This document shows, piece by piece, positions 1-64,000 of a stretch of 64,000 bases of DNA; position 1 is the first letter of the stretch, and the number at the start of each line of letters is the position of its first letter. The position numbers were made by a program, and so were the translations under genes. Source of the DNA: Siphonodentalium dalli. Its lineage: Eukaryota > Mollusca > Scaphopoda > Gadilida > Siphonodentaliidae. The notes under the pieces are model-generated. The model searched no databases. It saw only the letters and a program-made list of their open reading frames with translations, and was not told where the DNA came from. The stretch lies in the NCBI GenBank assembly GCA_032622095.1, contig CP136069.1, positions 157,777,043 to 157,841,042 on the forward strand, given 5' to 3'.

Positions 1-179
1 TTTCAATGGGCAAAAAGTGTTTCCTGGTGCCAAAATATGTGATCTAATAGAAAAATAAAAATAAAGTTATTCACAAATACTTTCTTCTTGTCAATCTTTG
101 AAGTACATGTACGTTCCTCCCAATTGAAATTGAATTCAACCAATCTATCAGAACTGTCACTTTGACAGCACATGCACAG

Positions 180-1123
180 ACCTTCTCAAAATAAGTGTCC
201 CTTTTAACGCGGTTCTCAGGAGTTAACAACGCGGTTGTACCCCGCTGGACAAAACAAGTGTCCACTGACACAGCGGTGTACTTTCCGTTCGGCCGCGGTG
301 TCATTGTGTGTAACCACGGTCGAACGGCAAGTACACCGCGGCCGAATGGCAAGTACACCACGGCCGAACGGCAAGTACACGGCCGAACTGCAGTCAGCTG
401 GTGTAGTTGCAGTTCGGCCACGGTGGCAACGCAAACCGCACCGCGGTTAAGTGGACACTTGTTTTGTCCAGCGGGGGTACCTTCAACACAATGCGGTCGT
501 TGCGTTGATAACGCAGTGTTGGTACGTTACGACCGCGTTGAAGTTTAACACAGTCCGCGTTTATGAGTCATGTAACTTGTAAGTAGTTTTTTAACCATTA
601 AATTTTTTGTTTTAAATATAATTTATGATCACATATGACTAATTTAGTGTCATTTTCCCACTCTCTGAAAACAGAAAATCACATAACTACGCGACGTGAA
701 CTCAAAAGTGTTTTGGTTGTTAGAAATCTCAATTGCATCTCTATTAATTCGTGCAGCACGATCAATGCGATCTACATTTATTTATTAGCTTTTTCCAGAA
801 AAATTCTAATGAAAATGTAAAACATTTAACACCAATCAATCATTTTATCCATACCTCCCACCATGCCAAAATAACATTGTATTATGTTGGCAATGTTCCG
901 TTTCGTTGACGGTTATCTCAACCGCGTTTGTTGCGTTTACAGTCATGCCCACCGCGCTATGTTGCATTGACGGTTACCTCGACCGCATTGAGGAAAATCA
1001 CAACTGCATTGTAGTAACGTTACGACCGCGTTCCGTTAACACGAGAATCGCGTCGATGGTCAATTCTCAACACGGTTCCAACGTTTGAGAGGGACACTTA
1101 TTTAAAGTTAATTTTGAGAAGGT
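180..1123. mobile_element. Foldback/MITE-like element with 26-bp TIRs
   Basis: The left end reads ACCTTCTCAAAATAAGTGTC, and its reverse complement closes the element at 1088-1123, interrupted there by an 8-bp insertion. A second, inner inverted pair (236-262 and 453-480, around GGACAAAACAAGTGTCC) lies in the left half. Both halves hold GC-rich degenerate repeats, while the middle (about 560-880) is AT-rich. The open frames inside are repeat artefacts with no protein similarity that I recognise. No clear target-site duplication was seen, so the superfamily is unknown. A non-autonomous DNA transposon is the likeliest reading. Confidence 0.6.
263..425. repeat. GC-rich 22-bp minisatellite in both orientations
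   Basis: A unit close to CGGCCGAACGGCAAGTACAC is repeated about five times. At least one copy is inverted (GTGTACTTTCCGTTCGGCCG at the left). The block is CpG-rich, in sharp contrast to its AT-rich surroundings, and lies between the inner inverted repeats of the 180-1123 element. Confidence 0.7.
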
Positions 1124-2084
1124 ATGTTCTCACATCAGCAGCCATCAGTATAAAAGTATAATGATATAAACCGGTATATAGGATTCTTGTGGAACACTAG
1201 AAAAATTACATCAGTGTCACTGAGAATTGTTCCTGATAGTGGATATCCATGGGCATTGCAGTAAATAAATACATGTAGAGCAATTTATGGCATTGCTACA
1301 TTTGAATCAGATTTCTCAGAATTCCTAATATAATTGTCAGAAGTTTTTTGTAATTTGAGTGGTGTGTGTTTCTCTATACATGTATGTGTGGTTACATTGT
1401 ACAGTTATGATATTTGGTGGGAGACATTGAGTGCTTCTGACTTTATAAACCATATCCCTCACACTATCATGAATAGAACCAGACAAAACTCATGCTATGC
1501 CTTTCCTCAATATCCATTTAGAGCCATGCTTTTGGAATTGGGCAACAGAGGTGTCAGAATATTCCCATGTATTGAGCTATACATGTGATTACACAGATAC
1601 AAGTTGTATTACATGAACCTGGAATCATGAAAACAGATTTAATATTGGATTTTGAGTATGTTTTGAAATTTTTTAAATAAATAATAAATATAAAAAGACT
1701 CCCTCCCTCCCTTATCAAAACATTTAGACATAATTGCTTGTGAACCCAGACTTGAATTTGTAATGGCCTTATATATGTTTTATTATTATTTCTATCCAAT
1801 TGTAATTAATTTCAACACAGTTGATGCCCCATTTAAAAATAGATCATCTTGAGCTATATTGTACAGAGAAATGAGGAATCGGGAAGTCCATAAATATACA
1901 CACAGTACCACTTTAAAGGGACATTCAAGGTCCCGGGCCATATTCTGGCTATAAACACCTAATTCCGGGTATCATACCCAAGTTTGGAGATAAAGTGTCT
2001 AGTCATTTCAGTGAAGCGGACCAGCGTCGCCAAACTCACCTTCTGGAGACCTCATTCTGCTTATGACCAGTTTTTCATGCCCAT
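1124..2084. other. No gene or repeat recognised
   Basis: AT-rich sequence with only short chance open frames. I see no TIRs, tandem repeats or protein similarity here. Confidence 0.5.
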
Positions 2085-2602
2085 CATATTTAATGGGCCT
2101 TATTATGCCCCATGAACCAACCATTAAATATAGGCTGTATTTAATGGCCATCAATTTTGTGGGCACCCTGCCCCCATAAATTTAATGGGCATCAAAATTG
2201 ACCTCCCAAAATTAATGCCCATTATAATGACCCATTTTAATGCCCATTATATTTAATGGGCCTTAATATGTAACCTTTCATTGGATTTTAAAGGGGTTTT
2301 AATGGCAATTAAACACAGAATGTTGCCATTAATTTTTTAATGGCCTTTAGTTCCCGCCTTCATTTAATGCCCATTACCCCAGTTAATTTAATGGCCATAC
2401 ACATACCCATTAAAATAATTTAGCTTTAATGGCCGTTAACTTTCTTATAATAATGGCAATTTAATGGCTGTGAAAGGTTACATATTAAGGGGGTATTTTA
2501 ATGGGTTTTTAACGGGAAAATCATGGGTTTTTTAATGGATTTGTAATGGTATATCATTAATGGGCCTTTAATGGGCATTTAATGGGTGTGCGCGCAGTAG
2601 TG
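2085..2602. repeat. Palindromic TTAATGGGC-rich repeat block
   Basis: Many copies of TTAATGGGC or TTAATGGCC occur on both strands. The block is an imperfect palindrome centred near 2376: AATATGTAACCTTTCA at 2265-2280 matches its reverse complement at 2471-2486. It ends exactly where the large duplication begins. It may be a foldback element or a self-complementary satellite; no coding content is visible. Confidence 0.65.
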
Positions 2603-4040
2603 TATTACATGATCCGTGCACTTCAACCTGTGCTTAGAAATTAAACTCGTTTCTTACTACATCTGTGACCGATGTTAACAATGTGGGGGTTGAGGCTCGG
2701 ATCCCTGCCAGATTCAATACATTGTGCACTAATCTCGTACAGCCTCAATAATTACCAAGATATGTATAGGTGTAATTATTGTGCTAAAGTTTAGCTCCAG
2801 CCATTGACCGACGGACTGTACTGTTTCTTGCTGTAATGTGTTGATTATGTAATAGCTACTCAGTGCCAGATAATTTATTTTATTTTATCTGCATTAAATT
2901 GTTTTGTTAAATTAGTATCATATTCGTAATGTCTGGAACGGTCCTACTAAAAGCCGATTGCACCCGTCCGCACCGACCGACATCCACCAGGGGTCTGAGT
3001 GAGACGGGGCAAGCACTATGGTGCAGAATAGACATGTATGTACCAAAGTTATAATCCCAATGTCGATAGCTCGAGTGGAACCCACAACTTGCGCCAGGTT
3101 CCTGCAGGTACTCAAAATCCAAAAAGGCACCGACCGCAGCCCCGTAGCTGCCAAAATATATGTCCATAGTTAAAATAAAGAGCTGTTCTTGATTTATGAA
3201 GTTATCCGAGCTTAGAATTCCGATAAAGTCATACATGGAATTATTAATTCTCATATTATATTATTGAACTTCCACATTTCGTCTCTTGTGCACTGAGTAT
3301 ATATTTTCCGTTCACTAACAATATAGCCTGATAAAGTTTGAATTTGCCACCTGTTTTGTTATTTATCTTTCTACTTACGATATTATTGACACCATATGTA
3401 ATGTGAAGACTTGAAATCTTGAGGTTGTTAATGTTTTCACTCAGTTCACATATATACATGTATACCATTCAGTCGCATACCGGCTAGTCCCGTGCACAAC
3501 ATGTCCAATATCACATCATAACAACACCTTATATGTGCGTATATATGGGCTACCAGCAAATAATTAGATTGCACTAATGATACATTAATAGGCGGATTTG
3601 GTTGTCAGATATCCACATTCAAAACATGAATTTTTAAAACGGTTTGAATTGTGCCAGGCTTACAAAATGCCAACGATAATAAATAATTAGATAGAACACA
3701 TGACCCATTAACATTATATATTTATTGCATTTATTCGAGGTTGACATGAGTAGGCAACAGGCCGAGGTGAATATTAACTTCCAATGGTTGATAAATCCTC
3801 ATGTCAACCTCGAAACAATGCAATAAGTATGTTATAAAGTTGTCAAGCACATTAAGTCTGACATACCTTACTGACCGGTGTACATGTATATATGTACATG
3901 GATCCATCGAATGCGCAATAGTGTGATTCAACAAGTCAAAATTTAACCCATGGATATATATCAAACTACAATTGCTATTAATAACTGACGACATCGTCTG
4001 AGCTTGATATTAACCCATAATTCCTATTTATAGGAAAATC
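2603..4040. repeat. 1.44 kb direct repeat, copy 1
   Basis: This 1438-bp segment recurs at 4824-6395. By eye the copies differ at roughly ten substitutions, a 4-bp deletion (CACATATATACATG against CACATACATG) and one 138-bp insertion in copy 2. No coding region is recognisable; the parallel open frames seen in both copies are short and have no known motifs. Confidence 0.95.
3727..3822. repeat. Hairpin within the duplicated segment
   Basis: CGAGGTTGACATGAG at 3736-3750 pairs with CTCATGTCAACCTCG at 3798-3812, around a 47-nt loop. Weaker complementarity extends outward (TGCATTTATT and a TGCA-ending partner). The same hairpin recurs at about 6082-6177 in copy 2. Function unknown. Confidence 0.8.
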
Positions 4041-4823
4041 ATCGTTTCAGGTCGAATTCTGTCGCCAGGACGCTGTTCGCATGCATGAGCGATTGATTTC
4101 AATTTGATCGCCATTGGCGGCTTATCATCAGTGATCGCACATGCTAAACGGCACATTACTATCAATCTATATATTCACAATCTTGGGTACAGTGTTGCGC
4201 GAGACTGACAGGTAATATAATTCGACTGAATTCTACAAAAATTACCACTGATGCAAGCCATACGTTGGAAACGTCTTTCCAAGCCATTTCCTTTCCGTTG
4301 TTCATTTATTATTTTATCGCCCATCAGTTATGAGAATGACTGTACCCGGATAGTATATGTGACCGAGTGAACCATGCCATTCTCTGTAACGGCTATCTCG
4401 ATGACGAGGTTGATTGCATAAGATGATTGGTCACGAATAGGACGTGGTTGTTTGAGGAAGGTAATTGATCACGAATCGCTCTGTGTTATGTTAACACACA
4501 CCTTAAAAAACGCTGCGATTAATCGCACGCGCGTGTGCAATGAGAATAGACCCTTACTCTGTGACTGGTAATGAGGGTCAATAGGGGGTATCGGATAATT
4601 GCTCAGTTTGTGACCACCTCCCACCACGGAACACGTCGTTTGTGTTCCAGTTTTGAGTAATGTTTCCTCTTTTTATTGCACCATTCTCTCACACGATGAA
4701 CACTACATTTTCCGCACAAAAGCTATATGTCCAGAAACGGGTTCGTCGTGTGTTCGTAATTCAATGGTATGCAGCGCCGGTTGAACCACGCATTTAAGTT
4801 GTGTTTCCTAAATCGCACCATAC
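4041..4823. other. Unique spacer between the two direct repeats
   Basis: About 783 bp of single-copy-looking sequence. Together with copy 1 it forms a 2221-bp period, as in a partial tandem duplication. No gene seen. Confidence 0.7.
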
Positions 4824-6395
4824 TATTACATGATCCGTGCACTTCAACCTGTGCTTAGAAATTAAACTCGTTTCTTACTACATCTGTGACCGATGTTAAC
4901 AATGTGGGGGTTGAGGCTCGGATCCCTGCCAGATTCAATACATTGTGCACTAATCTCGTACAGCCTCAATAATTACCAAGATATATATAGGTGTAATTAT
5001 TGTGCTAAAGTTTAGCTCCAGCCATTGACCGACGGACTGTACTGTTTCTTGCTGTAATGTGTTGATTATGTAATAGCTACTCAGTGCCAGATAAAATTTT
5101 TTATTTTATCTGCATTAAATTGTTTTGTTAAATTAGTACCATATTCGTAATGTCTGGAACGGTCCTACTAAAAGCCGATTGCACCCGTCCGCACCGACCG
5201 ACATCCACCAGGGGTCTGAGTGAGACGGGGCAAGCACTATGGTGCAGAATAGACCTGCATGTACCAAAGTTATAATCCCAATGTCGATAGCTCGAGTGGA
5301 ACCCACAACTTGCGCCAGGTTCCTGCAGGTACTCAAAATCCAAAAAGGCACCGACCGCAGCCCCGTAGCTGCCAAAATATATGTCCATAGTTAAAATAAA
5401 GAGCTGTTCTTGATTTATGAAGTTATCCGCGCTTAGAATTCCGATAAAGTCATACATGGAATTATTAATTCTCATATTATATTATTGAACTTCCACATTT
5501 CGTCTCTTGTGCACTGAGTATATATTTTCCGTTCACTAACAATATAGCCAGGTAGACGGCAGGTAGACAACCTTCTTGGTTATGCTGTCCCCGATAGCTC
5601 ATTGAATGTTATACTATTACACTGTATATAATTGTATATATCATATGAATGAGTTATGAATAAATAATCATAGTCATAGTCATAGCCTGATAAAGTTTGA
5701 ATTTGCCACCTGTTTTGTTATTTATCTTTCTACTTACGATATTATTGACACCATATGTAATGTGAAGACTTGAAATCTTGAGGTTGTTAATGTTTTCACT
5801 CAGTTCACATACATGTATACCATTCAGTCGCATACCGGCTAGTCCCGTGCACAACATGTCCAATATCACATCATAACAACACCTTATATGTGCGTATATA
5901 TGGGCTACCAGCAAATAATTAGATTGCACTAATGATACATTAATAGGCGGATTTGGTTTTCAGATATCCACATTCAAAACATGAATTTTTAACACGGTTT
6001 GAATTGTGCCAGGCTTACAAAATGCCAACGATAATAAATAATTAGATAGAACACATGACCCATTAACATTATATATTTAGTGCATTTATTCGAGGTTGAC
6101 ATGAGTAGGCAACAGGCCGAGGTGAATATTAACTTCCAATGGTTGATAAATCCTCATGTCAACCTCGAAACAATGCAATAAGTATGTTATAAAGTTGTCA
6201 AGCACATTAAGTCTGACATACCTTACTGACCGGTGTACATGTATATATGTACATGGATCCATCGAATGCGCAATAGTGTGATTCAACAAGTCAAAATTTA
6301 ACCCATGGATATATATCAAACTACAATTGCTATTAATAACTGACGACATCGTCTGAGCTTGATATTAACCCATAATTCCTATTTATAGGAAAATC
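4824..6395. repeat. 1.44 kb direct repeat, copy 2, with insertion
   Basis: Near-identical to 2603-4040. After removing the 138-bp insertion its length is 1434 bp, matching copy 1 less the 4-bp deletion. High identity means a recent duplication, or two assembled haplotypes. Confidence 0.95.
5550..5687 (+). mobile_element. Short retroposon (LINE/SINE 3' tail) in repeat copy 2
   Basis: Absent from copy 1, so its limits are clear. It is flanked by a 6-bp target duplication, ATAGCC (5544-5549 and 5682-5687). It has a TATATAATTGTATATATC stretch, an AATAAATAAT-like signal and a tail of ATAGTC repeats, which fits a 5'-truncated retroposon in + orientation. The family is not identified. Confidence 0.75.
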
Positions 6396-6586
6396 CAGTA
6401 TATATCGTGATTTATCAATTCCCTTTCCGTATAATTTAGTATGGGACTTTTAGAAAAAATGTTTGATCATAATTATTATACAAATAGGTTTTGATGACCA
6501 GATATCGACTCACAAAATGGAAAGTTTCAACACCTCTTGATGTTTGTATTAGTCCTGCACATATTCCAATTATCGTCTCTTTTATT

Positions 6587-7033
6587 AGATCATGCCATGA
6601 ATATCTACTCTGGCTAACGCCCGTAGAGATCATATTCCACCAGTACAAAACCTGGTTTTGACAGGGAACCTTATAAAGACGAAAAATAACGCGGGGGAAT
6701 ATATTCTTATATAGTTATTATCTGTTCAGTAATAATGTACTTAGCTGTAGGTGAATATTCCAACTCGAAATTGCATGCTTTTCCGTCACTTGCGAGCCGA
6801 TATCGCAATACACACAGCAAAATCGCTCACAAAGTCACTTTAATCGCGAAATTTCGAGCGTTAGTGAATTACATTATTAAGGAACTTATTTTTAACTAAG
6901 AAATATATTCCCCGCGTTATTGTTTTGACTTTATAAGGTTCCCTGTCAAAACTTCAAAAAGTTCCCAGGTTTTGTACTAGTGGAACATGATCACTACAGG
7001 CGTTAGCCAGAGCAGAGATTCATAGCATGATCT
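6587..7033. mobile_element. Family-A MITE (AGATCATGCCATGAAT TIRs)
   Basis: The 447-bp element has long imperfect TIRs of about 140 bp. The left arm begins AGATCATGCCATGAATATCT and runs through CTCTGGCTAACGCC, CAGGGAACCTTATAAAG and GGGAATATATTC; the right arm is its reverse complement. Related ends occur at 14664/18820, 22925/23240 and 27084/29600, so this is a multicopy family. No coding capacity. Confidence 0.85.
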
Positions 7034-7731
7034 ACTCTTTCATGAGCGTTCATGCTGCCTTTGCACACAGTCAACATATTATAAAAAGCGTTCTCAATTA
7101 TGAACTTGAGGCGTGGGCGTGTAACTTACGGGAGCCTGACCGTGCTTGTGTTGATGTCTGCCTGTGGCATACGAATGATCTTAATTTAATGTATTATTAA
7201 TTTATTTTTCTTTTGCATGGCAAGCGACAAATTGGTTACGAAATTGTGTCAACTGTGATATCAAATGTGACATATCATCCGTAAGTGACCTTATTATAAG
7301 ATAAAGTAGAGGTTCATGACATATTCAGACCAATCTTAAACTTGTAAAAAGGGCTGCACCTTTAATGGTTTTACTTTAGAACATTGCTGTTGAGTTCGTG
7401 AACATTTAAGTGGTCACCCGATTGCTTGTTCTTATTGGAAGTATGCATGTACTCCCAAAGACGTGTGCACCGACTGCCATTGGTAAGTTCTCGCATACGA
7501 CTGGCATATCGTTACGGTAAATCAAAATAACTACGTGGTGGCTGTCATTGCAATCGGTTATTGTTCTGACGAGGTTTTCTTGGCATAAGATATATACTTA
7601 TATGCACTATATATGTTTGTATGTCTAGTAATTTATGGTAAACACTGAGTACATTTGAACTGTTGATTAATCAATGATCATGTGGTGTTGTAGACTGTAG
7701 TTCTTGTGAATATTATATGAGATACTATATT
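7034..7731. other. No feature recognised
   Basis: AT-rich sequence without open frames of note, TIRs or tandem repeats. Confidence 0.45.
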
Positions 7732-8145
7732 AGGGTACGTTCATACACTGGCAAGTTTGCACGGTATGGTTTGCAGGCATTTTGTCGTAGAAAACGATAT
7801 GATGCCATGATATGAACGGAAACAAGCACATAAAGTGCATCTGTGCCTCAGCTAACTACGTGCGAAGTAAACTATGTAGTTCCAATAGTAACGATGCTAC
7901 CGGAATTTGCCTGTAAATATCATGCAATTATCTCGCAAGAATAAATCATACAGGTATTTGAAGGCAAATTCCAATAGCACTTTTACAAGTGGAATTAGAT
8001 AAATGTTACTTCTCATGCCCTTCACTTTTGTAAAGATGCATGTTATGTGCACGGTTCCGTTCATATTTTGGCACCATGTGGTTTTCTATGACGAAATGCC
8101 CGCAAAAACATACCGTGCAAACTTGCCAGCGTATGAACGTAGCCT
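7732..8145. mobile_element. MITE with AGGGTACGTTCATAC TIRs
   Basis: About 90 bp at each end are inverted copies. The left begins AGGGTACGTTCATACACTGG and continues through GCAAGTTTGCACGGTATG and TTTTGTCGTAGAAAAC. The start is hAT-like, but the flanks show no 8-bp duplication, so the superfamily is open. Frames within the right arm are not genes. Confidence 0.8.
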
Positions 8146-9467
8146 TACCCCTGCGCGAGCAAGCCTCGGAAATTGTTTTTGCTCGTGTTGTAATCTACAG
8201 CGCATCAGAGACTCACGGGTGTTCAATCCCACACTGATGAGCATCTGCCAAATGACAGCGTCGTAGACGAGTTCCATTCAGGGACGTGGCTGGAGGGTCT
8301 CCGTTTAGTGAGGGTGTCATACTTAAAAATTTCGACTGCACCCCTTGAATTCTGACCATATTTCCGGGACAATTTCCATATGCACCCCTTGGTTTGGCAT
8401 TTAATTAAAAAAAATAATAAATTCTCCAAAAGTTGGTCTGAGATCAGCAAATTGACAAAAATATGTGTATTTAAAAAAAAAAAAAATTTAAGATTTTGAC
8501 CAAAGGAGATGATACACCACAATCAACAACACCCGTGTCGCAACGTCCCAGATTAACCTCTAATTGGCAGATGACAAAGACTCAATCCAGATTCACAATA
8601 AATGTACATCCACAGTGCGGCAGAATGGATCAAGTTGCTACGAATCTGGCTGTTGGTTCGATCGGCCCCAATGCGCGAAATATACTGTCATCTCAAAGTA
8701 GACACAAAATCTTGGTGAGTGATTCAGAATGAACATTACTATCAGATATCACGCCTGTTTTTTATGTATATTTAAATGCGCGCACATACATGTATAGTAT
8801 CTTGTCGAATAGACTGGTCCATGGTTCAAACAACAAAACGTATAGTAAAATGATCATTTCTGTTATAATGCCTTCGAAAATTTGGGGAATATTAATTATT
8901 TTTAAATATGTTGTATATTACAGGCCAACTCATCAGTTGAACGTTGATATATTGATTTTCAGAACTCTTGGAAACCTTTATGTTCAATAAACCCCTTCTA
9001 TATGGTGGGTGATTTCTCAGTTACCAATTGGGCACTGTTTGAGCTTAAGTAATTTGATTAGAAAATATTAAACAATTGAGTTTAAACATATTTCAAATGA
9101 ATACTGGTTGAAAATTAAAATAGCACACTAGATCAGTGAAAACTAGATATATTGATGGTCATCTGATTAACTTTCTATGGCAGCATATTAGCGTCACATA
9201 CAAATTGCTATTGTGTAGCTGCAACTTAGCTCTATTGGTGTATTGTACATGTACATGTGGGTTTCTTACGTTAATTGTAGCTACAAATTGCTACATAGTA
9301 TACCTACAACTGATCTCAGTTGTAGCTAGAACATACCTGTAATGTAGATAAATAGTGACTGCGACTTGCGTATGCATGGTGTGACCACATCAGTTATTTG
9401 CTATATTGTAGCATCTTGTTTGTTCTCTATGTGGCGCTAATACACGTATATACCGTTATAGTCACTG
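8146..9467. other. Intergenic, no gene recognised
   Basis: Contains an A13-like tract near 8475 and, near 8281, a GGACGTGGCTGGAGGGTCTC segment resembling short pieces near 10390, 24448 and 30820 (an uncharacterised dispersed repeat). No coding evidence. Confidence 0.4.
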
Positions 9468-9670
9468 AATAGCGAGTTTGCGATACCCGTTCGACGGGAA
9501 CGGGTACGGGTAGATTGGTGAACTTCGTCACGGGTAATTGACAACTTTCAACAAAGCACATTAAGCGGTCGCCAATTTTACCGGTATTGGTAAACACACA
9601 GACGGGTAGAAGGTGAGTACTCGACTGGTAATTTGCACTAACGATTTATTAACCATAACTACCTGCAATA

Positions 9671-9743
9671 TATAAAAACCCCGGTGGAGCATTCAGCCAC
9701 ACTTTCCATGTGGTCTTTCATCTGAACATTTTATTCATAAAGG
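9671..9743 (+). promoter_or_regulatory. TATA box and 5' UTR exon of the SANT gene
   Basis: TATAAAAA at 9671-9678 is followed by a short leader ending CATAAAG with a GTATCA donor at 9743. The next acceptor (CACCTATAG) directly precedes the ATG at 10112, so a non-coding first exon of about 40 nt and an intron of 369 nt fit. The transcription start itself is inferred. Confidence 0.5.
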
Positions 9744-10111
9744 TATCATTTGTGTTAATTATCATGTTCAAATTCTTGAAGCGGCTTCTAGCCGATTGGA
9801 AACTACGGAAGACCAAACTGGTCATGACATGTATCGTACGCATGATCTCGAAGGCCATATAATTATTCGTCACCGATGGTGAATGCTGATTGAGTGATCG
9901 AATTAAATATATTCTTATCCCACAATCCCCACTTTACTTCTTAATTTAAAAGTGCACATATCGAATACGCATGCAGATCTATATACGTAAAGTGAAATGT
10001 ATAAATTATATTAAATTTATGTTATGGTTTTGATCTAACTGTTTCATGATTTTATTCTGGTTTATCTATCGAGTTTCACAATTCTTGTTCTATTTTCATG
10101 TACACCTATAG

Positions 10112-12797
10112 ATGACTGAGAAGAATAAGAACTTTCGCTTTTCTCGAAAATCGGACGCAGAGCTTATGACAGAGGTTGTAGCAGGTAATCCATATCGGCA
10201 GCCGAAGAATTGGGCAGATGTTGCGGAACATATGCCAGACGGTGTTACCGCAAGACGGTGCCGAGAGAGGGCTAAATTGCTGGTCCAACAATTTAAAAGC
10301 GACGACAGAGAATCATTGAAAAAGTAATTTTAGCACGTTTTCATTTTTATTATGTAATGTCTCCCACTATATAAATTAACGGGATTCAGTGGCGTGGCTG
10401 GTGACTCCCCAAAGGGGGTGTTTACCATGGAAATTTCCAACTCACAGCCATTCCAGTTAAAAAAATTATCTATTTAAGGAGGCAAATTGTCTATTTATGC
10501 TGTAAAAACAAAGATTTTCCTTTTAAATATGCTTAGGCGACACCAGTTTTTAAGTCTGGTTTAGGAACATGTGGGGAGAAAAAATGTAGATGCAGGAGGG
10601 AAAAAAATAAAAATAACAAAAATTGTCCCCCCAATTTATATCAAGTAAATCGTGGAATTACATAAATTTTCCAACAATTGTTAAAAACAATTTTTTTAAT
10701 TAAATTCTGAACCAAACAAGACATTTCTTGTCATGAAATACGTGAAAAACATGGATCTGTAAATGATAAGCAGAACCGGATGCGACAGCACATGAAAATC
10801 AGTACGCGTGTAAACATTTTTGGGAGAAAAAAGTTTATTTTTTTTCTTCATGAAATGGAAAACAAGTTGTAGGTGGTGTTCGTAAACCAGACTTAAAAAT
10901 TGGTGTCGCCTTAGCGGCTGGAATATTGACCTATCAGAACAGTCTTTTCAACTAATTTTGCAGATATGGCATTCCAATTATTGAACATTTGGATATCTTT
11001 GAGTCGGTGATGGGGGAGGGGTATTATTTTAGGTAGCGAATTCCCGCCAATACTTATATATTTTATATATGAGCAACCACAACATACCGCACATGACTGT
11101 AATGTTGTGTTTTGAAGCCATGTATTGATCGCAATGGGTTTAAGTGAGAGGGTCGGCCACTAATAGTTATATAGGCATCTCCAAGGATTATGATAATTTA
11201 CTTAAATATTGGGGCTGTCAGGTTGCAAATTCCCAATACATGTAGTTGGAAAGCTTCAGCTACCAGTTGGAACCCAAACGGTGGTCTGCAAATGGAATTT
11301 CGCGTTGAAGGTACTCAATTCGATTAAGCACTCCTTAATTACTATTTATTTGGCTTCAGGGGTAAACAATATTTGATTCGAGTCGAGAAACCCACCCATC
11401 AAAGCTCAAAGTGATCAGATATTGATTTTTGAAGTTTGTTATTTCTCGAGATGTGTACTTATTATTGCCCCAGAAACACCTATTCAAACGGACGAGGATG
11501 GATAACTCTAAAGCCAAGTGGTAATAATAACTTTATATCTGATCACTATGAGCGTTGATGGGTAGGTTCCTATACTCGATTCAACTATTTTTTTTTTACA
11601 CCGAAGCCAAAGAAATAAGAATTTATGAGGGTCTGATCGGATTGAGTACCTTTAATTGGTGGCACATTAAATTTATGCGCATCAACTTTATATTTCAGTT
11701 CTGGAAGTTTGCTTGCATGGGGTCAGCATAAATTATAACTTAAATACAGACCTAATGCAAATTACTTTCATCGTACCCTACCTATATTGCTTAACTCTTC
11801 TCGTATGTTTGTATTCGTCTTTTTCAAAGATCTGGGACAGAAGAAGAATACCCGACATTGGTACAGTTGCTACAGGAAGCGGTGGGTCTGCAGGCAGAAT
11901 CGGAGGGAAATCCGGATAACGAAGAAGCCAGGGAAGCAACTGATGTGGCAGAACAAACTGGAGCAGACATCAGAAGACGAGCGTTGGAAGGGCGACACAA
12001 CAACGATGAAGATATATATTAATTTATAGATTATAAATTAATTAATTTAATTTATTTATTTTGTTCATATATTTGATAAGCAGGAAACGCTCATTAATTT
12101 TTTTAAACCGTCAAATAATGTTTCCTCTTAGTCACTATGCCTAAGGCAAGTGTTAGTCGTTAGTGCCTCGCCGAAATAACTCCAAAAGCTTGTGACTAAC
12201 CCTAAATTTGTCATATGGTCCATGTGTGTTTTTGGGACAGAATCTGGCCGGTCAAACGGACGGTCTTGAAGATAAAGATGGATAACTCTAAAATCAATTA
12301 TTACCACTTGATTTTAGAGTTATCAATCTTTATCTACAAGACCTTCCATTTGAACGGCAGCATTTGTCCCACAAACAATAGAAATCGCAAACTTCAAACA
12401 TCGATATCTAATCACTCTGAATTTTGATGGGTTTGTTCCTCGACTCGAACCAAATATTTTTTACCCCCACCCCCCAAAGCCAAAAAAGGAAGAAATAGTT
12501 AATTAGGAGCGTGTGGTCGGATTTAGTACCTTTAATGTAGTTCTTTCAATTATAGACACTGATGAGCCAGCCAGAAAAAAACGGCCAATAGCAATTGCAT
12601 TCCTTATGCAGAAGGCTGATCAGGACAGAGAATTCAGGGACCGAGAGCTGAGGTCACAAGAGGAGCGCCTTCAACTTGAAAGGGAGCGTTTAGAGTTGGA
12701 TCGAACGGAACGTCTCCAGCGGCTGGAACTCGAAAAAGAAGAGAAACGGTCGATGCTTGCATTAATGAAATCTTTGATTGATAAGCAAAATAAATGA
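10112..12797 (+). CDS. Harbinger SANT/Myb-like DNA-binding protein, three coding exons
   Basis: Proposed exons are 10112-10323, 11830-12011 and 12556-12797, giving 636 nt in frame (211 aa). Exon 1 encodes a SANT/Myb-like trihelix of about 60 residues (FSRKSDAELMTEVVAG, NWADVAEHMP, CRERAKLLVQQF). Exon 2 is acidic. Exon 3 ends in a charged coiled-coil helix rich in E, R and L, up to the stop at 12795-12797, where an AATAAA overlaps the end. In PIF/Harbinger elements such a protein binds the transposase, takes it to the nucleus and recognises the TIRs. Exon 1-2 splicing is canonical (GTAATT donor, TTCAAAG acceptor). The exon 2 donor reads AT instead of GT, and without splicing a TAA at 12020 ends the frame. 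Convergent with the transposase, with 57 bp between the stops. Three MITEs lie in its introns. Confidence 0.7.
10531..10914. mobile_element. MITE with TTAGGCGACACC TIRs in SANT intron
   Basis: Inverted ends of about 35 bp: GCTTAGGCGACACCAGTTTT plus AAGTCTGGTTTA at the left, and the reverse complement at 10880-10914. The interior is A/T-rich and non-coding. Lies in the intron between SANT exons 1 and 2. Confidence 0.8.
11305..11655. mobile_element. MITE family B, copy 1 (GGTACTCAAT TIRs)
   Basis: The 351-bp element has ends AAGGTACTCAATTCGATTAA and a matching inverted end at TCGGATTGAGTACCTTTAA. It shares inner blocks (TGGATAACTCTAAA, CTGATCACT, CGAAGCCAAA) with copies at 12195-12535 and 30361-30816. 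It sits in the SANT intron upstream of exon 2. Confidence 0.8.
12195..12535. mobile_element. MITE family B, copy 2, with central palindrome
   Basis: The right end (TTTAGTACCTTTAA) matches the family; the left end is unclear. A palindrome of about 150 bp (12227-12374) centres on TTATTACCA, with arms including GATAACTCTAAAATCAA. It lies in the intron before SANT exon 3, next to the abnormal donor site. Confidence 0.65.
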
Positions 12798-12854
12798 GTA
12801 ACTTCAAACTTCAACTGCGTATTGTTCTCAATCCCGCCATTTGACATGCAGTGG

Positions 12855-13919
12855 TCACGTTTCTCTACCGACTCCCAGATAGAACTCGACTTCTGGTGGT
12901 TCACAGTCGAAAAATGTGCTGACTGTGCTCCCATATAGGCAAGTGTGGCAATTTGTCAGCAGGGTACCTACTATGTAGTACTTTCCAACAGGTTGTAAAT
13001 ATAGTTTCAAATTCTTCTTAAAGTCGAGAAATGCAAATGTCTTCACAACTTTCCCGAAGCTCCATTCAACTGAAACCCTGACTGCTGACATTTCTTTATT
13101 GAATTGTTTTTCTTCGTCACTCCGCCTACCCCTGAAAGGTGCCATGAGGTGTGGTCTCAATGGGTATGCCGGATCTCCATATAGAGCATAAATGTGACCA
13201 TCGGTCCTTGTCATGCGCTGTTCAATTTTAGGCAGTAGTCCACTCAAACGCAACATACCCGCATCGTGGCGTCGTCCTTCCACTGGTCCATACAAGTTAG
13301 CAATACGTCCGTCCGGAGTTGTGACAGCTTGGAATTTCAGGCAGTGGAAACGCTTGTGGCCGCTAAAAACAATCCTTTGGTTTTTTCTGGGCCGACAGAT
13401 CGGTCTCGCGGTACCATCTATAAACCCCCAACAATTATTTAAAGGGATATCATGTCCGTTGATAGCATCCGTATATCTTTCCAAATGTTCATGTTGCAGC
13501 CATGGTTAGTCCAGTTCTTCCAGTAAATGGTGATGTTCGGTATATATGTGGTCAATTGTCTCGTTAAAAATTCTCGAAATTTCAGATATCGAACGTCCGA
13601 ACATGTCGACCAAATCAGTCAAACGATTTGGATAAGTAAGTCTACGGAGAGTTATGCACAGCTCATCTACCCCCGAGACGACGGTACCGTTGGTGCATAT
13701 GAATTTTTCAGGGATGCGCATAGCTTTGACAAGCCTCTGTATGTCGTCCTTTAAGAATCGAAAATTCTTCGCACATTCCCCATCAGTAGCTTGATTAAAA
13801 TCCAATCTTTTGGTTAAACTTGCTCTTGGACGATCTGCAGCCTCAGCGATAAGAAAAAGAATATCATCTGTATCAGCATATTCAGCGAAAAGCATCAAAT
13901 CAATCGATGAATGCGACAT
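12855..13919 (-). pseudogene. PIF/Harbinger DDE transposase, one premature stop
   Basis: A 355-codon frame reads from 13919 to 12855 with a single internal TAA at 13506-13508. It therefore appears as an N-terminal 137-aa piece and a C-terminal piece of about 210 aa in the same frame. The N-terminal part has a helix-turn-helix-like region (RLTDLVDMFGRSISEISRIF), and the C-terminal part is the DDE_Tnp_4 nuclease. Candidate catalytic residues are D in WGFIDGTARP, D in YGDPAYPL and E in VSVEWSFGKV. The family cuts and pastes DNA at TWA-like trinucleotides together with the SANT partner encoded head-on at 10112-12797. Apart from the nonsense codon no frameshift is seen, so decay is recent or the stop is an allele or a sequencing error. 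No upstream TATA box was clear. Confidence 0.9.
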
Positions 13920-14663
13920 CGCTGCGACCTCTCACTCTTCGACAGACTAATATTAATATGTGACCTACCGTTAAATGGTGAGGTGACCACCCTTGACGAG
14001 TGTTCACATCGCACCTGCAACCAAACAACCGATTATCCACAGGTTAAAACCCACCGGCGTGTTATCCCTTTGTCCAGACAAGGCTCTTATCTGGCAGAAC
14101 TCTCAAGCGTTTCGATCGCATGAGCATTATTTTAACGCCAGCGGTCATTCTTTTTTAAGAATGCCCGTGGGCATTATTTTTTAAGAATGCCCGTGGGCAT
14201 TATTTTTAAGAATACGCAAGGGATTAAATCGACTGAGGGACGTCATATGGTGGCTCCTCCCCACTCATGTAAGTTGGCGTCAAGAGCGCGTGTCGGCGAG
14301 CTGCATTAAATATCGGAACACTTACTTTGTTTGAGCTAATTGAAACTCACAAATATTTGGCAATTTTGATTTTATATTGCCAAAAAATAAAATAAAATTT
14401 CTTCAAACTTTGATACAAAAACACCAACAGATATTTGGATTAACTATTTAGAAAAGTCCGCAGACAGGCTAAAACACATATAGATAACATCTAAATACGT
14501 CCCCAACTCGGTCAAATAAAAACAAAACACAGAATTTAACTATACATGACTTATTGAACGAGAAAGTGCTCCCATGGTTATTTTTAATACAATGGTGAAA
14601 CACAGAACAAATATTACATTTCCAGTATCAAATTGAAACAGGACAGTGTATATCCATGTGTAT
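13920..14663. other. 5' flank of the transposase gene
   Basis: Non-coding. Should hold the transposase promoter, but no clear TATA box or splice leader was found. Contains the short tandem repeat at 14150-14213; the remainder is AT-rich. Confidence 0.4.
14150..14213. repeat. Short tandem repeat, about 26-bp unit
   Basis: TTTTTAAGAATGCCCGTGGG and GCATTA recur in two full copies and one partial copy. The core GCCCGTGGGC is itself palindromic. It lies about 250 bp upstream of the transposase start, where it could act in binding; that is speculation. Confidence 0.7.
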
Positions 14664-15812
14664 AGATCGTGTCATGCATATCTACTCTGGCTTCGCCAAG
14701 AGATCATACTCTACCAGTTCAAAACATAGTAACTTTTGGTTGCTCTGACAGGGAAGTTTTATAACATTGAACAAAATGCAGGTAATATAATGCTCAGTTA
14801 TACCTGTTCCCACGCTGGTCATCCGTGTAACGAGGACCCGGATAAGTAACGACGGACGCGACTTCCATGTGAAGAAATTGTCTCGGGCTAGTCAAGAAAA
14901 ACGGTGAGTAAATGCCTTTAAAATTAATCTACCTATGTGTTAGTGTGCGTAGTGTTTTACGACAATATTAGTCTAAATCGGTGCGTGCTAAATTGATGTC
15001 AACGTGTCCACAATTAATGTATAAAGAGGAAAGTTATTGCAAAATCCTGAAATTGCACGCAAATTGACCCAATATATAATGTTATCACGTGCAAATCTGA
15101 ACAATTTATGACGTTCAGGTATCGCCGGGATCCCTGTCATTGAAATATAAGCAACACAACCACCGCCAAGCAACCAGTTTCCAGTAATTCGAATATTTAG
15201 CATTATCAACGAGTAACGAGGACCCGTTATCCTGTAACGTTGGACGCGCTTTATAAATCACATTGAGTAACCGCGGACGCGAATATTCCGACAAACAATT
15301 AATTTAGAAACATGAATGTTTTGAATGTATAAGGAATCACATGTTTATGTGTTTTACCATTATTTGTCGGATTGTTAACCAACTGTTTCGCAGCAAATTT
15401 TAAACAGACGAACCGTTGTCATGAGACTTGGGTGCTTCCTCTCACCATTATTCTGTTTCTCGTTGCACAACTAAGAGTGTATATGAATGTTTTCTATCGA
15501 TATACACGTGGCTGGGTGGATTTCGGACCCTAGCCGTCGGCGAGATATTATCACTCAAGCTAATATGGGACCCTGATGCAAATTACACGTGTGTGGAGAT
15601 CACTAACCCATGCCAGCAGGCATGTTGTGATACTGGAACAGTATATTTGTTGTTGAGCATTTCAGGCCCTATAGAATGTCCAAACTATATATAAGACTTG
15701 TTAAGTTATCGATTTATTATAACCAGTGTGAGATTTGAGATATTGGATGGAAAATTCCAAGGGGTCGCAAATGAAATACAGTCTAACGCTTGCAATCTCT
15801 TATTCTACAGGA

Positions 15813-16028
15813 ATGGACGAGATAACAGCTACCCCATTCCGATGTTACACCTGCAAACTGACATTCACCACTTTGGCTGACACGGTTGACCATGCCACCA
15901 CATCACACCCGAACACGGAACTCAATCTCGACAATAAAACAGGAAAGTGTGTATATAAAAAAAATAAGCCACCCAGGAATAATTCCATCGGACAACAGCA
16001 AAGAAATAATATTATCCAGCGACAATAA
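15813..16028 (+). CDS. Single C2H2 zinc-finger ORF carried by the 3.7 kb element
   Basis: The ATG follows a good splice acceptor (TTCTACAG) at 15810, suggesting a 3' exon. The 71-aa frame has one C2H2 finger: FRCYTCKLTF, then H and H four residues apart in DHATTSHP (C-x2-C-x12-H-x4-H). It is followed by a K/N-rich tail with a stop at 16028; downstream sequence is low-complexity Asn/Thr coding. Upstream exons are not certain; the open frame 15428-15694 has no start I trust. Likely DNA- or RNA-binding. It may be a remnant of an element-encoded protein or captured host sequence; the family is not recognised. Confidence 0.45.
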   Translation: MDEITATPFRCYTCKLTFTTLADTVDHATTSHPNTELNLDNKTGKCVYKKNKPPRNNSIGQQQRNNIIQRQ

Positions 16029-16376
16029 CATCATTCACCGACATAAAAATGCCATAAAGAAAAGAAAAATTACAACGAACAAACAGGACCATCAGTATGA
16101 AATAAACAACATATACAACCATAAGACCACCAATAATAGCAGCACAAACAGAAACAACAATATCGACAACGCCATTCGTCATGCACACTGCAGCAGCTGC
16201 AACTCGGACAGTGTCACATCACTAACATCAACAGTGGCAACAACACCAGCCCTGATAAAGAACCAGAGTCACTGGATTTCGAAACTTTCCGTATGTAGCT
16301 TGATAACGTAATACACACATTATATCGTCGACTGACTGAGTGTGGACACACGAATATCTTTAAAGCTTTTTGTCAA

Positions 16377-17526
16377 CTAATAGCAGGGGAACATTTCCAA
16401 CGAACAGCGTAGCATACAACCTTCTACTTGACGTTGTCCGTTGGTTCCAGCGATCCAATACATCTCAAATGAGATATCCGGATACATCACTGAAATTCTG
16501 GCAGACTGGATATCGCCTTTTTCGTGGCAAATATCTGAGGTTGATGTCTGGGTGTAGGGGGTCTCGGTGCATTTTAGACAACCCTGACGATAGAGGATCT
16601 GTATCACACACTTCTCGCAGAGAACGTTATGGTGGTGGCCAGATCTGTGAGCACTGAATTCGTCACTCGATCGGAAACGTTTATGACAAGATAGTTATAC
16701 ACGACATTGGCTTGTCTTTTATATGAGAAAGTGAATGTTGCCGTAATGATTGCAGGTTTATATATTTCTTCCACATTCGTGGCACCGTTGGTTACCAGCA
16801 CCAGAAGGCGGTGTCACCGGTAAGCTAGGCTGTCATCGAATGCTGGCTGTTTCGGCACCTGCTAATTTTCGGACCAACGAAATTAAAGACTAAATTAGTT
16901 TTTGTGTTATTCTTTATTTCAATAAAATGTGATAAAACATGTAACATGGTAACAAAAACAACACTGGGTGGAATGAATGGTAACGATGATGAACGTATAC
17001 GGTGCTCAAGTCATGCAAGGAACGAATACTGAACGGAATAGCACAACATGTCATGAACATGCATGTAGCAATGTCTCCAGGTGTGGATATACAAGCCGAC
17101 AGAAGCTTTCAGGAAAAGAGCGTTCCATGTTAGTCTATTCCTGATATGGTATAAATAAAGAGCGTTTATTTGAAAGCAGTATTTGTCAGAGCGAATAAAT
17201 GAGTTTTCATCTCTGTTTTTTTGTATTCTTTGAATAATTATTGTCAATCATCTTGAACACGGCTTATGACCAGTAGAAAACACAACCTTGAATCGGGTAC
17301 CCCGGAAAACGCTGTCGAATGGCCTGCTACATTCCAGCCTCGGTCGAAGTCTAAGACAAATCGATCGAGTCTGATGTTCGATGGTACATCGGTTGTCTGT
17401 GGCTCGGAGCACTGAATAGCAGTCATCTCGTCTGCTTGTCTCGGTGCAGTAGACGTCGATCTGAGAGAATCCATGGGCGTTGGCCTCTAGAAAGGCCGAA
17501 CCATCCAAACACCTGGGCCGAAACAA
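16377..17526 (-). other. Unrecognised minus-strand frames (possible captured exons)
   Basis: Three minus-strand frames in the right half look more protein-like than chance. The frame 17526-17248 is cysteine-rich (YCTETSRRDDCYSVLR, ECSRPFDSVF, ending HKPCSR). The frame 16801-16604 is beta-rich (TATFTFSYKRQANVVYNYL). The frame 16607-16377 has CHEKGDIQSARISVMYPDIS. No splice model joins them convincingly and I recognise no family. They may be exons of a host gene captured by the transposon, or noise. Confidence 0.25.
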
Positions 17527-17542
17527 CCAAGTGCAGAAAATT

Positions 17543-17600
17543 CAGGTGCCGAAACGTCCAGAAAACCAGGTGCCGAAACGTCCAGGTGCCGAAACGTCCT
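17543..17600. repeat. GTGCCGAAACGTCC short tandem repeat
   Basis: CAGGTGCCGAAACGTCC occurs three times at 17-24 bp spacing inside the 3.7 kb element. Confidence 0.8.
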
Positions 17601-18820
17601 GCATCCCTGTCATCGACTTTCAGGAATTCGCCTTCAATAGGCACTAATATTTCTCCGCCTGCAAATGAAAAATAGGAATTTATAAATAACAAGACGCGCC
17701 GTCTCATTCGTGGCTATTGTTTATGTATGGGTGCAAATGTAATTTTGAGAACTTTTAGGAGTGTTTGGTTTGTTTCAAGGGGGTACAGTTGGAAAAATCC
17801 AGATCGACATGCATCACCCGCCCCAAAGGAGGCGATAAGGACACGCCCCGATGTGTTATAGTATATTTCCCAATATGTTGTGCAAAAATAAAATCTGATT
17901 ATTAATTGGACATATTCTAAATATTTTACCTTTATTGTTTTTCAAACATGACCATATATACCCATGACATATCATGTGAAGGTATATATTTCTGAGAGAA
18001 AAAAACGCGTCCGTCGTTACAAATTTTCGCGTCCAGATACTTTCCCACAGAAAATTCAACGGGTCCTCGTTACTACCAAAGTTGCTGGAAACGCGAATAA
18101 AAGTCCATTTTACTTGCATCTATAGCAATCCTGAAATTTCTACGGTATGTTATATATGTGAACGGCACACACATCATCCGGCATGAAAACATATATTAGA
18201 GAGGAGGTTTCGTATTTATGAATTTTCATTAGTTATTTGAACATATTTTCTTCGATAAATCGTAACCTCATAGTTTAGTGTCACAAATGATGCTAAAATA
18301 TCTAATCCAGCATGACATAACAAGTTGTAATTGGAGAACCAACTATTGTTAACGATAATAATAGAACAAAATCGTCTGCTGAAACCGACAAGGTATTATA
18401 ATAACGATCTGTGTGTACCTACCTGAAGTCATCGCTCGTGGAAAGCATGAGGGACTGGTCGTGTCCGTCGTTACTTATCCGGGTCCTCGTTACACGGATG
18501 ACCAGCGTGGTTCCGTATAGCATTTTATTTTATAGCAGGTAAAGGTCCCAACTCGAGTTTGCATGGTTTGGGGGACTTGAATTAATCGATTTGACTATGC
18601 GTCGCTTGGAATTTCATTGATGTTGGCTCACAAAGCTACAAAAATCTTGCAATCTCGAGCTGGGAATTTATTGTCAAGGAACAAGTATTAACACAGAAAT
18701 ATATTCCCTGCGTGGTTTGTTCAATCCCATCAGAAGATAATAGAAAAGGTTCCCAGGGTTTGAACATATGGAAAATGATATCTACGGGGGTAGCCAGGTT
18801 AAAGATTCATGGCATGATCT

Positions 18821-19242
18821 AACATGTGTGCCGAGCTTGCTCATTTTAGGGTGAAAATTAAAGGTACGTGAGGCGTTCGTATGAGTCTGATAAATCATTA
18901 TCAACAATAGAAAATGTTGAACAATAGATTGGTTTTGTTCTTATAAAATGTTGATTGTCGATAAGGCATGGATAACGTGATCATGCGTGTTTTTTTTTTA
19001 CTTTTCTTGAAGCACGGGTCGTTTTACAATCGTTACAATCTCTTTGGTAAATGGTCAACAAAACCGAGATTCAAGCAATATTTGGTGATAAAATGACTGT
19101 CAATGCTACAGTACTGTTCACATAAGTATGCAAAATGCATGGGAAGTGTCGTTGTTGAAAATCAGCGATCCAGTTAAAACGAGGTGTTTTGGTGTTTGAA
19201 AAGAATTGTGTGCACATTTACTCACTGCGAAAAACCCCACGT
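18821..19242. other. Harbinger interior between nested insertions
   Basis: AT-rich, non-coding. Contains TTAAAGGTACGTGAGGC near 18858, which resembles the end of the 502-bp MITE and may be a fragment. Confidence 0.35.
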
Positions 19243-19744
19243 TTAAAGACACGGTTGGCCTTGGCGGTGGGTATCCTGTGAAAATATCTCCACCCGTCAA
19301 AAACCGCCACAAACAGAAAGAACATCAAAATGTAGACAGACTTTGTCCGTACACAAATAAGAAATATCGCATAAACAGTATGTTATGGTCCTATGTTTGA
19401 CCATTGTTATGTAAACAAAAGCGTAAAAAGTTACTTTTCTGGTGTTTGTTTATATTATGATGGCAAACACAAAGAGCGTTCTTTGTTGGTGAATACCTGA
19501 TATGGAACTAATAAAGAGCGTATATGCCATTTGTGTGTGATTAGCCAGTAGCATTGTGTTGTCTTCTGTAACACAACCAGGCTCTTGCTTAGGTAAAATA
19601 TAGTAGGTCTTTATGATAACATGCTGTTTACGTGATGGTCATGGTATATATGAACGGAACTGTATGCGTCTTACTGTTTTTATGTTTACGGTGTTTGGAA
19701 CAAATATGAATATTTTCGAACATTAAGGCCGCACGTGCCTTTAA
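19243..19744. mobile_element. 502-bp MITE, copy 1 (TTAAAGG..ACG ends)
   Basis: Begins TTAAAGACACGGTTGGCCTT and ends GGCCGCACGTGCCTTTAA. A near-identical copy of equal length lies at 36601-37102. The ends are short imperfect inverted repeats with TTAA at both borders, compatible with a TTAA (piggyBac-like) or a TTA/TAA (Harbinger-like) target. Confidence 0.85.
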
Positions 19745-22024
19745 TGCTGGCATACGCCATTCCATTATTAACTGAATTTAAAAAAACAAAACAACAAATT
19801 AGACTTTTATATATATGCTAGGATTTTACAGTATTCAGGCTCATATTTCAAATTGTTTCATGATTCCTCCCCGCAATAGGTACAGTTAGGAAATTCCAAG
19901 CCACGGGGTTGGAAGGAAATAAAATTACACGCCATTGCGAGCTCGGCCTGTGTAAAAGGGGCGGGATGCAGCCGGAAAATCCCAGGAGCCCTCTAGCCAC
20001 GTCGCTGATGACTTATCAACTATATATTTACGCGATTGTATGCCGTTTCGAAGAAAAGATAATACATGCATGTTATACATTTGTGCACTGACCATTTGTT
20101 GTTAACTTATGTGGGTGATACTTAAATGTATATGTAAGGTCATCGTGGTGGGGGAATATTTGGAAATCATGCATATACGATGGGAATTTGCTAACAACGG
20201 GGAATGGTCCATGTCATGTAAGAATTGTCCAATAACTGGAAATGTTATGATACCTTTCAGTTTGAAACATCATGATGGGGTGGGTGTGCGAAATTAAATT
20301 GTCATATTGTTCTGAGTCACGTCTAGCCACGCCCCTGTGTATAAACAATATGGTGATACTTAAAATTCAAGCTAGTACATCATGTAGGCGTCTTTCTGAT
20401 AATAATTGGAAATTCAAGATACCCCATACGATTGAACACTATACTTCTATTCTTGCGTATTCTACACAAGACAAACAGTGAGAAAGAATCAGTAAACCCA
20501 TTTATGCAAGCTTTTTGTGTGCTTTCGACTTCTTAATAATGAGACAGTTTTACCTGGTACCCGCGTGTTGTTGGGCGCCAGAATATTCGAAAAATCACAT
20601 TTTATAAAGAGCGTTTTTAGTTCATTACCAACCAACGATGAAAATTGAAGATCACATTATTTTGGATGTTTCTTGTAGTGCTGTATGCATGGTGATGCAT
20701 ATGTATAACGACCATTATTTTTCATGTTTTATTGCCTGATAAATTATTATGGAATGTTAACTTATTTGATGCCGAATTAGATGGGGCATCTTTAAATCAA
20801 GAAAGAAAAAAAAAATAAACAAATACAATTGGATAGAAATATATTGCTCACATACACTGGCCGAATCCATAGCGCAACGACAAACTTCGGAAGAAACGTC
20901 CTTCAACTGGCGAGTCCTAATTCGAATTAAATAATAATTGAAATGTGTTGCTTTTCGGCGTGGACAACACAAACTGTCCGTGCTGAACTGTGGGCGTGTA
21001 GTCAGGTAATCAAGACAGAGCTGTGGGTCAGACAAAATGGATAGTTGGCTCCAATGTCAATTCAATTGGTGGGTTTTAAGTCAGATAATATTCTCAGCGT
21101 CGAGAATTCGTTAAAGAATAGACTCGGCGCAAGCGCCTCGTCTAATCTTTTAACGAATTCCCTCTGCTTCGAACATTATCCATTACCTAATCCCGTGATA
21201 GATGAGAGTATAACTCCACCGATGCGGTATGGCCAGAATCGTGTTGTATAATACCCACTAATTTCTCGTTTGGAAGGACATGGCGCAATTCAACAACAAC
21301 AATGATAAATATTGTAGTGGGAATAATATAGGCCGATACAGAACGAAATATATATATATAAACTTTAAGATCTTCGCATTCTTACCATAGTCACATGGGT
21401 TGTCAGCTGTCTTCTATGTTTCGCACATACATGAAGCAAACGCTCTTCATTCAAACCATATATAGCGAATAGACTACTATTAGTTTACAAGTTCAACTTT
21501 TCAACCTACCGCCGGGTTTAGACCCGGACAACAATATCAATTTTTGGGATAAATTTCGGCATTCTTCGATCTTTTTAAAGATTCCAGCCAAATTTTCACT
21601 TAACGTGACAAAATATTCCCCAACTAATATAGGGTGCAAATTTGGTCTTATATTTGACTGAAAGTTAATACAGGGCATTACTGGACCTGAGTCTAAACTT
21701 TACGCTGAATCTCTATTGGAAACTTTAACTAACGCAATTATATTAGAGCAAGCATAACCTATTTGCTCAGTCTAAAAAATTATTTGTGAAATCGAATTGT
21801 GAAAAATGTTACCAAAATGAGTGACAGAAAGACAACCAACCCCTCCCATTGTCGCCTCGTCCCTGGTGAGTGCAACTGATTACACATGAGGCCCATCCTA
21901 TCTATAACGGTAAGTATAACGACGACCAATAAAGCGAATTTCTCTATAATATAATTTATCAATTGTGTCGCAGTTGGCTGACCATACATTACCCGTCGAT
22001 ATGCTTAATTCTACCCGTAAAACA
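19745..22024. other. Non-coding stretch left of the proposed Harbinger right end
   Basis: No recognisable gene. Near 19875-19990 and 20270-20340 are segments sharing a 'tagccacg(tcg/ccc)ctg' motif with dispersed repeats. It contains the hairpin at 21103-21160. The open frames here are short and unsupported. Confidence 0.35.
21103..21160. repeat. Near-perfect hairpin with GAATTCGTTAAA arms
   Basis: GAATTCGTTAAAGAATAGAC and CGGCGC pair with GCGCC.. and ..TTTTAACGAATTC across an AAGC-like loop. A 58-nt imperfect palindrome of unknown role; a tiny MITE is possible. Confidence 0.75.
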
Positions 22025-22110
22025 GTTTGCGATTTCAAAACTTGTACCGGTACGGGTAGCTACCAGTACCCGTACCGGTACCCGTACCCGTTTGAAATCG
22101 CAAACTCGCT
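22025..22110. repeat. Palindromic right end of the proposed Harbinger element
   Basis: GTTTGCGATTTCAAAAC pairs with GTTTGAAATCGCAAAC around repeated TACCCGTACCGG motifs, ending CAAACTCGCT. It matches the left end at 9471 as a TIR, but because it is self-complementary it might be an independent small element. Confidence 0.7.
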
Positions 22111-22177
22111 AATATATGAAAGAAATGAGACAGACTGTTAAATTTACAATAATCAAAAGTGTCATTATTAAAATAAT

Positions 22178-22444
22178 TCACAACCTATATCTTGCAATTG
22201 TTTTTAATGAATGGATGAATGCTTTATTCTCAGCCATATCATAATATAGAACTTGACACAACCTAACATTATATACATATATACAAAAGGGGATATAGGC
22301 TAATGCAATTAAATATATTTTTAACGTCCATTGATTTGTGTAATGGCCCTGCCACGGTGAAGACAATGAGCATGTGCACGACTGCAGGAATGCTGGGGAC
22401 AGACCAACGTAAGACCGTCGAACTCTTACCAACATTCGCCACAT
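22178..22444 (-). mobile_element. Possible LINE 3' tail fragment
   Basis: Read on the minus strand, it ends TGAGAATAAAGCATTCATTCATT, a polyadenylation-like signal followed by short ATTC repeats as in CR1/L2-type 3' ends. The open frame over it has no retrotransposon motif that I can identify. Confidence 0.35.
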
Positions 22445-22924
22445 ACAGTAACAGAGGCTAAAACAAATGTCAAGTATGGTGAGACTTCAATTTGACCCCC
22501 TACCCATTTTACAGACTGTTGTGTTATTTCACATGAACCCACGTCGAAGGCTTTGAGTCCCCTTAATTACCACGGAACCCTGAACCTTTAACATTGTTTC
22601 CACACAGTATCTCCATCTTGATGTGTATGGTATTTCGATGAGGTTAAGGAGAGTAATATGGTCTCGTAATTAGTCCACACAGATTATTGCCTGTCAGAAG
22701 CACATTTGAGAATTTCATTCTCTTGAAGCTCGCCGGTTGTTATTTTTATTGAGGTTTCGGCGAACATAAACCATGTGTGAACCAGTGTGTACACCCAAAT
22801 TCATGTTTTTTTCTTTTCTGATTTTTTGTTCAGTAAAAAACATATCATTTCAAACATTACTTTCTTTTTCTTGACCACCATTATTTGGGATAGATAGGGT
22901 ATTTATCTATAATTTGTCTATTGG

Positions 22925-23240
22925 TAGATTCCACGAATCTCTGCTCTGGTTATGCTCATATATATCATATTTCACCAGTTGAACTAAGTACCTGGTGAAT
23001 ATCCATGATTTTGTAAACGATGCATAGCGAAATTGGCGTTACAAAAGTTGCCTAAATCATGTAAATCCTATACTGTGAAATACGCGCACTAGCGAACATA
23101 TATTAGCTAAGAGATGCATTATAGTTTCAATGTATAGACTTCCTTGTCAGAAATTCTAAATTTTCACTGGTTTTGAACTGGTGGATTGTGATCTCTACGG
23201 TCATAGCCAGAATACAACACAGACCAGCCTAGATCATGCC
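22925..23240. mobile_element. Diverged family-A MITE
   Basis: Left arm TAGATTCCACGAATCTCTGC, CTCTGGTTATGC and TTCACCAGTT; right arm GAACTGGTGGATTGTGATCT, CTACGGTCATAGCCAGA. Same order as in 6587-7033 but more diverged, with an unclear right end. Confidence 0.6.
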
Positions 23241-23301
23241 ACTGGCGACATCTCCCTAAATTGTCACTTCTTTCTATTTTTTCCTTGAGAGAAGTGACTG
23301 C

Positions 23302-23342
23302 TCGCTCTCTCCCTCTCTCTCTCGCTCTCTCCCTCTCTCTTC
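23302..23342. repeat. CT-rich simple repeat
   Basis: (CT)n with CCCT interruptions. Confidence 0.95.
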
Positions 23343-23461
23343 GTTACCAGTATGCATCTTTAAAAACAGCATGTGTCTTGCATGATTACTTATTATACCA
23401 CCATGACCGAAGGAAATGGTGGGAATATATCCGATACGATCGTCTGGCCGTCCCTCCGTCC

Positions 23462-23740
23462 GGGCATGTATGGATGCTCTCAACTCTGAGGGCATTTAAT
23501 GGAGTGTTCAATCGTTTTTAGGAGTTATTGATATTTGTTTATCTGGCAATGATGTGTTTTGTTCGTCCGAGCAGATATCTCAACCATAGTTTGTCCATCT
23601 TAATGCAATTTGGTATGTATGTTCACCACTATGAGGACATTTAACGCAGTGTTCTTTAGTTTTGTTCAGGTTTGCCGTTCTAGAGTTATTCACCTTTGTT
23701 AATCTTAAAGTGTTCATTGTATTTGTCCGTTTAACCTAAG
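23462..23740. repeat. Degenerate tandem duplication, about 150-bp period
   Basis: TGAGGGCATTTAATGGAGTG near 23490 corresponds to TGAGGACATTTAACGCAGTG near 23635, with similar GAGTTATT..TTTGTT blocks after each. Non-coding. Confidence 0.6.
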
Positions 23741-25477
23741 TATTCAGTAGCTCAGCCATAGGTCATAGGTATATATGCCCACACCAGGCGGTATGGCACA
23801 TGCATGCATGGATGTATGCATCGGCCGACAGCCCAGCTCTTGTTTGATCACAGAAAGGTGAAGAGAGAGTAAATAGAAATTCAGCATTTGTGACTTCTCC
23901 GTTTCTCCCTAATAATCTAATAGGGAGAAGAGACTTCTCCCAATTTGAATCCTCTGGGCTGAATTGAAAATTGGTGACACCATTTTTTCTCAAAAGCCAG
24001 ATGTTGTAAGTTGTTAATACATTAATTTCATTTGTGTCACTTCTATGTAACATACAAAGCACAAGAAGGAGCATCATAATAAATGAATGAATTGTATTTG
24101 TGAATATTTATCAGTGTGAACATTTGGAAAATTGAGCACATGGTCTGCTTTGAAAGAGGATTTTTTCTGAAATTTGCTGCAAAATTGTTTATTATTTGTG
24201 AATTTTGAGACATTTTATCTTGTCATCGATTGTCATCCAATACAGTAATTATACTGAAGCATCATACCCTCATAGCTTAATATCAGAGCATATGTCAACC
24301 ACGAGACAATTACGACAAAGGAAAATGGGCCACTTAACTACAAATGCACACTTTTAGCTTTGAATGGGCGGATCTATTGAATACTCAATGGCATGAGACC
24401 CCAATTAATGCTATGAGTGATTGCGTAAAGTGACCCGCAATATCAGGGACGCGGCTAGAGGATCTCCGTTTTTAAGGGCGGGTGTCCACATTGCAATTCC
24501 CAACTGCACCCCCCCCCCTCCTTAAAGCAGACTTAAATTTTCAGAGAAATATAATTTGCAAACCAACCCGCAAGTCACCAAGGAGAAGTCCATGCACCAG
24601 TCATTAACCGACAATTCTGAAATTTGAACATGACCAGATGTCCAGCATATACGTGAACATGTTCCCTCTTAGTGAACCCGATGAATTTTTGTATAGTCGA
24701 CTTTTCCCGGGGGAACTTACTTTAGGCGTTTATATGTCAAGTGAATAAAAACATTAATTTATAGAGATACAAGATTTATTGACAACTAATAATTCAAAAC
24801 ATCGATCGAGGAGCTGTAGAAAGAAAATCTTCATATTCTTATCAGGGATCCGTGACTCAGTGAAGTTTCACATTCTTATCAGGGATCCGTGACTCAGTAG
24901 GGAAAGTTTCTGGCGCATTATCGGCCAACATAAGCCGTGTGGCTATTGCGATCCTAATTCTAATCAAATTCTAAACCAGATCAGCGTGAGATAAACCACT
25001 CCCGATGCTTAACAACGTGTTACCCCCCCCCATCCACCCCATCCCCCGGACGAAATCTATACACATGGCTGCCAAATTACGCCAACATTTCTTATGAATA
25101 CACAAATATCCCGTTTAATTCCCAATACATTCATATATCCACATATATCAATGTGTAATGCATGCACTATAACATATATCTTCCCAATATGTATTGTTAT
25201 ACGATGAGAGTATCTAATAAATTGAATTGAAATTGAATATAGGTTATGTGTACATTTTAAATAAAATTGTCATATACCCAGTGATATACCGCAGATTTTT
25301 TACTGATATTGTCGATGTGCTTTCTTCTCCGTTTGCTAAAATTATAAACTAAGACTGAGGCCTATATACACGAATATAAACTTAGTCTGATGATGCACTG
25401 TATACATGAACCCGGCATAACAATCGAATGTGTGCAGTCAGCGTTTATCGGTCTTAGATCAAGCTTTTATATCGCTT
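23741..25477. other. No gene recognised
   Basis: Short open frames only. Contains a poly-C tract near 24513, a segment near 24448 of the 'GGACGCGGCTAGAGGATCTC' dispersed-repeat type, a C-rich tract near 25023, and near 25200 an AATAAATTGAATTGAAATTG sequence that may be a retroposon tail. Confidence 0.4.
24833..24898. repeat. Short tandem duplication
   Basis: ATTCTTATCAGGGATCCGTG followed by ACTCAGT occurs twice, about 34 bp apart. Confidence 0.9.
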
Positions 25478-26086
25478 GGCGGCTTATTTGAAGCCATGGT
25501 AAACTATCCACTTCATCGATAGACCAAGTCTTCTCAGCCGACAACAGCTGGATATATCGGTTGGGTTGATGCTGTTTTGACGAGTCCCGTCCCTCTACTC
25601 TCCCATAACAGACTGTCACTGAAAAGACGTACATGTACTACAGTTACACTGGGAGCCAACACGCGTACAACTGAATGTGATTCATCACCCTTCAAAAATG
25701 ATATATTATTTAAAGGTAAAGTGATGACACGATCGTTTAATATATTGTTTACATATATTTTCTGATATTGCGACACATTGACATTCTCTGGAAAGCAAGG
25801 CTTTGTTTACATATAAATTGTGTTGCTTTGACATTCAACTGACATATGCTATACGGATGTTTGATATCATCATTCTTGGGAAAGGCTATACCCTCTGTTC
25901 ATATACGTATTTTTGACATAAACCAAAGTCATACAGCAAGATAACTCCCGCCTCCGATTCTGGGCGTAACGTCTGTAATAGAAGAGTAACGGGACGGGCC
26001 TTGGTTCAAAATAGCATCAACTCAACCGACATCCCAAGCTGTTGTGGACCGAGAATACTTGGTCTACTTTATGGACTGAGCCGCCG
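25478..26086. mobile_element. 609-bp inverted-repeat element adjoining the 88-bp array
   Basis: Imperfect inverted ends of about 105 bp. The left has GGCGGCTTA, GATAGACCAAGTCTTCTC, GACAACAGCTGG, TCGGTTGGGTTGATGCTGTT and CCCGTCCC; the right (25976-26086) is the reverse complement. Open frames over the left arm are not genes. Its right border lies 3 bp from the first unit of the array, so the two may be one composite element. Confidence 0.75.
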
Positions 26087-26088
26087 AA

Positions 26089-26744
26089 GGCCCGTGTTCT
26101 AATTAAGAATCACTGGTCCCCGACACAGAATTAGACATAAAAGTAAAGCACCCGTATCTTACATGTATATAGAGGAGGTCCGTGTTCTAATTAAGAATAA
26201 CTGGTCCCCGACACAGAATTAGACATAAAAGTAAAGCACCTGTATCTTACATGTATATAGAGGAGGCCCGTGTTCTAATTAAGAACCACAGGTACCTGAC
26301 ACATAATTAGACATAAAAGTAAAGTACCTGTATCTTACATGTATATAGAGGAGGTCCGTGTTCTAATTAAGAATCACTGGTCCCCGACACAGAATTAGAC
26401 ATAAATGTAAAGCACCTGTATCTTACATGTATATAGAGGAGGCCCGTGTTCTAATTAAGAACCACTGGTCCCCGACACAGAATTAGACATAAAAGTAAAG
26501 CACCTGTATCTTACATGTATATAGAGGAGGCCCGTGTTCTAATTAAGAACCACAGGTACCTGACACATAATTAGACATAAAAGTAAAGTACCTGTATCTT
26601 ACATGTATATAGAGGAGGTCCGTGTTCTAATTAAGAACCACTGGTCCCCGACACAGAATTAGACATAAATGTAAAGCACCTGTATCTTACATGTATGTAG
26701 AGGAGGCCCGTGTTCTAATTAAGAACCACTGGTACCTGACACAT
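26089..26744. repeat. 88-bp tandem array, about 7.5 copies, with 264-bp higher-order pattern
   Basis: Units start at 26089, 26177, 26265, 26353, 26441, 26529, 26617 and 26705 (the last partial), each GG(C/T)CCGTGTTCTAATTAAG and so on. Variants recur every third unit: CCACAGGTACCTGACACATA marks units 3 and 6, and ATAAATGTAAAGC marks units 4 and 7. Arrays like this form the core of bivalve pearl/Helitron-related elements; membership here is inference. Confidence 0.95.
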
Positions 26745-27611
26745 GACTTCCGTTCGGAAAGGCGAAAGTGTATTAGCTGATTTCAAAGTAATTAATGGAA
26801 TTATTTTTTGTTATCCGGGCAAGGTGCCAAAATCTAGTATTTACATTAGGCTTAATTAGGTGCTTTATGTGAAACACATGTATCTTAAAAGCAACATAGG
26901 TTTCGTAAAATTAGCTTACAACCCCAAACACATCTTTAAGGTTTCTCATCGTCACAATGTTTCATCACCAACCTAGATATTTGTTCCTCTAACACACAAA
27001 CATTAACAGCACAGTAACAAGCAAATTGTCATTTCTATACAATTATTGAAAGGAGACCCGATTTATTGACTAGGGGTATCCAGAGATCATGCCATGAATC
27101 TCTACTCTGGCTACGCACATATAAATCATACTCCACCAGTTCAAAACCTGGGAACTGTATGATGTTCTGACAGGGAAGTTTATAACATTGAAAAAAACAT
27201 TGCACATCATATATTACTCAGTTAATAGTTGCGCAGTAGGTGAAGGTCCCATCCTGAGATCGCATGATTTGTGTGATTTTTCTTTGCGTCTTACAATCGT
27301 GGATTTCCTCCCGGTTAATCAATTCAATATTTCTTGCGATAATCGGATCAGAAAAGTCACAAAAATCATGCAATCTCGACCTGGAACCACAGAATACTGT
27401 GCAATAGTTCACCCCACCCATAAATGTATCCTTCTGATTGGTCGAGAGCTATGTCCTATATATGGTGTAGCTAAATCTACTGTCCAAACTCGCGTGCAAA
27501 ACGCAGTGAACAGAGACAACAATCTCGAGAAAAAATATATACAGAAAGGTATTACCAAGGCGTGTCCAAATTAAATTGAAACATTATGTGGACAATATTT
27601 TCGGGTAGAGT

Positions 27612-29018
27612 TCTCTATTCCGAAGGTTCATTATTCCGAGGGTTCGCTATTCCGAAGGTTCGTTATTCCGAAGGTTACCTATTCCGAAGGTTCATTATTC
27701 CGAAGGTTCGCTATTCCGAAGGTTTTCTATTCTGGGCGTATTTAACCAGAAATTAATCAAAATTTGCACCCACCACAAAAACCACACGAGGAATGAAAAA
27801 TACGATTACGCTAGTATTCATATATAGTACATTTATACATCAACTTCTAATTCCCAAATTGTCCTAGATATCGGTTATTAATAGCAAGAAAAGAGTATCA
27901 GTTTATCGTTCATTATGGAAAGTTAAAAACACGATGACTGAAATAAACTACATGTAAGAGATATAGTTTTTCCGCACTGGCAATCTGTATTTGAAAAAAA
28001 ACCATCAACATTCAAGGCCCATTTAATTTTCGAACCACCAGATCACATATATAAAATATATGCCACTATATATACCATTTGAAATATGAAGCTCTCTAAC
28101 ACTGTATTATCAGCTTATCCGGTGTAATAAACTGTGAACATGTTGTTTTTGTTGAGTTAACGCCGGGTTAACGACTTGTTTTTGTGCTTAAGGTTCATCT
28201 GGTTTTGTTGCGCAAAGTAAAGTGTATTATTTTCAATGGAGGGGGGTAACTCAATAATTTAAAGATAATGTTATTCCTCTTCAATTGAAAATACATTAGG
28301 TTGAATTATGTTGCATTCTGAGAGCCATGACATATATAAACGGGGGTATCTTTTTATGATTTAAGATGTTTTCTATTTCTCTAGGGGCATCTTCTGATAC
28401 AGACGTTTGGAATGGTGATGAACTATATATATAGTGTTTTAATCATATTTTATGGCACATGTTGTGTTTAAAACCTGATATCAAGGCACTATAAAAAATA
28501 GCCGATGACTCGAAAATTAAGTGGGCCTTACAATTCAATACAAATTCACAATTGCAGTTAGGTTCAACTCATACCCGTCTATTCAACGACATTCTGCTTC
28601 GCAGTATTCATTAAGAGTTATAGTCCCGCTGTTTTAATCCCGCCTTTATTTGGCGTATTGTTGCCTGTAAGATTATTGAGATATAACGCCATTACGCGAT
28701 GACATTAAACCGCATCGAAAGAGCAATTGTGTGGGCTGCCTGACGTGATTATGTATTGGAAAATAACGCCATACATAATGACATTAAGTCTCAAGGAAAC
28801 CCGCGAAAAAAAATAATAACATTTATTGTTTCAATGTTTTAAGTTATTTCCTTCATAAAAAAGAGTCTTCGTGATAAAGAACCCTATCAATACTTGAATA
28901 TAGAATTAACCTTTTAAAAAAAATTCTTCGGAATAGCGGACCTTCGAAATAGCGAACCTTCGGATTAGTGAACTTTCGGAATAGTGAACTTCGGAATAGC
29001 GAACATTCGGAATAGAGA
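27612..29018. mobile_element. Foldback-like element with tandem-unit TIRs
   Basis: The left end (27612-27726) consists of about seven copies of a 16-bp unit, TATTCCGAAGGTTCGC. The right end (about 28925-29018) holds about six inverted copies (GCGAACCTTCGGAATA). Both ends terminate in TCTCTATTCCG. The interior of about 1.2 kb is AT-rich without a coding frame. TIRs built from short direct repeats are typical of FB/TU-type foldback elements. No target duplication is evident. Confidence 0.8.
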
Positions 29019-29354
29019 CATGTTCCCATATTTTCACTGGAACGACGTCAACTTGCGAAGTGGAAACATTCGGTTAAAATCACGTTACACAGTTTCGGGT
29101 TTTCGTGCCTTTGAAACAAATGCTAAATACTGCGCGTTTCGGTTTATTTATCGAGATTTCAACACATTCTTGCGACGATTATGTTTCTCATAAAATGTTT
29201 ATCGGTAAGTGGATAATCACATTTGTTCTCAGTAAAACGCGTTGTACATGATTTCTTTTAACGTCTTGCGAAGGAATTTGAACAGTCCAACATTTTGTGT
29301 TGGTATGCTACGGTTATGTAGTATATACATGCTACACGTTCGGTGAAATATAAT

Positions 29355-29472
29355 AAATAGAGCATGTCTTGTCTTTGACTACGCGGGTATAGTGCCCAGC
29401 GAAGCGTCGTGAACTATACCCACGCAATTGGGCACTGTACCCGCGTAGTCAACTCCAAGCCATGCTCTATTT
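29355..29472. repeat. 118-bp palindrome with ACTACGCGGGTATAGTGCCC arms
   Basis: AAATAGAGCATG and GACTACGCGGGTATAGTGCC on the left pair with GGGCACTGTACCCGCGTAGTC and CATGCTCTATTT on the right. The loop holds a second GAACTATACCCACGC copy. Probably a small hairpin MITE inside the family-A copy. Confidence 0.8.
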
Positions 29473-29600
29473 ATAAAATAGAATATTAAGGAACAAGTTT
29501 TCACAAAGAAATATATTCCCTGTGTTATTTTGTTCAATGCAATACAGTCAGAACAGGTCAGAACATCAACAAGTTGCCATGTTCTGTGATTATATATTAT

Positions 29601-30360
29601 GAACTAGATAATCGGCGGCGTGGGGACACAATTTGATTTTTTTTTAAATTTTGATTAAAAAACAAAAAAATAGTAAGTAAAAGTTTTTAATTTTGATTTA
29701 GATTGAACTCCTTGCTCAATTTAACAAAAAAAAACACTTTTTAAAAATCAAAGTTAAAAATGCCATTATAACATCCGTCGGGGTACCCCAAGTCACTACA
29801 CCAAATTTGGTTGAAATCGGTCCAGGGATCTGGGAGAAAAAGTGCAAACAGACAGATCATGACTACTCAGGCTCTTGTATACATCGAGAACATATATATA
29901 GTGTAGGTCACTGGTCCGCATTTGTGTGCACAAAATTTACCCTCATTTTGACATAGGATTGTGATGTAACAGAATGGTTAGTGATTGATTTGTTTTCGGT
30001 CAAGTGATGTGGTCGTGGTCATTTCCACGTCATTTTCCATTTATCAATTCATGTTTTTCTTTACAAGTAATTGCCTTGTATTGTAGTATTTTTCTATAAC
30101 CCATAGCATATATGCATGGAGTTAGACAAATTAATGGCTACGATATAATCCGAACAGACATCACACCGAACGAATCAGTAAAACATGTTAATTTCCATCT
30201 ACAATTGTTTGTATAAAATCACAATTTCTCATTCCGCTAAATCTACGAACCTACGATTACCAACATAAATCATAAATAGTATGTGTCCTTAGTAACTACA
30301 AACATCTTCCAATCACAAAGAATTTTCGAGTAAAATGAAAGTTAATTGAAACTTATAACG
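29601..30360. other. No gene recognised
   Basis: Contains a poly-T/poly-A-rich stretch (29636-29765) and CCAAATTTGGTTGAAATCGG near 29803, a phrase common in dispersed repeats. No coding evidence. Confidence 0.4.
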
Positions 30361-30816
30361 TTAAAGGTACTCAATCCGATTCGATGGTCCCCATATCATC
30401 AGATTCCAACAACAACAAAGGTTTTGATATGCCGCTTCAGTTATCAGAATCGATTAATTGCCCAAAATTAATGCTATCCACAGTCAACTATAGTATAACA
30501 TTGCCCAAAAACCTGTTATTTATAAACATTTTGTTTAACGAAATTTGGCGGTTTGTCAATTATCTGACACAAAAAAGCCACTTGATTTTAGAGTTATCCA
30601 TTTTCATCCGCAATTTGGTCCTGAGACAGTCTTCTCATCGACTTTTACTGGGCCACTCAATATTCCAGATGGTGGAAAATAATAGATTTAAAAAATCGAT
30701 ATCTGATCACTCTGAGCTTTGATGTGTGGGTTCGTCGTCTCGAATCAAATATGTTTTACCACCGAAGCCAAATAAATAATAATTGATGGGCGCTTAATAG
30801 GATTGAGTAAATTTAA
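30361..30816. mobile_element. MITE family B, copy 3
   Basis: Begins TTAAAGGTACTCAATCCGAT and ends GGATTGAGTAAATTTAA. It shares CTTGATTTTAGAGTTATCCA, CGATATCTGATCACTCTGAG and CGAAGCCAAATAAATAA with copies 11305-11655 and 12195-12535. The 112-aa frame across it is not a gene. Confidence 0.85.
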
Positions 30817-31044
30817 GGAACGTGACTAGAAGGTGTTCGTATGGGGTGTCCAACATGAAATGAGTCGCCACCAAACCTATATGTCACCACGTTGGTGATT
30901 GATATCAGGACACGGAGTGTCCATAGTGTACTTAGCATTATCAACGATATCTCGAAAAATGTAAACGGTGAGTGAAGTTTGTGGGATTTGCCGGTCATAT
31001 ATATACTGCATTTAACCTGTTTTTCTTCGGGGTAGTAACTGCTC

Positions 31045-31530
31045 GCTTCTTCTTATACGATTCCATCGCTAAGTGGAATTCATTTCGGTGTTGGTTCAAA
31101 AGGTGCACTTTGGAAATTATAGGATGGATTCCCCATCGCCAAACGGAGCCCATATATATAGCCACGTCACTACCTCGATATATTATAAGAATGCGGATCA
31201 GTTTGAAATTATTGGAATATAGCACCCCTCGTCTGAGAGCAGATATATCACGTCCCTGCTTCGATATTATGGTGGACACTCCCTCACTAAATAGAACCTT
31301 TATAGCCAGGTCCCTTCCTCGGTATGTTATGATAAAAGGGCCGACCAGTGTGAAATTATAGGATTATCACCCTCTCCTATAACTGAGAACCTTACCACTT
31401 CCCTGCTTCCATATTATGGAGGGCACCCCGTCACAAAACCGAGCGACATATATATCCGCGTTCTACATGTAGCTGCCTCGATATGTTATGACAATGGGCG
31501 GATCGGTTGGAAATAATCAGCATATCAATC
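31045..31530. repeat. Degenerate tandem repeat, about 150-bp period
   Basis: Blocks ending TCGATATATTATAAGAATGC..GAAATTATTGG (31173), TCGGTATGTTATGATAAAAG..GAAATTATAGG (31319) and TCGATATGTTATGACAATGG..GAAATAATC (31472) are related copies. Non-coding. Confidence 0.7.
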
Positions 31531-32039
31531 CGTGTACCGATTGGATAGCTCTGATAAGCGATCAACATCTCAACTTACGAGTGGCTAATCCTTTTGTAAC
31601 TGAGGCATGCCTTGATTCAATGCATTGTGACTCACCGTGGGCAGTATACAATAATCAATAGTTGATCTTTGTGAAATTTGCGAGATTTTGTTGGCTCATC
31701 GTTTCGTAGTACCGCCAATATCAAGAGAGACCTTTCGCAAAATCACGAATACGATTACGGATATGGAAATATCCTGCCAGTATACGGCCAAAATTCGATC
31801 TTTGCGCAAGGAGTTCTTATGTGAGACGAAATATACCCCACGCATTTTAATTATGTGCACATGTGTCAAGAATGTGCCACCGGTCCTGCTTTAGTCCAGT
31901 GCATTTATGAGAAAATAGGGCTGAACCTCAAAATAATTGCAACACAAAAGTTTTTGTTTTATTTTGGTTGGGAGCATCATAGAGTATACTCAGCTAAAAA
32001 TCAACAAAAATCTGAACAAGCGAAATGGTCTTTTTGAGG

Positions 32040-32480
32040 CAAAAAGTGGCGAAAATGATGAAAATTTGGTGAAAAATGGAGATTAACATTTTTTGTTAAT
32101 AACTCTTGATGTAAACATACAATTGTTATATTTTGACAAATATAAACTGTGGTACATTTGTATCCAAGATTTTGTATCATTTTATTCTATAAATATTTAT
32201 TAAATTTTCGAAATTTGGGTCAAAAAGTTGAAAAAATTGCCAAAATTCAGTGAAAAATGGAAGTCTACAATAACTCTTGATGCAGTTGTAAAATTGTCAT
32301 AACTGGGTTTGGAACTATTGTTATATAGTTATATCCACAATTGTGGGGTTTTTTCATGTTGTTACTACAAGCAAATAATCAAAATATTTTAGGGTGAAAA
32401 GATGTAAAAATGACAAGAAATCAGAGAAAAATGGAATTTCACATTACATGTTTATGCATTAGAAAATTGCCATAGTTGGA
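32040..32480. repeat. Degenerate tandem repeats, about 180-bp period
   Basis: GTGAAAAATGGAGATTAACA (32070), GTGAAAAATGGAAGTCTACA (32252) and AGAAAAATGGAATTTCACAT (32427) head related segments that include AACTCTTGATG and AATTG(C/T)CATA. Non-coding. Confidence 0.6.
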
Positions 32481-32678
32481 CTTGGACTGTTGTCAGTCAG
32501 TTATATAATATATATGGGATTTTCCATCAATTTTGGGCCAGGTTGTGGTATCAATGACACTTAGTTGTCCATATCTTGGCAAAATAGAACTAAAAAGAGA
32601 AAAAATATAGAAATTCATTAAACAAATATAGAATTTTGAAAAAATAATAAGTCTGGATAGATCGTTCTGATTTTCAGT

Positions 32679-33204
32679 CTAGGCCTCCATTTCACTGTTG
32701 TCGAAAGGCTGTTTGTTCGAACAGTCAACACCTTGGCATTCCCCACAAGACATAGAACACATAATTCCATGTTTTCGGCATGTGCACCTATTGCTTTTGC
32801 AGTCCGTTTTACATTTACAATGAATGATGTTCAGTAGTTCGTTTGGAGCTGGTGGTTCCTCGCATTTGATAGGATTAAGCCACCCATCCTTTATTAATAA
32901 CCTGCCATCCCCAATCAGTTGGTTCCAAATTAAGCACCTTCCGACATTGCACCTGGTGATATTGTATGTAAATGAAATCCTTTTCTACATAAAAGTCTGA
33001 CCATCGATCTATATTTACAATATACGTCGATGGTCTGACACAGCAGGTTACATCACCTCTGGTCGGCGCTTTGGCAACAGTGATAAGCCTCTGAAACAAG
33101 AGTTGAGGGTCGATATGTACAACGTCATTGTCGATCTTGAGAGACAGAGCACTCAAACTGATTGCAAGACAATGTTTCTTAGCAGGAATAAGTCTATTAA
33201 CCAA
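32679..33204 (-). pseudogene. Remnant of a protein with a cysteine-rich C-terminus
   Basis: Two adjoining minus-strand frames read as one protein if a frameshift at about 32877-32890 is allowed. The first (33204-32875) contains KIDNDVVHIDPQLLFQRLI and EPTDWGW. The second (65 residues ending at TAG 32679-32681) contains PPAPNELLNIIHCKCKTDCK and RCTCRKHGIMCSMSCGECQG, with cysteine spacings 1,3,4,1,6,3,2,4 as in CXC/CRC-type zinc-binding tails. I remember similar proteins (DPQLLFQRL block, W-G-W, PPAPxxLL, then the Cys-rich tail) as long, repetitive, transposon-linked proteins of unknown function in many invertebrates. Those are much longer, so an internal deletion is likely. It lies inside the snap-back element and probably came with it. 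Confidence 0.6.
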
Positions 33205-33205
33205 T

Positions 33206-35305
33206 TATAAACAACATACTAAAAAGGATCAAGAAAGGCGAAATTGATCAATTTTGTGAAATAAATTTAGTAAAATTTGGTAAAATACCCATTTTATAGC
33301 TTTTCAAGGATGTTTATAAAAAACTTCATTTCACATGTCCTTCCATTTATATATTCATTTTGTTATCTGATTACAGAACATAAAACATTTTCCAGATACG
33401 TTGAGAATTTTTCCAGTTATGTGCCTCCAAAATTGTGAATTTGTCTAATTTCGGAGCCTCAATTTCTGAAGAATTAGCTAAAATCAATATTTTAGTGTCT
33501 AGTATTTCAAAAACTAGAGAACAATGATGGGATATCTTACTGTTGTATTAGTTGACCTCACTATATTGTGCACAAAAAAATATTTCTTTATGCATCTATG
33601 ATCGAGAAGACAAAAATATTCTTAAACAAAATGTGTGTTCTATTTGCCTTGTGACACAGAACTGGTGTGATGAAATACCATATTTGAGGTCATACAACTC
33701 AATAAATTGATATCCATATGCCCTGTATTTCTCATAACCTCTTACGTATACTAGATTAAATATACTGTGCTGGAATTGCTAAACACATATGTGCCATAAT
33801 CAACTTATGGCCCTATGAATCCTTTGTATTGACTCTTTTCCAAAAATGCCATTTTGGACTGTTTTGTGGTGTTTTTGTCCATTTTAAATTTTTTCTTTTG
33901 CACAAATAGTAAACAACAATGAATAAAATTAGTGTGTAATGTGTAAAATCATTTGAATGTTCCTCCTAAAACACTTAGTGTTGGAAAAAATATTATTACA
34001 TTGGTTATGCCAATCAACAGTCACTGGATTTCACATATTTTGAATGTTGATAATGGGGTAGGTGAAATCACAAAGGCTATGATCTTGTCACCATATTCTA
34101 GTCATTGGAGACAAAGGGTTGTTTTATTCCAGTTTGTGCAGATTATTCTTGCATGGTAAACAGTTTAGTACTTTAATAATTATTAGATGTTTATTTAGAA
34201 CTTTATCAGCATGTTATATAGAACCAGCCAGAAATAATGATTCGCTATTTCGCCATTGATTTACAACAAAAATGATTGTAGCTCTAAATATGAACATCAA
34301 AACAGGAAGCAGTTTGCTCTGTATGAAATAATAACATTTGTAGGGGCTGGTGATGTTAAATTTTTATGCATCAAGGTCCATATATTCTAGATTTTGTCAA
34401 TATGGTTTCCCCTACCCCATTTTTCAGATATTCAAATTTGGCATCAGTTTCTAGAAAAATTAGTGAAATTCAGTGACATTCATTGACATGTCCAACATAT
34501 AGCATTTATTTCAACACTAAAGTGTTTCAGGAGGAAAGTTCAAATGATTTTGCACATTAAACATACATTGTTTTCACAATTTATACACAAAAACCTTTAA
34601 AAATGAACAAAAATCTCCCCAAAATGACATTTTTAGATGATTCAATTCTAAAGATTCATAGGGCCATAATTTGATTTTCTACACCATGATTTGGGAAATT
34701 CCTTTACAATGTGTTTAATAATGTATACCTAAGTGATTATGAGAAAGACAGGGAATATGGATATATAATTATTGATTTGTATGACATCAAATATGCTATT
34801 TCATCACGGCGGTTCTGGACCACAGGCAAATTTGGCTGCCCATACAATGGTGGAACACACATTTTGTTTAAGAATATTTTTGTCCTCTCAATCATAGATG
34901 CATAAAGAAATCATATTTTGTGCACAACCTAGAGAGGAAATGACTAAAACAACAAGGAATCCCTTCATTTTCTTTATTTTTTTAAATACAAGACCATAAA
35001 AAATGGATTTTAACTAATTTTGAGAAATTGAGCCTCCGAAATTAGACAAACTCCAAATTTTGGAGGCACATAACTAAAAAAATACTGAACGTATCTAGGA
35101 AAGGTTTTCTTTTCTGTAATCAGGGTTGTGCACTCTACAAAATGGTTATATAAATGGAAGGACATGTGAAAGGACGTTTTTTATAAACATCCTTAAAAAG
35201 CTATTAAATGATTATTTTACCAAATTTTGACAAATTTATTTCACAAAATTCATCAATTTCGCATTTCTTGATTCTTGTTGATTTTTAGTATATTATTTGT
35301 GATGG
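33206..35305. repeat. Long inverted repeat, arms about 1 kb, centre near 34240
   Basis: Paired blocks include CTTTATGCATCTATGAT (33590) with ATCATAGATGCATAAAG (34892), GCCATAATCAACTTATGGCCC (33793) with GGGCCATAATTTGA (34661), ACATGTCCTTCCATTTATAT (33337) with ATATAAATGGAAGGACATGT (35147), and GTTCCTCCTAAAACACTTAG (33959) with its partner at 34520. Arms have diverged, so the palindrome is old. Confidence 0.9.
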
Positions 35306-35383
35306 GTTAAAGTACTTATTCCCACTGAGAAACTTTGTGTTGCAATTATTTTGAGGTGAAACCATAAATGCACTGGACTACTT

Positions 35384-36600
35384 GGGGACGCTTTAACATT
35401 ATATGTGTGGTGTATAACACACGGATAAGAACATGGGATATCAAAGATACACACATTATTTTTCCAACCAAATATATGTGTAACTGAATAAAGTGGGTCA
35501 TATGCCGTCTCACCATTTAGCCACCGTAGGTAAGTTGTGGTGTGTCCACCTTACTAGGACAATATATCCAACCGCGCTTCTACGACGATACAACCGCGCA
35601 TCTCCTAGTTTTATGTTGCAATCTGTATTACGAAATCGACAGAAATAGAGAGTTTTAATTTATTTTGACAGAATGGAACGGTTGGCATAGTAGCAGTTAT
35701 ATTCGCTATAGCTCGACATATACTTGGTTGAATTCGATACAATTCTGTATATTTTGGCAAAGCATTGGGGTAAAAATGGGCTGCAGAAACAGCCCGGGGT
35801 CGTACCTTTGGAACAATTTTGTTCACAAATGTATCGCAATTTAGCAACAAGATTGAGTATTTCCTTGCCGATTTTTTTCGGATTCCTATAGTAAAATCTT
35901 CCTGCAACCACCTTGCGTTGAAATGAATGTTCATCCGTTCGCTAATTTACATAATTTGAGTCGATTTCGGAGCTGGTATATCGAAAAATATACGACAATG
36001 CTTCTTTGTGACCAACAACCAACCATCTATGTTGCTGAATTCCCTTCTACTTATAACTAAATAAATATAGCGTGTATATTTGTCCGAATAGATATTCAAA
36101 GAGTTACTATTCGTTTCCGGAAAAAAAGATGTACTCAAATCCGTCTCGTCTCGTGCTAAAATGACACATTCGACAAACCATATTAATCAAATCAGCTGAT
36201 ATACGAGTCCCATGTGTTCTTGAATTTTGAAGCATGATATACTTGACAAGGAGCTGATTGTCCGGTATCGATGGGGTAGCATGCATGGGTATAGAAACGT
36301 GTTGTAAAGGACTCTGCTATTATTGAACAGATTTTCTCAGTCGAATTAATTTGCCTGAAAGAATTTAGCATCTGAACGAATAACCTATGTATGTCCATGT
36401 GGAAAATGATATAGTTTCGCTCCCCAGACACTAGCACTAATTTTGTGTTGCTGTTATTTATGTTGGATTTGCCTATGCTTTAGCTTACACCACGCATCTA
36501 CCTAATGTGATGTATACGAACGCTCAGTACAAATAATATAACTATAATACATGTATATATATGCTATACATTAATTGGAGTTGTCTCATTTGACTGGGGC
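35384..36600. other. No gene recognised
   Basis: Two overlapping minus-strand frames at 35611-35934 and one at 36192-36437 have no motif I recognise and no splice support. Confidence 0.4.
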
Positions 36601-37102
36601 TTAAAGGTACGGTTGGCCTTGGCGGTGGGTATCCTGTGAAAATATATCCACCCGTCAAAAACCGCCACAAACAGAAAGAACAACAAAATGTAGACAGACT
36701 TTGTCCGTATACAAATAAGAAATATCGCATAAACAGTATGTTATTGTCATATATTTGACCATTGTTATGTAAACAAAAGCATAAAAAGTTACTTTTCTGG
36801 TGTTTGTTTATATTATGATGGTAAACATAAAGAGCGTTCTTTGTGGGTGAATTCCTGATATGGAACGAATAAAGAGCGTTTATGCGATTTGTGTGTGATT
36901 AGCCAGCGGCATTGTGCTGTCTTCTGTAACACAACCAGGCTCTTGCTTAGGTAAAATATAGTAAATCTTTATGATAACATGCTGTTTACGCGGTGGTCAT
37001 GGTATATATGAACGAAACTGTATGCGATTTAATGTTTTTCTGTTTACGGTGATTGGAACAAATATGAATATTTTCGACAACTAAGGCCTCACGTGCCTTT
37101 AA
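36601..37102. mobile_element. 502-bp MITE, copy 2
   Basis: Begins TTAAAGGTACGGTTGGCCTT and ends CACGTGCCTTTAA. Same length as copy 1 at 19243-19744 and mostly identical, including AAAGAGCGTTCTTTGT and CACAACCAGGCTCTTGCTTA. No coding capacity. Confidence 0.9.
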
Positions 37103-38850
37103 TCTCTTTAGACTTCCGTAAAATGGGTTTCCCCAACATATTGTCATAGCCATACGCGGGCCCGTGTCACGACATATCATCGAGAAAACTACGGGCGTCA
37201 CATTGCAAGGATTAAAGCGATTCCAGGACTGCAACAAAACGAATGTGACATAGTCAATAGTTGGGTTTACCAGTCTTGTGCTGTATGATGTCATTCGCAT
37301 TGATTTTTTTCATCAATTCCGAAATCGACTCCATTAACAGCCTATATCTATCCCAATGCTTTGACCAAATATAAATAAATATACCGAATTCAACTCGGCA
37401 AATGTCGGGGTATTCAGCTAATATAACTGCTACTATACCAACCGTTCCCGGTGAAAATTGTTTTCTGGTAACAGTGGTTTATGTAAAAACAATAAATGTA
37501 CATCTGATAGAACGAGAGAGATAACTGATATTGTGTTTTGCGGCAGTATAGCACCACCACATCCATTTATGTTGCTAACTTGTTCAGTAACTTCTCCAAA
37601 CTTCTTCTATAAACAACAACTAATCTCGGATACTACAAAAACTGGATATCGAATATATTTGTTTTAAGGAGATTTTAACGTTCAAATTTCACAAGCTTGA
37701 AAACTGACCAAAGTCACTTGAAACAATATATACTTATGCATATGGGGGCGGGATTATGACGTACATGTATATAGGTTCCGAGCCATGGACAATATAGTCC
37801 TATATTTTATATCACCCAGAAATGGCGCTTGCTTATTGGTCGAGAGCTCTGTCCTATATATAATACAGTGTTGTACTAATTTAGCACTCTACTATATACT
37901 TGTATGGTATCGTTATAAATTTAACACACTACTGTACCGAACTCTCGTGTACAACCATGAACAGAGATAACAATGTCGATAAAATATGTACAGGAATTTA
38001 TCCACCAATTTCACGATCCCATTTTCACAAATCTTCGTACCCAGAAGTACTATGGCCATGTTATTAACTTGAACCTGGCCCCCATTACGTCAGACGTCGC
38101 GTCATGACGTTAATGACATTGTAGCTCAATCTGATGGTGGTCCATCGTCACTCACCCGCTGTTTATCGGCAGATCGGGACGAAACTTGGTACATAGACGT
38201 ATTGTGGCCATGTTACCACAAAACTCGTCAGTTACTACATAACTCGGCGTAACAGACCGACTAGCACATACACCCATGCCCAGCTAGATGTATAGGTACC
38301 ACGAAAAGCTTTGAGAAATCTAAATTTAAAACTATGATGTCGAAAGCAGTATTCCATTGTTCATGGTAGCTTTACATCGGTGGGTTAATCGGTCTCTAGA
38401 ATGTAGATGTACAAAATACAGCGACTTCGCTCGATGAATACATTTCATGTTATGTAAAAGATACGAAGCTCCAGTTTAATACCAAATTTGCTAGTGGGCA
38501 TAGCTATTTCGCAGTAGAAACCAAATTATACAGATGTCCCGAAGCCTTGATTTTGATAATTTTTGTGTAGGTCAGTTGTTGTTCCGGAGTCTCGCTCTGA
38601 TTCTGATGCTTATGTTACGAAATCAAACAACAAATATCGTGGTCAGATCAACCGATCTGAAAACAATCAAGAAACAACTGTGGTATATGTTGAAATTACT
38701 GAAATCATATCATAAATGTCATTATTAAATAAGATAATCTTGCTCAAACTGTTGCCAACTAATAATACCTACATGTATATATGTATGTTTATTAAATTTC
38801 TGCAAAATAACTCTGTATCTTTTATGACGCTGCGCTGGCGCAGCAATAAA
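37103..38850. other. No gene; one fragment shared with 27431-27560
   Basis: TATTGGTCGAGAGCTCTGTC (37833) and GAACAGAGATAACAATGTCGA (37958) match the 3' part of the 27188-27574 region in the same order, so a dispersed repeat is present at about 37823-37990. Near 38160 are GTTTATCGGCAGATCGGGAC-type repeat sequences, also near 41329. Nothing else recognised. Confidence 0.45.
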
Positions 38851-39366
38851 GACCTTGTGCCAATGCATTCTCTCATATATTCGAATCGACCACAGGTAGC
38901 CTCGCATATATAAGAGAACGCATTGGCCTAACACTTTTTTTTATCATTTTTTATAAATGTTTCTTACATTCTTTAATAGTTTTATCATTGTTTATCATTT
39001 TTTCTTACATTCTTGAAAAAAAAATTATCATTTTTTATAACTTTTTTCTTACATTGTTGAACAATTTTTATCATTTTTGCTTAATATAAATTCTTCAACA
39101 ATTTTATCATTTTTATCATTTTTCTTACATCCTTTAACAATTTTATTTTTCTTACATTCTTTAACAATTTTTATCATTTTTTTTCTTACATTCTTTAACA
39201 ATTTTTATCATTTTTAATCATTATTTGTTTCATTCTTTAACAATTTTTGATCTTATTTTTCATTTTATCTTACATTTTTTAACAATTATAAAAATTAAAT
39301 CTGTTTAGGCCAATGCATTCTCTTATCTATGCGAGGCGACCTATGGTGAATGCATTGGCACAGGTT
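38851..39366. mobile_element. 516-bp MITE with 80-bp TIRs and internal minisatellite
   Basis: Both ends carry TGTGCCAATGCATTC, GTCGCCTCGCATA-like and TAAGAGAA(C/T)GCATTGGCC blocks in inverted orientation (38851-38935 and 39303-39366). Each TIR is itself partly palindromic, because TGCCAATGCATTCTC and GAGAACGCATTGGCC recur within it. Non-coding. Confidence 0.85.
38945..39290. repeat. T-rich minisatellite, about 35-bp unit
   Basis: TTCTTACATTCTTTAACAA and TTTTTATCATTTTT recur about nine times with length variation inside the MITE at 38851-39366. Confidence 0.85.
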
Positions 39367-41717
39367 TTTCGCAAAATTTCACGAAGCTCCCTTCATAGTA
39401 GGGTTAATTGGCTATAGATATGTTGCTCACATGCATGATTATGTGTCCTCAGATCACCCCAGATGCACACGCCAAACAATTGACAAATCATCTTTGTCTT
39501 ACTTTAAAAATGTTGAAAATTACTGATTACATAAATATATCATAAATATATCATAACATCAACATATATAGATTCTTCAGCATTGGAGATCTCCTATAAA
39601 GGACGACGAGCGATATCGGAATTTCCACTTTTCTATATTCTGGCTTGAATTGACACATAATTTAACTATTTGTTCCAAGACGCCATTCAATGCACGAGAA
39701 GTAACTCTACAAGTTAATTGACATAATACTTTGCCAACATTACTTCCACTGGATGCGGAATGCAGAAGCTCTGAGGCTGTAATATGAGATAACACACAGA
39801 TTTCCAATGCTAACACATGGTCAACATTCTACATTATCATACCTCATATTAAAGGCCTATGTTACTTTCCCATAGGGTGTGATTTTACAATTTGCAATGT
39901 TTCCCGCCCATGAAACATTGCCGGTCACCATTTTTGCAATGTTTACCGCTCCGACCGAAAGAGCCCGAACATGTTAACGGAAGCACCCGAACGAACTTTT
40001 ATGACGTATTTTGACCGTGACATTCAAACCGGAAACCCCAAATCGACTTCCGCATTCTTAAAAGTAAACATCATGGATGCCGGTTAAATTTTCAGAACTG
40101 CTGACATGGTTATTCGGTATAATAAAAACAATGGTGACCTGCCAGGATACCGTTTTTATATTGTTCACCTCCTCCCCATATTACCTGATTGGCCCAAGTC
40201 CTCTCACGTGCCGGTTCGTCCTGATTATTGCTGAACGTTGCATCCTGTACAATCACGCCTGTCTCACTCTGGAGAGATACCGAGTGGCTGCTATATAAAT
40301 GGCTAAATTGTACCTTACGATATGTACCAGTATGTGGTCTGACCAGTTACTTAAGGGCGGGTGCTGAGTTATGTGTCGATCATTTGCTTTCAGGTGGCAG
40401 CTCCATTTAAAACAACATACCGCACGTAGTCCCAAAGATGCTATGTGTGTCACATAAACTTAGTTCTTAGTCTGGATTCCGATACCAAGAAACCTAAAAC
40501 ACTGCGAAGTAAAGCTGGACAATTGACCACAGTCAAACCAATCAGGACTGGGTCAGTAAGTGGTGTTCTCTCATGTTTTATCTCTAAATAATGTTAAATC
40601 TGACGTTCTTCTTCAATTAACATCTCTTGCACAAACATCTGTGTCGGTTTTCCTCACACGACCTTAAATCACAGCTGGGTGCATTATATGCAACTGAGAT
40701 ATTGTCTGAGCCTGGCGCCATATGGAATAAAAAAAAACAATTCATAATAACAAAAATAATATTATGCAGTTATGTTCTGACCTTTCAGTCGATCGCAATG
40801 CCCACCGAATTTGAAGGTTTGATACATGAAACTGTTACGGACTACATAAGTGCAACCGCTATGTTGTGTTTAAGTGCCAAAGATATGGCCATGGCCACGA
40901 GAATTGCAAGTGCAAAACAAATTACATGCACGGAGTTCTGCTCCAGGACATGAACAGACGAATTATTCACAACCAAAGAAGTGGTCAAACTATCTCGCTG
41001 AACACTCAGTTAAGGATAGATCATGTTCCATTTGGAATTACACTTGCAAACTGATGCAAAGTACAGAAGCAATTTTGAGACAGGCTATATTCTCTTCTGT
41101 CGCTTGGTCCTATGTTCAGTTTATATTATACACTTTGCAATTGTGAAACGAATACACAAATGTCTCACTCGACTTCTTATTTTGCTTCTCGACATCCTGT
41201 GTTGAGAGAAATCACCCCCGAATGCTTTCACCTAAATCAGTGACGTCGCAAAATACGGGGAGATAAGTCATGACGTTTTCGCTCAAACGCGAAACCTATC
41301 TCATAACGCTCAAACTTTGACGCCGCATATCGGCAGATCGGTGCGTCGGTAACATCACAGGAACTTTCATACAGGAACTGTTTTAATGGGGCCAACTGTT
41401 CCAATACAAGTCTATCTCAGTCGTGAGTGGGTCTAGTGGCTAAACCAACGTTAAACCCTTACTACACAAACCAATAATGGTTGAATAACATCACCCTGTC
41501 TGTCATCGAACAACATACATAAACATTATGCTTCACAACCCGCCTTAACGACAGCATGAGCTGTAGTGGCTACCACAAGCATTTACCTGTATAACCATTT
41601 CCACCAAGAACTATTAACTCTATGGCCGTTGTTAAACGATGTGAAACAGTTTCAGCATAAGCAGCTGACCACAACCTGAAGTGAAGTCTGCTGTACGCTC
41701 AGTACTGCACTTGATAT
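39367..41717. other. No intact gene; possible gag fragment inside
   Basis: Minus-strand frame 39577-39816 and several + frames at 40077-41205 lack recognisable domains, apart from the zinc-knuckle trace at about 40840-40925. Confidence 0.4.
40780..40925 (+). pseudogene. Possible zinc-knuckle fragment of a retrotransposon gag/ORF1
   Basis: One frame reads VVFKCQRYGHGHENCKCK, close to the CxxCQRFGHxxxxC knuckle common in ORF1 proteins of jockey/CR1-type retrotransposons (the second cysteine position is not conserved). The surrounding frame is interrupted and no RT is nearby. Low-confidence relic. Confidence 0.3.
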
Positions 41718-41801
41718 CGAAACCGGGTTAGCAGCTTGATGAACCGGGTTAGCAGCTTGATAAACCGGGTTAGCAGCTTGATAAACCGGGTTAGCAGCTT
41801 G
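41718..41801. repeat. 21-bp tandem repeat, 4 copies
   Basis: AACCGGGTTAGCAGCTTGAT plus A or G, repeated four times; the last copy is truncated. Confidence 0.95.
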
Positions 41802-42844
41802 GATTTATGTCATGGTTTGTTCTAAGAAATGCAATTGTCATTGAAATGTCATTGTAGAACGTTGTCCCGTGAAATCACAAAAAGTTGCAAAGCCTCTGTG
41901 TATTTATTATAACTTTCACTTCTTGGGCTAAGTCGGAAGTTCTGGTCATGGTAGTCAGTGCTAACTACGTGGCGGCTTTAAGACGAAGCTGTTTCATCGT
42001 CATTCAGATGTCCATTTTCATGATACGCATTAAGATGGTCCACAGACGACTTAAAAATGTATTAACCCTTCCGCAACATGCTGTATATAGTTTCATGGGT
42101 ATGAAATAATAAATATCAATCAAAGACTTATGTCCGGAAACGCGGCTATCATTTAATATTGATTTAATTTGGCATGTTTTCGTACAAAATAACTCTGTGC
42201 CGTTCAAAAATGGTCCCTGATATTCACGACCGTCTTTTATATTTGCGTTTTAGTTATTTTAATTATTGAAAATAATCAAATGCTGCACTATATGTAGTTT
42301 CTACTTTATTCGCACTTAATAATACAATAGATATAATCAATTGGAGACATGTTGCGGCTGTTATTCGTTCGGAGCACCACGCTGGTGCCCTCTATTTAAA
42401 AGTTATAAATATAGTTTTACATAAATTGTTACTGTATTTGTCACACTATGATCAAATAATACCGAAATAAAATATATATTAATTGATAGAATCGTTTCCG
42501 GTCAGGGATTTTCAACGCATGAGTATTATTCCATACACAGGAAGCTATCTGGTTATGTAAAGAGATAATCCTTCTTTAACAGTTCTGACACGACATGTAT
42601 ACATATGTACGCTTAATAGTATAGCCGGAGAAGGGTTGGACCTATAGTAGGGCGGCTCCGTGTCAAAAATGGGTGAATCGTGCATTTTATGGTAAAAGCA
42701 ACAAACTTTGTATACAACATCCTGAGGTGATATCTTGTGGATTTGGATATCATGCCAAGCTAGGGAGAGCCCATGGTTGCTATGGTAACCACCGAAAGAC
42801 ATAGCCGCCAAAAATGACAAATTGGCTTTTTGCGGAAGAGCGAT
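41802..42844. other. No gene recognised
   Basis: Frame 42545-42901 on the minus strand overlaps the tandem repeat and has no domain. Confidence 0.4.
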
Positions 42845-43175
42845 TTTAGTGCCCCTCTCCCTGCACTGCACCCCTGACTCAACTAGCGCCACTTTTGCCA
42901 TATTGAGATCACACGATTAGATTCCTCGTTTCATGGAGAAGAATGTGTATCAACTTTGTGGAAATCGGCGCTAAACAGGTTTATTAATTCTTGTGCACCT
43001 CTCCCCTTCCGTGCAATCCTGACTCAAATGGCGCCACTATTGACGTCTGTAAACCACACCATTAGATTCCTCATTTCATGGAGATGATTATGTATAAGTT
43101 TGGTGGAAATCGGCGACAATTTTTTTGCCCTTCTCCCCCTTTGTGCCCCTGACAACAACAGCGTCACTTTAGAAA
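42845..43175. repeat. Degenerate tandem repeat, about 140-bp period
   Basis: CCTCTCCCTGCACTGCACCC (42855), CCTCTCCCCTTCCGTGCAAT (42998) and CTTCTCCCCCTTTGTGCCCC (43130) head successive copies, each followed by GACTCAA(C/A)..GCGCCACT-like and GATTCCTC(G/A)TTTCATGGAG blocks. Confidence 0.8.
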
Positions 43176-43277
43176 ATTCTAACCCGCACTATCTTATCCA
43201 TTATCTTTCTTGTAAATTTTTTATACCAAAATTAGACCTCTCTATTGTTATCGAGATGGTCCCTGTAAATTGTTATG

Positions 43278-43278
<1 letters not shown>

Positions 43279-43338
<60 letters not shown>
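43279..43338. repeat. (AT)n microsatellite
   Basis: About 30 uninterrupted AT dinucleotides. Confidence 0.98.
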
Positions 43339-43341
<3 letters not shown>

Positions 43342-43443
43342 GAAATGAATAATCCATGGTCTGAACAGATTGTTTAGTCTATAGGCCTTTCATGCTTCTT
43401 GCATTTTTCAATAGACATTGATTAATAACGAGTTATTATGACG

Positions 43444-44208
43444 TCATTTCCGTTGTGGGTTGTACACGTCACTTCCGGCGTTTAGTTTCGACCGGAAACG
43501 TTGTTTAAACAGATCTTCTTGTGCTAGTCTAGCCATAATATTGTCTGTTTTCATTTTGTAGAACGGGAATATCCTGAAGTTGCCATTGTTGCATTCTTCC
43601 AAATGCCCACTTAGTGGTATCTGTCGATATTCCTAATGATTTATTTGTTGCCGATGGATGGTAACCCTTTCACATACAGTGTTTCCGGTTTGGCCTACGT
43701 ATCCTTCGCCGCATCCATCGCAAGTTATGTAGTATATCAGATTTTTTGATTTACAGTCCAAGTCAGTATTTGGGAATATTTCCATTTTGTTTTTTAATGG
43801 CAATTTTTCCCCCGAAAACACGTGACGGCATGCTTTACATCGTTTGTCACCACAGCGTTTTACTTGGTATTCAGTTTTGTTTTCTGTGGTGAAGCGTGCC
43901 TTTGTCAGGATTCGTTTTAAGTTACTTGGATGGCGCTTACTATCTATAATTTCGTCCTTATTCACCAGCGATCGCATTTTGTCACTCTTTTCTAGGATAG
44001 GAAAAAGGTCCTTTGCACATCGCGAGATGTTGTTGTGGCGAGGATTGTGTGTGGTTACAAATGGTATAGATTTGTTGTTATTTTGTTTTAACTTTTCGGC
44101 GCGAAGTTCTTCTAATGTGGTGTTCCGCGCTCTATCTATGCCATTCATTATTAATTGTTCTGGATAATGTTGTTGTTTCAAGAATACGTATAAGGCTGTT
44201 TTCAGCAT
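43444..44208 (-). pseudogene. Penelope-like element C-terminal fragment (GIY-YIG type)
   Basis: A 255-codon frame (44208 to 43444) with one internal TAG at 43633-43635. Residues about 45-150 carry the linker typical of Penelope-like elements (PFVTTHNPRHNNIS, RCGDKRCKACRHVF). Next comes a GIY-YIG-like nuclease core, LIYYITCDGCGEGYVGQTGN with R..HRQQI, and after the stop HLEECNNGNFRIFPFYKM to the final TGA. In this family the domain nicks target DNA for reverse transcription. The reverse transcriptase upstream is missing: the copy is 5'-truncated at about 44210, where a repeat with CCATCATTAGGCAGAC begins. Confidence 0.8.
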
Positions 44209-44390
44209 CAGATAGACATGACCCTATTACCATCATTAGGCAGACATATACAAACTACTTTAAAACCGCTCAATTTTAAAAACTCTTTCTCTAGTTTTGT
44301 TCATAATGTGACCACCAAAGTGTGATCAATGGGAATTTGTGATTCCTCAAGTAATATGAGATATACAAATTCTCAGGTCTGCCTTATTCT

Positions 44391-44808
44391 AAGAGGACCA
44401 TTGACCATCATTGGGCAGACTGTGACATTATGCAGACCAAATTTTTTATGTATAGGATGCAGCAAAAAAGAAGATAACAGGTCAAAATGTCATAAAAACG
44501 TCGAAAAATCTGGTGTATACATCGAAATTGAGTACAAATTTCGGGATTGAAAAAAGACCGCACAATGATGAAACTGTATATCGATCGAAATACATGTCTC
44601 AAAATTATCAGGGCGGAAATGCCCTTTTCAACAATTTGTTCAATCCCATCATTTTATAAACAAAAGTCAACCTAAATCCGTTGAAGAAGGAGAGGTGTTA
44701 ACACTTAAATCGCAAGATAACTAGTTGTGACTGGCATGCAAAAATTAGGCAGACCCGATTTCGTCTGCATAAATTCGCGGTCTGCCTAATGATGGTCAAT
44801 GGTCCGCC
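44391..44808. mobile_element. MITE with GACCATTGACCATCATT TIRs
   Basis: The left end GGACCATTGACCATCATTGG plus GCAGAC pairs with GTCTGCCTAATGATGGTCAA plus TGGTCC at 44771-44803. A related CCATCATTAGGCAGACATA lies at 44231. Interior non-coding. Confidence 0.75.
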
Positions 44809-44828
44809 TAGTGCTTACACTACATAGC

Positions 44829-44829
<1 letters not shown>

Positions 44830-44908
<79 letters not shown>
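44830..44908. repeat. (TA)n microsatellite
   Basis: TA repeats with occasional GTA or CATA interruptions; the frame over it codes only for I/Y repeats. Confidence 0.97.
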
Positions 44909-45072
44909 CATTTTACAGTTTAAAGTAACGTGTGCACAGTTATATATATGGTCCAAGAATAACATGAGACATCATAGTGTCAAGGGAGATAACCCAGTTT
45001 TACACAACGTCATTTCCTGGGCGCATTTAGCTTGCATCGGAAGTGATCAACGTAGAAATCTTCCTTCCGGGT

Positions 45073-45566
45073 TCAGCGTATTCTGTTTGCTGAGAACAGT
45101 TTTTGGAATGGGAAGATCGAATATCGATTCTTTCCACATTCATCCAAATGTTCACTCAGTGAAATTTTGCGATATTCTGGTTGATTTATCTCGAACACCA
45201 ACTGTATATACACGCAAAATAAATTTTCCCGACTAACATCTGTGACCATATTATCCACACCTGGGCACTCGGATATACGCGGAATTCTGTTCTTTATTTG
45301 CCTGTTGGATTGTGGGACTTTTATGAATTTTGGGTAATACTTAAGAGCTGCATTTCATCTCAAATTTGATATTCGGCTTCTTTATCAGTTAGGCATTTAG
45401 AGAACTTTGTGACAAACTTCTCCTCATTTGTATGAAGTTTCTTGTAAAAACGATCGTCCAAGAGTGTATCTTCCGATTTGTTGGCATAGTCGGTCGCTTC
45501 CATAATCACCAGTGCACCTCCTTTGTCTGCTCTTTTACAAAGAATAGTGTTGTCAGAACAAAGGCG
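45073..45566 (-). pseudogene. Second Penelope-like fragment with internal deletion
   Basis: On the minus strand, LCKRADKGGALVIMEATDYA and EEKFVTKFSKCLTDKEAEYQ match the N-terminal RT region (RADKGG is the family's PADKGG motif). A stop at 45360 and YYPKFIKVP follow, and then the frame 45258-45073 jumps to the extreme C-terminus (ISLSEHLDECGKNRYSIFPF). The central RT and most of the nuclease are missing. Distinct from the copy at 43444-44208 because both have the C-terminal end. Confidence 0.65.
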
Positions 45567-46070
45567 ATTTTTTGAACAGCTTGGTGGGCGTATGTGACCC
45601 AGTTTGTGATTTCTAGATGGACTGGTGGCAGCACAAGAATACACAAGGATAGCCCCGTGGCTGCTGTTATTATGCATACATATTGGAATTTGGCAACGAG
45701 AAATTGTTAATTTCCTCCACGCACGACTTACACCCAATTTTTGAACAGCTGGACAGGTTAATTGTGACCTAGTATTTTTTTATTTTGAGATGGACTAGTA
45801 GCGGCACAAAACGAATCCAGAACAATGGCCTCGTGGCTGTTGTGGTTATGCCTACGCAGCCGATTTAGCAACGAAAACTGACCTTTTATTCATTACGTTG
45901 ACCCCATGCACGACTTACGCCCAATTTTGAACAGCGGGACGAGCGTATGTAACCCGGTTTGTGATTTCTAGATGGACTAGTCGCGGCACAAGAAGAATCC
46001 AGAAAGGTGGCACCGTAGCTGCTGTGATTATGCATACATACATGTGGGCGATTCAGTAACGATTATTATC
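45567..46070. repeat. Tandem repeat, 170-190-bp period, about 2.7 copies
   Basis: TTTTGAACAGC(T/G) followed by GTATGTGACCC-like, TTCTAGATGGACT and CGTGGCTGCTGTTATTATGC recurs at about 45567, 45738 and 45928. Non-coding. Confidence 0.85.
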
Positions 46071-47768
46071 ATATTATGAGAACTGGGAACTAGAAACTGG
46101 GGTTGGTCGAGAACTAGTAACGGAATTCATGGAACTTGTGCAAGGGCAGACATGAAGCTACTCACAAACTCACAAACAACCTTCAACGGCATTACAGCAC
46201 AATAAATTGGGTTGATACAGTGCAATGCTAATATGGGTGAATCTGTGTTTAAAAAAAAAATATAAGAATTAAAAGATTATTTATCTGGTTTTGAATGAGA
46301 TGATATATACCGTACCACGGTACCACACACCAATGCAAACTGTATGTACTCTATATATGTTGACATCAGAGGCTACATAGGTGAAGCTGTACCTCCCTGG
46401 TGTTACTTGTAACAATCTTAGTTGACGAATCTTAATGCGTCATAACGTATGGAATTATACCTGCTAAGTTAATGGCACCTAATCGTATCGTTGTCTCCTA
46501 AACTTTTGTGGACCGAATAATGAAGAGCATTTGATAATTTGATAATTTGATAATTCATGTTTCCGATGGGTGGGAAAGTAGTGTGGGGACCGTGGATATA
46601 ATATAGGAATCGTGTACTGATATATACGATGCGACAATGCCGATAATTTTGTGGTTTAGAATAATTCAACTGTCCGATGGGTGGTCGAGTTGGATTGTCT
46701 TCATCTAGAAATGATACACTGATATGACCGTCGCAAATCATATTAAATAAAAGGTCGACCGACCACAATGTCCCTGGACACGGTGGCTAACTGAAGGATT
46801 GGATATGTCTAGAATAAATGTCATCATCCGGAAACCTCAAATGTTGAAAATCAAGAAAAATAGTCAAACTAGGGGCCATAATTGCGATAAAAGATCGGAT
46901 AAGTCTGGTTTTCGTTCGCGATATTTTTTTAAAACATCTCTTACCCAAATCATTGTTAAAATCGGTTAATATTTGTTCAAGTTATTGCGCTAACGAGCTA
47001 GAAAAGTCGGCAAAAATGGCAAGAACTAGACAAAATGCAGGTTTGCAGGTTTGCAGAATTGCAGGTTCCAACAATGTTTAATATCTATATCAAATTTTTA
47101 AAATATGACTGGAAAATGACGGAATATGTACACAGGCTCGGGCTAAAGTTGGGTCCCGGGATGTATGATGCTATGTCAAAAATGTTTTCTATTAAATATG
47201 TATGGCAGTGTGCGTATTAGTCATGGTTCGGACGATGAACCCATTTCGTTGTGATAGATGCCAAGATTAATCAATTAATATGCAATTGAGTTAAAGGGAG
47301 GTAAAAGCTATTCTGCATCATAAGTTTCAAGATCTATCCAAGTAGACCCACGGAGCGTCGATAAACCTAGCGGTATTTTCAATTAGGAGATTCATTTCAA
47401 CAGAACATTGTGTGTCAGTATCTAAAGAGTGATTTTTAATCACCTTTCCAATTCTGTTCGCTGGCGACTACAAAATGCCACCAGTCTCAAAGATTAATTT
47501 ATGGATTTCCAGAATAACAGGTGCGCCTTGGGTGGTAAAAGCCTTTTGTATTTATCACATTAAGTGCTTCTTTCAACGGTTTGCTTTTCAACATCAGAAT
47601 CCCCTTCCTGCTGAAACTTTGACGAGCGACACATGCCTATCGATATCGCTGGGCATGTAGTGACAAGGCTGAAATATAGCTCCAGTCTTATAATTGATGC
47701 TATGTACACAGAATGACAATGCTTTCATGAAATTCCTATCCGATTGATTTAAAACTATTACAATACAA
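46071..47768. other. No gene recognised
   Basis: The frame 46469-46768 (-) repeats a P-P-I-G-N/Q-x-N-Y motif twice because of a short duplicated GTCCGATGGGTGG-type sequence, not because of a domain. TTTGATAA is repeated three times near 46530. Ends at the L1 poly(A). Confidence 0.4.
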
Positions 47769-48220
47769 TTTTTTTTTTTTTTATTATATATGTTTATTCG
47801 TTCTTTGAAATATGCCACGATTTTACATATCTCCATTACAGAACCCACGTGGCAGGGTTTTGTACTTCTGAAAGTAAAAGATAATTATTAGTTGAATAGA
47901 TCTTAAAGTTTTTGTCTTATTAATTTGTTTTTTCGATGGTTATTGTGATCTTTGTTGGTTCCGATCTCATGTATTGATGCGGTGCCACTAATGGAATTGA
48001 TATATCTACATTGTTTGGGATCGTGTTCATTAATCTAGTAAATACTACGTATTGTTGTGTAGTTTGTGACATATTTCAAGGAAGGATCAGTGATACATTT
48101 AATAGTGGTGTCGTGTCGGGGTTCAAGGGGGGTGCAGATGAAAGGAATTATAGTCAGCAGAGTGTGTGGCGTTGGTAGCATGCGATGATTTTTTCTGTTG
48201 TGTCAGATCCACATATGTAA
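47769..48220 (-). other. L1 3' UTR and poly(A) tail
   Basis: About 450 nt after the ORF2 stop. Ends GAACGAATAAACATATATAA followed by the A-run. The + strand shows it as T14 at 47770-47783. Confidence 0.8.
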
Positions 48221-51200
48221 TTATGGGTGCAGTATAGGTTTCAGTATGTCCCATCGATCTGCATATTTAGTTTTATTTTCTACATGTTGGAAAATTGTAT
48301 AATATTCTTTTGCATAACTGATGAAAGATCTAACAGTAGGTTTATTGGGGTAGTGAAATTTACAACGAAATATGTAATATTTTATGAAAATTAGCGTGAA
48401 CTTTAATGCACTTTTATTTGTCGAGAATCCCAATAAGACATTTTGATCTGTTATATTTATATGTATTGCATTAAGCAGCTCTTCCCAGAATATCTGTGTC
48501 AGGTGACAATCCCAAAAAAGGTGTTTTATAGTTTCTGTTTCTTTATTGCAGAAATCACATTTTTTTGTACTATTCTTAACAAACTTTGAAACAAGAGAAT
48601 TGGTACCTAATATTTTATGAATAATTTTATATTGAAACCATATTAATTTGACCTCTATTGTTCCACATTTAAACGGCACAGTTGTCAATTTAGGCCATAT
48701 TGTATTTTGTATTGAAAATTCTTGCCACTTATTTGAAAGCTTATCTAGCCACTTCGTTGTTTCGCTTGAGCGTTTTAGGTACTGATGTCCCTTAACTCCT
48801 GCAATAATACGGAAGCTATCAGATATACCAGGTCTATGTGTTTTTGCTATTATTCGACTCGATATATTCATGCATTTCATATATTTCATAATACATTTGG
48901 TTATAGATATGAAGTGTAGATAATTCGGTTTAATTGAAAATTTCTTCCCGAATTGTGAGATTTGAAGTATGTTGCCGTTCGCGTCAAAAAAATCTAAAAT
49001 CGTATGCACTCCTTTCGCTTCCCATTTTTGTATGTATATTGTTTCTCCGTTTATGATAATATCCTTATTGTACCACACTGACTGAAATAACACATATCGA
49101 TTGAAATCGTTGACTTTTTTATTAAATTTTGTCCATGCCGATAAGACTTCGACCCAGAACCTATATTTTTGAATTTTCTTTGAAATCCGACAAATATATT
49201 CATCATTACATAATTTATCTGATATTCGTATTTTTTTTATTTTTTGAAAAAAATCTACAGTTATGCTATTTGTAAATAAAATTCTTCGCATCCAAGATAC
49301 TTTCATTGAATCTATGTGTGTTTCTAAATCGATCATTTTAAGACCTCCCCCCCTCCGAGTAGTCCTGGACTAGTTGCTGGCGTTTAATTTTATCCGGTTT
49401 TTTCTCCCAGATGAAGTTAAACATCAACGTATTTAACTCCTTAACGAAGTTTTTACTAGGATTTTCTACTGATAGGAGAAAATGGTTCAATTGGGGTATT
49501 ATAAATGTTTTGATTACTGTTATTTTACCAATGGGTGTTAACTTTCGTTTTTTCCACACCGAAATTGTTTCTTCGATACTGCGATACACATTGCTGTAGT
49601 TTTCGTGAAAAATATTTTCCTCATTAAGATCGAAATTAGCACCTAGTAATTTGAAGTTGCAAGTAGTCACCAGTCCTGGACAGCTGGAGGGGGGTCGGAC
49701 ACTTCTCTGTTTTGATCCAATCCACACAAGTTTCGTTTTATTGAAATTTATCTTTAGTCCAGATATTACTGAAAACCGTTCTAGGGAGTTGATGCAATGC
49801 ATGATGCTGGGATTAGAACCGTCGAGCAGAAAACATGTGTCATCAGCATATTTTGTCAGCTTTATTTCAATATCACCTACTTTAATTCCTCGTATGTTAT
49901 TATTTGTTCGTATGTGGGTTGACAGTATCTCCGCACAGAGAATAAACAAGTAGGGTGATAGAGGATCACACTGCATGCAGCCCCTTTGTATATTAATTCT
50001 ATCTGAAAGATGACCATATTGTTTGATTGACGAGTATATATCCGTGTAAAGAGTACGAACCCATCTAATGAAAGATGTACCGAAGTTAAATTCTTCTAAA
50101 GTCCTTTGTATAAAATCCCACGACAAGGTGTCAAATGCTTTCCTAAAATCGATTAAAAGCAGACAGCCCGGTTGATTATTTAGCTCTGTAAAATCGATCA
50201 TATCTGCTACCAGTCTAATGTTTTCTCCAATAAATCTCCCTTTCATAAATCCTGTTTGATCCCTATTAATCACAATTTCCAAAAGAGGTTTAATTCTATT
50301 CGAAATGGCAGTTGTGAGAATTTTATAGGGGACCGAGAGTAATGTTAGTGGTCTCTGGTTCTCTAATACAGCATGATCCTTTCCACTTTTCGGTATACAG
50401 TTTAAAATACCATGTTTTTGTGTGATTGACAAAGTTCCGCTCATATATGCCATATTTAGAGAGTTAAGTAAATACTTTTTAAGTTCATCCCAGAAACATT
50501 TAAAAAATTCTATTGTAAAACCACATATTCCAGGAGATTTATTGCATTTCATCTGTAATAACGCTTTAGTTATTTCATCTACCGTCAATTTGCCATCCGC
50601 GGCAAATGATTCTTCCGTGCTAAGACGTTTTATATTGTTGGTATTTGCGAAATCAGACCAGTCACTTTCAGATATTTCAGAAGTTTGTTTTTAATATAGT
50701 TTTTCGTAGTATTTTCGCAACTCTACTAAAATTTCAGATTGATCCGTGACAACAGAATCGTCATTCCTACGGATTTTGAATATCGTGCTTTCCAAAACGC
50801 GTTTTTTTTCGAGAGAGCAAAAGTACTTTGAGGGTCTTTCACCTTCCTCTATAATATTTACTCTAGCTCGAATCATCGAACCTCTCAGTTTTTCAAGTTC
50901 ATACTCATGTAGTTTAGTCGACAGTTCTTCTATTTTTTGCAATTTGGCAGTATCGTTTTTATCGTAATTTATTTGTAAATTTTCTAACTCTTTTTCTATT
51001 TTGGCCTGTTCGTTCAATTTAGTTTTTTTTAATCCTCGAAGCAAACATTATTGTAAACCCTCTTATTTCAACGAGAAGCATTTCGAACAGGAGTTGATCA
51101 TTGATACTAAAATGTTCTCGACCCTCTAAGTTTGCATTTTTTACTCGGTATTGATCTAAAACATCGCCTATTTTCTTTTTAACTCCGGCTTTATAGATTT

Positions 51201-51984
51201 CATCTCCCAATAGCATGTTATTCATTTTCCAACAACCTCTGCCCCGTTTAAAATTGCTAAATTTTATGGTTATTTCTACCATGCAATGGTCTGAAATGTT
51301 TTCTTTTTTTGGTAAAACAACTATTTGATCAACTAACGGAACGATATGTTCCGAAACTAGAAAATAGTCCAAGCGGGAAATTTGTTTTCTGTTCTTCGGC
51401 CACCAAGTGAATCGCGTATATTCGTTTTTCAAGCGACGCCAAACGTCACATAAACGTTGGGCCCCCATCAATTCTTCAACAGCTTTTCTAGCTTTTGGAC
51501 AGTTGTCATGTGAATAAAATTTGGTATCTTTCGTTTGGTTCATGACAATGTTCCAGTCTCCGCAAATAATGACAGATTCATTTCCAATGTCAGATACTAC
51601 CTGTTGTATACTTTCGAAGAAGGAAGGATCATCTGAATTTGGCCCATACAGGCCAGCTAACGTGAGGCGAGAACCACTAACAGTTATATCCATAACAAGC
51701 CCCATCCCCTTTCCAACCTTTTCAACTTTGTGCACTATATAATTAAAATCGTTACTTCGTTTAAAGAGAAACGCTACTCCTCGAGATCTAGAATTATAAC
51801 AGTTAAAATAGATATCTCCACCCCATTCTACCTGAAGAGAATCTTCTAAGTCCGACGTAAAATGTGTTTCTGGCAAACATAAAATGTAGCTTTTTTGTGT
51901 TCGAAGATAATTAAAAACCTCGGCACGTTTTCTGCTCTCACCCAAACCTCTAGCATTGAGGGTACTGATTCCTATACTATCCAT
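48221..51984 (-). pseudogene. L1 ORF2: APE endonuclease, reverse transcriptase, CCHC-like C-terminus
   Basis: About 1254 codons in four pieces. Piece 1 (51984-51019) is an APE-type endonuclease: LNARGL near the start, LPETHF, GLYGPN, GDWNIV, SRLDYFLVS and SDHCMVEI are its signature blocks. Piece 2 (51044-50691) is the linker helix region. Piece 3 (50588-49338) is the RT, with LLIDFRKAFDTLSWDF (motif A aspartate) and LTKYADDTCFLLDG (YADD). Piece 4 (49336-48221) ends with CDFCNKETETIKHLFWDCH, a Cys/His knuckle-like tail. Breaks: a shift in an A8 run at about 51022, a TAA at 50691 and a shift at a G7 run at about 49345. The product would nick DNA and copy the element RNA in the nucleus. Upstream lies ORF1 across a 1.87 kb gap. 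Confidence 0.9.
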
Positions 51985-53853
51985 AGTAATTTTTTGATTG
52001 ATACATCATGACAGCAACAAAAGAACCACCACATGCCACCAAACTTAAGTCGGATTCGGAAAGAAAAGAGGAAAATGAAAGGGGTAGATGTTTCATGGGT
52101 GTGGGTTATCGGGCGGAATAGAGTTATAGTGCATACTGTATATCAAAGTGTTCCAAAGTTAAAACAGAGTGATAAGGTAAGGTAATATAAAATAGCACAT
52201 GCCTGTGTCAGATAATGGGAGATCCAGTATAGGGTAGAGCACTCCAAATAGTTTATGAAATTTCATTCACCGAAAATATATTTGGTTGTCTCTTTTATTT
52301 GGTTCAACGCATTAACTCGTCGCACGCCTCACTCCGTCTAACACCACATCCTCTAATTTCGCCAGTCAAGGGTAACGAAAAGTGGAGATAATGTCAGACG
52401 GGATGAAACGCGACGACGCAGTTACACGATAAATTAAACATATTGCAAGTGCATATCGAATTTAGCTATGATCTTGTTAACCCAACAAAGCGGACATATT
52501 TACACATTACATAAATATACACATAAAGCAATTATCAACGTACATCCATATCAAAAGATTCCAAAAACAATATGATAAAGCAAGGTAAAATGAAGAACGC
52601 GCATTACATGTCCGTGTCAAACAACGAAAGCCCATGTAGGGGAGAGCACTCCAAATTCCTAATAAAATATCATACATCTAATATATATTCAGTTATCTCC
52701 CTTATTTAGTTTAACGCTTTAATCAACCGAACGCCTCGTTCCGTCTGACATATTAGCCTTTAATTTCGCCAACCAAGCAAAACGAAAAGTGGAGATCATG
52801 TCAGATGGAAAGAAACACGGCGACAGTTACACGAAAACATATTACATGTGTGCACTAAATTGTGCCAGAAAGTATCTATCTGATTGGAATGAAAAAAACC
52901 ACATATGCGGTTCTTCAGCGTTAAAGATGTACACATAATCCTGTTTGTATGGTGTGTATAGATAAAATGCCACTTTTCTTTATCGGATCATTTCAGACGG
53001 AAAGAAACGCGGCGACAGTAACTGTTACATGATAACATATTACATGTGCTCACTAAATTGTGTCAGAAAGTATACATCTGATTAGAATAATAAATCACAT
53101 ATGCGGTACTTCAGTGTAAAAGATGTGCACAGCGATCTCTGTGTATGGCGTATATAGATAAAATGCCAATTTTCTTTATCGAATATCCATTTAGATCGAT
53201 ATACATTTGCATCCGACATGCATCAAAATTCTTGCTCATGATATATTATGTTATATAGTTTAATTTCAAAGATGGTTTTCCACCACCATGCACCACGTAG
53301 CAATGCGATAGAAAATTATTCCTGTCGTCTACCATTATGTAGCGCTTGCATGCAATACATATATAAATAACCTGTTGCTATATTCCATTAGCGTAGGGGC
53401 ATTGGTTTTTTCTGTTTCAACTTGACTATTTTAACCTTTACATCACTCATTAAAATATAGGTAATTAGGTCAATAAGTAGACTACTTTAGTGGAGGGGTG
53501 GGTATAGGTAAGTTCGATCCCATTTATCTTCCATACTTGATTTCCGCGATAGCATTGCTCAGGTATAGGTTAAAATATAGGTCGTTAGGTCGATAAGTAG
53601 ACCACCTTATTGGAGGGGTTGGTATAGGTAAGTTCGAACCCATTATCTTCCATACGATATTCCACGATAGCATTGCTCAGGTAGTGCACGGTGATGGTGC
53701 ATCTGAAATTAGACCATTTATTACCCCATTAAACACAATAAAGGGAACATATTTACACAATACATAAATACACAAAGCAATTATCAAAAGTATCTACATC
53801 ACATAGATCGGAATGCAGATCCGATTGTTGTTTGCAAAGTCAGCAGTATTATA
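51985..53853. repeat. L1 inter-ORF region filled with tandem repeats
   Basis: Three repeat systems are visible. One has a period of about 400 bp (GAGCACTCCAAAT at 52227 and 52647; AACGAAAAGTGGAGAT at 52374 and 52789). One has a period of about 190 bp (TGTG(C/T)CAGAAAGTAT at 52861 and 53047; GATAAAATGCCA near 52970 and 53157). One has a period of 119 bp (TTAAAATATAGGT at 53452 and 53571; GATAGCATTGCTCAGGTA at 53550 and 53667). ACATATTTACAC also recurs at 52495 and 53747. No ORF. Unusually long for a between-ORF segment. Confidence 0.85.
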
Positions 53854-54899
53854 TTATTCATGATTGTCGTGAACATCCATATTGGGTTCTGGTGTGAGAG
53901 TTTCCATCAGCTGTTCCTCTGTGCAGAATTTCACTATTTTGTCATTTTTTAGTTTGAGAAAAATTTTTGTGTTAACTGACCAAGTATTCTTAACGCTTGG
54001 ATGGTTAAAAGCAACCTTAAGGAGTCGATGATTGATGGCTGTTAAGTCTTCAGTCACAGAGATTTTTTGCCCTTTTAACTTCTTTTTTTCTTTGATGACA
54101 TCAGATTTTGCCATTCTTGTGGCAAACTTTACCAGCACAGCTCTGGGAAATACTTTCATCTTTCTGCTGTCCGTTTTAGTATCTGATTGTCTTATATTGC
54201 CAGCTCTGTGTGCAATAGATATATCTTTTGACATCAGTCGTACCCCCATCTTGTCATTGATAATTTTTAATACCTTTCTTGCACAATCGTCAGCGGTTTC
54301 TCCTGCTTCCTCCTCTATTCCGAAAAATCTTACTGAGTCTTTTCTTCCCTGTTGTTCCAAGTCGTTGATTATATTTTTTAGAGTTGACACTTCATCCTTA
54401 TAGAGTTTTTGATCGACGCGTCTCTTTTCCTTCTCTTCGGCTAGGCCCTTTTCTAGTGATTCTTTCTCTTTCTGCACTATTTTCAACTCATTCTCGATTT
54501 TGTTCACTCTATTTTCTAACGTTTTGACCGAGTCCATTATTTCTGTCTTTGCTCCTTCTATTTTATCAAACACAACAGTAGTGGGAGAATAGTTTTTAAT
54601 TATGCCATCAAAATAATCTTTAGTCATAACAGTGTTGAGTTTTGTTATGATTGTATCATACTGCTGTGCGATGGGTGATAGCTGTTGATGCATGTTACTC
54701 ATGTCTGGGGGTGTTTTTTCTGCCATCTCGTGCACTGTTGTTGGTTTATCTTTATTTTTGCCGTACTCATCCATAGTTTTTTGGATTTCCCCTTTCTGAT
54801 CGGCGTACTCGTTGATAGTATGGTAGTACCAGATATATCAGTTTCGTCCGTGGATGAGTCTGAAATGCGATCTCGCTTTCTCGGTTTTCGTCGGCCCAT
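53854..54899 (-). pseudogene. L1 ORF1 (coiled-coil, RRM, CTD), one frameshift
   Basis: The main frame (54774-53854, 306 aa) has a long heptad-rich coiled coil at about residues 75-150 (NRVNKIENELKIVQKEKESL). An RRM-like segment follows (RKDSVRFFGIEEEAGETADD), then a CTD with RAVLVKFATRMAKSDVIKEK and NHRLLKVAFNHP, the plan of L1 ORF1p (Transposase_22). These proteins trimerise and chaperone the element RNA. A basic, Ser/Thr-rich N-terminal frame (54899 down to about 54785, MGRRKPRKRDRISD) joins it if one base is missing from the A6 run at about 54780; alternatively the internal ATG at 54774 is the true start. Confidence 0.85.
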
Positions 54900-55000
54900 T
54901 CGACAAAGTTCACAATTGGAAGAAACAACCCAATGTTTATTTACCGCGAATATTTGTCACCTGGGGGAGCTGACGTAGATATTATACAACACGTTGTATT

Positions 55001-57592
55001 GGCCGACAACTGAGTCCAATCGAGCAATCAGTAATAATTGACGGCCACTCTGTCACTGGAGGATCCTTTGTGCAGTTGATTGCATTTAGATTAGCGTGAC
55101 TGGTCTCCTGTTTTGCGTGCTATTTTGTCTCATGCTTTTCATAAAAATGCCACATAAAACTATTCAAAATACCGAGAAGTAACACATACCATGTCCTTTA
55201 TCCGCCCGAAATCCTTCCTACCTACGTAGCAAACATTCCTGTCGAATTTTTATGTACTTGTCGAACCTAAAATGTAACGTTTTGACGTATTTTATCGGGA
55301 GCAGATTTTTGTTGACATCCTCGACATGACACCGGAAACAACTTTACAAATTGGCATTGTCTTTGAGAATGACTATATACATATATTGCATATTTTGGTT
55401 ATCAATGTTGGAATCGTTGTCCGACTTAAGTTGGCTGAATATTAGGCACAAATCAATTGCTAATTTCCGGGTGACATCCTGTCTGAGTGTAAACAAGAAG
55501 TCAAGACTGTCACCGTATAATTAACTTGTTTTATAGTATCAGTGTATACTTAATGCAGATATAAACAAATACAAATACCGTATACATGAAGATGTTGTCC
55601 GGGTGGGATGAGGTGTGTTGACAATTAATTTGGAAATGCCGCGCCGCCTCATACATAGTCCCGGGTTTGGCCAATGAGTCGATAGTCGGTGTGACTATAC
55701 AGAGCGTTTAGGATTTCAAGTGGGTTTCGCTGATCTCTTCGTGGTATACCTGCCAGTATCTTGGGTTCTGGGACTTCTCTTCCCGATATCGTGACGTCGT
55801 ATCGTTTGTACCACTATATAGACATGGCCGAAAATCGCCACCATCTGCTCCTCTGGTATTTAAACAATTAAATCGAAAATATGGATAGAGAAACCCAAGA
55901 TCCATCAGGACCTAAAACTCATATGTATTTTCAACAACAGACTGGGGGATGTTACAAAAAACGAAGAAATGTTTTGAAAACCGTTTCGCAGCCCATAAAC
56001 ATGATTACGTATTTAATTTCCATTTAGTTCATTAAAGAGATCATCCGTAAATGGCATAATTATGAATAGAGATGGTGCAGACGGGCAAATTATGTGTACA
56101 GCGCATTATGTATACGGACTGATAAAAAATGTAATAAAGATGCATCAATTGAGGGTACCATGCTATATTTTAAGAAATTATTTAAATTTGTATTTAGGTT
56201 CAAGTGTATACAAGTAATATGTTAATAACAATACTATCTTATTATATATATTTTAGGTTTACTTTATATACATGTAATATTTTCACGAGTATATTTCAAC
56301 ATTGTTTTCAACAGAACGAGGCAACTAGAAAAGTGTGGTAAATCACATTTGGTCCACATTGTTGTTGTAACTGGAGGTCTGGCACCATGAATACATTGTT
56401 TAAATGGGCGCATAAAATTAGATATGTTTAGGTTTAGTTTTCAACTTTTGTTTTCTTCAACACTATACGAAGCATGCAGAAGAAAACGGCGCTAAAATAC
56501 ATTATTTATGTTGTTGTTGTAACTGGAGATCTGCAGCCCTGGATACATTTAAATGGGCGCATATAATGAGATTGCGCATGCACATTGCGAATAAAAGGCT
56601 CACACTAATGTATTTTATGCCTGATCCATACTTAATGTACCGGTAAGATATACATATATTTCATAGAATTCCACACCTCAATTGCGAAATGACCAGATGA
56701 TCTTCATGAATTTAGATACTTATAAGAGTCAGTCCTGTTGTGGATTATCTAATCTGTGTATTATAAAGTAAGCTTTTGGATTGACGTGGTATATCACTGA
56801 TTTATTTCGCTCAAACGAAATATCACAAGGACGTGTTGGTGTCGCTGCTTCAGATGCAGTCACGTGTATGATTGCTAGATCTGTCTTCCATAGAAAGTCA
56901 CGTGTGTAAACAACGAACGACCTCGTGTTCGTAAAAATGGCGACCCCCCGAAACCACGTTTTTGGTACTATTTTTTTTAGAGATGTGATGATCATACATC
57001 ACTAATATGAGACTTGTATTCGATTCTGTTGATATAATCGGATACACACATTATATATAACACAGTTTTATACAATTAAAATTTTAGAATCGGTATAGAA
57101 TAAAAACTGTAAGTTTGGAGAAATTGTCCTAAAACTCCATTCAAATGCCGAAATAAGTAGAATGGTCTTGTCCTATGATATCTATCTAACATATTCAACC
57201 CATTCGGGTCGGTAAAATAGTCAATAATATATTATGAAGACTTTGACTGTTTTAAAAATCTATAGGTGTGAATTACATAATTTAGGGAAATCCGCCCTTA
57301 AGTGATACATGTTTATCTGGCTCGATTCAGGGATGTGAGAAGGGAGGGGTACACACGCTAATACAAGTACTTATAATTTATGTGCACATGACAATGGTCC
57401 AGTTTTAGTCTGAACATGTCATACCGTTACTTGCAGACTTTAATTTGTGAACGTATTGTCTGTATGTGCATGTAGCCTTAACGATAGGGGTAGAGGCAAC
57501 TTGAGCCGCACTGCCACACATTCACGATCACCTATATTGACTGGCTAGTGTCGCTTTTTACCGATCCAGCAGGAAGAGAACTTTTAATGTTT
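55001..57592. other. No gene; one local repeat
   Basis: The frames 55708-55905 and 56729-56995 (-) have no domain. A diverged direct repeat, TTGTTGTTGTAACTGGAG(G/A)TCTG with TTAAATGGGCGCATA, lies at about 56355-56420 and 56507-56565. A short + frame opens at 56936 (ATGGCGACC), with a stop after 22 codons. Confidence 0.4.
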
Positions 57593-58466
57593 AATTGAAA
57601 AACTTTGAATGAATAACTCGACACGACAAACACAAAGGCGCGCTTACTATCTCCAAGACACACCTGTTGTGTTGTGATGTTGTAGAACGCTCATATGAGG
57701 TTGGTAGCCTTTTGTTGTCGCACGATTATCGTGAAAGGTCAGATTTGTAGAGTGGTCCAAAATTAGCCTTTAGTTTATCAAACAAAGTTCTATTGAAATT
57801 AAATTTCTATGGGAAATACCATAATGCCTATCGAAGCTCTCCAGGTCTACCTTGATAATGACTTTGCTTAGAATAAACTAGAACAATAAACAGTTAAATT
57901 TGCGAAACACAATGACAATTCAATTTTCTAGAAGGATGTAGCCTTTATGTCTTTTGCAAAGAAACTGGCTGATATTGACCACCTTTACACACTAATTGGT
58001 TCATTATTCTAACATCCGATCCAAGACTAACAACTCACAGACACTAAAATATTTAAAAATACGTTGAATGAGTTACTAAACACGACAAGCACAAAGGGCG
58101 TTTACTGTCCAAGACATACCTGTTGTTTTGTGATGTTGTATATGTCTCTTATGAGACTGGTGCCCTTTTTGTCGCTGGATTATCGTGAGAGATCAGAATT
58201 GGAGAGGGGTCCATAATTAGCCGTTGGTTTATTAAACAACGTTCTATTGACATTAACGTTCTATAGGAAAGGCCATAGAAGCTCTCCAAATTTACTTGGA
58301 AAATTGCTTTGTCTAGAATAGACTAGAAGATTAAACGATGAAATTTGCGCACAATGGCATTCAAATTTCGAGAAAGATGTAGGCTTACGTCTTTTGCAAA
58401 GAAACTGGCTAATATTGACCACTTTTACAAACTAATTGGTTGATCGTTCTAACGTCCGAACCAGTT
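57593..58466. repeat. Diverged tandem duplication, about 455-bp period
   Basis: Paired blocks are CTCGACACGACAAACACAAA (57617) with CTAAACACGACAAGCACAAA (58076), TGTTGTGATGTTGTAG with TGTTTTGTGATGTTGTAT, TCTTTTGCAAAGAAACTGGC (57951 and 58392), and ACTAATTGGTT. Non-coding. Confidence 0.9.
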
Positions 58467-58734
58467 ATTCATGAACTCTAACACATTTGACGAATATGGC
58501 ACTGCATAAGCATCCATGTATGCATTTCCAATGGCATAGCGTCCAATTAGAACATTAACATAAACGGATTTAGTGGTAAGCTAATATATATGTCGGAAGT
58601 GACTTCAATGTTCATTAAATATTATGATTATGTATATATATATATCCACAGGTTTATAATTATGATGACTAGTACACTTGCTTGAATACATAATGCTATC
58701 ATGATAATGAGTATCGATGAGCATACCATGCACA

Positions 58735-59135
58735 ATTAGTTGTCATCGATAGCAACATCCAGTAAATTCGCCTCTTATCGTATTATCAAGATCTCATTTG
58801 AACGAGAAAGTTACCTATCAATAACAATCCACCGAGTCGTGCAAAGCATCCTTCTCTTCCGAACGACGAACCATAGACTCCCAATAGAATATGGCACGTG
58901 GACCAATGCCCCATATTCGGATAGATTATGTGCCCTCTGCAACTCAGAAATAGGCGACGAGTATCATGTCATCCTTAAATGTATTGAACCCCAAGACATA
59001 CGGGTACAATACCTGGGACCATACTATTACCGGAGACCAAACACTAACTATTCAATAACCACAACAGAAGAATTACCAAGAATTTCTCAGTTTTTTTTAA
59101 TAAAAAGGGTCGTTGATATATTTCGGAACTCTTGA
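58735..59135 (+). pseudogene. LINE ORF2 C-terminal fragment (5'-truncated)
   Basis: A 131-residue + frame ends at 59135. LLFRTTNHRLPIEYGTW followed by RLCALCNSEIGDEYHVILKC and, later, RPN..FLIKRVVDIFR is the C-terminal tail found in many CR1/jockey-group retrotransposons of marine invertebrates (a Cys/His knuckle after the RT). No RT lies upstream, so the insertion is 5'-truncated at about 58735. The following 740 bp may be its 3' UTR, ending near the (ATT)n run at 59877-59899. Confidence 0.75.
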
Positions 59136-60834
59136 GGCTACATTTTCGGACAACCAAGTACCCCCCCCCTTCAAAATATACCGTTATAATATATTTGTTT
59201 CTTACATATGTACCAACATTTTATGAAGAAGTACCCCAACACCAATATAATAGTTTATGGCTGCAGATGCGCTTATTTGATAAGCACAACGAGTAATACA
59301 ATCTGATTCCTCTTAAGGCTTAATCACTTTAACCATTCAAAATCCATTACGCCGAAATTAATAACAATAACCCTATATATCTATCAGACAAAATATAAAT
59401 ATAAAAGAAGCATCTTTCCCTTCCCGCGCTCTCTATCCATTCTCCATCTATATACCTTGTCTTTCACTATATATTATCTCTCTCTCTACGTCTGTCTTAC
59501 ATATAACGTTTGTGTTCTATTGAAATAGTGTTCAACTGTCCTTTCCCAGTTAAGTGTTCAGTCAGTCGAATTGTTCAAAGCAATCAAACAGAAACAAAAG
59601 GCCCATTGTCTATTTAAAAAACTTAATGTCGTTATCGCGATATATAACTTGAACAAACGTCGACCGATTTGATGCATAGTTGATAAACGGATTTTTCATA
59701 GCAACATCTCGGTCGTTCTCGCAAAGCGGATGTTTTTCCTGAGATATGGATTTTAAATTGTTTAATTGAGTAATCCCAGGGCGATAACTTTAAAGCACTT
59801 CAACTGAACTGATCCCTGTTCTACGACAATATCTGGAAATAAATAAAAACATCGATGCTCAACTGTTGTTAAATATATATTATTATTATTATTATTATAA
59901 TTGGCGTACATGCGTCCTATTACCATACTGTTGGGGATAGCATTTTGAATCTACCCTTCTATAAATTTATATGTTCTTACAAGTATATGACCCAATCAAA
60001 ATAGATGCACAGCGAACAGTTTTTACGAGGTTGCTGGTCATTAGCAATACATAATGGATAGAGTATGGCAAAAAACAGGTGATTCACCAAAATGGTTGCC
60101 ATGCCAACGGTGTACGTTATTCGGATCATATCCAAAATGATATATAATGGTGTGATATACATGTGTGCCAACTGCGATGCTTTTATCATAAAATTGACGA
60201 TTGTGTCCTCTTTCCACCCAACTAATGGTGTGGCCATTGTCTATCGGGATGAGCAATTTCTAATTTTAAGGGTCACCAATTGGCCCGGTCACATGTTTCG
60301 TAAAATCTCTCACACAAGTAATAATCAGCCTATGGATAAGATATGTGTCTCAAAATAAAGGCTATGATCTCCAGAATGTAACAAAATATCAATATGATGC
60401 AATAAATTGAGAAAGGTTCCTCATAAAGACAAATAATAGCACATGAAGTGATAAAACACTTGACCTTTCATAGTCACCTTGACTCTTGAGATCAGTGCTG
60501 GCGGTTCGTCTTGGAGAATGTATGCATACACGTATTATTATATAACTATATCCACCAACAAGTCCACCGTTCTCACTAAAATGATTCACATATGATCATT
60601 TTCCAGAATTCTCAGAAACCACATACTGTTGCTATAGTAACGCCATTTTTCAGGCTACTAATCGATAAGAAGCTTATCAACAATGGTTTCCAATGTCTCC
60701 AGTATATGGGATTTACGATTGACTACATGGCCCAAAATCCCCAATTTTGTTTACGAAACCCATTATTTATTCAAATGACAGGCTACTATGAAGGAAGTTG
60801 GAGTGTGACATGGAACGATCTTCCTGGAGCATCC
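59136..60834. other. Probable LINE 3' UTR, then unannotated sequence
   Basis: C9 tract at 59161, CT-rich segment at 59470-59500 and an (ATT)n run at 59877-59899 that could be the LINE tail. From 59900 on, overlapping frames on both strands at 59977-60358 have no supporting domains. Confidence 0.4.
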
Positions 60835-61126
60835 GGGGCCTCGGTGGCTCAATCGGTTAGGGGTACAACTCCAAGCCGTTTCGCCCTCCAGCGCTGGCGA
60901 TAAGGGTTCAAATCCACATGTTTCCGTCGTGGACTTTGTAGCTCGAAATCGTTATCTGGTGGAGTTACCAGTTACCTGCCGATGGCCGGTGGTTTGCCGC
61001 ACATGGTTGACGAGTTTAGCAGCCATTGAAATCACTCTTAGATTAGTCGCAAGTGTGCGGATTTCCTCCACCACTAAAACTGGCAATGTCGTGATATGGC
61101 CTTAGTTGCTAAAGCGACAATAAACC

Positions 61127-61163
<37 letters not shown>
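60835..61163 (+). mobile_element. tRNA-derived SINE, Meta-type, with (CAAT)n tail
   Basis: The head has pol III boxes: A box TGGCTCAATCGG (about 60844) and B box GGGTTCAAATCC (about 60905). The body includes CCGATGGCCGGTGGTTTGCC and TTTCCTCCACCACTAAAACT, like the Meta core I remember from bivalve SINEs. The 3' tail is (CAAT)n at 61127-61163. A 12-bp target duplication flanks it: CCTGGAGCATCC (60823-60834) and CCTGAAGCATCC (61164-61175), with one mismatch. Not a tRNA gene, as there is no cloverleaf 3' half. Confidence 0.92.
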
Positions 61164-61164
<1 letters not shown>

Positions 61165-61225
61165 CTGAAGCATCCAAAGGTTGCCAAGAACTAGTGCGAC
61201 GTGGTTGCAGTTGCAATTGCAAATA

Positions 61226-61381
61226 CAGTAATGTCCTAAGTAATCGACCCCTTAACCACATCAGAATTCTGGGTAATTTTCAGGATTTAGTCGGAAATAA
61301 ATATGCATATTTCCGACTAAATCCTGAAAGTTACCCATAATTCTGCTGTGGTTAAGATGTCGATTACTTAAGGCATTACTG
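61226..61381. mobile_element. Palindromic Tc1/mariner-type MITE, TA-flanked
   Basis: A 156-bp near-perfect palindrome: CAGTAATGTCCTAAGTAATC to TTTAGTCGGAAATA, then the inverted arm, ending GGCATTACTG. TA lies on both sides (61224-61225 and 61382-61383), as for Tc1/mariner insertion. Confidence 0.88.
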
Positions 61382-61649
61382 TAAGTGTTGCCAACAGTGA
61401 CATGTATGCAAATTTTCCAACTCTTTAGGGTGCGTTCACACAACTAGCAGAAATGACTGGCGATTTGTCATGAATTCTTCATGGATGACTATCCATTGCA
61501 CATTCTTGAATGCCACTTATCGCAGAATGAGTGTCTTCGACTGTTTTATCCCATAATGGAGCGGCGAAATGCCACGAGTTATTGCTCGATTGATTCTCAT
61601 AATATATTAGAATCAAATGTTTTAGCACACTTCAGTTGTATAACAACTA

Positions 61650-63305
61650 TATATCATGTAAATGTAAAGGACAGCATACAGCCCAAAGTATATGTATAAA
61701 CTTTTCAAAACAATGAGAATTAATTTATTAAGACTAAAATGTATGAACAAACTTTGAAATGATTTACATCTATATTCACAAGTATCGTATACTTGCATAT
61801 GTGATATTTTAATTCGCATACTACCCAAAGTGCTTTACTTTGAGATACACAAATAAACCTATACTGTTCTGCCTTGTGCCCTCAATGAGAACACATCATT
61901 TTATTTCAAATCAGAATTTCCCTGAATGTGATATTGATTAAGGAACTATTCCCATTGGTGTTTAGTCAATGCTTAAATGATGCACCTTCCAAATGGGAAA
62001 ATATAAAATATTGAAATTTTCATAAACTATACTTGAAAACTATCTAATTTCCAGAGTGAATTCTGTTTATATATGTATGTATATTATGAACGTATATGTA
62101 TGTGTGTGTATGGGAGTATGTATATGTACATGCATGTATACATATGTATGTATATGTATATTCTCCAAATCTTGAATATTGACTCATTAGTCTCATACCT
62201 TTTCACAAGTGTGAAATTATCATGTAAATATAAAAGACAGCATAATGTCTAAAGTATATGTATTAACTTTTGAAAACAAAACCTTTATTTCATACCAATC
62301 ATATGCCTTTAAAAAGTCAAACAGGTAAATGAGAATTGACTTATTCTCCAAAATGTTTGCATAATCTTTGAAATGACTAGAAGTTAAATTATGTTCAATT
62401 AGTCCATCTACTGCTCCCATTTTGCACTTCCCCAACTCTTGAATATTGACACATTAATCTCATACATGTAAAATGTGTGGAATTGATGTGTAAACATATG
62501 AGACAGCATACTATCCAAAGTATACGTATAAACTTTTCAAAATAAAACATTTACATCATATACCAGTTATATGTCTTTGAACGACGATAAAAATGTAAAT
62601 GTAAATGTGAATTAACTTATTCTGCTAAATATCTGCATAGGCATTGAAACGACATATATGTATGTGTATGTCTATGTGTGTATCTATATTTCTGTATGCA
62701 CATAGATGTACGCATGCACATATATATGGGTATGTTTATTCCCCAAATCTTGAATACTGACTCATTAAGATCATACATTTCACAAGTTTAAAATTATCAT
62801 GTAAGCATAAAAGACAGCATACTGTCTAAGGTATATGTATACATTTCTCAAAACAAAACCTTTATTCCATATACCAAACATATGCCTTAAAACAAGTCAA
62901 ACATGTAAATGAAATTTAATTTATTCTCTAAAATGTCAGCATAAACTTTGAAATGATTTAGATATATATTCGCAAGTGTCGTATAGTTACATATGTGGAT
63001 GTTTTAATTTGCATATTACCCAAAGTACTTTATTTTGAGATATGCAAACAGACTCAAAATATACTGCCCTGTATCTCTCCAAAACTTGAATATCTACTCA
63101 TATTGATTTCTTACACTTGAAAATTGTGAAATTAACATAACTATTTATAAAACATCATACTGTTCAAAGTATGTGTTTCAACCTTTCAAATCAAAAGTTT
63201 ATTTCATATGCCAATTCATGTCTTTAAAAAGTCAAACGTGTAAATGTGAATTGACATACTCTCTAAAGTGTCAGCATTCAACTTTGAAATGACAACAATT
63301 TTTAT
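61650..63305. repeat. Degenerate satellite, about 275-335-bp units
   Basis: A unit containing GACAGCATAC, CAAAGTATATGTATAAACTT, ACAAAACCTTTATTTCATA, AAAAGTCAAAC and CTTTGAAATGA recurs near 61672, 62237, 62512, 62815 and 63150. Longer units carry an extra segment (CAAGT(A/G)TCGTATA to CTTT(A/T)CTTTGAGATA). TATGTATGTATATG simple repeats lie at about 62080-62160. Non-coding. Confidence 0.8.
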
Positions 63306-64000
63306 ATCCAAGATGATTAAAGTCATCTTGGAGAGATGATGGATTAAACTTGGCAGACTGGCATACAATGATTACTAAAATATTCATACTGATAAATTAT
63401 TCTGTACTAGTCGTGCTATATGACTGATATACTCATCTGTGGATTTACAGGTATGTCAAACTCCTTCAAATTATTCCTTGGTACACTATATGTCTATATG
63501 TTACGGATGATAAGTGATCGCCTCTAAATCACATTTAAATCACATCATGATTAGACAACCTAACTGAAATGTATAACCCCATAAATGTAATAACAGTATG
63601 GATTCTTGTGCCCAGTATATGCGCTACGCGTAACGATTCGTAGTTTCTAAACCTCTCCATGAATTCCTAAAATCATCCAACTATTTTTGTTTTAACATAG
63701 CTTGAGTGGAATGCCAAAATTCAACAGGTACCAATGTGCAATCGATCACATAACTGCAAACTATACTTACACATGAATTCTAAATTGGTCATTAAACTAT
63801 AAGAAATTAACAGCAGTCTCCATAAGAACGACTTCTACCATATTTTAAACCATTGTATCCGATCGCATTTCTGACCACCACTGTCCCACATAGCCAGCGT
63901 TCAAGTGTGTCAATCCAATACAAGCACGAACCTCACGGGCAAAGGTCAATGCCGATTGTCACGGATTATTAAGTGTTGACAAAGTAACCAAAACTCGGTC
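63306..64000. other. No feature recognised
   Basis: AT-rich end of the window; no open frame of note or repeat seen. Confidence 0.4.

Follow-up and report, generated by a model that had tools for sequence, protein, structure and literature searches.

The 64-kb window, i.e., the whole stretch of Siphonodentalium dalli DNA that was analyzed, harbors at 14811-18509 an element of 3,699 bp that begins with CAC and ends with GTG and that has GTTCC on either side (Table 1). Comparison of the two TIR arms revealed identity at positions 1-47, a mismatch at position 48 and identity again at positions 49-52, and a repeat search of 14500-18800 returned these arms as the longest inverted pair (98%). The left tip reads CACGCTGG and the right tip CCAGCGTG. 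The single mismatch between the arms is G/A within CG, a change that deamination would give. The boundaries and arms obtained here are the same as those of the original prediction, which had described a 3.7 kb element with 47-bp perfect TIRs. When the whole element was used as blastn query, no second copy with its ends was found in the 64-kb window; the best matches within the window corresponded to the 55-bp repeat piece, and the remainder were weak.

Table 1. Coordinates of the element's features and of its target, with the basis of each assignment.
Feature	Position	Strand	Basis
Host MITE, insertion target	14663..18821	.	455 bp without the element and one GTTCC
Left TSD, GTTCC	14806..14810	.	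Single copy at paralogous empty site
Left TIR, CACGCTG...	14811..14862	+	51/52 versus right arm
Outer array, left, two motifs	14827..14860	+	Motif scan
Predicted 5' intron, left unit; donor ACG/GTGAGT, acceptor TTCTACAG/GAA; holds inner left array	14904..15810	+	Splice ranks, inference
Inner array, left, three motifs	15213..15281	+	Motif scan
71-aa ORF with one C2H2-like finger (coordinates include stop)	15813..16028	+	ORF, sub-threshold Pfam
Possible decayed continuation of left frame, two frames, stops	16270..16657	+	By eye
55-bp stretch common to dispersed repeat	17115..17169	+	82-84% versus 19471-19525 and 36829-36883
Predicted 5' intron, right unit; donor CAG/GTAGGT at 18422, acceptor TTTGCAG/GCG at 17659; holds inner right array	17659..18422	-	Splice ranks, inference
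Inner array, right, two motifs and a third, diverged, by eye	18006..18073	-	Motif scan
Right TIR, ...CAGCGTG	18458..18509	-	Arm comparison, inverted-pair search
Outer array, right, two motifs	18460..18493	-	Motif scan
Right TSD, GTTCC	18510..18514	.	Sequence

When joined, the flanks of the element form an old MITE of 455 bp (TAGATCGTG...CATGATCTA). A related MITE of 449 bp at 6586-7034 aligns end to end with the joined flanks in both orientations, since the MITE is nearly palindromic; at the junction, it reads GTTCA or GTTCC depending on the orientation, the site being present once and unbroken each time. Because of this single and unbroken site, the duplication of one 5-bp target at insertion is well supported at the sequence level. 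This conclusion uses one paralogous site: a partial relative from 27084 matches the left arm to about 10 bases before the junction but is gapped at the junction proper and, thus, says nothing about the target site. As one copy of the element is known, the duplication length is seen at one insertion only. Within this scope, the finding is in line with the earlier claims that GTTCC is a clean 5-bp duplication, that the element lies in a MITE arm and that it represents a recent, well-bounded transposon, the last claim agreeing with the near-identity of the TIR arms, the GTTCC on both sides and the unbroken related site. The insertion is probably young. The MITE family with TAGATCRTGYCATG.. ends and a length of about 450 bp is represented in the window by two complete copies, of which the element splits one, and by several pieces, including 27084-27224 and 23126-23196.

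Other repeats and genes were observed in the same window. A local duplication in two blocks relates 2603-4040 to 4824-6395, and it is probably recent given the identities of 98.9% across 726 bp and 99.0% across 718 bp. The regions 19243-19745 and 36601-37103 are copies of a dispersed repeat (about 500 bp, 93% identity), and a 55-bp part of it recurs in the element and, partly, at 21438-21476. A Harbinger-type transposase (DDE_Tnp_4, 2.7e-25) is encoded on the minus strand at 12858-13505; the adjoining minus-strand frame at 13509-13931 gave no Pfam match. A LINE on the minus strand at 48224-54837 has long open frames for endonuclease and reverse transcriptase, and the frame at 53857-54837 in this region, which may be the first ORF, showed sub-threshold matches of the coiled-coil type. 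Moreover, a tandem array with an 88-bp step extends over 26000-26827 (six of seven overlapping 300-nt registers at 73-98% versus the reference), and long inverted arms at 33200-33640 and 34853-35300, which flank a 1.2-kb center and show three blocks of 86-91% complementarity, are possibly another foldback-type element.

The motif GTAACG..GGACSCG forms two inward-facing arrays at each end of the element, one at about 17-50 bp and the other at about 403-504 bp from the tip. Both strands of the element were scanned with GTAACGAGGACCCG at up to two mismatches and with GTAACGACGGACGCG at up to three, which yielded five copies on the left and four on the right. Their distances from the respective tip are 17, 36, 403, 424, and 457 bp on the left and 17, 36, 437, and 490 bp on the right. 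The inverted subterminal motifs noted originally are therefore present in nine copies, and all nine face inward. Copies of GTAACGAGGACCCG without mismatch number four, two inward from each end. In the 64-kb window, all seven matches of the degenerate motif (up to three mismatches) fall within the element; in 100 shuffles the mean was 3.16, and seven matches were reached in two of them. Moreover, six 12-mers are common to the two end regions that span 61-600 bp from the tips, a number equaled by five of up to 2,000 random pairs of window segments, pairs less than 600 bp apart being left out. Viral contigs contained 25 stretches with one match each to the 14-base motif, which were taken as chance. 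The middle of the element, in which a cluster of short direct repeats is located at 17538-17601, looks like a patchwork, as would be expected if the ends alone keep the element moving.

Splice sites were ranked among the 7,454 GT and 5,961 AG sites on both strands of the window by means of a rough, approximate weight matrix, and they were interpreted post hoc. The top two donors of the element lie 88 bp (18422, minus strand, rank 6 of 7,454) and 94 bp (14904, plus strand, rank 9 of 7,454) within the ends and are directed inward, which hints at two converging transcription units. With a GT density of about 5.8 per strand and 100 bp, the chance that a particular 100-bp stretch has a donor of at least rank 9 is about 0.7%. 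Good acceptors were found at 17659 on the minus strand (rank 8 of 5,961) and at 15810 on the plus strand (rank 13 of 5,961). Contrary to the two-unit model, the predicted right intron encloses the minus-strand acceptor 17992 (rank 2), the highest-ranking one in the element, and the plus-strand donor 16820 (rank 10) is accommodated by no model.

The ATG of the 71-aa ORF is located two bases past the plus-strand acceptor 15810, and its product shows the finger pattern C-x2-C-x12-H-x5-H. The ZNF451 finger pair gave the best Pfam score, 15.5 bits against a cut-off of 30, followed by zf-C2H2 with 13.6 bits (cut-off 25.2). The pattern occurs once in the six frames of the window, and in 100 random second-order sequences of window length its mean was 0.66, with at least one occurrence in 43 of them. 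The C2H2 finger is plausible from its position, not from its score. Regarding the zinc-finger cargo proposed originally, a C2H2-like ORF does exist, but its Pfam scores are sub-threshold and its pattern is near chance level, and its designation as cargo is not supported: as the ORF directly follows the good acceptor 15810, which is pairable with donor 14904, it is more likely the broken start of a gene of the element's own. Two frames at about 16270-16657 resemble, by eye, parts of one decayed protein; Pfam, the viral contigs, PDB, the structure model and codon usage lent this no independent support, and a possible resemblance of the decayed frame to large, uncharacterized proteins of bivalves was given no weight. 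Codon usage does not set the supposed coding remnants apart: among the stretches that lie outside the training genes, those of the element take ranks 9, 10, and 13, of which rank 9 (16844-16993) is not a supposed remnant. The start of the C2H2 ORF has a lower score, and the 95-aa frame (16370-16654) falls outside the element's 13 best stretches. Structure models of the 71-aa and 95-aa ORFs were too poor for use (mean pLDDT 49.9 and 49.7, respectively), and a PDB search with the 95-aa ORF returned no match.

Pfam detected no recognizable transposase in the six frames of the element with stops read as X, in accordance with the original prediction, which had seen none and had left the superfamily open. 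The same Pfam library finds DDE_Tnp_4 in the neighboring element. The sole Pfam match in the six frames, to a bacterial small protein (E 0.16, under the cut-off), was taken as chance. In the collections searched, which comprised viruses and prokaryotes, no transposase-bearing relative was found: a 25-base piece of the TIR was found in none of the viral contigs and none of the genome contigs, and no relatives of the 95-aa and 71-aa ORFs were detected in viral contigs, where 12 and 16 pattern stretches, respectively, failed tblastn. Eight phage records obtained by tblastn with the 95-aa ORF (E 4 to 10) were likewise taken as chance. Rfam and tRNA searches gave no hits. A literature search with the TIR letters returned, among the matches listed, only a 10-base piece, with no transposon topic by title, and a search combining 5-bp duplications, subterminal repeats, zinc finger and novel superfamily gave no match.

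The TIRs, the target duplication and the missing intact transposase are all features of a generic non-autonomous TIR transposon, and the element looks too broken to move by itself. It is probably best explained as a decayed, non-autonomous TIR transposon moved in trans, with a full-length parent that carried two converging genes and with CMCT as the likeliest home. Following this, we propose that a transposase from a full-length relative outside the window would have acted in trans, by which the element would have been cut and pasted into the pre-existing MITE. This transposase may recognize the CAC tips together with the inward GTAACG..GGACSCG arrays (about 17-50 and 403-504 bp from the tips) and would make a 5-bp staggered cut in the target. 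The parent would possess a converging gene pair, with the promoter and a short first exon of each gene in or beside a TIR; the first introns would hold the inner arrays, and the left gene would begin with a C2H2-finger protein. Both genes would now be broken in the element. The CMCT grouping comprises EnSpm, Mirage, Chapaev, Transib and others, with mostly 5'-CA..TG-3' ends and duplications of 2-5 bp (PMC12730594, 2025). Its transposases are recognized as DDE enzymes in which C(2)C and H(3-4)H are located between the second D and the last E. As judged by tips and duplication length only, the CMCT clade (EnSpm/CACTA, Mirage, Chapaev, Transib) is the most likely home: the element is alike in its CAC..GTG tips and, at its one insertion, in the 5-bp duplication. 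However, since it has these tips and this duplication but no transposase in any frame, it was not filed as a CMCT member; the transposase could reside in an autonomous relative. The full tip CACGCTGG was paired with no named family here.

That the element is instead a non-autonomous RAG-like (ProtoRAG/RAGL) transposon or Transib proper appears unlikely. It shares the CAC tip and the 5-bp duplication, both invariable in protostome RAGL (PMC7204232), and its two predicted converging units recall the RAG1L-RAG2L arrangement. By contrast, its tip agrees with the protostome RAGL consensus given there, CACTWMCAAACKTYKBB, at only 8 of 17 positions and lacks the conserved AAA at positions 8-10; the original prediction had remarked that CACGCTG is not the heptamer expected of Transib/RAG-like elements. 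Moreover, Pfam revealed neither RAG1L and RAG2L genes nor any RAG1 or kelch remnant in the six frames. N-RAG-TP of Aplysia, which has been invoked in RAG evolution, is described as devoid of the RAG1 core (PMC8355894); the element resembles it in that the RAG1 core is absent but differs in having no RAG1 N-terminal match. A mainly bivalve survey of mollusc repeats lists one Transib element detected by profiles (PMC10294476).

Repetition of subterminal motifs is typical of hAT elements, which counts in favor of a non-autonomous hAT5-type element, or of another superfamily with CA..TG tips and a 5-bp duplication by chance. Contrarily, hAT tips are usually CAG and hAT TIRs short, whereas the element has CACGCTG and 47 perfect TIR bases, and this reading is improbable. 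The 5-bp duplication is shared with hAT families, namely hAT5 (PMC12730594); hAT transposase was not found in the six frames of the element. The composite-like KolobokP elements, which are abundant in bivalves, have terminal modules that measure about 450 or 660 bp and solo-module duplications of 3-4 or 4-5 bp (PMC9587614). The module length recalls the inner arrays of the element, which end about 470-504 bp in, but the modules are long terminal direct repeats, whereas the ends of the element are inverted: the longest direct repeat given for the 14500-18800 region is 26 nt, and the local score of the outer 700 bp, calculated without random control, was 32 direct versus 88 inverted. The two-gene layout predicted here is also reminiscent of ISL2EU, which is characterized by two genes (THAP/YqaJ proteins), an AT duplication and GG tips (PMC4482050), unlike the GTTCC duplication and CAC tips of the element. 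A degenerate member of an unnamed superfamily, with its own protein beginning with a C2H2 finger, would be consistent with the finding that no frame exceeds the Pfam cut-off and with the position of the finger ORF directly past the predicted first intron; nonetheless, decay and internal deletion suffice to explain the missing matches, and the finger pattern is close to chance level per window, so that this possibility is regarded as very unlikely.

Returning to the decayed TIR transposon moved in trans, a further and quite doubtful possibility is that it belongs to an undescribed animal group, an independent relative of the Transib/RAG branch characterized by CAC..GTG ends, 5-bp duplications, converging genes with first exons in or beside the TIRs, second transposase-binding arrays about 400-500 bp in within the first introns, and a protein starting with a C2H2 finger. 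The element itself is one broken copy of its family and mostly an ordinary find, useful mainly as a query: the 47-bp TIR and the double arrays are sufficiently distinctive for seeking relatives in the host genome. If a full-length relative were shown to be a Transib/RAG-branch member that differs in tip and gene content, an outgroup would be gained for the origin of RAG-type ends and of converging gene pairs.
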